Source of the DNA: Sphagnum magellanicum
Taxonomy: Eukaryota; Streptophyta; Sphagnopsida; Sphagnales; Sphagnaceae
DNA length: 64,000 nucleotides
Assembly (NCBI GenBank): GCA_021904315.1
Contig: CM038913.1
Location: 6,075,958-6,139,957 of the forward strand
Direction of reading: 5' to 3'
The notes under the pieces are model-generated. The model made no database searches, was not told where the DNA came from, and was given only the letters and a program-made list of their open reading frames with translations. Positions 1 to 64,000 of this stretch are shown here, in pieces. The position numbers were made by a program, and so were the translations under genes. Within the stretch, counting starts at the first letter, position 1. Each line of letters opens with the position of its first letter.

Positions 1-302
1 CCAATAGGAAACTTGACTTTTTTTTAATCACAAAAGTTGCAATCCTTGTGTCATTATTTGTGGACACATTAAAAAAAAAATTGTAATATAAAATGCGTAA
101 TTTCATGAATTATTACATTGAGTGTTTTTCAAATATTCATTTTACATTGTGATTGTTTATCATATTTATTCCATGACCTATAATAATGAAAATATAAAAT
201 TAATAAATTGTGGCCCACAAGAGTGTTCAAATTTGCAAAGTTCATAATTGCACTAAGATATAATGCCCATGCACTTAATCAACAAAAAAAAAATGGTGGG
301 GC
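1..302. other. AT-rich left flank, intron side of the kinase exon
   Basis: On the minus strand this stretch follows the splice donor that ends the TPR-kinase exon, so it is most likely the first part of an intron. I see no continuation of the kinase (no APE or subdomain IX-XI coding) and no other feature. The missing kinase exons must lie beyond the left edge. Confidence 0.5.
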
Positions 303-308
303 ACATAC
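303..308 (-). other. Splice donor GTATGT ending the TPR-kinase exon
   Basis: Read on the minus strand, GATGAAAATGTG is followed by GTATGTGCC. The frame then runs into nonsense residues and a stop at about 279. The position, just after the NFG motif in the activation segment, is where kinase homology stops abruptly, which fits an exon end and not a truncation. Confidence 0.6.
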
Positions 309-3300
309 CACATTTTCATCCCTGCCATGTAAAATTTTTGCCAACCCAAAATTAGCCAATTTTGGGGTGTAATCCTTATCCAAAAGGATATTTCCTGGTT
401 TGATGTCAAGATGAACAATGGTCGGATCACATTTATGATGCAAATGTGCCAATCCTTGAGCGACCCCTATAATGATGCATATTCGTTTGTCCCAATCCAA
501 ACGTTTATCTCCATCGAGCCATTTGTCAAGAGATGAATTTGAAATGTATTCATACACCAACATGTGTTTTAAGCCTTTGATACAATAGCCCAAAAGACGA
601 ACCAAATTGATATGTCGAATTGATCCCAAGGTGTTCATTTCTGATATGAAAGATTTTTTTGCACCTTCATTATGTTCACCACTCCATTCCAATACTTTAA
701 TGGCAGTCGTAATGCCTTTCCAAGAACTTTGATACACTTCACCATAGGCTCCTTTCCCCAAACTTCGTCCGAAATTCAATTCTTCGTATGTAAAAGATTG
801 AATCTTCAAATTAAATGGCAACGATTGTATTATGGGTTGGTATTCATCGACCATCCATTTCAACCATTTTCGATCTTGCAATATAAATTCATCATTTGGT
901 TTGAGAACATGAAGTTTATCGATGGCTTCCAATGCCGCTTGATATTTGTTTAAATTCAAATTCATGTGGGCATAAATTGTTAAAGTGAATGCATGATTTG
1001 GTACAAGAACATCAGCCTTGTCAAGGTCCTCCAAGGCTCCTTCATAATCATCCAGGTTCCTTTTGATAGCTCCACGAACACTCAAAGTGAATGCATCATT
1101 TGGTTCAACAACATCAGCCTTGTCAAGGTCCTCCAAGGCTCCTTCATAGTCATCCAACATCCTTTTGACATCTCCACGAACTCTCAAAGTGAATGCATCG
1201 TTCGGTTTAAGAACATCGGCCTTGTCAAGGTCCTCCAAGGCTTCTTGATAGTCATCCAACATTCTTTTGACATCTCCACGAACACTCAAAGTGAATGCAT
1301 CATTTGGTTTAAGAACATCAGCCTTGTCAAGGTCCTCTAAGGCTCCTTGATAGTCATCCAACATTCTTTTGACATCTCCACGACTCCTCAAAGTGAATGC
1401 ATCGTCTGCTTCAAGAACATCAGCCTTGTCAAGGTCCTCCAAGGCTCCTTGACACTCATGCAACATTTTTTTAACATATCCACGATGTCGCAAAATGAAT
1501 GCATGATTTGGTACAAGAACATCAGCCTTGTCAAGGTCCTCCAAGGCTCCTTGATAGTCATGCAACATCCTTTTGACATCTCCACGAACACTCAAAGTGA
1601 ATGCATCATTTGGTTCAAAAACATCAGCCTTGTCAAGGTCCTCCAAGGCTCCTTCATAGTCATGCAACACCCTTTTGACATCTCCACGAACACTCAAAGT
1701 GAATGCATCATTTGGTTCAAAAACATCAGCCTTGTCAAGGTCCTCCAAGGCTCCTTGACAGTCATCCAACATCCTTTTGACATCTCCACGATATCGCAAA
1801 GTGAATGCATTGTTTGGTTCAAAAACATCAGCCTTGTCAAGGTCCTCCAAGGTTCCTTGATAGTCATGCAACACCTTTTTGACATCTCCACGATATCGCA
1901 AAGTGAATGCATGATTTGGTTCAAAAACATCAGCCTTGTCAAGGTCTTCCAAGGCTCCTTGATAGTCATGCAACATCCTTTTGACATCTCCACGACATCG
2001 CAAAGTGAATGCATTGTTTGGTTCAAAAACATCAGCCTTGTCAAGGTCTTCCAAGGCTCCTTGATAGTCATGCAACATCCTTTTGACATCTCCACGATAT
2101 CGCAAAGTGAATGCATTGTTTGGTTCAAAAACATCAGCCTTGTCAAGGTCTTCCAAGGCTCCTTGAAAGTCATGCAACATCCTTTTGACATCTCCACGAT
2201 ATCGCAAAGTGAATGCATTGTTTGGTTCAAAAACATCAGCCTTGTCAAGGTCCTCCAAGGCTCCTTGATAGTTATCCAACATCCTTTTGACATCTCCACG
2301 ATATTGCAAAGTGAATGCATTGTTTGGTTCAAAAACATCAGCCTTGTCAAGGTCTTCCAGGGCTCCTTGATAGTCATGCAACATCCTTTTGACATCTCCA
2401 CGATATCGCAAAGTGAATGCATTGTTTGGTTCAAAAACATCAGCCTTGTCAAGGTCTTCCAAGGCTCCTTGATAGTTATCTAACATCCTTTTGACATCTC
2501 CACGATATCGCAAAGTGAATGCATTGTTTGGTTCAAAAACATCAGCCTTGTCAAGGTCTTCCAGGGCTCTTTGATAGTCATGCAACATCCTTTTGACATC
2601 TCCACGATATCGCAAAGTGAATGCATTGTTTGGTTCAAAAACATCAGCCTTGTCAAGGTCCTCCAAGGCTCCTTGATAGTCATGCAACATCCTTTTGACA
2701 TTTCCACGACATTGCAAAGTGAATGCATTGTTTGGTTCAAAAACATCAGCCTTGTCAAGGTCCTCCAAGGCTCCTTGATGGTCATGCAACATCCTTTTGA
2801 CATTTCCACGATATCGCAAAGTGAATGCATTGTTTGGTTCAAAAACATCAGCCTTGTCAAGGTCCTCCAAGGCTCCTTGATAGTCATGCAACATCCTTCT
2901 GACATCTCCACGATATCGCAAAGTGAATGCATTGTTTGGTTCAAAAACATCAGCCTTGTCAAGGTCTTCCAAGGCTCCTTGATAGTCATGCAACAACCTT
3001 TTGACATCTCCACGACATCGCAAATTGAATGCATTGTTTGGTTCAAAAACATCAACCTTGTCAAGGTCCTCCAAGGCTCCTTGATGGTCATGCAACATCC
3101 TTTTGACGTCTCCACAATATCGCAAAGTGAATGCATTGTTTGGTTCAAAAACATCAGCCTTGTCAAGGTCCTCCAAGGCTCCTTGATGGTCATGCAACAT
3201 CCTTCTGACATCTCCACAATATCGCAAAGTGAATGCATTGTTTGGTTCAAAAACATCAGCCTTGTCAAGGTCTTCCAGGGCTCTTTGATAGTCATGCAAC

Positions 3301-4103
3301 ATCCTTTTGACATCTCCACGATATCGCAAATTGAATGCATTGTTTGGTTCAAAAACATCAGCCTTGTCAAGGTCCTCCAAGGCTCCTTGATGGTCATGCA
3401 ACATCCTTTTGACATTTCCACGATATCGCAAAGTGAATGCATTGTTTGGTTCAAAAACATCAGCCTTGTCAAGGTCCTCTAAGGCTCTTTGATAGTCATC
3501 CAACATCTTTTTGACCTTTCCACGAGTTTGTAAAGTGAATGCATTGTTTGATTCAAGAACATCAGCCTTGTTAAGGTCCTCCAAGGCTCCTTGATAGTCA
3601 TGCAACATTTTTTTGACATTTCCACGATTCATCAAAGTGAATGCATCATTTGGTTCAAGAACATCAGCCTTGTCAAGGTCCTGCAAGGTTCCTTGATAAT
3701 CATCCAACATTTTTTTGACATCTTCACAACTCTTCAAAGTGAATGCATCGTTTGGTTCAAGAACATCAACCTTATCAAGGTCCTCCAAGGCTCCTTGATA
3801 GTCATCCAACATTATTTTGACATCTCCACAACTCCTCAAAGTGAATGCATCGTTTGGTTCAAGAACATCAGCCTTGTTAAAGTCCTCTGAGGCTCTTTGA
3901 TAGTCATCCAACATCTTTTTGACCTTTCCACGAGTTTGCAAAATGAGTGCATTGTTTGGTTGAAGAATATCAACCTTGTCAATGTTTTCCAAGGCTCCTT
4001 GATAGTCATGTGACATCCCTTTTACATTTCCACGAGTCTTCAAAGTGATTGCATTGTTTTGTTTAAGAACATCAACCTTGTCAAGCTTCTTCAAAGCTCC
4101 TTG
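309..4103 (-). CDS. TPR-repeat/receptor-like kinase fusion, partial exon
   Basis: A single open exon of about 1,265 codons. About 32 tandem 34-residue units come first and a protein kinase N-lobe plus catalytic loop comes last. Each unit keeps the TPR signature positions (G8, Y17, A20, A27, P32), so it should fold as a TPR superhelix. The kinase begins near residue 1101: glycine loop GKGAYGEV (about 1113-1120), AIK lysine (about 1133), helix-C glutamate, a non-RD catalytic loop HLDIKPGN, then NFG where DFG is expected. There is no transmembrane segment or signal peptide, so a cytoplasmic protein is expected. The exon ends at a donor GTATGT (minus strand, 308-303) just after NFGLAK, where the activation loop should follow; the C-lobe is outside the window. 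No ATG opens the frame: the first in-frame codons after the ochre stop at 4104-4106 read inside a repeat. It is therefore either an internal exon or a 5'-broken gene. The repeat and kinase calls are firm; functionality is uncertain. Confidence 0.65.
1200..3540 (-). repeat. Homogenised 102-bp tandem repeat core
   Basis: 102-bp units (34 codons) follow one another without spacing. Units between about 1.6 and 3.5 kb differ by only a few bases; nearly every one carries the same DKADVFEPNNAF block. Units nearer the kinase use LEPND or LKPND variants. The period is a multiple of three, so several other frames on both strands are also open; those antisense ORFs are by-products. Confidence 0.9.
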
Positions 4104-5065
4104 TTAATCATCCAACATCTTTTTGACCTCTCCACAAGTCTGCAAAGTGAATGCATTGTTTAGTTCAAAAACATCAACCTTGTCAAAATCCTCCAAGGCT
4201 CCTTGACAATCATGTAATATACTTTTGACCTCTCCACAAATCCGCAAAGTGAATGCATTGTTTGGTTCAAGAACATGAGCCTTGTTAAGGTCATTCAAAG
4301 GTCTTTGATAATCATTCAACATATATTTCACTCTTTCACAACTATTCAAAGTGGATGCATTGTTTGGTTCAAGAACATGAACTTTGTCAAGGTCCTTCAA
4401 GGCTCTTTGATAAGGATGCAACATCCTTTTGACATCTTCAAGAGTCCTCAAAGGGAATGCATTGTTTGATTCAAGAACATCAACCTTGTCAAGGTCTTCC
4501 AAGGCTTCTTAATAATTATCCAACATTGTTTTAACGTCTTCGAGAGTCTTCAAAGTGGATGCATTGTTTGAGTCAAAAAGATGAGTTTTGTGAATATTCT
4601 CCGAGGCTACTCCTTGATAATCATGCAACATATATTGACATTTTTCACAAGTTTTCAAAGTGAATGCATTTTTACTTTGAAAACTTGTTTGACATTGTTT
4701 GACTCAAGAACATGAAATTTGTCAAGGTCCTTGAAAGCTCCTTCATAATTGTTCAACACCTATTTGACATATTAATAAAAATTCTTAAAATATGTGCAAT
4801 GATTGGTTTAATAACATCATGTTTGTCAAGGTCTTCAAAAGTTACTTCATCTTCCTTGAAGACCTTTTTTTCATGTGCATAAGTTTTAAAACTTAATGCA
4901 CTTTTGATTCACTTAACATAAACCTTGTCAAGGTCTTCCAAGGCTACTTGATAATCTTTTAACACCTTTTTCACATTTTCCACGTGTGTTATTTAAATGA
5001 CTCCATTGTTTAATTCATGAACACTAGCCTTGTGAAAGTCTTCCATGGCTTTTAATAAGCATTTC
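4104..5065 (-). pseudogene. Decayed 5' extension of the TPR repeat array
   Basis: The 102-bp unit continues upstream of the open exon. Four more repeats read in frame from 4107 to about 4508, bounded by two ochre codons: a Tyr codon of the repeat is now TAA (4104-4106) and a Gln codon is now TAA (4509-4511). Beyond 4.5 kb the characteristic blocks still recur to about 5.06 kb, but with indels, frameshifts and variable spacing. This is the eroding edge of the array; it cannot be translated as part of the protein without readthrough or splicing. Confidence 0.8.
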
Positions 5066-8000
5066 ATTTTTCAAAAACATGAAATAATGGAATATGTATT
5101 TATAAATTGAACATGAAACAAAATAATTGTGATACAAATTTTTTTGGGGGATATTCCAGTACACCTATGTCACCTTACTTTCATATAGATTTGATATGTA
5201 ATCATTACTTATACAATGATTAACATACATAATTCTTATCATTGATGATTATTCCACTTAGTTTAAAGAATGCCATTTGGTAATATACATTTCATTACAT
5301 TATGCAATTTGTTCAATTCAATAAATGTAGATAAAAGATGTGCATCCAAATCAATATATATTTTTCCATTTCTTGATGGAGCTAAGGTGGCAAGCATTCC
5401 GAGGCAAACCTTGATTTAACTAACAACATTATTTCAAGGAACTCTAGAAATTTGGACAAATAGGCACATATGTAACAAAATTTTCACCCTAAAAATATTT
5501 AAGAATCACTTTTAGGCAAAAAAATTCCAGAAAAGGAAACTGCAACAAAATAATATGTATGTAAAAACTTGTGTTGCCTTTTGGTGATTTTTGCCCAACA
5601 AATTAATTGATCATTATTTTGTATCATGTCTTATTATTGAAATTTCTTTTCCCATTCCCTTGTCATGCAACTTGAATGTTTACAAAATTGATTTGGTTCA
5701 AACATAAATGGACAAATGATAAATTACAAAGAACAAATCATTGAATCATTTAGAACATACATTGACGAAGTTAGTTCTCCTGTTGATATTCCAACATGAT
5801 TTGAGTGACAAACTTGATCATTGTTGAACAATATTGTTGCACAACTCCATCACTTGCATATTTACATGCATATGCACAAACCTTGTCTAACATTATTGTT
5901 GTTGAATGGGACTCTTTCCTTGGCAAGCGTTAATATTGTAGTACTCTATTTATGCAAAATTCATAACTTTTAATTGTGAAAAAACTATTTGGTGATGCTA
6001 GCTGATGTGAATCCCACTTTTCTTCAAATTAAACTCTTTAATATAATCTCATTTGAAACCTAAAAATATCCTATTCATGTTTTAATTATTCACTCATTCC
6101 ATTCATCACAACCTTCATACCTTTCACATCCTTGAATAAGAACACAAACTTAGTTTTGATGTTGCAAGACATATTGAGTTCAAGATAATAAAAGTTTGTG
6201 TGTGAAACACATACCTATACGTTTTGAGAAATTGCAAAAGATGTGATGTTCAAATGACCTTGATAGTTTTTGTTGTCTTTTTGCGTTGGTTGTTAGCCCA
6301 ATGAAATGCATGTGAACACTATGGCAATCAAGAAAAACATCAAGTTAACCCACTTTAATAGAAAATCATGCTAGATGAGCCTTTGTGTAAATTTGAATCA
6401 TTATACAATCGTTACTTGAGGTCAAATATTCATAACATTACTAATGCATTCAAGGACATGGAACCAAAGTTTTGGTGTTTGAGACATACCAGGTTTGACA
6501 TAAAAGACGTGATGATATGTGAGAAGCATTTGCACGTGGTGATTGGATGATGAACACTTCTCTTGTTGTTGCATTGAGCCACAAAGCAGTATAAACATAT
6601 GTGAAGAGATTGACGGCAATAGCGCAACAAGGGAACCAACCTTGATAAAAGTTTGTAGCAAACTCCAGGATGCAAATTTGAGCCAAGGGAGAATTAGTCC
6701 ATTGGATTCCTTGCATTTATCCCCGACTGGCGAATATCTTGGAAGGTGGTTGTGATTAGAGGTTGAGAGAAAGGATCCAAGTGGTCCTTCTAGGATGGTG
6801 CAAACCGTGTGCCATAATTTAGGCTGGTTAAGGTTTTCTGTGCTACCCGCTCAGAACTTTACTCAGGAATATATTATTGCAGCTGGATGCTTTTCTGTCT
6901 TTTCTCTCGTCGTCTTGTGCTTTCACATTGCTCAAGATTGGAAGTCTTTAATAAAGCAATGCAGTCTGTGCGTGAGTACTAGATCTGCAACTTCCTGTGA
7001 TCACTGATTTTTCTGGCTATAAGATAATGGATGCAAGTGGTCATTGCTGGATTGCACCGTCCATGTGTCAGCAAAGAAAAGTGAGGCCCGCTAGTAGTCC
7101 TTAGTCAGAACTTTCCTCTTACCATATAGATCATATCAACTCTTTGCTTGGTGTAGCTTTTTCTCCCTCATTACCTGCTGGGAAACATTGTTCATAATTT
7201 CATTTACCATAAAGTCATGGCACGTGCCCCATGTTGGTGCTTGGCCCCGAACTTGAGCATGTGTAGGTTTTAGACTTGAAAATTTTCCTGTGACCCGTGC
7301 TTTTCAGGCATTACAGAATTGATGGATTTGGTCATTGTTTGAAAATGCACAACCTGAGTCAGCAGATATAATTGGGCTTGTTAGAGCTGGAACTAGTGAA
7401 ATTTTCGTGGCTAAAATTCGCCATTTTGCTATAAATGAAAGTCCCAAGAACCATGGTCGAGGGAACTTTTTGGAAAAACTCTAAAAAAATTGACACATTT
7501 TCAGGAAGAAGAGAGTTATGAAATAGCCCCAAAAAAATATTTGAAGGATTTGGGCAGATTTCTAACTTTCTTCTTTTGAAATCCCCATATTTAGTTAATA
7601 GGTTCTATTGGTTTGCCAACATGTAATAAGATTGCCATAATTTTTACTTCTTTATTTGTCTTGTAATCAGATCTGATTAAATCCTCTTGTGGCTGATTGC
7701 CTGTTTTGATGCGACATGAGAAAATTGAAAAAAAGGAACACCGGCTGGACCCTCTGAATTGATCGTTTGTCAGCAAAGAAGACTTATCGGCCCTTTGAAG
7801 TGCTCCCCAAGCAAAGTGGCCCATTTGAGAACTTGCCTTTGGCATGCATGCAATATACTAAGGCAACAGAAATGGTTTGCTGACATGTGAGCTGTTGAAT
7901 CTTCATCACATGCTCACTGGTCATGCCTGTAATGGAGTTGGGCATACGTTAGAGAAATCGGTAAATTCAGGGGGAGTTTCACAGGGTGTGTCATACCCTA

Positions 8001-9780
8001 TTAACTTTTTCGCCTTGAGTTCAGTGCTCCATAAAGTCACCCTGACTGTGGTCGGTTTTGGAAAAAGACGGGCTGGGAAGGGGTTGCCCACGTGGATGCG
8101 CATTTAACTGGCTTAAAATGGGGTGGACGGTCCAAGACTGGCTTGAATAGCTGGACAGTCTAAGAAGTTGAAAATATCAACTTTTGGATTGGGGAGGGGA
8201 GGGGAGGCGATGGTGTTTTGGGAGGCATTTTTGGGATTTGGAGGGACGGTGAGGGGATTTGGGTGCCGTTTTTTCTTTCCTGAAGGATGGGTGGGCTAGG
8301 GGTTGAGGAGGATCATGATTTTTTTAAAATTTTAAATTCTTTTCTTGAAGGGGGGGAGGGAGTGGGGTTCTAGGGGTCTTAATAGGTGGAGGTGGGAAAG
8401 GGTTTGTTTTTTGTCCTGAGTGGGTGGGTTCGAGCCTTTAAGTATTTATTTTTGGTTGTTGGAGGTGTAGGGGATACTTCGATTTATCCCAAATTTCGTA
8501 TTTTTTTAATAATTGGTTGAGGTTTCATGTTCTAGGTTCAGAGTTAAGGGGGGGTTGAGGGAGGTTTTCATTTAATGCCCATGTGCTAAGTGCATTGGAG
8601 ATCATTGGAAATTTGAGAAGAAAGAAAGTAGGATCATTTCTAAAAGTAGCACTATTTGCATTCAGAAACAGAGGTCAAGAGTGTGGTATTCAGATTGGTT
8701 GATATCTAGCATCAACCTACACCAAAAGAACTTTCTTTTTGAGCATCAATGTTCCTCACAATCATGTTGCAACTTAATGTCTTTGCTCTCAATATTTGAC
8801 ATCCGCTGTTGATTTTCTGGTGTTGATTTAAGGCTTTCATGTTGTTAAACTCCTCTTGAGTTTCAAATTTGAAATGCACCTCATCAAATTCTTCCTTCGC
8901 AAAGGTCCCTTTTGTAATGTCTTGCTCACAGACCATTGCTATTAACTTTCTTTAGATCTCATTGAGCTCATAATTCTTTATATCTAAAGATTTTTGCATA
9001 GCTAACATGTCTTCTGGCAACGCCATGATTTTTATATTAATTATGCTGCTCATGATATTGAATTGTTTAGTCAATTGTACAATTTCAATGTTTGCATTTG
9101 TGATAGCCTTTTTCTTCATGTCCACAATCAAGATTTCTATTAGATGTGAAATATGGGTGTCCAAGGTTTCTATATTGCAATGAAGAGCTATGACCTTCAA
9201 CAACTAAGCTTCATTTTGCTGTTGCAGTACACTGGAGTTACATTGGGATATTTTTGCATTGCTTAGTTTTTGATATCAAAGTCGTCTTTCCATGACTGTG
9301 GGAGTCCTTCATGGTCACCACTGGTGCCAGTCGAACTTTAACATCCATGGATGTGGCACCTCCCAACTGGGGCTTTGGTGAAACATACCAAGGATCCCAA
9401 GTACTATGGAAATCCTATCAAATAATTATTTCCCACACTGTTTGACACTTCCTTAATGGCACAATACATAGAGATTAAATCATTCAGGCTGCAAGACTTT
9501 TCAGATTACCAGCTTATAAAAAGCATATTGCTTTAGACTGTGGGTGGAAAATTTCGAACCATCTATTTAGCAGATTGGGACAACCCATGTCTGTGTGTAA
9601 AGATTTGGAGGAGAAGATTTTTGAAGGGTTCTACCATGAGAAGAAGCTCTTGCAGTTTGACATAAGAGTAGTCAGAACGTGCTAGAATTTGGGATTCAAC
9701 ATATGCTGGAAAACCAAGGATAGGATTTTTCAAAATGTAGAATCATTTGAAAAATGACATAAATGGTATGCTGCAATCTC
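5066..9780. other. No gene recognised
   Basis: AT-rich to about 6.4 kb, then a more GC-balanced block (about 6.5-8.6 kb) with only short ORFs that match nothing I recognise. A G-rich stretch lies at 8.19-8.57 kb. The composition of 6.5-8.1 kb is closer to the gene at 43-54 kb than to the surrounding DNA, so it may hold an exon or UTR remnant, but I cannot support one. Confidence 0.4.
8191..8207 (+). other. G-run tract, possible G-quadruplex
   Basis: Three G4 runs separated by single A residues, followed by GG, with further GGG runs in the next 40 bases. This is compatible with an intramolecular G-quadruplex. No gene context gives it a role. Confidence 0.3.
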
Positions 9781-9799
9781 CCTTTATCCTCGCCCCTGA

Positions 9800-10190
9800 A
9801 CTGCCTTTCCCTGCTTTGAGTTCCCAACTATGAAAAAAAAACCTTATTTTCCTTGCAAGGTGTTGGAGGCAAAAATGGTAGATAGGGAAGATGCATTCAA
9901 GTCCCTTCCCCTCTTGCTCAAAAGAAAAGCCTTATTTTCTCTGCTAGGTGACAGATGCTAAATTGTACACAGGGGAATTGCATTTTATTAGCATGGCCTT
10001 CTTCAAGAGCTTTCCCCTCTTCAGACATCGCACTTCAAAAAAATCTTTATTTTCCCTGAAAGGTGATCGAAACAAAAAATGTACAAAAGGAAATTTCATT
10101 TTGTTCCCAGGGTCTTCACCAATTTTCCCCCGCTTCAGCTTCAATACTGTGTAAAAACCCTTCCTTTCCCCTAAATGAAGAAAGAATAGG
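9800..10190. repeat. Diverged tandem repeat of about 90-115 bp
   Basis: A block reading roughly AAAA-CCTTATTTTCC followed by a short AAGGTG segment recurs at about 9842, 9929, 10044 and 10160. It is preceded each time by a CTTTCCCCTC-like stretch. Spacing is 87-115 bp. The short ORFs here come from the repeat; no product is recognised. Confidence 0.45.
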
Positions 10191-13100
10191 GAGTTTGCAT
10201 TTCCCATTCAATTGCAAAGGGGATTCCTTGAGATTCTCAGATTTTCAAACAGAGGATCCCCCACAAGTTTCTTGTGTTGGGTGACCCAGCACCCACACTG
10301 GTAGCATGGTAAGAACCCAAATTTTCATTTAAATTGCTTCCGAATATTACAAATACCATGCTTAGGTTAAAATAGGGTCTGTGAGATCAAATCTAAGATT
10401 TTTTGGGCTTAATACGGTCACTGCGTGGCCTCGCTAAAAAGGGTGAAAGTATTAGTGCCAGGAGCTGGTTCACCCTGGCCGTGAGGTGTGTAAGATGAGG
10501 GCAGAGCCTGAGTCGCACTCACTGACCCTGACTTGACCCGCCCAAGAAAATGCCCTCCCCTTGTGAAAATATTTTTAAACATTTAAAATAACTTTTTATC
10601 TTTTGCTTATATTTTCGTACCACCTTACAAGGGTCTGCTGTCCTGAGATCTTATAGGGTTCTTATGGGAACCTTGACATTACGCCATACAATCCAGGCCA
10701 TTGAAAATGATAAATCATTTCAGCTGAAAAATCTTTATGCACCCGAAGTCCTCTTCACAGGACTTCCTGGAGGGAGGTCCTGCCAACAAGGGCGATAAGG
10801 TTCATCAATTCCATTGGGAAGAGGACTCTCCCCAATAGAAGAATATTTTTTAGAGTCATCTATTATGTCTGTTCTCTGTGACATACATCAGCAAGTGTTC
10901 AGTAAGCATCGGGTCATAATACAACAATTTTATGGTTTGGTATGGGTTTGTGCAGTTCTTTTCAAAATAATTTTCATTTGGCAAAGTGGTAAATTTTTGT
11001 TGAAAAACCGCATTTTACACCCTAAAACATGTTCAAATATTTTCCAAGTTTTTCTCAAAGAAATATAGTAAATTTGTTTTTGTTGGAATTGTCAACACAC
11101 ATTTGGATTGTTGATGATAGTTTATTGTTGATTTTGCAACACAAAGGTTTCAGTTTTCTATCAAAGGTTATGAGTATTTCCCTCCAATTATATCAACTGT
11201 GCATTACTCTGTCCTTGGCAACATCTACTATTTATATCTTCACATTCTCCACAAAATATTTGTAGACTTGGTCAGATTTCATATAATGTCAACATTTCTT
11301 GCAGTTTTGTCTTATCAACACATCCATAAATGTAATACATCACATTTTCAACAAACTTCAGTCATGCTTGGGAATGCAAGTAAATCTTTGAGGCAAGTCC
11401 CATAAAATATATGTAGTTGATCAAAATTATGTGATGAACTAGATGTACAAATCAAAATTGAAATTGTGTTGACATTTTAGACTCAAACTAATACGATATT
11501 GCCAATGAACTAGAGAACAAGAATTTCATTGGATCAACAAAGTAGCCTATCTAAATTTTTAAACTTTTTTTTTATAACCTAGGTCGACTGGTAGGTGCCA
11601 TAAAGCAATAATTAGCCAACACTAGTGCAAACCCTAAGCCATGGCCACTCACTTCTATCAATAAGAAAATGATAAAAGAATCTCTTTTATGCTTTCTAAC
11701 TATTGTAGGAACACATTAGGCAAATGTTTTTGGAATCCACTCCTTTTTCCACACGTGGCAAATTTGTACATTTCTAAAACATTCATCCAATAACTCATCA
11801 TAACAATCAATTTGGTATTCTCATTAGTAGATCAAAACTAGATAATTAGCCTTTAGTATTATATGATTACAAGATTGCACAATATTAAAAAAATTCAGTT
11901 ATTAAACCTCTTAGGACCTGTTTAATTGTTAGTGTGAAGCAAACCCAAAGAAACCCAACAAGAATGAACATGGCCATAACCTTTTGATTCAATTGCAACT
12001 TCATTGCAACTATCACCTTTTATATATTAACAACTACTTAGCTAACTACTTACTTTTAATTATTGTCTAATTATCAACTTGACTTAACTTATTAATTAAT
12101 TCATCTTATATGACACCTAAGCTAAACTTTGTTGAGGACTAGGCCTAGGTTGAGTGTTGGTACGATCTCAAGCACAAAATTTTTTTACCAACTAGACAAT
12201 TATTGCAATGTTCGAGTTTTGAGAAATACCATAAATCAATTCAACCTAGGAATGTGGTTAGCCAATGATGTTTAATTGAGTGGTAAATGGTTTCTCGCTA
12301 AGGGTTTGTTTTAAAATGTAACTAATGTTTTTTTAATGTTCTTCACTGTTAATTCACATCATGCAAGGTTGTTTTCCATCATTGATGGCAACACCACAAG
12401 TGGAAGTAGCACCTTGTCCCACCCAAGGAAAAAATCTAAAACTTATATTTATGGGTCCTTTACAAGACACCAAAACAAGTCACCAACTTGGAAGAGCCGA
12501 GGTATATTTATGAATGCACCAAAGCTGGTAAGGTGAACCCAAATCTCATTACATGGTAATGGGCTTTGCTAGGGCATGTTCCAAGGTCTAGAGCAAATCA
12601 ATATCCACCAGCGCACCATCCACTGGATGCCTATTATGGCTAAGTTGTGGGTGGACCTCCAGTAAATTACTATATAGTTTCACCTTGGTAACCCATTTTG
12701 TGAGAAGTAGGTGTTGTCCATATGTTGGTAGATAGGTAACAAGGGGTGTGTCCCCCACTGTGAACTTGCCATTTACATTAAAAAGTATCTTAAGGAAAAA
12801 GAAAATTTATGGAAACTCAAATATTTCACTATGCAAAAATATAGTCTTCAAAAAGTCCTTTAAACAAATTAAAATCCTTCAAGATAATATAAATTTATAA
12901 CTAATCTCAAGTTTGAACACAAGCTAAAACATCATCTATCAAAAATCCTCATATGAAAATAAACCCAATATCTAGGAACCAAAATCCCTTTAAACTACTA
13001 TACTCTATAATGAATTTAAAACACAATATTCTTGCCTTACTAGGCAATGCCAACAATAAAACAAATAATTAGTTTGTAAGTAGATGATTTATACATAGGT

Positions 13101-14430
13101 AAGGGATGTTTTTTTTTTAATTAATTTAATTAACTACCATTGTCAGTAAGGGAACTGGAACCCAACAGAAAATTGTTTCTAGAACATTTACATTCATTTT
13201 GCATGGTGCATTAGTGGGTGCTGGTTCAGTAGGATTCCGAAAAACTTTGATATGGCTACCCAACTGACATAAACCCTAGGTCTATGCCAAGAGCACAAAG
13301 AAAAAGAAGTTTTCCTTTCAATATTCAATTGGTGGCAAATTAGCGAATTTCAACACTTTTGTTTATTGTTGGTGAACATCTGGCCCAACAGATTCAATGT
13401 TTGGCTTTCAAAGCAACTAAGCATTCTAGGAAATTTCCATGTAGAGGAAATTTGAACTAGGTGCTAACAAAATGCCAACACTTCACAATATCTCTCTACT
13501 TTTATTTATGTACCTACTTAAGTTAAATATTGTAATTTATCATAGTTCTTTTGCATTTGGCATATACTAGACTTGGCAAGTTCTGTTGTTTTCAATTGAT
13601 ATTGAAGATACTAAGCCATGCTTGTTTGTGTCTATGCTTGAAGTGGTCAATAGTGGTTAGTCTTTCAAAGTTTTGCTCTTAGTGATGGCTGGCTCCTAGC
13701 TCATAGCGGCAACTCATGTTGGTCATTCTCATTTTATTGTTCTAATGTTTGTTTTGATTATTATAATCCAACTGTTCATGGGTGTTTTTATCTCAAATGG
13801 TAAACTACAAAGGCCGAACTAATCCTGCAGATGGTGTGTTCTATTAATCAAATTCAAAATTCATTTGCAGTTCCAAATAATGAAATGGTCTCTTGGCTTT
13901 GAAATTTTGATTTTTTCATAAAGTTGCCTACTTCATTTGTTTTGGTAATGTTTAGTTAGATTTTCCCCTAAAGGTTGTACTGATCTATATTGCAATTATA
14001 CCTTTGATTTGCATGTATAGTAGTGGCATTAAAACAACTTTATGTTGAGTGGAATGAAACATATGATCTTCAACGCACACTTCATGGTTAGCATGCAATC
14101 ACTATTCAAAATGATGTTGATCCTTTCTACAACGAAACCTAGTTTGGGGTGTTGTGTGAATTTAGCACATGCCCAACGTATAAAGTTATTGGTTTGTGGG
14201 TTTTATATCGCTTACCCTCTTGACAAGCTTTCAAAGCTTTCATAACTTTCTATTATATACACAACTTGAGTTCTCAAGCTACAAATGATGATGTTCCTAC
14301 AAGAAATCTAATGATAATTCCAATGAAAACTATGGTGTGGAATCTATATGTTTAGTGCACTTGCTGTAGAAAATTTGTTTGAAAATAGAATTAACTTTAG
14401 TTTTGAAACACACAAGCCAAGTGGGAAACA
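10191..14430. other. AT-rich intergenic DNA, nothing recognised
   Basis: Only short ORFs without recognisable domains and no paired terminal repeats that I could find. A palindromic segment near 10.27 kb (GGGTGACCCAGCACCC) is the only local structure noted. Confidence 0.4.
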
Positions 14431-16451
14431 TTTGAGTCTTGCAATGAGTTCATAGGATTGGATCTTCAAGGCCAATTGTCTTAGGCTATTGGGAACCTCA
14501 CCAATTTTAAATTCTTGTAAGTAACCTTTGTACATAAGGGTTGAAACATGATTGGAATGCCACATCTGAGTTTTAAGAACTCATTCCAAGGACTCTCAAA
14601 TTCACCTTTTTCTTTTCTTTTTTCATGACATGTCTTACATTTCACCTTTTTTTTCATGTCAAATGAAATAATTTTGCTCCAAATTTTATAGAAGCCTTTA
14701 AAGTTTTTTTTTAAAAAACTTATGAATGTGAAAATAATAAAATTTATCCAATGTGGGCCATGTTCTATCAATGGCCCAAAATTCCCAGAGATTTCACTTA
14801 TTTAAACTTTTTACATTACAATAGGGCATTTGGTTTTTATCACATTCATACATTTTATACACATTAGCACATAAAATGTTTGTGATAAAAATCTTGGGCC
14901 AAAAAAGTTGTTTAGACATTCCTTATGAGTCCTTGAATTTTTTTTCCTCATGAAACAAAGTCTTGGATTTTTTTCAATGATTTGGTAAAAATCTTTAAAC
15001 TTATTTAAATTTGACATTTTATGGATAGAATAATTCTTTTGTAATGTATCTATTGATGAATAAAATCAAACTTTTGATATGAATGTGTTACTAAGTTACA
15101 ACAACATATTTAAGTGAGGGGGTCTAGGGAATATAAAATGAAACAATCCTTTTGTGTACCCCAACCATGCTTTGACCCATAAAACTTATTTTTCACAATG
15201 GTAGGTATAGGAGAAGGGTATAAACTAAAGGTGCTTTCCATAACTTCAAAAGCACTTCTAGTAGGGATCTTTCATGAAGTGGAAAGCCTTGTGCTACATA
15301 AACATCCTAAAAATACTATATATATATATATTACAATTTTTCTATGTTTCTTTAAATGGGCATAACATGGGTACAACATTGATCGTTATGCTTGAATGAT
15401 TCAACATTCTTTTTGGATTGGCCAATCAACAATAGGTACCTTAATGTGAAGATGCACTTGACATGCAAAGCATTAATCTAGTAATATAATTTGCTTCACC
15501 ATATTAAAGCAAAAACCAAATAAAACATGGGATCTTTCCTCTATTAGTTTTAAAGTGTTTATTGTTGGATTTGCAAAACCATAAGTGGCAAACCAAGACT
15601 CTTCGGAAATCTTCCAGATGAAACTTCAAACCTCCATAACTTGTTGAAACTATAAAAATTAAAAGTTTTAGGAAATGTTTTGGTCATTTTCTAGCTAAAA
15701 TAGGTTTTTAACAATTTGCATGTGAATGAGATCCACTATTAAATCAATATATATGCAAGGGAATCAACATTCAAAATCATTTTTGTTGAAATATTGATAT
15801 TTAACATTAAATACATTTAGGAATTTTTTTTGAAAAAATTGAAAGTGCCAAAATTAATGTGTTCAAAGTGTATACTTGTTCAAATTAAAGTGTAAAGATA
15901 AGTTTGGAGTATGAGAAAATAAATTTGTTCACAAAACCATCAATCCATGACAATTTCTGAAAATTTATAAATTATAAATAACATTGCATTGCCACATGAC
16001 TACCATGCAATATTTCCTTGTTATGCATTAGAATTTCATCTATGTTTAAGGTTTATGAATGAAAAAGTGACATGATTTGGGGCATTATAAGATGTAGACA
16101 TCTTGAAAACAAATTGAAAACACATGATGAATGTTTTCCACAACCTCACACTCATGAAAATAATGGGATGAAATTTGGGGTGGTTACTTATGGCATGGAT
16201 TTCCATGGTAGCAATTTTACTAGACGTATACCAAATTTGCAAATGGAGTTTTTACAACATTTGTAAGCTACTAGGCATCCAAACTTTGTCAACTTGCTTT
16301 CAAAAATTTGAAATTTGGACACATGTTATGATTTGTTGATGTCATCCAGATTCCATATCTAAGTTTGAAACGATATTATTATCATATGAATTTTGATGAA
16401 AGTAACTCAATTGGGGGGCATTTGGAATCAATTTATGTTGTGGAATTATAG

Positions 16452-16619
16452 AGATTTGAATGGGAATGCATTAAGTGGGCAAATAGCAAACACTTTCAAT
16501 TCAATCTTTAGAAAACAAAATAAAAAACTCTTGTTGTTGCAAATATTGGACTTGTCTTCAAATCAATTGATTGGCATCATGCTTAAAATGCCACTTGCCA
16601 CTTGCCACTTGACTCAATT
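16452..16619 (+). other. Open LRR exon of the remnant gene
   Basis: The acceptor ATTATAG ends at 16451 and the donor GTAAGT starts at 16620. Phase is 2 on both sides, 168 nt with no stop. It encodes two LRRs. A CCACTTG unit is repeated three times near the 3' end, a slippage-type expansion that keeps the frame. Confidence 0.5.
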
Positions 16620-17185
16620 GTAAGTGATTGAACAAACCTTAGAACTTTATTAGCTAGTTGAAGCTCTTTTTATGTTTATAATAAACTATAGTATCTATAT
16701 GCAAGTCAAGAAAAACACAAAAAAATCTTTGATACTTAAAATCCTTGATGTTTTGTCCATACCCTAAACTTTAAATTCAATTTGTAAATGTTTTTAGGCT
16801 TATTTACACATGAGGAAATTTTGTTTGCCCACTTTAGTTTGGGTGCAATCATATGTACTTAAAATAACAACATTAAAAGGATGTTTGGTCATTTTGCATA
16901 ATGGACATCGAGGTGTTTGTCAACTTGTGCTAGAATTTTGAATATTGTGACGTTTTCATCAATGTTCATGTTGATGTTGTATTTTAGCTAGATTGTATAA
17001 ATGATTAAGTAAGGGTAGACAACTAACGAAGACATGCAAAGAATGTTATTATTGAATATATAAATAAGAAGCTTTAGAAGAGGTGGTTATTTGGAAACAT
17101 AAATGTTTGAATAATTCCTAAACAAGGACTAGGGAAACCTCTATGAAATTCATAAAATAGCCAATCCCACAAATGTTGATTGTAG

Positions 17186-17341
17186 AAACATTAGCCATAA
17201 TCAACTTGATGGAACTCTTGATGCCTTTTTTGGATCATTGATCAACATTTATGGAATCACCAACTTGGACATTTCATACAACAAATTTTCGAGGAATGTT
17301 TCAAGTTCATTCCATAACCTTAATGTTGGTTTGTTAGTGTT
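17186..17341 (+). other. Open LRR exon of the remnant gene
   Basis: The acceptor ATTGTAG ends at 17185 and the donor GTGAGT starts at 17342. Phase is 2 on both sides, 156 nt without a stop. Two LRR units follow the LxxLxLSxNxLxG pattern. Confidence 0.5.
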
Positions 17342-18135
17342 GTGAGTAAACGAAAACCTTCCATTGAAGTGGTTGCATCATGTTTTCTTTTCACCTTTAA
17401 TGTAACATTGGAAATTTGATCGTATTATATATGCAATGATGGGACTCTTAGTAATTGCACTTCTAGTAGTGGTTATTAAATTTTTTTGCTATATTTGATA
17501 TCAATATATTCATTTGGACAAATTATTCCAACTCAGAAAACTAATCTAGGGCATGATTAAAGTTATCATACATTTGAAACAAGTTGAAAATTTCAATCTT
17601 GAACCCCTTTTTTAAAATATGTCAAGTGGGAATATTTAACCTCCTTAAAAACTTATCATAATATATAGTGTATGATGAATAATCTTAATATCATAATGAG
17701 AAATCAAGAATTCATTGGGGGAAATTTCAATTTATTTTCCAAGAAAGGTTATAATAAAATAATTCATTAATAATTACAGATCATGGAAAGTTTTGAAAAT
17801 CTCATTAAAATGGATTGTACAAATTGTCTCGATTGAACTTAAATGTACAATTAATTGGATGGATTAAGCTATAAAAAGATATTGAAACAAATTGTTGGTT
17901 GCATGTTTCTTTTTGGATATTCCTTTGTTTTGTAAGTTGATGAACAATAATAACTTCAATGGTGATTTTCTTAGTGTACCGGCCCATCAACACTTCAAAT
18001 TTTGGACATATCTAAAAATAAATTTGATGGAAGCTTTCCAACATTTAATTCCTCGATTTGTTCATTATCTTTCAAATAGGAATTATTTGTTAACTCCTCC
18101 TTCAACCAAAATTTTGGAAATTAAAGAAATTTAAA

Positions 18136-18682
18136 ATTTTAACACAATATATGCTACACTAATAATCTATTTGTATAGCGTGTCCATCATACCCACCATG
18201 AAATTAAGAGCTATAGGGTTCAAATGCAATTAATTTTAACTAGGATTACACATAGACAAAGTCCAAAACATTACATCAAGCAATTATTATACATTGCAAT
18301 TTGAAAAAAAAATTACATTCTAATTGTCAATCCAAATCCAAGCAAAAACATCTTTTGTCTCCTTTCTAGAGGAAAACTAATGGTCGTTTGAACATTTCCA
18401 ACATCAAAACAATTATATAAACACTTGATTGTCAAATTGGTTGACGAAATCATAATGCATGCATGGCATTCTTTCCATTTGATTTTTTTCTTTCTTTATT
18501 CAAGGTCTTGCAAAATTCACATGTTACACACTTTAACTTGAATATAACCTACTAGGATGGGATATTTGTTATTTCCCACAATAATAAATTTGCAAAAGTG
18601 CATAAAAGTTTATCTTTTTAATATACATAATGTGCTTGCAATCAAACCAGAATCTTGTTATGTCCAAATGTGTATTAAAACC
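18136..18682. other. AT-rich spacer, nothing recognised
   Basis: No ORF, terminal repeat or RNA gene supported here. Confidence 0.4.
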
Positions 18683-19467
18683 TGACGCACTCCCAAGTCC
18701 CAAGTTGAACCCACTTGAGGGTCCAACTATGTTGAGTTGCGGAAAGATGGGACTTGAGGGGCGCTCCCGACTTCTAGCACTAAAGAGGGGTAGAGGGGCA
18801 TGCTAGAAGTCCCGGGATTAGACTAGGGAGATGGACTAGTAGATCAAGCATGAATCTGCATCCAAAACCAACCACAAGAGGGTTAAATCACATTCAGGAA
18901 CACCCTTGGGTGTTGGGACAAGCCACGGGCAACTTGGACTACTTGACTCACCACGGCCCGGACTCGGGGGAAGCCACCACCTTCCCCCATATAGTATTCT
19001 TTGCGTCTCACTATGGAGGCTACATCTGAATGGCTCTTTTTCCTGGGACTCCCAAGTTGGAGTCCCGAAACTGTCTCGGGTTGGAGTCCCGGGACTTTGG
19101 ACGGCCATATCTCTTCGCCCCAAACTCGGATCGGGATGAGTCCTAAATCAAAGTTGTAGCTCTCGTCAAGAGCTTTCCAACGCCATGTTGCACTCTTTCA
19201 GGCGACGTCGGGAAAAGGTCGATTCTTGACTTTTAGTGGTCGGGAGTCAAACTGGCAATTTGACTCCCGACCCTTCTTTTGCCCATAACTTGGGCTGCAA
19301 ATGTCCAAATGGGCAATGCGAGGCCATTTTGGACGTCTACGCTTCAAGAGATTTCCATTGATATAAAGAACGCATCAAGGCGAGGAGATTTGACCCCTCA
19401 AATCGTCTTTTGAGTTTTCGGGAGTCCCGGAGGACTCCAAATCTCCACTTTTGGGAGTGGGAGTTGC
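18683..19467 (+). mobile_element. GC-rich interspersed repeat, copy A
   Basis: It starts TGACGCACTCCCAA and aligns over about 785 bp, in inverted orientation, with 59513-60287. Shared blocks include TAGAGGGGCATG, CACCACGGCCC, GGGGGAAGCCACCACCTTCC, GAGGCTACATC, repeated inverted GGGACTCCC/GGGAGTCCC words, AAAGTTGTAGCTCTCGTC and GACCCTTCTTTTG. GC content is far above the flanks. There is no coding capacity. A 5'-TG start hints at an LTR or LTR-derived element, but no partner LTR or internal region was found, so its class is open. Confidence 0.6.
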
Positions 19468-19810
19468 ATGCTCCCACTTTGCCCAAAATGGGGTTGCGAC
19501 AAAACCACTGGGTTATCGAGGTCATTATAATCCCTTAGGAATCAAAAAGGAATTTAATCATGTTAATTCCAATTTGCACTTCATCAAATTTATTTGAACC
19601 ATTATGTTTTGGTGCAAACACATAAAAATTAATACAAAATACGAATATTATTATTCTTGCTTGAGTACTTATTATTCACAATGAATAATTATTCTAAACA
19701 AAAATATCAACCAGTAGGTTCAAAATAGTTTTGGTGGGATTGGGGGTGTTCAATGTTCAACTATGTTCATAAATAATGTGAAACATCTTTTAGTAATTGG
19801 ATCGGACACA
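19468..19810. other. Spacer between repeat A and gypsy fragment
   Basis: No feature supported. Confidence 0.35.
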
Positions 19811-20799
19811 ACATGTGTGGGGATTACCATCTAGTGAATAAATGGACCCATTTGGACAAATATGCCATGCCCCTACTAGAGGAGATTTTTGATGGCCTTG
19901 GTCAAGCCAAGGTTTTCAATACCTTGGATTGAGGTCTAGCTACCATCAATTGCCATTGAAGGCGGGTGATAAGGTCAAAACAACATTTTGGGGAATCAAT
20001 CATCATAGGAAGGATTATTTGTATAAATGGAATTTTTTGCCATTTTGTTTGAAAAACACCTTTAAAGAGTTTAAAAGGGTTGTGGATCAAAAATGTTAAC
20101 AGGTTTTGGTTTTTCTAAGTCCTACGTTGAGAACATTATTATTTTTAGCCTAACCCTAGGACGTCACATGCATCATTTGTAGGAGGTGTTTGGAAGATTT
20201 AAAGAACATAACCTTAGGCTTCATCTACACAATTGTTGATTCTTTCATACTCAAGTGGAATATATGGGTCATATGATTTATCGAAGTGGACTAAAGGTTC
20301 AAAAGGCCAAGGTTAAGGTTATTTCACAAGTTCCCCAACCTACATATGTGAATTGGTTATGAGTTTTTCTAGGTTTTTGTAACTACTACCGAAAGTTTGT
20401 GAAAGGTTTTAATAGCATTGCCAAACCTATGATGTAATTAACACAAATTGATTAGGAATTCATTTGGGGTGGTGAAGCACAAGAGTAAATTTTTAAAAAT
20501 TGAAAGCCATCCAAGGACGACCATTTCAATTACACATTAATTAAAATAGTTTAAGGTTGGGGGTTATACTTACCCAATTTGATGATGATGGTTGAAATGT
20601 GGTGGCATATGCCAATTGGTTTAATGATAAGACAAAGGCCAAATACAACTCATGTGAAGGGGAGTGCTTTGCAATTGTTTGGGATGTGTGTTCATTTAGA
20701 TGTTATCTTTATGGTAGCCCAATTATTTTGGTTACTAATCACTAGTTATTCAAATTTTTGATGGGGTTAGATCAACTCATAGGAAAGTTAACCAGGTGA
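19811..20799 (+). mobile_element. Ty3/gypsy fragment 1: RT to RNase H, dead
   Basis: Across shifting frames the plus strand reads a gypsy reverse transcriptase: MCGDYHLVNKWTHLDKYAMP, then KVFNTLD, a KTTFWGI block, PFCLKNTFKEF, the SYVENIIIF catalytic box, VEYMGHMIY, and FLGFCNYYRKFVKGF. An RNase H part follows, with AKYNSCEGECFAIVWDV and YLYGSPIILVTNH. The YVDD box is YVEN, and many stops and frameshifts are present, so it is inactive. Homology stops near 20.8 kb at a CACTA-like terminus. Confidence 0.8.
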
Positions 20800-21932
20800 T
20801 ATTAGAAGAAATTTGAAAATCAACGATTGAATTTGTGATTCATTTGTAATCATAATGGATACATGCAACTATAAATAATCTAATTGCTTCATATAAGTGC
20901 CATAAGATAATTAGTCACAAAAGACATGACATGGTCATGAAGTTAAAAGTGTAGTCACAAACCTTATGACTAGGCCATAACTTTTCATCTTTTGTCATGG
21001 ATGATCTTTAATATGACATGAAACCCCATTTTGTAATTGCACTTGTGATTACATTTGGGATAGGCACATGTTACCAAATGTGCCATTGATGGATGGCTTG
21101 GATTTAACCATGTGGTAGTTTAAAGAGCCAATGGCCATAAAACATGTGGCAATTTTCCATTTGTTCAAAAAAGATATAATATAATTATAGTAATTATATA
21201 TTATAAGTATAATAACTAAATATTTTATTTAAATAAATAAAAATGTAATTTTAAAAATGAAATATGTAGTACCTATCCTATTTATTACCTATTACCTAGC
21301 ATAATTAATTAATATAAAAACATGATCACATATCCACACAATAAAATAATTAACTTACCTACTACCTATACTACTTATTACCTTTACCAAATCTACTAAT
21401 TAATTAATGACTTAGTTTACCAACTACCTACCTAGTTTACATAGTCTAACTAGGTTTAACCTTCATAGCCTAACCTACTGGCTATGCCTAGTAAATTAGC
21501 CTATTATTACCTATAGATAATTTAGGCTAATTAATTAAGTATGTAAGCTAGGCTACCAATGTACATAGTCTTACCTAGTTTAATTTAACCTATTAAGCTT
21601 ACCTAACTTAATTTATTTACTAAGTTACAATAACCTTTTTTAGCAACCTATTAGTCAATAAATTAATTTGTACACTTGGAATTGAAATATAAAAAAATCC
21701 ACATGTCACTTAGTCATTTAATTACACAATGTCAAAATGTGGTTTTTATGACTAGGACATCTTGTGACTAATGTTCAAACATAGTCATCTAATTTTAGGT
21801 GGCCTTTAGTCATTATCATCTTAATAACTATGGTCAAAATTATAACTACATCATTATATATATGATGGTAATTGAAATTAAAAGTAATTATGACTAAAAT
21901 ATGACCACACAATTGGCGTATTCATATTGAAA
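20800..21932. mobile_element. CACTA-like non-autonomous element (tentative)
   Basis: The left end TATTAGAAGAAATTTGAAA resembles the left end of the 26111-28906 element. The right end, read in reverse, carries CCAATTGTG, like that element's right end. Multiple TTATGACTA / TAGTCACAA words lie near both ends, as subterminal repeats do. No clean target duplication was found and no transposase is visible. The boundaries are approximate. Confidence 0.35.
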
Positions 21933-21949
21933 CAAGATTTTTGAAATAG

Positions 21950-24330
21950 TATAACCAAATTCACTTTAGTTTGAAATGGACCAACAAATGTTCAAGTAAT
22001 CTAGTTTAATTTACCATTACTCAGATTGACCTACTTTAACACTATTTTACTTATTTTACTTCAATTTAAATTAATTAACATAATTTAATCTAATTTAGCC
22101 TAATGTAGCCTAATGTAACAATTTAATATAATTTATCTTCATTTAATTATCTTCATTTTAACCTAAAAATATATAAATAATTTATTTAACATTAGTTTAG
22201 CCAATTTTAGCTTGTTTAAAAAAACCAAATTAACCAAATTGATTTAAAATAACAAAAAATAACCCAAATTTAACCAAGTTTAGCTTAAGTAGTTTATATA
22301 AATAATATATATAAATAATCTAGTTTACCTTAGTTTAGCTAGTTTTTTAAAAAACCAAATGAACCCAATTGAAGAAAAATAACCAAAAATAATCCAAATT
22401 TAACCATGCTTAATTAAATTTAACCAAGTCTAGCGTCAATACCTTAGTTCAGCTTGACTTATCCAAACTTTTCTAAGTTTAACGAAGTTTAATTTTAAAA
22501 TAATCATGTTTAGCCAAATGTAATTTCAATATTATAATTTAGCCTATTTTTCCAAGTTTTGTCGAATTTAGCCAATTTAAAACTAAAGAACCATGTTTAG
22601 CCAAGTTTAACCAAGTTTTACTTAAGTAACCATGTTTAGCCACAATACCCTAGTTTACCCTAATTTATCCAAGTTTTTCCAAGTTCAATCAAATTTAACT
22701 TAAGTAACCATGTTTAACCAAATTTTGCCTCGATATTGTAATTTTGCCTAATTTATCCAAAATTTTCCAAGTTTAACTTAAATAGCCATGTTTAGCCAAA
22801 ATTTGTTACAATACCTTTGTGTGGTTGAATGTATATAAGTTTTGCCAAATGTAACTAGGTCTAATCTAAGTAACCAAGTTTTGTTAAATTTTGCCAAGTT
22901 TAAGCAAAATGAACCTAAATAGCCATGTTTAGCTAATTTTTGCCAAGTTTTGCCTCTATATCGTAGTTTAACCTAATTTATTTAGGTTTTTCCAAGTTTA
23001 TTTTCAATACATTAATTTAATCAAATTTATTTAAGTTTTGCCAAATGGAACCATGTTTAATTGAAGTAGCCAAATTTTGCCAAGTTTTGTTAAGTTAACC
23101 AAGTTTCATTTAAATAACCATATTTAGCCAATTTTGCTAAGTTTTGCCAAGTTTCACCTAAATAACTATGTTTAACCTTTTTTGTTCAATTTCGCCAAAT
23201 TTAATCTAAATAACCATGTTTAACCAAAATTTTCCAAGTTTAACCAAATTTATCCAAAATAACTATGTTTAACTAAGTTTTGCCAAGTCTAACCAAGTTA
23301 AACTAAAATAACCATGTTTACTCAAATTTTGCTAAGTTTTGTCAAGTCTAACCATGTTCAACTAAAATAACCATGTTTAACCAAATTTTGCTAAATTTTT
23401 CCCAATTTAACCAAGTTTAACCAAAATAGCCATCTTTAGATAAATTTTGTCAATTCTAACCAAGTTTAACCAAAATAGGGCTCCATGTTTAGCCAAGTTT
23501 TGTTAAGGTTTGCCAAGTTTAACCCAGTTTTGTTAAGTTTTACCAAGTTTAACCAATCTTAACCAAAATAGCCATGTTTAACCAAGTTTTGTTAAGTTTT
23601 GCTCAATTTTACCATGTTCAATCTAAATAGGCATGTTTAGCCAAATTTTGTCAAATTTTGCCAAATTTATCTTAAATAACTATGTTTAATAAATTTTTTC
23701 CAAGTTTTGCCTCAATACCTTGGTTTAGTTTAATTTATCTAAGTTTTGCGAAGTTTATCCTTAACACCCTAATTTAGCCAAATTTATCTAAATTTTGCTA
23801 AATATGATTAGGTTTTGCCAATTTTTATTTTAGTGTTATAATTTAATTTAATTTTTCCGAGTCTAATTAAATTTATCGTCTAATTTGATCTAATTAATAC
23901 CTTGGTACCTTGGCTAATTCAACATTAATTATTTTATTTTAAAAATGTTCAAATTTTCAAAAAAATGTCTTTTAAATCAAAAAAATATTGTTAAGGAAAA
24001 TAATGAATATATAAGAATATTTCATTTGTGGAAATGATTTTTTTTAAATAATTAATTATTCGAGGAACATGTGTTGAAATGGCCAAGGTATTATGGTATT
24101 AATTTTGTTAGGTTTTGCCAAATTTGGTTAAGTTTAGCTTAAATAATTGTGTTTAGTTTAATTTATGTTAGTTTAGTCAAAGTTTAATTTACTTTAACCC
24201 TGTCTAAATTTATATTAGTCTATTACTTAGTAGGCTTACATTTAGGTTAGGAATGCCTAAGTTAATTTAAGTTAACTTATGTTAGCCAAGGTTAAGCTAT
24301 TAAATAGACTAAATTAATCTAAATCAAACT
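21950..24330. repeat. Degenerate short-word array (AACCATG / TTTAGCCA / CCAAGTTT)
   Basis: About 2 kb built almost entirely from variants of AACCATGTTTAGCCAAGTTT and AACCAAGTTTTGCC, without a fixed period. It is densest between 22.2 and 23.9 kb. The same words occur in inverted orientation in the array at 33.0-34.3 kb. It has no coding capacity. It is probably internal sequence of a decayed transposon, but I found no termini. Confidence 0.6.
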
Positions 24331-24414
24331 AGGTTAACTTAAGGGGAATTAGGTTAACTTGAGTTTAAAATATTATCATTTATAAATTAATGATAAGTAG
24401 TAGGTATATTTAAT

Positions 24415-24495
24415 AAATATTGTGGTGCCATGGTTAAGGACTTGTTCCCCAAAGTGGAGGTGGGGGAGTTCAAATCTTCCCACTTGCAAGCCTAA
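24415..24495 (+). repeat. tRNA-derived SINE-like segment
   Basis: A possible A box (TGGTGCCATGGTTAAGG) is followed about 45 bases later by a good B box (GTTCAAATC). The order and spacing suit a pol III internal promoter of a tRNA-derived SINE. I could not fold a complete cloverleaf, so a functional tRNA gene is unlikely. Confidence 0.35.
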
Positions 24496-24502
24496 ACACT
24501 TA

Positions 24503-25406
24503 AATATCCAGTTGGTCCAACAACAAAATGAAGGCCAAGTACAACTCATATGAGGGGGAGTGCTTTGTAGTTGTTTGGGTTGTTTCATCATTCTGATGTT
24601 ATCTTTATGGTAGCCCATTCATTTTGATTGTCAATCACTAACTTTTGAAATTCCTTATGGAATTAAATCGACCCACAAGAAAGTTGGCCAAGTGGGCACT
24701 CATCCTATAGGAGTACAATTTTGATATAATTCATAGTCCTTGTAAGGTTAATCATGATGCAAATGGGTTGAATTAAAACCCAAGTTCCAACGAAAAATAT
24801 ACCATTAAATCTCGTTGGCATGGTGATGTGGATTTGGAGGTGGTACCAAAATGGCATGCTTCTACATACCATTGTGCCTTATTGGGGTGTTTTGGGGATG
24901 TCCTTCATATTAGTGTGCATGATAGGGATCCTCGTGATGTGGACATGGAATTGAAGTACATTTATGATGATGCACTTATCATTGCATATTTGCAAGCAAG
25001 TGAATTTCCAATTGGATTAATACTCAAGGAAAGATTATATGTGTGCGTAAGGCCAAGCAATTCAAATGGGAAGGTAATTCCCTCCTACGAGTATGGGCAG
25101 TTGGACAAGTGAAGGTTATGCCTTGCCCAAAACAATGTGAGAGCCTTGTGAGGCATGTTCATGAATAATTGGGCCATTTTGGGGTCTATTGGACATATAG
25201 TTTGTTTTAGACACAATATTGATGGCAAAGGATATAATTGCAAGTTCAACAAATTGTTTATAGGTGTATGGTGTGTGATTGAATTTGGGTATTTTTCAAT
25301 GCACCTACACCTCACTTACAACCTTTACCAATTATGGGTTTGGGTATCAATGCAGTTTGGATTTTGCTGGCCCATTAAGTTTAACACCTCGACATAATTG
25401 ATATGT
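24503..25406 (+). mobile_element. Ty3/gypsy fragment 2, part 1: RNase H to integrase start
   Basis: It reads WSNNKMKAKYNSYEGECF (RNase H end), then RKLAKWALIL and the spacer region (IYDDALIIAYLQ, open over 24828-25112). The integrase zinc-binding part follows (HFGVYWTYS, CMVCD), then LQPLPIMGLGY and SLDFAGPLSLTPRHN. About 200 bp overlaps RNase H of fragment 1, so these are two copies of one family and not one interrupted element. The open spacer ORF has no start or family function of its own. Confidence 0.8.
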
Positions 25407-26058
25407 GGGTAGATGCAAGTTAAAGTGGCTCACTTTTTGCGACCTTATGGACTTTCTACACAATGTACTTTATTCAAATGCCACAAACGCATTGTAAAAT
25501 CATCAATTTGACAAAAATATTTATGGATCAAGATTGCCAATTTGAATAGGAATATTTATTAAGGGGAAAAATTCAATGAACATACACCAATCATACATTA
25601 TTAAATTTTTTAAGTGAACATACATATATTATAATTTGGGTTTTACATTAACATTCAAATGCATTTTTTGTTATGATTTCATTTCAATATTTTTTATAGG
25701 GACTCAATATATGGTACATGATGGGGAAAAATATGGATTGAAAAAATTACAATAAAAAATTTAACAAACAAATAACTATGGATTTTCAAATGACTATATT
25801 TGGGCTTTATTTTCAAAAGTCCCAATCTTGGTCATTTTTTGTTATATTAAATATTTTTTCCCTCTAACATGTGTAATAAATATTTTAAAAAATGGGTAGC
25901 CTTTTATATGGACTTCATTAATTAATTAATCATCACATAGGGCACACAAAACATTAGTTTTTAACGTTTTTTCATTATAATGTTAATTTTTCCATTTATA
26001 TAGACTTTTGGGACTTGGACTCTTGCCGCTTTTGAGCCATTATAGCCGGCATCTACCC
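25407..26058. mobile_element. 652-bp TIR element inserted in gypsy integrase
   Basis: It begins GGGTAGATGC and ends GCATCTACCC, a perfect 10-bp inverted repeat, with further matching TGGCTCA blocks at offset 20 from each end. It is flanked by ATGT on both sides (equivalently an 11-bp TIR with a 2-bp TG duplication). Removing it with one ATGT rejoins the integrase as RHN-stop-YVLVMIEHFSKW in one frame. It is AT-rich with no coding capacity. The superfamily is unclear. Confidence 0.75.
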
Positions 26059-26110
26059 ATGTTTTGGTTATGATTGAACATTTCTCTAAGTGGTTGGAGT
26101 TGGTTCCATT
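26059..26110 (+). mobile_element. Ty3/gypsy fragment 2, part 2: integrase core piece
   Basis: It encodes VLVMIEHFSKWLELVP of the integrase core, between two later insertions. It joins in frame to 25406 on the left and to 28907 on the right when the insertions are removed. Confidence 0.8.
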
Positions 26111-28906
26111 CATTAAAAGAAATTTTGTAATATGTCACCATTCAATTTATAACTACATGCAGTCATACAACTATTTATCATTTGCAACTTTGTTTTATCA
26201 TTTTTACAAATAGTTGTCATCTTTTAAAATTTACGACTATTTTTATGATTACGGTATGATTATTAAATCACACATCCTTCCATATTGATTAGATTATTGG
26301 ATTTTTATCTAATAATATGTTCTTATGGTCATTTGGTTACAAAATTAATTACAATTTGGTTACTTATTATGGCGTGTTTATACATTTAATGTACACTAGG
26401 GTTTTGTGGACTACATAAAGAATATATTATATATTTTTTATTTAAAGTATATTAGACATTTATTAAACTTATTTAACATATTAACGTGCATTTAAATTAT
26501 ATTCAAGGTATAATATTAAAATATATTTGACCATATTACGGGCATATTGGATTGAAAGAAAATAATTTTGATTATGTATGGTTCATTTTTAAAATACCAT
26601 ATTTATTAAGGTATGATTAAGTTATAATAGCAAGGTCATATTAATATGATATAATTGTTGCATCAAATAAATTTATTGATAAATTATTATTTAAAAAATT
26701 CATTAGTTAAGATAAAGTACGAACTAACTAATTTTATTTAATCATTTACTTATATTTTAACTAATGCCAACAAACTAAGTAATCAATTATTATTTATTAG
26801 TTATTTCAAAAGAAAACTATTAATTTGAAATAATAGTTAGTTAATTAAATTTTAATTAATTTCTATCAACAAATCAATAAGTTTATAAATAGATTATATA
26901 TATTTAATATTTATCAATCAATGATTTCTCAGTAATACAACAAATATTACTTTTTATTTAATTAGTATGAAATAACTAAATATTATAAATAATATATTCA
27001 AATGATTAATATCTGATTATTCATTATTTAATTAATTTTTAAATATATGATTAAACCTGAAATATCTCAATAATCTGATAGGTAGTTAACTAATCAAAAG
27101 GTATGGTTGATGGCTAATGACTATTAATTAGTAAATATTTAGTCAGCCAATGAATAATAAAATAAATTATTCATAAATTAAATTGTATAGTTACTATTAA
27201 GAATTAATAAAAACTGATTTCCTTTTACTTAATAAATAAATAATATTCATTATATATATTTCTAATACTTAATTTTAAATTGGTTAATATTTAATCAATT
27301 ATAAAGTGGCAATTATTTATTAGTTTATTAATATTTATTAATAAAAATTCTGGTCAATAACTAATAAATATTAATTAGTTGATATCAATGGATTATTAAA
27401 ACTGATTTAATATCTACTAATTAAGTTAATAAATTAGAAATTTAGTAATCGTAGTTAATATTCAGGAATTACCAATTAATTAATAATAATTTTAAAGATA
27501 ATCAATTAACACTTAATTATTTTTTATTCAATTAGTTGACACTATCAAGTTAAAAGGTTTCTTTTCAGAGGTAAAAATAGTATTTCTAATTAAGTAATTA
27601 GATAAATAAATTATTATTATTTTATAAGTAATTTCCAAATAACTAGATATATTAAATACTTAAATGATTAATTTGTGATTTGATGAATCAATTATATAAT
27701 TTTTGACATAATTTATTATTAGTTTTGAATTATTGCTATGAACCAATTGATTAGTTATTAGAAACCATGAAAAAATAATGATCAATGTTACTTCTAAAAT
27801 TATTAAAATAATTAAACAATAATATGTAGTAAGTAGTTTTGGAAGTGGGTGGGTGGATAGGTAATTAGTTAGTTAATTAATTACTTATTCTTACCTATTT
27901 TGTTGTATAATTGACAAAACTAAAAACAAGCACAAAACTTGTGGGATAATCATTTTTAGTTACAACTAAATTTGCAATTAAGGTGCAACTAAAAGGTTTA
28001 ACACATATGTTTTTCTTCTAATGTTGTCTTACAAAGTATTTTAAAAGACGACTTTTCTTTTGATCTTACATTAAAAATCATGTGCCATTTGGGATGAGCT
28101 CAAAGAAACTAAAATCAAAACATAAAATAAAATAAAAGTATTTACATGGGTACTTTTTGAATACCCTATTTTTCTACCTTTTTACCTATTGACCTACCTT
28201 CCTATTTAAGTAGCTTGGTGGATAAATAAGTAAATAGCTTAAGTAGGTAGGTATTTTTTTATGCACAAACCTACTTACCCACCTATATAAGTAATTATTT
28301 ATTTTAATTTTTTTCCATAATTCAATCATATTCCACATGGCCATGTGTCACAATATAAATACATATAAATCAAATAATCATAATGGGTGGTTGATATCAA
28401 CATTTCAATAATGCCATATGTCAAATTTTCCTTTGTCTAAGTGTCATCATGTAAATAGTTGAAATTGAACCATGTTGATTTTTCTCATTATATATTATAG
28501 TAAATAATGTATTCAAAAATTCCAAGTTTTGCCATATGGCAAATTATGATTAAAGAATGTGTTGAAATCTATGGCCATCCATAATGGATGGTCTAGATTA
28601 ATATTTCAATAATAATATAAAAAGTTGCACAAAGATTTATTATGTCGACAAATGGCAATTAGTGGTAGGGTTATTTATTAGTTGCAAAAGAATGGTTAAT
28701 AGTTGCAAATGTTATACACCAATCAAAAGATGGAAGTGTATATATTGATTGTAAACTTCATCCATGGGAAATGTGTTGACATCATGCTAAGTCATCATTT
28801 GTAACTAAAGGTTCAATGAGATTTCATTTATGCAACTAAGGGATTTTTTAGTTGCAAAGATAGTTGCAACTATTTTTAGTCACAAATTGGCATTTTTCTA
28901 TTAATG
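26111..28906. mobile_element. 2.8-kb CACTA-like non-autonomous element
   Basis: It starts CATTAAAAGAAATTTTG and ends TTTTTCTATTAATG, giving inverted CATTAAWAGAAA termini. The flanking 3-bp duplication is ATT (26108-26110 and 28907-28909). Excision with one ATT reads VPLPDHSNEGATYAF across the junction, the expected integrase sequence, so the boundaries are exact. CACTA elements make 3-bp duplications; here both termini are CATTA, consistent with decay. Inside are subterminal TTGCAACTA words, an AT-only array (26.5-27.8 kb) and TAGGTAGG islands. No transposase is visible. Confidence 0.8.
26500..27830. repeat. AT-only TTAATTA/AATTAGT-type array
   Basis: More than 1.2 kb consists of AATTAGT, TTAATTA and AAATATT variants with very few G or C. 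It lies inside the 26111-28906 element and not in the interrupted gypsy. Confidence 0.6.
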
Positions 28907-29520
28907 ATTACCGGATCATAGCAATGAAGGGGCAACATATGCATTTTTGGATATAGTACTTAATAAGTTTGGGACTCAAGCTGAAGTTTTCACTAACCAA
29001 GGTACAAAATTCCATGGGGAATTCCAAGAATTATGTGAGAAAACATTGATTAATCATCGCACGACTTCACAATACCATCTTGAAATAAACAGGTTAGCTA
29101 AACGGACGGCGTAAACAGTGAAATGAGGTTTGTGAAAATATGGTCTTCACAAGGGCCATATTTGGGATTAGGACTTACAACTACCGTGGCTAACTATGGG
29201 GTATAGGTTTAGTCGACAAGTTTCTCTTTCATCTTTTTCACCATACTTTTTATTATTTGCCCATGAGCCCAAATTACTAGCCTCAATTTGATGAGATGTG
29301 ATGGCAATAATCAACATGGATGATCTTAATGTGTGGATTCAGGCATCTAAGCAATTAACCATTTTGTTTTGACGTGTTATGCCCATGGCTATGGAAAATT
29401 TGGCAATTGCCCAACACTAGAATACATTCCATTATGCCACTATACGTGGAGGTGGTCGATAACCTTGGATTTCAAGGTTTGAATGATGGTTTTAGATTTT
29501 ATGGTTAGCAAGTGTGTGAA
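28907..29520 (+). mobile_element. Ty3/gypsy fragment 2, part 3: integrase core and C-terminus
   Basis: It reads PDHSNEGATYAFLD, VFTNQGTKFHGEFQELCEK, RTTSQYHLEINRLAKRT, then LQLPWLTMGYRFSRQ and FSPYFLLFAHEP. A later block reads MPMAMENLAIAQH and YATIRGGG. The second catalytic Asp (expected TDQGTEF) is Asn, and stops are scattered, so the integrase is dead. Homology fades near 29.5 kb. Confidence 0.8.
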
Positions 29521-29875
29521 ATTATGAATTAGCATATTCGTAATTAATTTTTATTTTCTTTTACAATGGTTGGGTTTCAACAAGGTTGTTGCAAGTGGTG
29601 GAACAATATTAATATTTCTAAAAGCCCTTCTAATTTAGCCAATATATATGAATTTCATCTCAAGTTATACATGCAATAATTTTTATGGTCTACAATTACA
29701 TGAATGGAAGACTAATTGTTACATGATGGCACCCTAGACACAAGCAAAGGTTTCATGATTCATCATCTCGTGAATTAGAATAGTTCAAAGGAATTTAGAT
29801 CACAGAAGGCTTGGGGTGTTGAAGGTAGGGCTAACATGGGTGTGCAATATGAAACATGCTTAAGGTGATATAGTC
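29521..29875. other. Unclassified sequence after the gypsy integrase
   Basis: Probably the decayed 3' end of the gypsy element, but I cannot align it with confidence. No LTR boundary was identified. Confidence 0.3.
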
Positions 29876-31078
29876 CATAAAAAATTATGTAATAATTTTT
29901 TTAACACCCATGTTTTAGGTTATATGTAAACTTCATTATTTAGGGTTTAGGGTTTAGTCAATAGTCACATTACAAACCTTAACACTAATGCCTAGCAAAA
30001 TTAATATCAACATTGCAAGTGGTTCACCTAGATATGGCCAAATTTGATCCTTAATTCTCTATCCATTTTTTATCAAATGGAATCATGGATTGTAGTATGT
30101 TTATAAATATAAATATAAATAATTATAATAATATTCCATGTGGCAACCCCATATGTTTTAACATGTGTCTTGATCCAACACCATTCAATTTTCAATGATG
30201 AAGATAAACTAATTAATATTGAATTAAATTTATAAACTATGTCACATGGCATTTATCAATAGTTCCATGTGTCATCATTTAAACCATCAATAATGGACAA
30301 TGAAGATAAAAGATTGTAAAACTAAATTATTTTTCTAAAAAATCAAAATTTTGGCACATGGCACAATCCAAAATGTCCACATCCAAGTATTTAGGACCAT
30401 TCAAAATGGACGTCAATGATTTGATAATTATTTTCAAATTTTAATTTATGTGAAATTGGAAAATGTGCCATATGGTGGATTTCAATTACACCAAGTGTCA
30501 CTATTCTGAACCCTTGAAACAAATGACGTGGATTAAATGATTTTTTAAAATTATATTTTCATGAAATCATCATTTTGCCACATGGATGATTCTAATTTGT
30601 CCATGTGCCACGATTTATGACCATCCATAATGAATGGCCTAGATTATAAATATTTTATAAAATCCATTTATCCTAAAACAACCCAAATATGCCACATGTC
30701 ATATTTACATAGGGCCACATGGTGACATTGTGTGTCGTTTAAAATAGACAATGAAGATATATGTGATATTTATAAAACAAAATTACAAGAAAATATTTTG
30801 TGTTGCTAAGTGGTGAGAAGTAAATGGGTTATACATTAGTTGTACATAGCGGAAACTAGTTGCAAGTTCTATACAATTGGTCAATAGATGATAGTGTATA
30901 TATTGATTATATACATGATCTAAATGAAATGTGCTTACATCATGCATTGTCATTATTTGCAATTACATGTTGGGTACAAATTCACATATGCAACTAATGA
31001 AATTTTAGTTGCAAAAGTTGGTTGCAACTCATTTTTAATCGCAAATTACAGTCACAAATTGATAGTTTTCTTCTAGTG
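29876..31078. mobile_element. CACTA-like element, same family as 26111-28906 (tentative left end)
   Basis: The right end (GATAGTTTTCTTCTAGTG, closing at 31078) has an intact inverted CACTA, CACTAGAAGAAAAC. The last 270 bp align with 28655-28906: TTGATTG(T/A) after a TGTATATA block, GACATCATGC, then TTAGTTGCAA clusters and CACAAATTG. The left end CATAAAAAATTATGTAAT matches the other element's left end only loosely, and no target duplication is seen. Confidence 0.45.
29939..29956 (+). repeat. Short interstitial telomere-like repeat
   Basis: Two and a half units of the plant telomeric heptamer TTTAGGG, lying inside AT-rich transposon DNA. The length is too short to exclude chance. Confidence 0.5.
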
Positions 31079-31664
31079 GGTTAGTTAAATTAATTAGTTA
31101 ATCTCAAACTAGTTCGTGCATGAATAAGGTTCGAGATATTTGTCATGGGATATAATCCCATCTTATGTGACCTCAAATCACTTTTGGTGATTTGAGATTC
31201 TAGAGCATAATTCATGCTTTGCAATTTTTTTTGTTATGCAAATGTTTTTGGTTTTATATGTTTTGGGCTTGGATTCATGCATTGTCGTAGGTGAGTCAAT
31301 TTTTGGTTTGGACGTAATGTACCATTTAGGGTATTTTTTATGTTATGTGTTGTGAATGTGGTGATAGTGATGGTTATGGGCACCAACATAGGAACACACA
31401 ACAAATTCTTGGGTTTTATTTGCATGTGTATAATGGAAAAGACATTTTACTATCCCAAATTCTAACTTTAAGTTTTAGGTTTAGGCTTTAGGCTCATGCA
31501 ACAACTTACGTTTGAATAAATGTCAAATAACATTAATTTGTTTAAGCACAAACCTAAACTTATTATTAAATAAACATTGGTCAATTGACAAGCTACTCCA
31601 TGTTTCATTTCTATTTGGTCTAACCTAAAATTTGTTAATGATATCAATAGCCTAATGTTAGACT
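31079..31664. other. Spacer between two CACTA-like elements
   Basis: No gene or paired repeat supported. An inverted pair CTCAAATCAC / GTGATTTGAG sits near 31.18 kb. Confidence 0.35.
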
Positions 31665-34600
31665 CACTACTAGAATTCCTTTTTCTTTTACTAAAAATTT
31701 TGGTAAAAAAAATTCATTTTGGATAGATGTCAGGAAAACCTTTTAATCATTTTGGACAAATCATTTTCAACTTGTCCATTGTGATTAGGTTGTGTACTTT
31801 TTGACCAAGCTTAGGTTGGCATTTTTTAGTCGTTTCAACTAGTATTTTTGACTGATCATTTTGATTGGTCAAACACCATTTCGACTAGGCAAATGCCACG
31901 TGGCATTTAAACAATGGCCACCCAAGTTATGCCATGTGGCATTTAAACATTGGCCATTAGGCTATGCCACGTGGATAAAACCTAAACAACCTAGGTTAAG
32001 CCTAAAATTAGATACCTACTCTTAAAGTCCTTATGTTTAAGAACCTACAAACTAAGTTCCTATGCCTAGGTCTAGGAACTTATAACTGATGACTAAGTAA
32101 ATAAGCCTATAGTAGGTTAGGGCAACATAAGCTATGACCTTTACTAGGCTTAAATGTACACCATTTAAATTAAGCTTACACCTAGATGACCTAGCTACGA
32201 AAATCCTATTTCATTTTGAATTTAAATTTTAAGGTTGAGCATTTTCAATTGGCTCATCCCAAGTGGCTTTCCTTGTTAAAATATTTTTTCTGTCTTGGAT
32301 GTTTATGGTGCATCTATTTATGCTATTCATCATTTGGAAAGGATGACAAACAACATGGGACAAACTTTTGGGAGGCAGAAACATTTTCATGTTCATACAA
32401 CATTAAAGCCTTTTAATTCACACAACATTATTCCAAAATAATTATGTAAGATACATAAATTAAATAGATAAATAAATAAATAGGCATGTAAATATGTATG
32501 TTAATTAAGTCAAATAAAAATTAATAATAGTTAATGTCTAGTTATTTAGTTATAATTAATAATTACAGCCATATTATAAATCTTTAAAATATCAAGATAA
32601 TTATATTATATTATATTATTGATTGATAATTACAAAAAAATTATAATTAATCCTTACAAATTTGACCTAATTCATTATATATTATCAATGATGTATTTGT
32701 AATAATTAATATATAACTATTTAATTACACATTCATTAGTGTATTTTAAATAAATAACTAGTTAAACAATTAGCAGTTTATCATAGGTATATAAATAGCC
32801 TACCCTATCCTATATAACTAGGTTACCTATAGGTTAAAATATAGGTGAATAGATGGAGTATGGGTAGGATTGTATAAATAAATACATCTCCATCTAAGTT
32901 ATTTGTATTTAGGTTATTTAGCCACATATTTACATTACATAAGTTAAATAGGTGGTTAACTTAACCTATGAAAAAATAATTATTGAAAAACTAATGATTG
33001 GTAAAATAATAATGTATAAACCAACCACAATGAAAGTAATTATGGAAATTTTAATGATTATTAAATTAGTAATGGCTAAACCAACCAAAATTTTAAAATA
33101 ATTATGGAAAAAATAACCATGATTAAACTAATCATGGGTAAAATAACTATGGCTAAATTAGAAATGATTAAATTAAACACAAGTAAAATAAATATGGTAA
33201 AATTAAGCATGAATTAGTAAATAAGGCCAAGTTAACCAATGATAAATATTTTATGCTAAACTAACCATGGACAAACTAAAAATGGTTAAAACTAATCATG
33301 AGTAAAATTAAACTAACCATAAGTAAAATATATATGGCCAAACTAACAACATGAATAAATATTTTATGGCTAAACCAACCATGGTTAAACTAGCTAATGA
33401 ATAAATATTTTATGACTAAATTATAAATGGTTGAACCAATCAAGAATAAAATAAATATGGTTAAACTAATAATGAATAAATATTTATGAAAAAAGCAACG
33501 ATGAGAAAATTAATTATGGCTAAAATTAGAATGATTAAAATAATTATGGAAAAATTAACCATGACTAAATTATAAACGATTAAACTAATTATGAATAAAT
33601 AAATTTGGTTAAACTAACCATTAATAAAATTAGGATGGATAAAATAACTACTGAATAAATAATTTATGAAGAAACCAATAATGAAAAAGTTAATTATGCC
33701 TAAAATTAACATGAATGAAGTAATTATGGCTAAAATAAAATGTTTAACATAATTATGGCAAAATCAACCATGGCTAAACTAAAAATGGTTACACCGACCA
33801 TGAGTAAGTAAATTTGGCTAAATTAGCCACTAATAAAATTAATATGGCTTAACTAAATTATGAATAAATTATTTTATGGCAAAATAAATTTTGAAAATTT
33901 TAATTATGGTTGATATCAAAATGGTTAAAATAACTATGGCAATATTAACCATGGCTAAACTAACCATAAGTAAATAAATTTGATTAAAGTAACCATTAAT
34001 AAAATTAATATGGCTAAACTTAAAATGTTCAAACTAATTTGGCAAAACCAACCATGATTAAAATAATAATATTTTCAAGTTAATTATGGGTCTAATAATT
34101 ATGGTTAAATTTATTAAGATAAAATAATAATATGTTAAAAATATATAGAGTTAATTTAGTTATGCTTATAGTAACCATGGTTAAATTCATTATGGCAAAA
34201 CCAATAATGACCCAACTAGTAATGTTTAAATTAATTATGTTAAATTAATTATCATGGCTAAATTTTTTAAGGCTAAGCAAACTATTGTTAAATTAATCAT
34301 GGTTAGATTAGTTATGGTTTTTTTAATTTTAATTAGTTTTTTCATAGGTAGTTGAACGATAATTAATGTTAATTTAATCAATTTAACCATAGTTAGATAA
34401 ACCATATATATATAATTAGTTTAACCATAAATAATTTGGTCATGATTCATTTAGTTATGATTAATTGACTTTTACATTTTCAAAAACTTTCCTAATTTGT
34501 CAAACATAGTCAAAATGTTACATGTGGTCCTAAAATACCCAATTAGTATTGGATTTGTAATTGGGCCTTTTGACCAAGCCTATTTTGTTAACCCCTATTG

Positions 34601-34893
34601 CTTGAGTATAATAAATGACCTTATTGATTAGGGCATTTACCAATTTGATTAAATTGGGTGGTTTTATTGACTAGGCCACTAACCAACTTAATTAGGTGAT
34701 ATTTTAAAGTCTAATTTGACTAGATGTCCGATTTGACTAATTGTCAAATTGATCATTCTAGTCAAATTGATTAATCAAAAGGTACCTATTGCCATTTAAG
34801 CCGTTGGCCTCTAGTTAAAAATACATGCCTTTTAATATAAAAAAACCCATATAATCAACATGGTTAATTTGAAAAAATAGGAATTTAGTAGTG
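31665..34893. mobile_element. 3.2-kb CACTA element with internal word array
   Basis: Left terminus CACTACTAGAATTCCTTTTT. The right terminus, reversed, is CACTACTAAATTCCTATTTT. Flanking triplets ACT (31662-31664) and ATT (34894-34896) are compatible with a diverged 3-bp duplication. TTTTGACT / GGTCAAAC words near the left end and TTTGACTA / TAGTCAAATT words near the right end form inverted subterminal repeats, as is usual for this superfamily. The 33.0-34.3 kb core is a TGGCTAAAC/AACCATGG array. There is no transposase, so it is non-autonomous. Confidence 0.7.
33000..34330. repeat. Degenerate array of TGGCTAAAC / ATGGTTAAAC words
   Basis: About 1.3 kb of AACCATGGCTAAACTAA-like words with irregular spacing. 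The reverse complement contains AACCATG and TTTAGCCA, the words of the 22-24 kb array, so the two arrays appear related and oppositely oriented. Confidence 0.6.
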
Positions 34894-35130
34894 ATTTTGC
34901 ATTCCCAAAAGTAATGGAGTTTAATTTTCAGCACAATTTTGATAAAAAAATGTAGTTAACCACCATTTGTTGGCTTATCCTTGTTCTTCAAATGTTAACA
35001 ACCATTGCCCTATGCCATAATGATCAAATAAAAATTGCTTTTCTCTTGGCCCATTTACAAAACGAAAATTTCCATTTTGCATTCGACACTTATAAGCAAT
35101 TTGCAATCACATGAATCACATGCAACTAAT

Positions 35131-35150
35131 TTTCACACAGTTGTGTGAAA
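35131..35150. repeat. Near-perfect palindrome, 9-bp arms
   Basis: TTTCACACA and TGTGTGAAA are separated by two bases. It could form a cruciform or be a protein-binding site; no neighbouring gene gives it a role. Confidence 0.5.
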
Positions 35151-35950
35151 CAAATTACAATAAATAACCAATTTCATGCGACAATTATGTATATGACATG
35201 TATATGGTATCATGTACATATACATTTATTCATATTCTTACAATTTAAATTGTATATGTAACAAGATGTGAAATTAAATAATACTATTTTTTGTAATGAC
35301 ACATGCACGTTTTTTTAGGCCAATTATTTAATGACATGTGGCATTAAAAAGCTCATTTTGGTATTTATTATTTTAAATCAATTAATTATATCTCCATTGT
35401 TCGATTTAAAGTTTATAGGATGTTGACACATGGCACTTAAGCAGGTAGGTAAATATTTTCAATTTTAAAAAAAAAATGTGGGTTTAACCTTTATTGCTAT
35501 AATGTTTTTATTGATTCATCCCAAATGCCAAGTTTGTTTTTTAATATTTTAAAGTTTTAATGCATTAGTGATATATATGCTTTACAAACTTGAAAGGTTG
35601 GACAAACAATGTGGGATAAAACTTTAGTTGCATCCTATTTTCATTTTAGTTGTAATTAATGTTGCAACTAAGATGCAACTAAAATTTTATCCCTATGCAA
35701 AACTAAACATGGCTTTTCATTTAATTTTCCCCCCTACCTTAATCATTTCAAAGGCGTTTTGTTGTTTGCAACATTTGTGTCCAATGTTCACACAAACCAA
35801 AAAAATTACAATGATAACACAAGAAAAAAGAACAACAATAACAAAGGAAAAAGTAAAACAAGCAACAAAAAAAGAAAAAAAGGAAGAAAGAATAATGAAA
35901 AAATTGTACAAAGTTTATTTCAAAAATACAATAAAAGAAAAAAAACTTGA

Positions 35951-35971
35951 ATAATAATAATAATAATAAGG
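35951..35971. repeat. (AAT)n microsatellite
   Basis: Seven consecutive AAT triplets following a purine-rich tract. Confidence 0.7.
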
Positions 35972-36730
35972 GTGCGATGGAAGGGGGGACAAAGCAAAAC
36001 AATAAGAAAAAAAATTAAAAGGTAAATAAAATCATTTAAAATGTAAATAATTAAATAATCTATTTTTATTTTATTTTTAGTTTTGTCCCATTTTTTTTCT
36101 TCATGAAAAAACAAAAAGGTTCATGTAATTGGGTTCGTTCAACTTCCTAAAATTAACATTTTTACAATGAACCAAAAATAAAATAAAATGATGACAAGGA
36201 AGAAAAAAACTAAAAAAATGTGTGGATTTTTTAGCAAAAAAATTATAAGGAAAAAAACTAGAAAAGAAAAAAATGAGAAGGATTAAAATAAAATCAAAGT
36301 AAAAGAAATATTAAAAGGAAGAAAAGGAATAAGATACCTCCAAAGTTTTCTCCTTTTATTTTCCTATGCGAGCTCCTTAAGCTCCAAGTTTCACCTTCAC
36401 ATGTAACTTGCAAAAACAAAATCAAAATAAATTTAACTGAATGTGAAAAGCCATGGGGGAATTTCAATATTTGAAACTTGAAAATTTCAATATGGAGTCT
36501 GGCAATATAACCAACAACAAAAAAATATGGGAAGTTGTCATGGATGACATTATTGCCAACATCATCACCATTGCCATCAGCATCATGGATGAATTTCATC
36601 CATGAATATTCATTTTTCATCCACAACATGTAATTAACTTGTAGTTTATGAATTGTTTCCAAAAAGTTCTTTTGATAGTGGACATATAAAAACTTACACA
36701 AAAATGTCTTTGAACTAGCTCTCCAAAGGG

Positions 36731-36742
36731 GTATAAATATAG
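36731..36742 (+). promoter_or_regulatory. TATA-box-like site without a recognised gene
   Basis: GGGGTATAAATATAGGC has the form of a plant TATA box with GC-rich borders, and a C-rich stretch and TTCTTCAATATC follow. It might be an LTR or promoter remnant. No downstream ORF is convincing. Confidence 0.25.
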
Positions 36743-38759
36743 GCAGAACCCCCCATAATCGTTAATTTCTTCAATATCAATATGAGGTATGATAAGTTAT
36801 CATAACCTTGTTCACATCATTTCTTGTTCATGTTTTCAAATGTTATTAAGATTAAAAAAAATTTGGACATTTGCTTTACATATTTTGTGTTGTTGTCTTT
36901 GATTTTTGTGTAATGTGTTTAGATTTATTTTATTTTTTTTAGTCGTAATTTGTTTTGGTTTCCATGTACCTTGGAAATCTCATTGTTTTCATTTTCTCTT
37001 TTGCCCATGATGAAGACACGTTGTGAAGGGAAGTAAGGGGTAAATATGTAGGAAAGAACACAATGTGGGTAACAAGGAGGTGAATAAAAAGTGAAATGGA
37101 AGGAACATGAGTGAAACCAACTCTAATGAAAATTGGGTTTCATCCCAAATCCACCTATAATGAGTTTCTTTTATGGTGTATTTGGTGGTGGTGGTGGGGG
37201 CCCATGTGACCCAATGCCCACAAATGCACCATCTTGTTTTGTGGTTGTTTTGGGTTTCAATGGATGAATCCCAACTGCTTTCCCTTTAAGTTTACTCATT
37301 GTTAATTAATCCCATATAGCTACTCACCTTTTTACCTTTTTTATTTGGATTTTTTTGGACACCTCTTTCCCTTTCTCCCATTTTTGTTTCTTTGTTTTGT
37401 TCCATTGTTCAAATGGCACCAAGGACATCAATAATCAATACTTATGTAATAGAACAACAATTGACACTTTTTTAATGTATTTCGATGTAGGTATTATAAT
37501 GTGCCTTTGGTCACCTATTATAATTTACATTCGAGTATACTATCATTGGAAGCTAGAAGGTTAAATTTTAGTCAAAGATTTAATGTTTTTGCAATATCAA
37601 CATTTGTTGGCATATCTTTGGGTCTCTTTTGACATTGGTAGGTTTAATTCATCATTGGTCTATAGGATGCAATAATAAGTGTGCCCATGTAAGTTGGGCC
37701 ATGTTGGTGGGAAATAGGTAGGTAGGGTGGTGGAGGATAAATTACCTACTTGTTTTTTTGTGCAACACCTTCATCTTTTGATGATGACGTCCTTTGTTTA
37801 GTGAGTAGGTAAATGGGTGCAAGCATGTTGTTTTAAGTAGGTGGGCAAACATATAGGCATGTCATTATGTAAGTAACGTGATGAGCCATTTAGTTCATAG
37901 GTATGGGAAGGAAAGAGGTTAATAGGAAGGAAGGGAGGAATAATCATATTTTCTTTTGAAAAAAGATAAAAATAGACATAAGTAAAACATTAAATAAATT
38001 AAAGTACTTGCCACACATGTCATTATATCAACCACAAGTAAGTGATAGCAATGTCATATTGTCAATAACATTTAGACCTATAATGCCATTTAACATTAAG
38101 CATGACATGGATGCCTTGTTGGCACCCAATGTTATTTTGGTGATGCATCTTGTGACATGATACCATTGTTAGAATGGATGTTAGTGAAAACAAAGAAGTT
38201 AATTTAAGGACTTAAATAATGAACTAGTAAATGGGTGGTAACTTGTATTGCATGTTTAACAATGACCTTGTGCATGACTATTCATATTTAACATACTAGT
38301 TATAATGCTCCACTTTTAATTTTGTCATTATTTTTTAATTATTTTCTTGCACATATACCAACTTGATATTTGTTGTACTTTTGTGCAATAGTTTGTTTTT
38401 TTGCTTGTACATATTCAATGCAATTTTTGTTGTATTTTCTTCAAAATGATCAAATTCTATGATAGTGCATCTAATAATGAAGGTGAAAATGGAGATTACA
38501 AAGAAAATGTGCATAGATAATTTGCATTTAAATATCAAAATTTAAATACTTATGAAAATATTTCATATTGAATTATTATTTTTGAGTTATGCACATGTTA
38601 TAATGTTCTATTATTAAATTATAATTTCATTATGTTGAGTTGTTGGTCCACTTTGTAAATCATGAGGTATTAATTCCACTTTTGGACTTTAGCAATTTGG
38701 AAATGGACAAGTTTGTATAACATCACAAAATGAAACTAAAACCAAAGCAATATGAAAAA

Positions 38760-40832
38760 TGGGGTGATTTCCAACTAGCCTTGTAACTAGGTTTTTGAGT
38801 TACAACGACCATTTGTAACTCATTACAACTCATTGTATTTTTACATGTGTGAGTGTTATTCAACAAGTTGCATGAATTGCAACCAATTCAACTCACCATA
38901 TGTGCAATTCTAATGTAACTAATTTGTAACTACAATGGAATGTCGTGTTAATGTTATTTTTCATCAATTTGTCAAAATCTAATATGTGGCACTTTGGGAA
39001 TTTTTGGGTGAAAATTATTATTTTTTTGAAATATTGATTTTCACCATCCATTATGATTTTTCATTTTATATGGTTTTAGATTATGACATGTGGCAGAATA
39101 AAAAATTGTCACATGGCATATTAATTGAAATTGGAAAAATAAAAAAATCAATTTAAATAACAGTAGGTTGACACATAAGCATAGGTAGGTAGGTTGATAG
39201 GTTGATAGGTTTTACCTACCTACCTAAATAGGTAAGTAAAATTAGGTAGGTAGGATAGAGCTACTTACCTATTTAAGTAAGCAAGTAGGTAGGAATATAG
39301 AAAAGTAGGTGAATTATATAGAAGTCATGTAGATTATTTTTTAAAAAATTATGTTTTATTTTTAAAGTTAAGTTTTTTAATCACAAATTGGCACATGTAT
39401 TTGAATGTGAGCACACAAGAAAAGACACCTTGTTTATATAGTTTGTGAAATGGGATTCAAAGATAAAACATATGGATTTAATCTTTTAGTTGCACATTAG
39501 TTGCAAATTGGGTTGCAACTAAAAAAATCATTTCTCACATTCTTTGTGTTTGTTTGAATTTTGTAAATTATACAACTAATTAGGTGAATATATAATAATT
39601 ATATTTATGAATTAATTATAAATAATCAATTATCTGAAATATTTTTTGAATTAATTTCTCGAATCAATAAGTTTAATTCAAATAATTTGTTAGTTAATTA
39701 TCAGATAATTAATGATATGAATTCATATAAAGTTTAAATAATTGATCATTTGAATTCCAAAAATTAATTATTTAAGTTAGTTATTTGAATTGCTTATTAT
39801 ATTTAGATAATTAACTATTTGAATTAAGAAACTAACACATTATTTGAATCAGTTATTTTAATTCATCTAATTTTTTAATTAAATATTTCAAATAACTAAT
39901 TATTTGAGTTTCAATTTTTGATCAAATATTTAAATTAACTAAAAAATAAATATTTTAAGTAGATTTATTAATTCAAATTAATAGTAAATTACTTAGTATA
40001 ATTAGTTAGTTTAACTAATTGATTAGATAGAACATCAATTCATATTTAATATTTAATGACTTATTAAAAATAATAAATTATTAAATATGAATTTGGATGG
40101 AAGAAATAATTAATTATCTGAATTTTTGAATTGATAAATAATTATTTAAATTAAATATTTAGTTTAAAAAACTAACTAGTGTTTTGATTATTTGTAAGTT
40201 AATTATTGGATGCAATTAAGGACTTAATTTTTTGAATTAAATTGATTAAATCATATTCAATATTAACTAATATGAAATAGTCGATAAGTTGTTGGAAAAA
40301 AAATTATAAAAAATTTAAATATGATTTAAAAAAATTATTAACTTATTAATAGTTGAACAACAATCACAAAATAATGGAATAAATAATACTTCTATAGTGG
40401 CAAATACATAATGGCAACATATTGGCACAATTAGATGTATTAATGGGAATCATAATTGATAATTAATTACAAATGTCATAATTAATGGGCAATGAAAAAT
40501 GTGTACATATGGCATGATTGTATGTCAACAACTGTACATTAGTCACAATGTAATTGTTAATTGGGTGCTACATTTACAATATTTGAAATGTAATTGTCAC
40601 ACAACTAAAGTACAAGTTGTCAAAAAGTCAGACATGGTTGACTATGTTTATATGTATGATGCATACATTACACCATATAGGTGTTCCATTTGAAGCTAAA
40701 TTGTAACTATGGTACAATTCCTTGATTTTCAAATGTGACATTTTATTTATTAATTACATATATATATATCCATGCTCTAGTTGTAGTGTAGTTGTATATT
40801 AATTGTTTCGAAGTTCTAGTTGTAGGGTAGTG
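38760..40832. mobile_element. CACTA-like element candidate, right end only
   Basis: The right terminus, reversed, reads CACTACCCTACAACTAGAAC, and CTAGTTGTAGTGTAG repeats just inside it. Clusters of GTAACTCATTACAACTC and TTGCAACCAATTC words near 38.78-38.94 kb could be the opposite subterminal region. Inside are TAGGTAGG islands (39.18-39.29 kb), a TTAGTTGCA cluster (39.49 kb) and an AT-only array (39.56-40.35 kb). The left end and target duplication were not found. Confidence 0.3.
39560..40350. repeat. AT-only ATTATTTGAATTAA-type array
   Basis: About 800 bp of TTATTTGAATTAATTA-like words, distinct from the arrays at 22, 27 and 33 kb. Confidence 0.5.
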
Positions 40833-40979
40833 TGGCTCTAGGAGACAAGATTTCTCATAGTGAAAGTAAACAAAATTCAAAATCATTGTGTGAAATCAAG
40901 GTAAAGAAGCCTTGCCAATTTAATTGAAAACATCCATAAATACTAATTACATTGGTAAAAGTTAAATGTGATGAACGTT

Positions 40980-41175
40980 TAATTTGCAAGTTTGAACAAA
41001 GCCAATGTAAAAGACAATTTAAAATTGTGCTCACCAAGTGGAAGAAAATATTTGAAGCAATCATGAAAGATGGAATGCCCATGGAATGTCAATGGACAAT
41101 ATAAATGGTCCCATATGCAAGGACAAATGGAACATTGTATTTGGCAATTTGAAATGTATCCATGATAATATGAAG
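40980..41175 (+). pseudogene. Possible decayed trihelix-like fragment
   Basis: In two frames the strand reads KWKKIFEAIMKDG, then after a shift MSMDNINGPICKDKWNIVF and IHDNMKSTW. A conserved Trp, a C-x-x-KW pair and a third Trp, with that spacing, resemble a trihelix/Myb-SANT-like domain, as in the 63-kb gene. Stops and a frameshift are present. Weak evidence. Confidence 0.25.
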
Positions 41176-41704
41176 AGCACATGGCGCAATTGAATTTACT
41201 AGGAAATATCACTTTAATGCACAATTCAACTCAACCTCCCATTACGATTCAATCACAAATTCATGATATGGTTGGTGCTTTCATTGGACATTGAGTTTTT
41301 TTTTGCACTTGAACATTTGTGTGACCTCATGGATGATGGGGACCTTGTGCATGTTTCAAACACAAATTGTGAAAATATTACAAATATTGATTCTTTTTAA
41401 CAAACTACACACAATTTGAACTCTCCTCATTAGTGAAATCCAAAGTCATTTGTATTGTTAGACATTAATGGTTCATAAAATTTGCAGGGTGATTGGGAGC
41501 TATTGCATATTTTCCTTCCAACAATGTTTTAAGTTCCCATGGGATGGATTGTATCCACTATTGAAAAGGTCATTAAATTATTCATGCTAAGGTGTGTTTA
41601 TTCCCCTTTAGCAAAGTCCATTGCCTACTAGTTGACAAAAATATACATGTTGAAAATAAGTTGAGGCAAGGGAGACACACAAACAAACATTCCTTGTGAG
41701 AAAG
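41176..41704. other. Unclassified spacer
   Basis: No supported feature; short coding-like stretches without an open frame. Confidence 0.3.
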
Positions 41705-42110
41705 AAAGGTGTGGGAATGTAAGAGAAAATTTCCAAGTTCCCAAGTGCTTTCCCACTTTTGGGAATTTGGAGTCCTAATTTGTCTTGCTATTTTGGAATG
41801 AGGTTTAAAGGGTCAAACCTTATCCAAATTGGGTTTATTTTAGACCATTGGAAGAATTTTGAAAACTAAACATATAAAGTGTGTTCACATTTAAATTTGG
41901 ATATTTGAAACATAAGTTAAATGGACAATTGGATGGTTAGGAATCAAAATAATAATTCAACTTTTGACCATTGAAATGTTTAATAAAAGGATCAAATCAT
42001 TTTTGATTGAAGAGTGTGATATGGTGTTGAAAATATCTTTTCAAGGCTATAACTTTTATTTTGAAAGCTTTTAAATTAGAATCCATATGAAGGAGTTATG
42101 AACCAACAAA
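41705..42110 (-). mobile_element. Probable decayed copy C of the GC-rich repeat
   Basis: It follows the same order of blocks as copy B read on the plus strand: CCCACTTTTGGGAATTTGGAGTCC, GGGTCAAACC, TTGGAAGAATTTTGAAAACTAAA, a TTTGGATATTTGAAACATAAGTTA block, and later GATATGGTGTTGAAAATATC with GGCTATAACTTTT. The G/C positions of copies A and B are mostly T or A here, as expected for cytosine deamination in an older copy. Confidence 0.4.
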
Positions 42111-43280
42111 TTAACAGTATTCATAACTTGGCAATTTGGGAATATCAAGAATGTGATTTAATCCCACTACCATTTATAAAATATATTATAATGAGAAAAA
42201 TGTTGATTATTTCCAAGTTTGGGGCATGGTGAATTATATGAATTTGTGTTTTTCATAATTCAACTTGTGTATCAATTTGGTTCCAATTTGCAATAACCAT
42301 TTTTTTTGTTAATTTGTAAGAGATTGATTTCACTTTGAGTTCATTTTTAAAAAGTTCATCTTAGTCATATCCCAAAGCTCCCAAGTCCTATTTCTTTGTG
42401 GGATCTAGGGAACAAGTCCTAAGTTTTCATTCCATAATGAAATTGGGAACTGATAATGTTTTTTTTACCTTTGACATCATTTGACAAACCAAAGGATGTG
42501 TTAATAACAACCTAGGGACAAGAACAATATATAATGAAATGCATGTTTTTAGCAACACATTATGAAGCATGTAATATCATCAATTTCATATTCTTGCAAT
42601 GACATTTATAATGTTTATGTAGTTTCACAATTGAAATTAATTTAAAAGAAAACATGAGTCAATATAATTATATAATAAAACACATGAGAAATATGTATTG
42701 AGATTTTGAATAATTCCAATGACGTAGGAACATGTTTATATGGGGTTCTTTGCAAAAAGTTTCGAATGTCACTTTTACACCACCATTCTAGTTGTATGGT
42801 CATCCCTAGACCATTCCAAAAACAATTTGAAACTAACTACCTCATTTTCAAGCCTAACTATATCATAATTACTTTCTTTATAACTACTTCCTTTTCCTAT
42901 TAACTTTCATAATAGCTGTCTCTCACCTTTCCTAATAACTACCTCCATTTTATAACTATCTCACTTTTTTTCCTATGCACCAAGATGGATATATAAAAAC
43001 AAATTAACATGCATCTTTTCATGTACATGAAATGTATATTAATTTAAATTACATTTAACATTGACATAAATATATAAAAACATAAGAAAAATTTAAAATA
43101 ATTCAACATCACTAGTAGCACGTAGCAACATGGAGCTCAAATAACATAAAACACATAACAAATATGTATTGAGATTTTGATTATTGTTCTTGGTCATATC
43201 AATTTGCATTGATGAATTAAATAGCTTCCCAAATCATTGTGTGTTTCATAAAAAACCTCTCTTTTTATTTCTCTTTGTAT
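42111..43280. other. AT-rich DNA upstream of the ZFC3H1-like gene
   Basis: Contains a direct repeat of roughly 30 bp (AAATATGTATTGAGATTTTGA at about 42690 and 43160). No gene is recognised. GC content rises abruptly after 43.28 kb. Confidence 0.4.
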
Positions 43281-43561
43281 TTTGAGGGATCCCCCCAGCA
43301 GAAGATCCCTAGGGAGTTATGCGGTGGGCAAGATCCCACTATATTTCTATGTTCCCATGAGATGCCAATTCTGGTGCAAGGGGATGACCACTATGATGCA
43401 TAATGTGCAGAATCTCAGTCTATTCCGGAGCCGGCTTCTGATTCTGGAGAAGGCTGCTGATTCCGGACAGAATCAACAGACTGCTGATTCTGTCGTGGAA
43501 ACACACTCACGACACCCTCGCGGTCATAATGCCCACGTCGCGCGCTTCGCACGCTCATCGC

Positions 43562-43570
43562 TTAGGGTTT
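43562..43570 (+). promoter_or_regulatory. Telo-box (TTAGGGTTT)
   Basis: A plant telo-box in the region before the start codon of the ZFC3H1-like gene. A second copy, AAACCCTAA, lies at 44427-44435 in intron 1. In plants such motifs are common near the transcription start of housekeeping and RNA-metabolism genes. Confidence 0.45.
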
Positions 43571-43580
43571 CGGTTTTTAC

Positions 43581-43626
43581 GTGTCTCTCTCGCGCGCTCG
43601 TTCTCTCTGTCTGTCTCTCTCTCTCG
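43581..43626 (+). promoter_or_regulatory. CT-rich leader tract
   Basis: A pyrimidine-rich stretch of CTCTCT/CTGTCT repeats about 180 bp upstream of the start codon. This is typical of plant core promoters and 5' leaders. No clear TATA box was found, so the exact start site is unknown. Confidence 0.45.
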
Positions 43627-43796
43627 GTGTTTTTGATCCATATTTTCGTAGCGATTTCACGGTTTCTCATCGGAGAATTTCGAGTTGCGGCGCGCGTTGT
43701 TGTGGTGATACGGTGGGCAACGTGGGAGAAACACGGTGAGGCATTTTTCGAGCACGAAATTGCGGGCAGAGTAGTGGGGGAGGGGGTGGGGTGGGG

Positions 43797-43823
43797 ATGA
43801 TATGGGAAACGAGCGGCAGATAG
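43797..43823 (+). other. Overlapping upstream ORF of eight codons
   Basis: An ATG at 43797 lies five bases before the main ATG at 43802 in another frame, and runs to a TAG at 43821-43823, inside the main coding sequence. If used, it would reduce initiation at 43802 and could favour the next in-frame ATG in exon 1. Confidence 0.4.
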
Positions 43824-46800
43824 AGATGCTGAGGGCGAAGGTGGTGGCATCCATGCCACTGCGGAAGTCGCAACAGTCGACAACTTCCGTGGTAGTGGAG
43901 GAGAGGGAGGAGGGTGAGCTTTCGGCGGAGGACGAGGAGTCCTTGGTGCCTGCAATGGTCTCGTCCTCACCCCCACCTCTCCTCCGTGTTTTTTTTTTTT
44001 GTTTCCCCCGTTTCTTTTACCCCCTCCATCTATTCCATTACTGCCGAAATCCCGATCAGTTTTCTTTTCTTCGTCTATATTTTTTTTCCACTGGAGCCCT
44101 GAGTCTTCTCAAATTTGTAGTCTATGTTTAATTCGTTGGTTCGTGTCATATGAGGGATTTTGAAACCGAGTTGTGAATTTCTTGTGGACTAGATTGTTAG
44201 GGATCGGATTATGCATCTGTGCTGCCTGTCATCATCGCTCTTTTCGTGTGCTGAATCTACTCTGATGGTGCTGAGTTGATTAGGGCATATTCTTGGGCGT
44301 TGAATATTGTGGTGGGAACTCACTGTACTAGCTAGGAATGGTCTTAGTGGGCATCGTGGTTGAAGCTTGGGACTCGGCAGACATTGTAAGTGTTTGTAAG
44401 AAGGTGGTCTTGTGGATGTAATCCGAAAACCCTAATTCTGACTCTTCACTGCAGCAGAGTTTGCTTTTGGGATGTGTATTGTTATTAGCTATTTTGTTGA
44501 TGGCTGCAACCTTCAAGGAGTTCGAGAGATTTTGTTCTCTGTGGGAGTGACTTCAGCTCCTTTACACTCTCAAGGAGAGAAGATGGGAAGTAGATGGTGG
44601 TGTATGTCAAGTTATGTAACTTGTCTTCTGTCTTGTCTGTCTTGTCTTCTGTTCAGAAAAAAGTGTCAGTGCTGTTGCACCCCTAAGCCTGATTTACACT
44701 TTTTTGAGCCTTTGCTTTGTTATCTCCATGAATGTTTGACAGAAGTTTTACATGTCTTTCTGTGGTTTTCACATTTGTCATTTGTGGTCATGTGCAATTT
44801 AATTTGCAATGGTGAGTCTGTTGGGGAGAAGAAACTGTTCTGAAAATATTATCTGCAACAAGAAGGTGGTTGCTGGTAGTGCTTCTGATGCATTCAACTC
44901 TTGGTGGTGGCAATTAGGGCACACGTGCAGCACCATCTCGAAACAGGGTGCCAAAGCTTGAAACACGCACTCAAAGCTCTATTGAGGAGAAGCCTGTTTT
45001 TCCCACAAGTTCCAAGGCACAAGCTGCACAACCAACAACACAAGTATCGATTGTAAACAAGTCACAGCTGCTCAATATGTTTAGTGCTCCTGCTCCCCCT
45101 TTGGCCTCTCTCCAGGGACCCATGCCAGGTGTGTTGAGTTGGTTCTGAATCTGCTATGGTGATCCTCTGTGCACCTCATTCATTCTTGTATTGCTGAAGC
45201 CAACAAGATTCTGTGTATGGATTGTTGTGCGCTTGCATGCTATAGGTCTGAAGTGGAGAGCTTGCTGCTTTTCTGTGCAGTGAGATATCCAGCGTCAGCA
45301 ACACTTTCCAAGTCACAATCTCAGGTAAGGAAAATCTGTTGGTCACCTTTCTATAAATAATTATTTTCCTGAGACAGGTCAAAGGTTTTTATGTTCTTAG
45401 CAAAGGTGGCTATCCACATATCAGCTGACAAGCAGTTGCTGAATGTCAATTCTGAGGCTGTCTTTGCTAAGATCTTTGTGGAATGCAACTGTGCAGTTTT
45501 CCCCTACAGACATAGGTTTAGCAAGGCATCAAGGGACACCTATGCAAATTGATGCCAATTCTTTTGGAGGCCAGATGAATTCGTCTATGAACAAGCTACG
45601 TGAAGTTGCACCAGCTGCATCAACGCAAACTGTTATGCCTAGTTTTGGCCATCCTATCACACATGGTAGAAAGAGAGGCAGAAGCAGAGAAGCCATAACA
45701 GTCCCTTTCACGCATAGCAAGGTTGCTCCCCCTGTTGCACCCCGAGTACGTGCTATTGCCATGTCCTCAGGTACATTTATGTCTCTGCAACTTGTTTGCA
45801 TTCTTTTGGTGAACTTGGACAGATACATGTCTGGTCTGGTATGAAGCAATAATTGTGTGGTGACCATGGATGACTTACAGTGTGTGTTTTAAATGCAATG
45901 TGAGCACTATGAACTTGATGATCCATGCATTAGGTTTTCTCGAAAGGTCATGTTCTTAAAGTTCTCTGTGTTGTCTTAACCTTCTCATGCTCCTTATTTG
46001 GTTTTTTTCGGTTTGGTCTTTGTTATGTTCCTCTTTCTTCTTGGTTTCTCTGGCTATCTCCTTCTCTTTTATGGTTGTTAAGCTAGCAGCATGATGGCAG
46101 AGTCTTACTGTTACCACCTGTCTTGTGATAGAAACTTGGTACATTGATTAATTTGACATTGACTTCCACCCAATGCTGGGAGTTGATGAAGTCTGTTGGG
46201 AGTTTCATGATAGCTGGTCACTACCATACATGTCTCTGTTCAAGGTAATTGGATGTGCATGTGGCTATTGCTGTTGTTTGGACCATGCCTCATTTTTCCG
46301 TGTATTTTTAGGGTTAATACTTTCTTTTTCTTTTTCTTTCATTCTTGTCAGCTGATATCTTGTTGCTTTTGAAATCTTTATAACTTATTATCAAGTCATT
46401 TCTGAATTCGATTCAGGTTGATCTAAATTGTGACTATGGAGAAGATCTCTTATGAAGATATATGTGTATATGCCAGTGTTCATGGAAGAGCAATCTTGAG
46501 GTCTGAAGTCTGAACTTGACTCTGGTTTATGTAGGCCTTCATTCACCACAGCCTGCATCTGCACCTGTGAGTGGGGTGCACAGGGAAGTTGAGGCTTTTC
46601 TTGCCAGTTTGCACCTTCCTGTAGTACCTACATCTTCCACCCCATTAAGTGAAGAGAATTTTGTAATAAAATTTGACAGTGACAGCGATAGTGAAGGGGA
46701 GCAGCAGCTGATTAGATCCAACCAGGGTCAATTTACCAGTGCTACCAGTGGACAGCAAAGCACAAGTCTCTCAAGCCAGAGTCCTGCAGACATGAGATCT

Positions 46801-49800
46801 GAAATTGATCGAATGAAGAAGCAGATAGCTGTTATGGAGCGAAGCAAGGCTAAAACCAACAGCAATAGCAATCTGACCTCTCAGTCTGTTACTCTATCCA
46901 AGAATATTGGCCCTCGCACTGGCACAGTGAATCTGGAGAATCTGCGCCAGCAAATAGCTGCCAAGGAGAATGAGTTGCTTGAGCGTCGCCAACGCCTGGC
47001 TGTCACATCACCTATGGAAAAGCCTCACTTACCAGTTGGAAAGGTTCTGGAACAACGAAATGCTACCAGAGTAGGAGATGAACAAACAAGAATAGGTAGT
47101 GCTGTCCAGTTGACTCTTGTGGAACAGGCTGTTCAAAACACTGGTGCAGAAGAAGGCAAGCTGGTACCCTGTGGTCCCAGAGCAAGTGTTTCTGGGTCTG
47201 CAATACTCTCTGATGCACGAGATGTTGAGGGTGATGTCGGGTTGATGTTCCAGAAGTCTGGGGCACCTCAGACCCTGAAGAGGGCAGCTTCAGAGGTGTA
47301 TCTCTCTGGGGAACTGCACAAGCTTCGTAAAGTGGAGTTGCCATCAGTGAGCCAGCCACAGCACTTGGTGTCTGCAGCACAGAGTTCTACTGCACAACAT
47401 GGTAAAGGCACACTTGGTGTAGAATCTATTTCATCTACTCAGGCAGATGGGTGTGCAATCTTCAAGACCAAGCTTGAAGATGGACATTTTCCAGTTCACG
47501 CTCATACATCAATCCCAGTAACGAAGAAATCTCAGACACTGTCCACGAGGACAAATCTATCAAATCCATCTGGAGAATCTGCTAGTGTGCCTGCTGAAGA
47601 CATGACATTCCTAGTAGGTTCTCAGGGATCACAAGATACAAGCATAGTCATAAGCTCTACAGGCCAGGCTGTGTGCGCTTCTGTAGAGCAAGGCCCCATA
47701 ACAGCGTTTGTTGTCAGTCGCCCAGATTCTGGTTTGAGTAGCAAGGATGGAGTTCTACGAAAGGATGCCCAAGGTGCGGGCTTGAGTTCTTCTGGGCCAC
47801 AGGTTTTTGTGGATACCATTCCTGTGGAATCACCAGTGCCACAAGAATGTGGAAATGAACATGCCTTAGGTTTAGAAGCTGAAATTCTATCTTCAACTTC
47901 TCAGCAAATAAATGTGTTTGAACCAGATGCCCCACCACAGGCTACTGTCTCTTCAGTTGGCACCATGGTTGAGCTTTCTACTGCAAGTTCTGCTGGAACT
48001 CCCATTCATGTGGCAGAATCCACTCCAAGTCGTTCTATTCCAAGCACTGTGATGTTGAGCACACCAACTTCCTCCTTGCCAGCAGCAAGGGAGGAAGTAA
48101 GAAGGGTTGTACCTAGTTTCACTATCAAGAGTCCAATCTATTCACCTATTACTACAGCAACTGGTTATGATGCAGCAATTCCTTCATTACACCTGCCAGG
48201 GTATGCTCTGTGGCCACCTTTGCATCAACTTCAGGCTGCAACAAATCAATTAGAGCCATCAGGTATCCGTGGTCCCATTTGGAGTATAGATTCTGCAAGA
48301 GAGGGGGGGATGCAGTTGTTACAGCGGCTGCAAGAGGATGAAGATGCTGTGGATAAAGCCCTTGAAGAAGCACAGGAGCACAGACGAAAATGTGAAGTGA
48401 GTGAGCGAGAGGCACGGCGTCGATACCAGGATGCAAAGACTGCACTTGCCTCAGCTAATGCACTTTGTGATGCACTTCTGCATCAGCGCAAGCTGCTCTC
48501 TGCCCAGCTTCATGCTGCAGAACTTCGAATGCTACAGCTGCCTCCCTTTGCAGTGTCCACTGACAGGCAACTAACTTCTGATCATCATGCACAGCTCACT
48601 GAACTGCCTCTAGAATTTTCCTCAGCTGCATGGACAAATCAACAACAGTCGCCACCCAGAGTGCATGTGAAGGGCAATCTGAGGCAGGGAACACGTGTGG
48701 AGCAGGAGGGCCAACCAATTACCAATCCTCCTCCTGAGGATTGCCAAAGTATGGGGTCAGAGATGACTATTCCTGCTGCTGTTCTCAAGGAAAGCCCCAT
48801 TTCAAAGCGTTCTTCAGACAATAGTTCTGGAGGGCATCTGTTGGGACTTCAGATGGTTGCTCCCACTGTTGGAAACCAGGAGGTCCATAGCTATCTGCAC
48901 CTGTACCCAGCACAGTATGTTGCACAGGACAGGCTTAATGTGCAATCTCATGAAATACCTGATCTAAGTCTTGACCATTGGAGGGTATCAACAGTGGTCA
49001 ATAAGAGTGATGGTGTTTCTCCTGTACATACAGTAGTGAAGGACAGTAAGGTTGTCAAGGTCAGAATGCCTGCTGCTGCAGCAGATTTGGAGGGGTTGTG
49101 TGAGGATTCTGGAACAAATGGTTCGGAATGTCAGCGTAGCAGTGAAGAGAAGAATCTCCAGCATCTCACTCAAAATGGTGTGGGTGTTAGCACACCTATT
49201 GAGAACTTGCCTGGTGATAGGAGTCAGAAGCCTGTTACACAGTTAGGGGACACAGAGAAAAAAGATTCAGATGAGAGAAACACTCCCCCTAACGAACAGG
49301 TGCAATCAGCAGACAGAGAGCAACCATTGGCAGGTTGGGGTATGGACAAGGATGTTCCTGGGTGTGTGGTTGTGCAGGGTGAAGGAAAAGAGTATCCTAT
49401 GAGTGAGGATAAGTTGGGCACATCAGAGACTGCACACATAAGTTTGAAGGAAGAGGATGAGGAAAGGTGTGATGATGACAGAGTGCACCCATGTGCTACC
49501 AAGATTACAATCACACCACTGCAGAATGACATAATCAGTCTGACCCCAGATAGTCAGTTTGGCAATTCAGATGGTCCTGGTTTTGAAACGAAGGTGAAGC
49601 ATGGAATTGCAGAAATTCCTGAAGGGGATGAAGGTTTGGCCTCTTCATTGAGGTTCACTACAGTTTGCCTCAGTGATGGAGGTCAGACAGATGTACTACC
49701 TAAAGGTGAGGTTCACCTTCCATTAGAACATCTAGGAATTGTGTTAGTTGGGCACAACACTGATCATAGTGAACAAAGTATTGTTGTGACAGGGGTTGCT

Positions 49801-52800
49801 TCTGGTGGTGACTGCACTACTTATGTTGAGGATGGACATGCAAATGAGAAAGGTATGTGCTTAAGTGTGCTTCTGCATCTTGGTCAATGAACTTGAGATG
49901 GCTATTCTCCTTGTTGAACTCATGTTTAATCTACGTTGGTAATTGCAGCACAAGAACTCCCTGTTCCTCTCATACTCAAGGATTCAGCCATGATTGCAAC
50001 ACAGGACAGTCGAAGTGACAGTGAAGAGGACAGCCATGATGATGATATTTCAAATGAAGTTATCCCAATTTTGCTGAAGTGCAAACCTGAGATTACTGGC
50101 TTAAGAGCTTTAGCAGACAATGATGGAAATAATGGTCTCCTTTCAGAGCAAGATGTTCATGTGCAAGGAGAGTCTTTGGTGGATTCCACAAACACAGGTC
50201 TTTTGAAGTCCTCAGACTCCCTGACATGTGCAACTAAGGATGCCACTGTGCAACAACTAGAATATGAACTGGCACCTGGCAGCCTCAAAGCTTTCCAATT
50301 CCAGACTGACAAGGAGAAGATGGATTTGTTGAGCCAAAAGGTTGGTCATAGTCAAAAGGAAGCACAAGGATTTGGAAGAGAGCAACAATCTGGAGGAGAT
50401 GAGCATTCACAGGTTCAAAAAGGATCAATAATAGAGCCTGTTAATGAAATCAGAGCCTTGTCACCATGTCAGACCAACTGTTTGGTTGCTGGCAGAGAGC
50501 CTAGTATTGAGGGAATGGAAGTTTCAACAAATGAGCAGCTCCCAAGCTCTGTGCTGTATGGAATGTCTTGCTTCTGTCTCAAAAAGCCACCTGAAGAATC
50601 TTTAGAAGTGGTGGAAACCAGCCTGACCACTTCTATGTCATTAAGAAAGTATGAGAGTCCGCTTAGAATGTTCCGATCTTACAGGTTAACTTCTCAATTT
50701 GGATCAGCATGGCACTTCAAGGTAGAGTCTAAAACATGGAGCCATGACATTGACATATGGAAACCTCTGTGTAAATTTGAACACCGTGGCAAGTGTAACA
50801 ATGATGCATGCCTGGGGCAGCACGTGGCAGATTACACACTAGACCACACTGGCCTTCTGTCTCAGTTGCAGAGATATGTCAACCCTGAGAAACAGCTGGG
50901 AGATGATGGTATGTCTCCAAGAGCAATTGAGGCAGCAATTGCTGCAATTGTTGACGAAGCTCAGACCTCGGCTAACTTGACTCAGAATAAGGTTGCAAGT
51001 GGGAAGTTGTTTCTGGAGGATAAGTTGCAACGGAATATGGAATTATCAGTGCCCATATACCAGATTGGTCCATATATTGTGTTGCCAGATCAAACAAATC
51101 TCTGTAGCAGAGTGAGGTGTCTCCTGGGGTTCCAATCAAAAGTTGTTTCTTTCTCTTCCGCTTTACTGTCACCAGCTCTTTGCAGGTTGTTACCTCCAGA
51201 TATGCCTTGCTTGCTTGCTGCAGCAGTAGAGGATAGCAGTATCACCTCTCCAGCAGAGGAGAGCAGTTGGCGTTACATAGAAGATGCTGGTGATTCACAA
51301 GAGGTTGCTGAGGTATGTGCACTAAATGGTTTCATATTTCTTATGCTTTGTATCCCCCTACATATGCAAGATCCAGGGCAACAAAGATGCCATGTTTGCA
51401 GGTTTAACTCCTGGATGGCTCTGGAATTTTTGTGACTTGATGGCAGGAGCATGTTTTGAAGCATCCTGGGGACATTGAAGCGTGGTTGGAGCTTGCACTG
51501 ACAATTATTGACTATGACCTCACTTGTCAGGATGTTGATGCACAAAAAGAAGTGAGTTCAGAGGATGCAAGGCAATGACTTGTTTAAAGTTGTGGGGTGC
51601 ATGATCACAATCGTGGAATATTGGATTGGGCATGGTCACTTGTAGAAGAAGGGAGTAATGTGGGTTGGTGGGAGGGTGGGGAGAACAGGCTCTTTATATT
51701 CTTTCACGAGCATTAGAGGCCAATCCTAGTGTTGTCGTGCTGTGGGTGGTGTACATCGGCTTATTCTACAACAGAGAAAGCAGCATTGGCATCGATGATA
51801 TGTTTCATCATGCGGTAGTTGTCTCATGCTGTAGTCAAGGATAACATGTTGAAGATATCTGTCTTTTGCAGTGCATTTACACCTAGGGTTATTTTGTCTT
51901 TTGACACTTCTCCATTGTCCCTTTCATTCACTTGTGCTGAGTTTACTAGTGTAGTATGTAGATGGAGATCAGATTGTCACGATGTACTGGATTGCTTTGC
52001 TACTGTTGTATAGTAATTGCAGACTGTTGCTAGAAAGGAGAAGTTTTATTGTAGATTGCTAGTGTAGGGTGACTTCACAAAAGAGATGTCATTTCCTCTG
52101 CTGGTTTGCAGGTGGGTTTCAATCCAGCCTCTTATGAACTTTGGCTGTTACTAATCAATAGTAGGCTGAAACTTGGAGATTGCCTGGATGCGTATAAGCT
52201 GGCATTGCAAGGTCTGTGCTCTCTGGAGGAGGAGGATCGAGAGGAGCAGAGTGCTTGCATACTGGACTTGACCCTACAGATGCTCAACTGCATGTGCATT
52301 GCATCACAAACACTTCTGCTGAATGGTTGGGTGGATGAACTTGTTAACCATGAAGGTAGTAATAGGAGACTACTTGCATTTCTCATTCCAAATGACTCCT
52401 GTATCCTGTGGGTTGGGTGTGCCTATGCTGTGGCATTTGGTGAGCTGCCACGTGAGTTTGTGCAACGGTTTGGATGCAATCAAGAGTTGCCATTTGATTT
52501 GAATTGGGATAGACGCTCAGAGGTTCAGCACAGTACTGGTGGTCCTGCCATCAAATTGCTGCACGCAGGCATGAACTGTCTGGAAGGGGTAGCAGAGCAG
52601 CGAAGCCAACATGCCTTGGCAGTGAATTATGTGCAGTGCCTGTCTTTGTACCGTGGGCTCAATCAAGCTCTGATGATGGCACACCAGCTGTGGGAAAGGC
52701 ACCCTGGCTGCTTGGAATTGGTTCTGCTTGTGGCACGTCTGGAGGGGAACAAAGGTGGGGTAGCTGTGTTTGAACAAGCTGTACGCTGTTGGCCCCAACC

Positions 52801-53785
52801 ACGGGTTGGCCTGCAGCGGCTGTGGAATCAGTATGCATTGCATGTCCTGCAATGGGAAGGCAAGAGTTCAGCCCTGCATGTACTGTACAGGTGTGCTTCT
52901 AGAGCAAGTGCACTTGATAGCTCTGCACTCAGGGAGCTGAAGGAAGACAGCAAGGTTAGGGACTCTTTAGAATCTATTGCAGAGAACGATAATAGTGATG
53001 GCAATTTTGGTTCAATAGGCGAGGATGCTGTGTTTGCATGGCTAAATTTGGCTCTTTTTGAGGTTCTTAGTGGGGAGAGGGGACATGCACAAGCTGCTGT
53101 GGAGAGAAGCCTGAAGGCCGCGGTCAGTAGGGAAGATGTAAGGCACTGCTGGAGAGAGATGGCTGCTTTGACCCTTCTTAGTGACGTTGGTGATCTGAGG
53201 CAACCAAGTCATGTCCTTGACCTTTTAGACAGATGCTGCATGGAGACTTCTACGCACTGGAAGTTAACACCTCTCTCAAGCCGATTGTCAAAAAATATCT
53301 CAAAGCGTCGCCTCCGCTCCTTTATTGATTTTCTCCTAGGTCCCTCACCTGTAGACTACTCAGTTGTAAACAGTTTTGTCCAACAATATATAGCAAAGGG
53401 GCTAAAGTTGGGAATGCATACCAGTAGACTAGTTGAGGGAGTACTTGCTGTGATGCCTGGCAATGTGGAGGTAGTGTTGCCTTTATGTAGGCTGCTGCTT
53501 GGACACAATCTGTCTAATACGCAGGAATTTGCTGCTGCGGTGTGGACAATCTCAATTGTCTTGAGCACCTTGTTACAAGCTTGCCCACAAGCCCCTGAAC
53601 AAGACTGGGTGGAGGTTGGCAAGTTATTAGCCCATCTTGGGGACAGAAGTTCGCTTCAAGAGTTCTATCAACATGCTCTTGTTGTGTATCCATTCTCAGC
53701 TGTCCTCAGGCACAGCCTGTTGGAGGTGCAACAGTCACAAGAAGCCAGGTCTGGTGCTGGTGAGGAGGCATTGCTGCAAGGTTGA
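43802..53785 (+). CDS. ZFC3H1/Red1-family zinc-finger protein, eight exons
   Basis: Exons: 43802-43985, 44931-45128, 45281-45324, 45497-45770, 46535-49852, 49949-51312, 51447-51551, 52112-53785. All introns are GT-AG, every junction keeps frame, and the total of 7,161 nt gives 2,386 residues. Order: an acidic EEREEGELS start in exon 1; coiled coils near residues 318-392; a long Ser/Thr-rich region; a charged coiled coil near 815-900 (EEAQEHRRKCE, LCDALLHQRKLLSAQL); the signature finger C-x7-C-x4-C-x3-H (LCKFEHRGKCNNDACLGQH) near 1610-1634; then HAT/TPR-like helices (DIEAWLELAL; WERHPGCLELVLLVARLEG). In animals ZFC3H1 links MTR4 and the nuclear exosome to polyadenylated RNA (PAXT), and fission-yeast Red1 has a similar role; a nuclear RNA-decay role is inferred here. 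It is longer than human ZFC3H1 (about 2,000 residues). The small 44-nt exon 3 is the least certain. Confidence 0.85.
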
Positions 53786-55912
53786 ACAACAATCTGTTGA
53801 AAAACCTGCTTGTTTTTAAATTACTGGACAACTGGACCTCCTTCCTTCTTGTTGACCTATGATTGATACATATGGTAGCCCAAGGGGAGGATCATGGAGT
53901 AGTGAACAAACATTTTGGAGCAAGGAGCAATGAATGCAAGTCTGAAGATCTGCATTCAACCTGTCCTCAACAATTCTATTGGGAGTGACTTGGTGTCTGT
54001 ATGGCAACTTTCCAGTGCTGCATCTGTTCATATTATGTGTTCTGTATTATTTGCATATGCACAGAGCCTGGATGTGTTCTAATTGTTGTGGTTTTGCTAA
54101 TGGGTGCTGCTGGTTCAGTTGGATCCATGTATAATTTGTTGGAGGTTTGTCAGGCTTGCCACTAAAATGATGGAGGATTGTTGTGGTGAATGTTGTGTAT
54201 ATTCAGATTTCCACTACAAGGATCAAGTACGCAGTTCAGGTAGGCTGTGTAGTATGCCTTTGAGATTCACTAGGAGTGTTAAATGTGTTGTCTTTTCCAA
54301 TGTCACTTCTCTGTGAGGTGGGTTCTGCAATGAGGTGTTCATATTTGTGAGTTATTGTTTTGTGCAGGTGAGTTTTGAGGGAGCTTTGAGTTTTCATAAT
54401 TGCCTTCTCAAGCAATTGGTGCTGTCAACCCCCTCTGTGTTGCATTGACCTAAGTATCCTTTTAGCTGCTAGCTTTTGTATTTTGTGAAGGAACTTGTTG
54501 GTTGAGCCATGTGCATTGTCACTTGGTTCTGTGGTGACATGATGTAGGTTTTATCCAATCCTGTTTTGTTTGTGAGCACCTCTTGAAACATGCTTGTCTG
54601 TACTCCCCCAAGCTGCGACTTGGCAGTACCTAGCAGGTGTGGGGCGACCTATGAGAGGCATTTGGATTAGTCTAAGATGGCACAAAGGTTGAAGAAGGGT
54701 GAAAGGGGAAAAAATGCAGGCGATAAGACTACATTACACAGTGGGCTTTGACCTCCTGTGCTGTGTGTTGTCTGGCCCTTTCTTCTCTGTTTCAAACAAA
54801 TGGGTGGTGGTGTCTGTCTTGCCTCCTGGGTGGTGGTGTCTGTCTTGCCTCCTGGGTGGTGGTTGTTGCTGCATATGGCTACCCTGCATTTTGTTATAGT
54901 CAGGTGAGCAAGTGTTATTGCATGATGTTCAGATGCCCAAGACCCATCACGGAGAGAAGAAGATTCAAGCAGTGTTGAGCGGTAGTTACAAGCAAGTCCA
55001 GATGTCTAGGTTTTGTCTGATTATGGCCTGATTTTGTTACAGGAACAACCCCCCTGAACATATAACTCTTGAAGCCAATGCTCTTATCTGCGGGCACAAG
55101 GGGAAGAATGAGGAAAAGGGGTGGGCCTGGTATGCATTTGCAGAGTTTGTTCAGAACTGATGCACACAAAGTGTATCTAACCAAAACAGTTCTACTATGG
55201 ACTGTCTACTGGTGGCAATGTGGTTTCTCTCCATTATTGTTATCCTCTCCTCTGTATCAAGAATTCAGTTGTAGTAAAGCTATTCTTTTTGCACAAAATC
55301 ATTCTTGTGGGTGCTTCTTGATGAGTACAACTTCCCTTTGCTGCTGGATTGTCTACCAAGTTGATCAACAATGAATGAAACAGGATCCTCTGTGGTAGTT
55401 AGTAGCTTCATTGTTGCTGAGATTTGGATTTTGAACGATGTAGTTTTGACCCCTCGCTCACTTTGCCCACCAAGTTGCAGTGATGAGGAACTAACCTGTG
55501 AGAATTTCGTGTGTTGAAATGAGTGCAGCTTTTACCTAAGTGAGGAGAATTGTTTTACTCACAATTCAGGATCTGTCTTCTTCTGGACTGGAAATTGTCT
55601 AAATTGAACTAAAAAGCTCTAGAATGCAGATGAGTTAGTGGACTGTTTCAAGAATAAGAGAAAAAATAACACCACGGATAAGCATATCAGCACGCCTACA
55701 AGCATAGTCTGTGCTGTTGGCGAGTGTGAACTGGGTACCCAACTGATTGACTTGTTGCAACTCTACTCACCGAGAGCTTTCCCATGGCACCAAGAGCACC
55801 ACAAGAGGTGCCATGGTTTGAGAGATTTCACTGCAACAAACAAACAAATCTTCCTTCATAGATAGTAGTTACCCCAAGTACTAATATCTGCAATATTGCC
55901 ACATTATGAGAT
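53786..55912 (+). other. 3' flank of the ZFC3H1-like gene
   Basis: Base composition stays like the gene for about 2 kb, so much of this is probably 3' UTR or former UTR. I see no clear polyadenylation signal and no further exon. It holds a 26-bp tandem repeat at 54.8 kb. Short ORFs look random. Confidence 0.4.
54801..54862 (+). repeat. 26-bp tandem repeat
   Basis: The unit TGGGTGGTGGTGTCTGTCTT plus GCCTCC occurs twice without mismatch, followed by a partial third unit. Located downstream of the gene. Confidence 0.7.
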
Positions 55913-55929
55913 GTACTAACCAGTGTTGG

Positions 55930-55957
55930 GCGGGTATCATAATTTTATGATACCCGT
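55930..55957. repeat. Inverted repeat at hAT left end
   Basis: CGGGTATCAT and ATGATACCCG face each other across six A/T bases just inside the left terminus, a hairpin that repeats part of the TIR. Confidence 0.6.
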
Positions 55958-56279
55958 CTAGTCTGGTTTTCACAAAGTATGATGACTGCCGGATACAATT
56001 CTCCCCCCAAAATTTTCTAAATATTTTATGTCAGGTAAGGGTATCAACATTTTTAAAAAATTAAACCAATTCTTGCAATGCCAATTCTCAGAAATTTGAA
56101 AACAGCCAATTCTCCTTTGCCAACTCTCACAAACCAGGTATTACTTTTTTTAAAAATTATAAATTAATTTTTTTAAATTTAAATTAAGATTAAATAATTA
56201 TTGATTTGATTTCTTTTTTAACAATGAAAACATTATAAGCAATGCTAGAAAAAAAATTCTAAGATAATCATCAATTTAT

Positions 56280-58640
56280 TTCTTGAACTTTTACACTTTA
56301 ACAACTTCATCCCTTTCAAATTCCCCCTTTAAACTTTTCTAACTCCTTTTATGAGTTTATCCATTTCAAAGAATTTTGATAAATTAGATGGAGATTTACA
56401 TACTATTCTAAAATCATTAAGCCAATTTTTGTTGATAAAAATCAACTTCTCTAAATTTTCTATTTGCAAACAACATCTCCTAAGGTTGGTAAGAATTCCA
56501 ACCAAATAAAAGATCGTTTCTATTTCTATTTGGGATCCAACAATCCCCAAAAACCCGTTGAACTAAAAATTTGTAGGAAACATTGTTTCATGATTCTGCC
56601 ACCATTGAAGAGGACATTTAATTTCCTTAACATCCAATTGATACCTCTTGAAAATCAAAAGCTCCCTCTTGACTAATTCTTTTGCTAGTTCACTTGTGCT
56701 TATAGTCTATTCAAATATATCCAAACTACAATCCTAATTAAAAATATTCTAATTAACATAATTCCTCTATGATCTCACCAAAAGATGCAAATGTTCATGA
56801 CATCTAACCAACATAGGATATGTAAGGATTTCCTATCATAGTCCTCAACAAGAGCAACACTTTGTTCCTTTCCAACAAAAGAGGATACTATATGAAGGTT
56901 CTTATACCTAAGGTCTAGCATAAAAGAAATCATATTATTGGTTTTTTCCTTATCATAAACATTTAAGAACGAAAGGAAAAAATCCAACACATTGATTACC
57001 TCCTTTTTAATGTTAGAAGCTAGCAAAGATAATTCATCACTAACAGCTGAATCATCATCCATTAAGCTTTCAAATGAAGGTACAACTTGATTTTCTTCCT
57101 TAAGTTTCAAACTCATGGAAATGGCAAAATGTAAAGCATCACTAAGAAGCCAATATGCATGTGACTAATTAAGAACATAGGTAGAAACAACTGGGGAAAG
57201 AGAATCAACAATAGTTTGAGAAATTTGTCATGTTAGAATTGGAGGCACTTAACTAGTGATTCACATAACAGTCTATTTGATGTAACAAAGCATAACGGCA
57301 TATCGAAAATTGTGAAGCCTCTTGAAACATAATGATTTTATTAACAAACTTGCTAAAAAAATAAAAATTGATTAATTATCCTATCAAATTTTTAAGCACA
57401 AAGACTCTAAAAAGTTGAAATAATCATGAGTTTGAAAAAGCTACCTTGTTTTGATTGGAGTGTTCCATTTTTTGGGTCGAATTCCAGTTTTAGTACAAGC
57501 TTTATTTCCATTCATGTATGCCCTTCCCAAACTTCTTAGGCCAAGTGATGCATTTCTACAAATCTTCTTGGGTAGATTTGATAGAAACATATTTTAGATT
57601 TTTGCAGATGTTTTCCTTTACAGTGCCATACTAACATGCTTTTGAAAACAATGTCCAAAACAAGTACCTTGAAAGTTTTCTTCTAACCCAAAAGATTCAC
57701 AATTTACAACAAACTTCAATGCACCATTCATTGCATTGAGATTAGGTCCTTCGTCTTTGACATAAACAATTTTTTTCCCCTTAAACCATATTTGTCCAAC
57801 AATTCTATCAAACTTTTGGCCAAGGCTTGCCCTATTGTTTTTGTTGCTTCAAATAACCAATAATGACATGTTTGGGTTGCCCATCACTACTTAAAAAATT
57901 AATCACCAATGCAAACACATCACAAGCTCCTTTAAACATCCAAAGATCGAAACTAGTTGTTGCATAATGACATTTTGCCAAGGCATGAACAACATATAAT
58001 TGATTTGTTTTCTTCACTAACCTTAGTAATATTTCTTGTAAAAATTGATTTTTGGAAAGGAAGTTTAATTTTGGACAAAGATGGAGAATCAAACGTTTGA
58101 GCCACATACTCTCCACAAATTGGATAAGTAAATTGTTTTTGACAATTAACAAACCAAGGTCCTCTAAAAAAAAATTATGTGACACATCCTCTTTTTTGAA
58201 GGTATCTTTGACATAAAAGAATTTAAAGATTGACCCTCTAGATGGATTTGTTCTTTTCTTTGAAGGTTGTATTTTAAAAATACTTTTCAATAGACTATTC
58301 ACTTTTTCTTCAAACATTTTATGCAATAAAAGAATGATCTACATCCACATGTTTTCAAAAGAAGTTATTCCATTGGTTTTGTAATAAGAAATCAATCCTT
58401 TCCTCACTTGAATTCTTGGATTTATTCAAATTATTATATTTTGATAACATAGTATGTAACACATTATTTGTGTGTTTACCAAATCAACTTTTGCATTGTC
58501 ATTTACACAATAAAAAATCTAACATAAAAAAGTTATACCATGTGGTTTCCAAATTTTCCTTTGAGCATGTAATTTTTTCAAATTTCCTTTCATTATTTCT
58601 TCATTACGATTTCTAGATTCCTATTTGTTTTTGTTTGGAC
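56280..58640 (-). pseudogene. hAT transposase, decayed
   Basis: Read 5' to 3' on the minus strand: a BED-type zinc-finger remnant (CYILC near 58.45 kb, then KHVDVDH with its neighbours near 58.33 kb). An open segment 58326-57832 follows with NPSRGSIFKFF, FLEDLGLLIVKNN, FVESMWLKRLILHLCPKL and CHYATTSFDLWM. Decayed blocks come near 57.5-57.7 kb, then 57116-56775 with FLSFLNVYDKEKTNNM and MLDLRYKNLHIVSSFVG. The C-terminal part (about 56550-56330) has NLEKLIFINKNWLND and KSPSNL, the hATC dimerisation area. Stops and frameshifts separate the blocks. It is inactive. Confidence 0.75.
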
Positions 58641-59225
58641 ATTTGGATTTTCCTTAGACCCATATTCCTAAACTACATCATTCATACATATTTCAATTTT
58701 TTCATTGTTCCCATTTATCATATTTTCATTTGCAAAAGATTGTTCCATTGGCAATTTTCACAAGACTATGTCCAAAGATAATGTAAAAACAACTATTTTT
58801 CAACAAGTTATGCATAAATTCTAATAAACGTTTTAATCAAAAGAAAGAAAAAAAAGAAAGGAAAAAAAAAAGCATTTACAAGAAAATGGGTTTAAAGGTT
58901 TAAAAAAAACATTTACAAATAGTGGGGTTTAGAAAAATTATCAAAAGATCATTCACTTTTATCTTTCATCTCATCATGGAAAAATAGGTTTAAAGGTTTT
59001 AGATTTAAATCAAAGGTTCAAATTTTAATCTTGCATAAACAAAAAAAATAACATATTAAAACTCACAAACTACATTAAGACAAAATGTATTCAACCCAAA
59101 AAAAAATGACAAACAAAAATAAAACAAACAAACAAAATACAAAACAAAGAAAAAAAACTCAAGACATTTAGGGAAAAAAAAACCTCTATTGTTGGATGAA
59201 ACTTCTTGTTGTTGCTCAAAGCTCC

Positions 59226-59322
59226 TCCACCTACACAAGAGAGTGGGGAGGGAGTACCAATTGACAAGGTGAAGTAACACAACATGACAACGAACAATAA
59301 GGCAATGAAGCAACAAGGGGGA
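59226..59322 (+). repeat. AACAAGG-type purine array, left part
   Basis: ACAAGGTGAAG, CAATAAGGCAATGAAG and CAACAAGGGG words match the array at 60.34-60.74 kb. The two parts appear to be one array split by repeat copy B. Confidence 0.45.
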
Positions 59323-59512
59323 TGTCGCAACCCTAGCTTTGGGCTCGCGACCAAGGCTAAGGGGTTGCAAGGTTGCGGGCCAAGATGAAGGAAGCCCGAG
59401 AGTCAAGGCAAATGCATTGCAAGGGTGCGGGCCAAGAAGAAGTCCGGGAGTCACATCACAAACTCCTGGGAGTGTTAGAAAGTGTGAGGGAGTGAACCCT
59501 CACACTCCCAAG

Positions 59513-60287
59513 GCAACTCCCACTTGGGAGATGGAGTCTCGGTGGACTCCCGAAACTTCAGAGAGCGATTGCAGGGGTCAAAACTCAATGGCTCGTGGCG
59601 TTTTTTATATCATTGAAAAGCTCTTGAAACGTAAATGTCTAAAATTGGTTCTCATTGCTCATTTGGACATCTGAAACACAAGTTATGGCCAAAAGAAGGG
59701 TCGAGAGTCGAACTGCCAGTTTGACTTCCAACCACAAAAAGTCGGGAATCGACCCGATTTACTTAGCTGCAGGGGGCGTGCCACATATCGTTGGAAAGCT
59801 CTCGACGAGAGCTACAACTTTGCTTTAGACTGCATTACGATCCGAGATCTGATCGCAAAGTTATGGGGCTCCAAAGTTGCGGGAGTCCCATTTGGCGCGA
59901 TTTCGGGACTCCCATTTGGGAGTCCCGAAAAAAATAACCATTTGGATGTAGCCTCCGTGGAGAGCTGCAAAGTATACTATAAGGGGGAAGGTGGTGGCTT
60001 CCCCCAAGTCGGGGCCGTGGTGAGTCTTGTGTGTCCGTGTTGCCCATAACTCGTCCTAGCACCAAGAGTGCTCCAACTTTGCACTAACCACTTTGTGTGA
60101 GTTGTGTTCAGGCCCGTGTGAGTGAGTGAAGCTTGTCAACTCTTCCTAGTCCCATCCCGGAGCTCCAACATGCCCCTCTACCCCTCAAAGTGTTGTGAGC
60201 TAGGGAGCGTGCTCCGACTCCTTCCTTTTTCGCTCCTTTTTTACTTGGGCTCACATTTGAGCCCTTTAAGGAGTTGGGAGTGCGTCA
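59513..60287 (-). mobile_element. GC-rich interspersed repeat, copy B
   Basis: Inverted relative to copy A (18683-19467), with shared blocks in the same order over about 775 bp. It begins at 60287 with TGACGCACTCCCAA. It contains AGCTCTCGACGAGAGCT, a 17-base palindrome that is imperfect in copy A. A related GC-rich stretch continues to about 59.32 kb, so the element may be nearer 960 bp. It lies inside the hAT element. Confidence 0.6.
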
Positions 60288-60296
60288 GGGGATTGG

Positions 60297-60311
60297 GGGG
60301 GGGGGGGGGCG
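60297..60311 (+). repeat. Poly-G run
   Basis: An uninterrupted G tract beside the boundary of repeat copy B. Assembly or sequencing length error is likely here. Confidence 0.6.
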
Positions 60312-60339
60312 GAGATATTGAAAAAAGGCAAATAGTAAG

Positions 60340-60745
60340 GTGCGATGAGCAATAAAGCCTAACAACTAGCAAGATAGAATAGCAAGGTGCAATGGCAAGG
60401 TAGCAAGGCAAGAATAGCCGGGCACAATAATGAAATCAACAAGGCACAAACAAAAAGGTCGTGAAAGCAATAAGGCAATGAAAGTAACAAGGTGCAAGTA
60501 ACAAAGTAACAAGGTGTAAGAGTAAGAATAACAAGGCAATGAGAGCAACAAGGTGAGAGAACAATAACAACAAAACAATGAGAGTAGCAAGGCACGACCT
60601 AAGAACAATAAGGCGCAATAACAAGGTGCAATAATGAATGTAGCAAGGCACACCAACAAGGTGCGACAACGAGATCAACAAGCAACAGGAGCAATGGTGA
60701 GCAACAAGGCAGCAAGGCAAAACAACAAAGCAAAAACAACAACAA
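60340..60745 (+). repeat. AACAAGG/AGCAAGGCA purine array, right part
   Basis: About 400 bp of irregular AACAAGGTGCAA, AGCAAGGCACAA and ATAAGGCAATGA words. The minus-strand ORFs of 78-97 codons (Leu/Cys-rich) arise from this composition and are not genes. Confidence 0.6.
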
Positions 60746-61136
60746 AAATAATAATGTTAAAAGAAAAAATAACAATTTTTTAAAATTAAAACAAAAATGC
60801 ACAATGAACATGATACATAACCCTTTTATGCAAATTTTTAAGGTATGCAGGAAGGAGCCATTGGGATGCAACGACTCCAACTTAGCCCTAAGTTTTCATG
60901 GTAATTAAACCCTAAGACCCGAACTTGAATAAAAGGTTAGACTTTACCTAATTCTCAGTTTTTGTTTTTTATTTTGTAAAATTTGATTTTCACATCCAAT
61001 TTTAAGACAAGTGAAAATCGATAGCTTGGTTTTTAGTTAAGGCTTCACTCAAGGTGATACCCTGAAAAGGATCAAATCAAGATGCCTGAGTGATGCCTGG
61101 GGGTATTTGTGATACTTGTCCAACACTAGTACTAAC

Positions 61137-62900
61137 ATTATTATCTTCATTAATTATTATATTTTAACCTCAAATTTGTCATTGGAAAAACAAAAAATAA
61201 AAATAAAATAAATTAGATTTAATGTAGTGGAATTATTATATCTTTCATTCATTGGAACTTGTTTTCTTGAAATTTGTTATAAAATGGATGTAAATATCAA
61301 AATTTTGGATGTACATGTACTATTTATCTTTTTCTTCTTGACTTCCATGATGACATGAATAACCCCTTGACTTACGTAATTATTTTAATAAGCCCTAATT
61401 ATGTTACATTATTTGTTACAATATGAAATTCAAAATGATGTGTGGTGGATTGTGGAATAGACAAAAACACATTTTGGGCCTTACTAATAAAGTGAAAGAA
61501 TGTCATAATTATTTATCTTGCAATGGGAATAATCCTTGTTTGAAGAAAAAAAAGGTAAAACAATAAAGTTATCCATAAAATCACCTTCTTTTTCACCCCC
61601 TATCCCCAATTTCAGTGGTATCCGCAAAGTAAAGAAATTTTATTAAATGCGCAAGGTTTGGGAGTAATTACAATAGTTGTATAGGTAGGAGCAATGAATA
61701 TATATGTAGCAATAGTGGAGGCACCCAAGAAAAAGGAGGGGTTGACTTAATTTACCACTGAAATTGGTGGAAAAGTTAATTCGGGTCCCAATTATTTCAT
61801 TTTGTAAAATTTCATTCCTACTTACACATTCAATGCCTTATTATGCTGAACTGGCCATTCTTGCCCCCTAATCACCTAACTTTACATATAACTTTAATGT
61901 ATAAGAAGGTCCACACAAAGCTATCACTTTGAAATTGCATCATCTTAGACATGAACTAATCACCACTTTTTACACTTGGACATCTTTGTTTTAGTGAATT
62001 TTGTTTTATGACTTTATGGATTATTTAACGATGAAATTGAAGCTATTGTAGGTTATGTGGCAACCCCTTCCATGATGTGGTGATGTTTTCATTAGTTATT
62101 ATCTTAATATCTTAATATCATATCAATTCTTTAGCGAGCTATTGCACTTGTTTGATTTTGTCAATTTTTTTTTTTCGGGGTTGTGTCTATTTTATATTCT
62201 CATTTGCCTTATATTTTTTATGGATGGGTTCCCATCCTTGATTTTTATTTACATGGTTTTTTTCTATGTAGAATGAACCATTACTATTATTTTTATCATT
62301 TTATTTTGAAATGAATATTTAAAAAAATAAAGTGAATATTTAAAAAATATTCATTCAAAAATTTTAAGCACATATCAATTGTGATTAAAATTTTCAGAAA
62401 ATGAAGATTTTGTTACTTGAACATGTAGTTCCTTACCAATCCATTATTAACCTAGATGTTGGATGATTTAACTCTAAATCTGAATAGGTCTATAACAAAG
62501 ACAAATAGAAGGCCTGCATACATGCACATAATTTCATCCATTTAACCACAAAAAGTGGCCCTAATAGCCGTTCTTTCATTTCATTTAAAAGCCAAAGTGC
62601 AAGTTGGCTTGCATAACTTGTCGTTTAACTCGTCCGCTTAGCTTCTTTTTGCCAAAGTACCCTATTCAAAAATTGTTGCAGCCCACCATTCCTTCAAGAA
62701 AAAACCTACTACTACCATAGAAGACCTACAATCCCAAAAATAATAATGCTAACCCACATTCCCACAACTTCAAAAACTAAAAATAAAAATAATGTCCTTC
62801 CTTAAACACAATTAGTCCTTAAACACAATCCTCTTTCATAGTTCTTCTTTTTTTAACATGTTTCAAGCACCGCCAAAGGATTTTTCTTACACGGGTCTTC
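61137..62900. other. AT-rich intergenic DNA
   Basis: Between the hAT target duplication and the trihelix segment. No ORF, terminal repeat or RNA gene supported. Confidence 0.4.
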
Positions 62901-62980
62901 TTTTCCATTTTCCTTCATGAGGGTCTCAAGCTATAGCATTTGCATTACTTACAAATGCATCTGTCATAGTTCGACCAAGT

Positions 62981-63631
62981 TTGTTTCATCAAAGTAGGAG
63001 AGATGTGAGGGCAATACAATGGTCAAATGATGTTTTGTCAACTTTGTTAAAGTTGTATGAGGAGAAATATTTGGCATTTGGTCATGGGTCTTTTCTAGTC
63101 AAGGATTGGGAAGACATTCATAAAAAGCTTGTGACACATATTCTTACAGAAAGTGTGAGGACAACAACTCAATGTCATGACAAATGGGACAAGATGAATA
63201 AGAACTATTTTCAAAAGAATATAGTAGAAGGTGTTACAAGTTCTACAACTATGTCATGGATTTGGTTCGATAGGATGAACCAAATTTTGGAGGGCGCAAC
63301 AAAGGTAGATGACACACCTAATGGACTTGATCAGGGTTATGTTCATGTTGGATCTTTTCAAGCACCGACCATTGAAAAATATTTACCAAATGATGATATA
63401 GGTCCAAGTCAAGTTGGGAGTGCTCCTACACAAAATCCTACATCCATTATTCCAGCATTTGGCATTGTTGCCAATGCATTTAGTACGGGCATTCGAGGTA
63501 ATACTACAACTAAATCACCTCATACATATGCAACAAATTTAGTCGGTGTTTTTGGCAAAGTTGTGGGAAACAAAAGACGTAGATTGAATGGTGACATGGC
63601 ATCTACTTTCAAGAAGTTAATTGAATCTTGA
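62981..63631 (+). CDS. Trihelix (Myb/SANT-like) protein, probably broken
   Basis: The open frame encodes a trihelix-type DNA-binding domain in its first 100 residues: QWSNDVLSTLLKLYEEKY, then DWEDIHKKL, QCHDKWDKMNKNYF and MSWIWFDRMNQIL, with Trp residues where helices 1-3 need them. A Gly/Ser/Thr-rich linker and a basic KRRRLN follow. A TGA (63629-63631) interrupts the frame; the same frame then reads EIIETFKLELQREAIE, a TAA at 63700-63702, and a C-terminal helix (IAIEEMYRKESREQTLELAQ) typical of this family. No ATG lies upstream in frame: the frame opens after a TGA near 62.92 kb. A nuclear DNA-binding role is inferred. It could instead derive from a PIF/Harbinger Myb-like ORF. Confidence 0.6.
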   Translation: MFHQSRRDVRAIQWSNDVLSTLLKLYEEKYLAFGHGSFLVKDWEDIHKKLVTHILTESVRTTTQCHDKWDKMNKNYFQKNIVEGVTSSTTMSWIWFDRMNQILEGATKVDDTPNGLDQGYVHVGSFQAPTIEKYLPNDDIGPSQVGSAPTQNPTSIIPAFGIVANAFSTGIRGNTTTKSPHTYATNLVGVFGKVVGNKRRRLNGDMASTFKKLIES

Positions 63632-63835
63632 GAAATAATTGAGACTTTTAAGCTTGAATTGCAAAGGGAGGCAATTGAGACTACAAAGTCCATTGCGTAA
63701 TCTATGATTGCAATTGAAGAAATGTATAGGAAAGAAAGTAGAGAACAAACTTTAGAATTGGCACAAATTTTTTTGCAACTAAATTCAAAGCTAGATGTCC
63801 TCTTAATGTTCAAGAAAACTGACAAGAGATTTGCA
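63632..63835 (+). pseudogene. C-terminal helix of the trihelix gene after in-frame stops
   Basis: Continues the reading frame of the preceding segment through one more stop (63700-63702). It encodes charged amphipathic helix sequence ending LNSKLDVLLMFKK. Sequence after 63.84 kb shows nothing recognisable. Confidence 0.5.
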
Positions 63836-64000
63836 TCTATACTTTTTTATGAATATAATATTCATACAAAGTGCAATTGTTGTATGAAACATGAGTTTTA
63901 TTTATTGAATGATGTGTTTTACATAAAACAACAAAATGTGAATCTATTATTTAGGATTATGTTATATCCAATATTTAAATAACACATTTCGCATCTCCTC

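Follow-up and report, generated by a model that had tools for sequence, protein, structure and literature searches.

By analogy, the described systems that appear closest in logic to the locus analysed here are the fungal NLRs with highly conserved repeats. These repeats are of the WD, ANK or TPR type, and in the fungal TPRs the sites under selection lie on the concave side (PMC4986451, in part). Fungal NLR WD repeats are near-identical and show selection for change at few positions (PMC1805685, in part). Highly conserved repeats of this kind are put at 0.4% in Viridiplantae in the available portion of PMC4986451. Among plant proteins, the BSKs begin with the kinase and end in two or three C-terminal TPRs (PMC6429265, in part). 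Moss kinase-NLRs, many of them in Physcomitrella, are described as putative receptors that act inside the cell and contain a kinase domain (excerpts of PMC7145615 and PMC5350094). A literature search by title and abstract, chiefly of open-access papers, gives no plant TPR-array receptor kinase among the matches listed.

The window, the whole 64,000-nucleotide stretch of Sphagnum magellanicum DNA that was analysed, is C7:6075958-6139957 of a genome of 438,994,042 bases. Its minus strand reads as a stop-free frame from 4103 to 282, with the coding end at 309. The original prediction was of a single exon here, in which about 32 near-identical TPR units run straight into a plant receptor-type kinase. 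This observation is confirmed and its interpretation is partly supported. Array and kinase lie in one frame. Of the units, 31 are in phase and the 32nd is degenerate, and the array is a longer one that has decayed at its 5' end. This decayed 5' array, an NFG motif in place of DFG and a large family of copies are additions to the prediction.

309..4103, minus strand: exon 1 open frame of 1265 codons, with the TPR array, a linker and the kinase to the activation segment; the coding end is the splice donor
918..4079, minus strand: 31 in-phase TPR units of 102 bp each, with no stop and no off-grid step
1734..3467, minus strand: homogenised core of 17 units, each 1-5 of 102 bases off consensus
816..917, minus strand: degenerate 32nd (last) repeat and the linker leading into the kinase, with 47 differences from consensus
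4080..5062, minus strand: decayed upstream array; stops interrupt the frame at 4104-4106 and 4509-4511, and the stretch 4502-5062 contains 13 gap runs

Compared with the consensus, the window units outside the 17-unit core are diverged. TRF reports positions 982-4631 as 35.8 copies of 102 bp with 89% matches and 0% indels. The Pfam family TPR_2 scores 207.8 bits (4.4e-64), summed over the array in the whole protein, with single units all below passing; on this repetitive array some unrelated families score too. The best solved-structure match of the array in a PDB search is a designed consensus TPR protein, 9qhb (E 5.5e-29), but this is engineered, and the window unit has L, R and K at residues 4, 7 and 11. 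From the TPR match only, we infer that the array would form a TPR superhelix. AlphaFold models of internal stretches of the window array have mean pLDDT of 44.5 and 31.1, too low for a reliable fold, with weak strands where helix A is expected. The PDB search also returns TAL-effector repeats, which are 34 residues long too; these matches are taken to reflect the repeat period. A tblastn search of the window at E 1e-3 finds the decayed array and no second copy, and Rfam and tRNA scans give no match.

The kinase is encoded by three exons. A missing 3' exon had been predicted, and the 3' part is indeed absent from the window; it consists of two exons rather than one, both beside the window.

309..794, minus strand: kinase part of exon 1, with a GKGAYGEV loop, AIK, HLDIKPGN and NFG
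351..353, minus strand: Asn codon of NFG; 18 of the 20 fetched copies encode Asp here
303..308, minus strand: splice donor GTATGT
C7 6075855-6075544, outside the window, minus strand: exon 2, 104 codons, ...RPGTSGYMAPE...SDVYSFG..., in matching phase and with splice signals
C7 6073754-6073602, outside the window, minus strand: exon 3, 50 codons and stop, in matching phase and with splice signals

The partial kinase in exon 1 matches the Pfam families PK_Tyr_Ser-Thr (97.6 bits) and Pkinase (96 bits). When the three exons are joined, Pkinase scores 162.6 bits over positions 3-259 of 263, which is a complete domain. A mere kinase fragment is ruled out, as the two further exons complete the domain. 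The nearest solved kinases in a PDB sequence search are BRI1 (E 9e-31), a LysM kinase and CERK1. Judged by profile and nearest PDB relatives, the kinase is of the plant receptor type (RLK/Pelle). Its HLD sits where HRD is usual. The Asp of DFG binds metal; in the window copy this Asp is absent and the motif reads NFG. Because the metal-binding Asp is replaced by Asn and the 5' array is decaying, the window copy may be impaired or kinase-dead. Hydropathy shows no membrane helix, in agreement with the original prediction; the highest 19-residue value is 1.36, inside the kinase, and a further upstream exon is possible.

Both the BSKs and the moss protein join a plant kinase and TPRs in one protein. 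The domain order was predicted to be opposite, and it is: the kinase is N-terminal and the TPRs C-terminal in a BSK, whereas the TPRs precede the kinase in the moss protein, which is not a BSK because of this reversal. The kinase sequence is similar to those of RLK/Pelle proteins such as BRI1 and the LysM and lectin receptor kinases, but the moss protein has no detected membrane helix. Moss kinase-NLRs carry NB-ARC and LRR domains, whereas no NACHT, NB-ARC or LRR is among the Pfam matches of the window protein. With the fungal NLRs, the moss family shares in-frame repeats that are nearly identical, differ in number, are homogenised and change at few positions. The fungal proteins have a NACHT or NB-ARC switch, whereas the moss family has a plant receptor-type kinase with the array N-terminal to it. 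Since neither switch domain is among the Pfam matches, the moss family is, by domain content, not a member of the fungal NLR family.

An open frame over the array is weak evidence of coding because the unit length of 102 bp is divisible by three; on the plus strand, too, there is an open frame, of 378 aa. Both points would suit satellite DNA that is open by accident beside an unrelated kinase gene. The tree of the 31 window units contains 148 inferred changes, 38 synonymous and 110 nonsynonymous, and none of them is a nonsense change (4.6 expected, P 0.009). The omega-like ratio of the window is 1.02 in the coding frame and 0.92-1.19 in the five other frames. Pairwise pN/pS is 0.76 in the coding frame (30 units) and 0.40-1.15 in the five others, two of which are lower (0.40 and 0.42). 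Both measures lie within the range of the control frames, so all positions pooled show no constraint. At structural sites of the window array, there are 28 amino-acid changes against 43.0 expected (P 0.0016). Presumed ligand-face sites have 39 against 22.8, with synonymous changes also raised (13 against 7.1). The 17-unit core by itself shows no heterogeneity among positions (P 0.19). Taken by itself, the position pattern in the window array is suggestive; the family data decide.

The genome was searched at the DNA level with the last TPR units and kinase exon 1 as query, and 40 places were scored out of 77 candidates. These places, which include the window, lie on 17 contigs, with 11 on contig C11, and the other 39 are at 76-95% identity. 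The match spans TPR units and kinase in 38 of the 40. Homologues in which the array is always non-coding, a possibility raised with the original prediction, are not what the search returns: 37 of the 39 other places match through both parts. Across the family, the pattern of change in the repeats depends on codon and TPR position, as expected of a coding array. A chance or satellite origin is rejected on the conserved junction together with this position pattern, and with the shortage of nonsense changes added, an array left open by accident is very improbable. A bacterial origin of the array was also considered and rejected, a contig scan giving a single weak Bacteroidales match at 37% identity. 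The viral contigs scanned contain no relative.

With the kinase part as sole query, 40 places were scored of 54 candidates, and 39 of them are common to the junction search. The union of both searches contains at least 41 loci with kinase. The 20 best-scoring of the 40 junction loci were fetched (L032-L051, where L032 is the window copy). In 11 of them, no stop interrupts the frame up to the limit of the fetched sequence, 1.5 kb upstream. A GT donor is present at the equivalent place in 19 loci, as GTATGT in 18 and GTGTGT in L040; none was found by pattern in L035. Exon 2 is found in all 20, with stops in four (L035, L040, L041 and L043), and array units of six loci contain eight stops. These stops indicate that part of the family is decaying. 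DFG is present in 18 copies, and NFG in the window copy and L046. Intron sequence downstream is common to the fetched loci, and the window copy shares over 5 kb of upstream flank with the one paralogue compared; the copies thus arose via DNA duplication. In 20 regions chosen for long kinase frames, no TPR-query match at E 1e-4 occurs beyond the window's own locus.

Paralogue arrays in this one genome differ by whole 102-bp units, with 31 in the window, 23 in L052 and 57 in L053. In L052, 24 units lie on the grid, of which 23 are without a stop. The 57 in-phase, stop-free units of L053 lie in a frame of 2,178 codons; this is the same copy as L043, which has a stop in exon 2.

Purifying selection acts on the kinase in 18 loci of the 20 best-scoring. 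Median pairwise dN/dS among these is 0.418 for kinase exon 1 (range 0.14-0.83) and 0.607 for the terminal repeats and linker (range 0.24-1.77). The set omits L035, where the donor was not found by pattern, and L040; L050, which is included, has a stop in its 281 compared codons. Between the window copy and L033 and L034, kinase dN/dS is 0.16 and 0.22, and repeat dN/dS is 1.05 and 1.52, respectively.

Among 282 stop-free units from 20 loci, diversity is high at unit positions 5, 6, 9, 12 and 15 (2.5-2.8 bits) and low (<0.4 bits) at positions 1, 4, 11, 14, 17, 20, 21, 26 and 33. Substitutions were counted by parsimony, on recombining units, in a set of 296 stop-free units, in which L040 (one spurious unit) is left out and L032 is represented by the full window array. 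At the five variable positions, there are 413 nonsynonymous changes against 159.8 expected and 35 synonymous against 46.2. Amino-acid change is therefore 2.6 times neutral there, and synonymous change is not raised. The TPR signature positions are 4, 7, 8, 11, 20, 24, 27 and 32. In the whole unit set they vary little, and their amino-acid change is slowed (136 nonsynonymous changes against 270.0 expected; 70 synonymous against 90.8). The presumed concave set has 371 nonsynonymous changes against 216.1 expected and 63 synonymous against 66.2. Changes through stop codons are still inferred, at 8 where 50 are expected in the 296 units and at 1-2 where 6.8-9.4 are expected in L053, units with stops having been dropped from the 296-unit set beforehand.

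Because the five positions had been selected on these same data, the loci were split in two, and the top five of either half were tested in the other. The halves pick positions 5, 6, 9, 15 and 34 and positions 2, 5, 6, 9 and 12, and omega in the split-half test is 2.95 and 2.99 (Fisher P 7e-7 and 1e-12). At the signature positions, omega is 0.46 in half A and 1.16 in half B, where the slowing is less clear. In 41 L053 units unused before, the original five positions have 51 nonsynonymous changes against 24.7 expected and 4 synonymous against 6.4; the presumed concave set has an omega of only 1.12-1.35 in this array. On a helical wheel, the fast positions gather weakly on one face for positions 2-14 (P 0.026) but not for positions 1-15 (P 0.12), for which a 120-degree period does better (P 0.014).

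The variable positions give 211 distinct five-residue combinations in the 296 units, compared with 31 at positions 17-21. The window array has 19 combinations in its 31 units. Of the 19 loci that have at least two units, 18 show a smaller mean unit difference internally than towards the other loci taken together; L041, which is decayed, is the exception. The spurious unit of L040 is retained in the between-locus means, as in the 282-unit set. When units are compared with those at the same rank elsewhere, the within-locus likeness holds in only 15 of 19.

Repeats within proteins are reported to evolve under relaxed selection on new copies across life forms (PMC5120217, in part). If this were all that is seen here, the repeats would vary merely because new copies are under relaxed selection, and there would be no variable ligand surface. 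Such a reading fits the omega-like ratio, which is about 1.0 when all positions are pooled, both for the window and for the family units, and also the rise of both types of change at the presumed ligand positions of the window array. It is nevertheless improbable, given the excess confined to amino-acid change at five positions, the slowed signature positions and the repetition of the result in split halves and in unused units. A BSK-like adaptor, with TPRs that bind fixed client proteins and were amplified by chance, would share with the BSKs the union of plant kinase and TPRs (PMC6429265, in part). The reversed order and the tens of units against two or three argue against it, a fixed client leaves the hypervariable positions unexplained, and such an adaptor is considered quite improbable. 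The variation pattern of the repeats looks instead like that of a fast-evolving sensor.

The locus belongs to a large amplified moss family of receptor-type kinases. On balance, it is likely, if far from certain, that these are probably cytoplasmic proteins with an N-terminal TPR solenoid as sensor and the C-terminal kinase as output. The long solenoid would act as the sensor in the cytoplasm, offering an extended surface to which every unit contributes a few variable residues. Positions 5, 6, 9, 12 and 15 would line the putative binding face, while the framework is conserved. Unequal exchange would gain, lose and homogenise whole units and so give new combinations. The putative ligand would probably be a variable non-self or stress-derived protein, and its binding may cluster or free the kinase and start signalling.

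More tentatively, and with less than even confidence, the family can be proposed as a peat moss counterpart of the fungal repeat-shuffling non-self system. It would comprise dozens of cytoplasmic kinases whose 34-residue TPR units serve as exchangeable modules and have about five hypervariable residues apiece. Recombination of units would yield new specificities while the kinase is unchanged, and kinase-dead members such as the window copy would be decoys or regulators. If this is true, plants too possess receptors whose diversity comes from the shuffling of near-identical repeats, and in which a kinase replaces the fungal NLR switch. It would also provide a test system for the evolution of specificity in repeat arrays in an early-diverging land plant, and the variable positions give direct predictions for binding and allele studies.

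The window copy may be a pseudogene of a family that is functional elsewhere, its array a relic kept open by homogenisation. NFG replaces DFG in only two of the 20 fetched copies, this one included, the 5' array is decayed with two in-frame stops, and there is no clear start codon; all three observations favour a pseudogene. Against it, the three exons are all open, the kinase domain match is full and the splice signals are present, while 31 units have neither a stop nor an off-grid step. The open exons and splice signals, with the low kinase dN/dS to the two nearest copies, argue against long neglect, and a pseudogene is regarded as unlikely, though a serious alternative to a working member of the family.

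At the 5' end, decayed units reach upstream to about 5062, and the following features concern the start and the flank.

4014..4016, minus strand: first in-frame ATG of the open frame, in the context AAAGGGATGT, with G at -3
5239..10662, minus strand: upstream flank, 93% like the flank of the paralogue at C7:551301-556663

No common first exon was found in the 5.4-kb shared flank when one paralogue was compared and one frame was read. Met occurs at TPR position 13 in 26 of the 31 window units, so translation could start within the first intact unit. The flank match shows that the duplicated segment takes in more than 5 kb upstream of the array.

In the 57-unit array of copy L043 (region L053, G000:C9:9941001-9949000), runs of several units occur repeatedly. 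This recurrence suggests that blocks of several units were duplicated, in addition to single units. A stop codon in exon 2 is at an identical position in three family copies (L035, L040 and L043), and is either shared among them or recurrent. Elsewhere in the Sphagnum genome, a region (L021, G000:C10:1668000-1675500) contains a single open frame, 1231 codons long, in which three kinase matches follow one another.

Within the window, a large gene on the plus strand (46507-53785) is split over several open pieces and contains a zf-C3H1 domain within 49930-51435 (+) (Pfam, 29.6 bits, E 5.8e-7). The gene presumably resembles plant ZFC3H1. The open frame at 62921-63631 (+) contains a Myb/SANT-like DNA-binding domain (Pfam, 3e-9) and possibly originates from a transposon. 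The two open frames at 56775-58338 (-) have no Pfam matches above the cut-off; our impression is that they are parts of a transposase-type gene.

The sequences at 18897-19446 and 59527-60074, each approximately 550 bp, form an inverted pair with 77% identity and perhaps belong to a single repeat family. Degenerate direct repeats are present in two AT-rich clusters (22550-23800 and 33000-34060).
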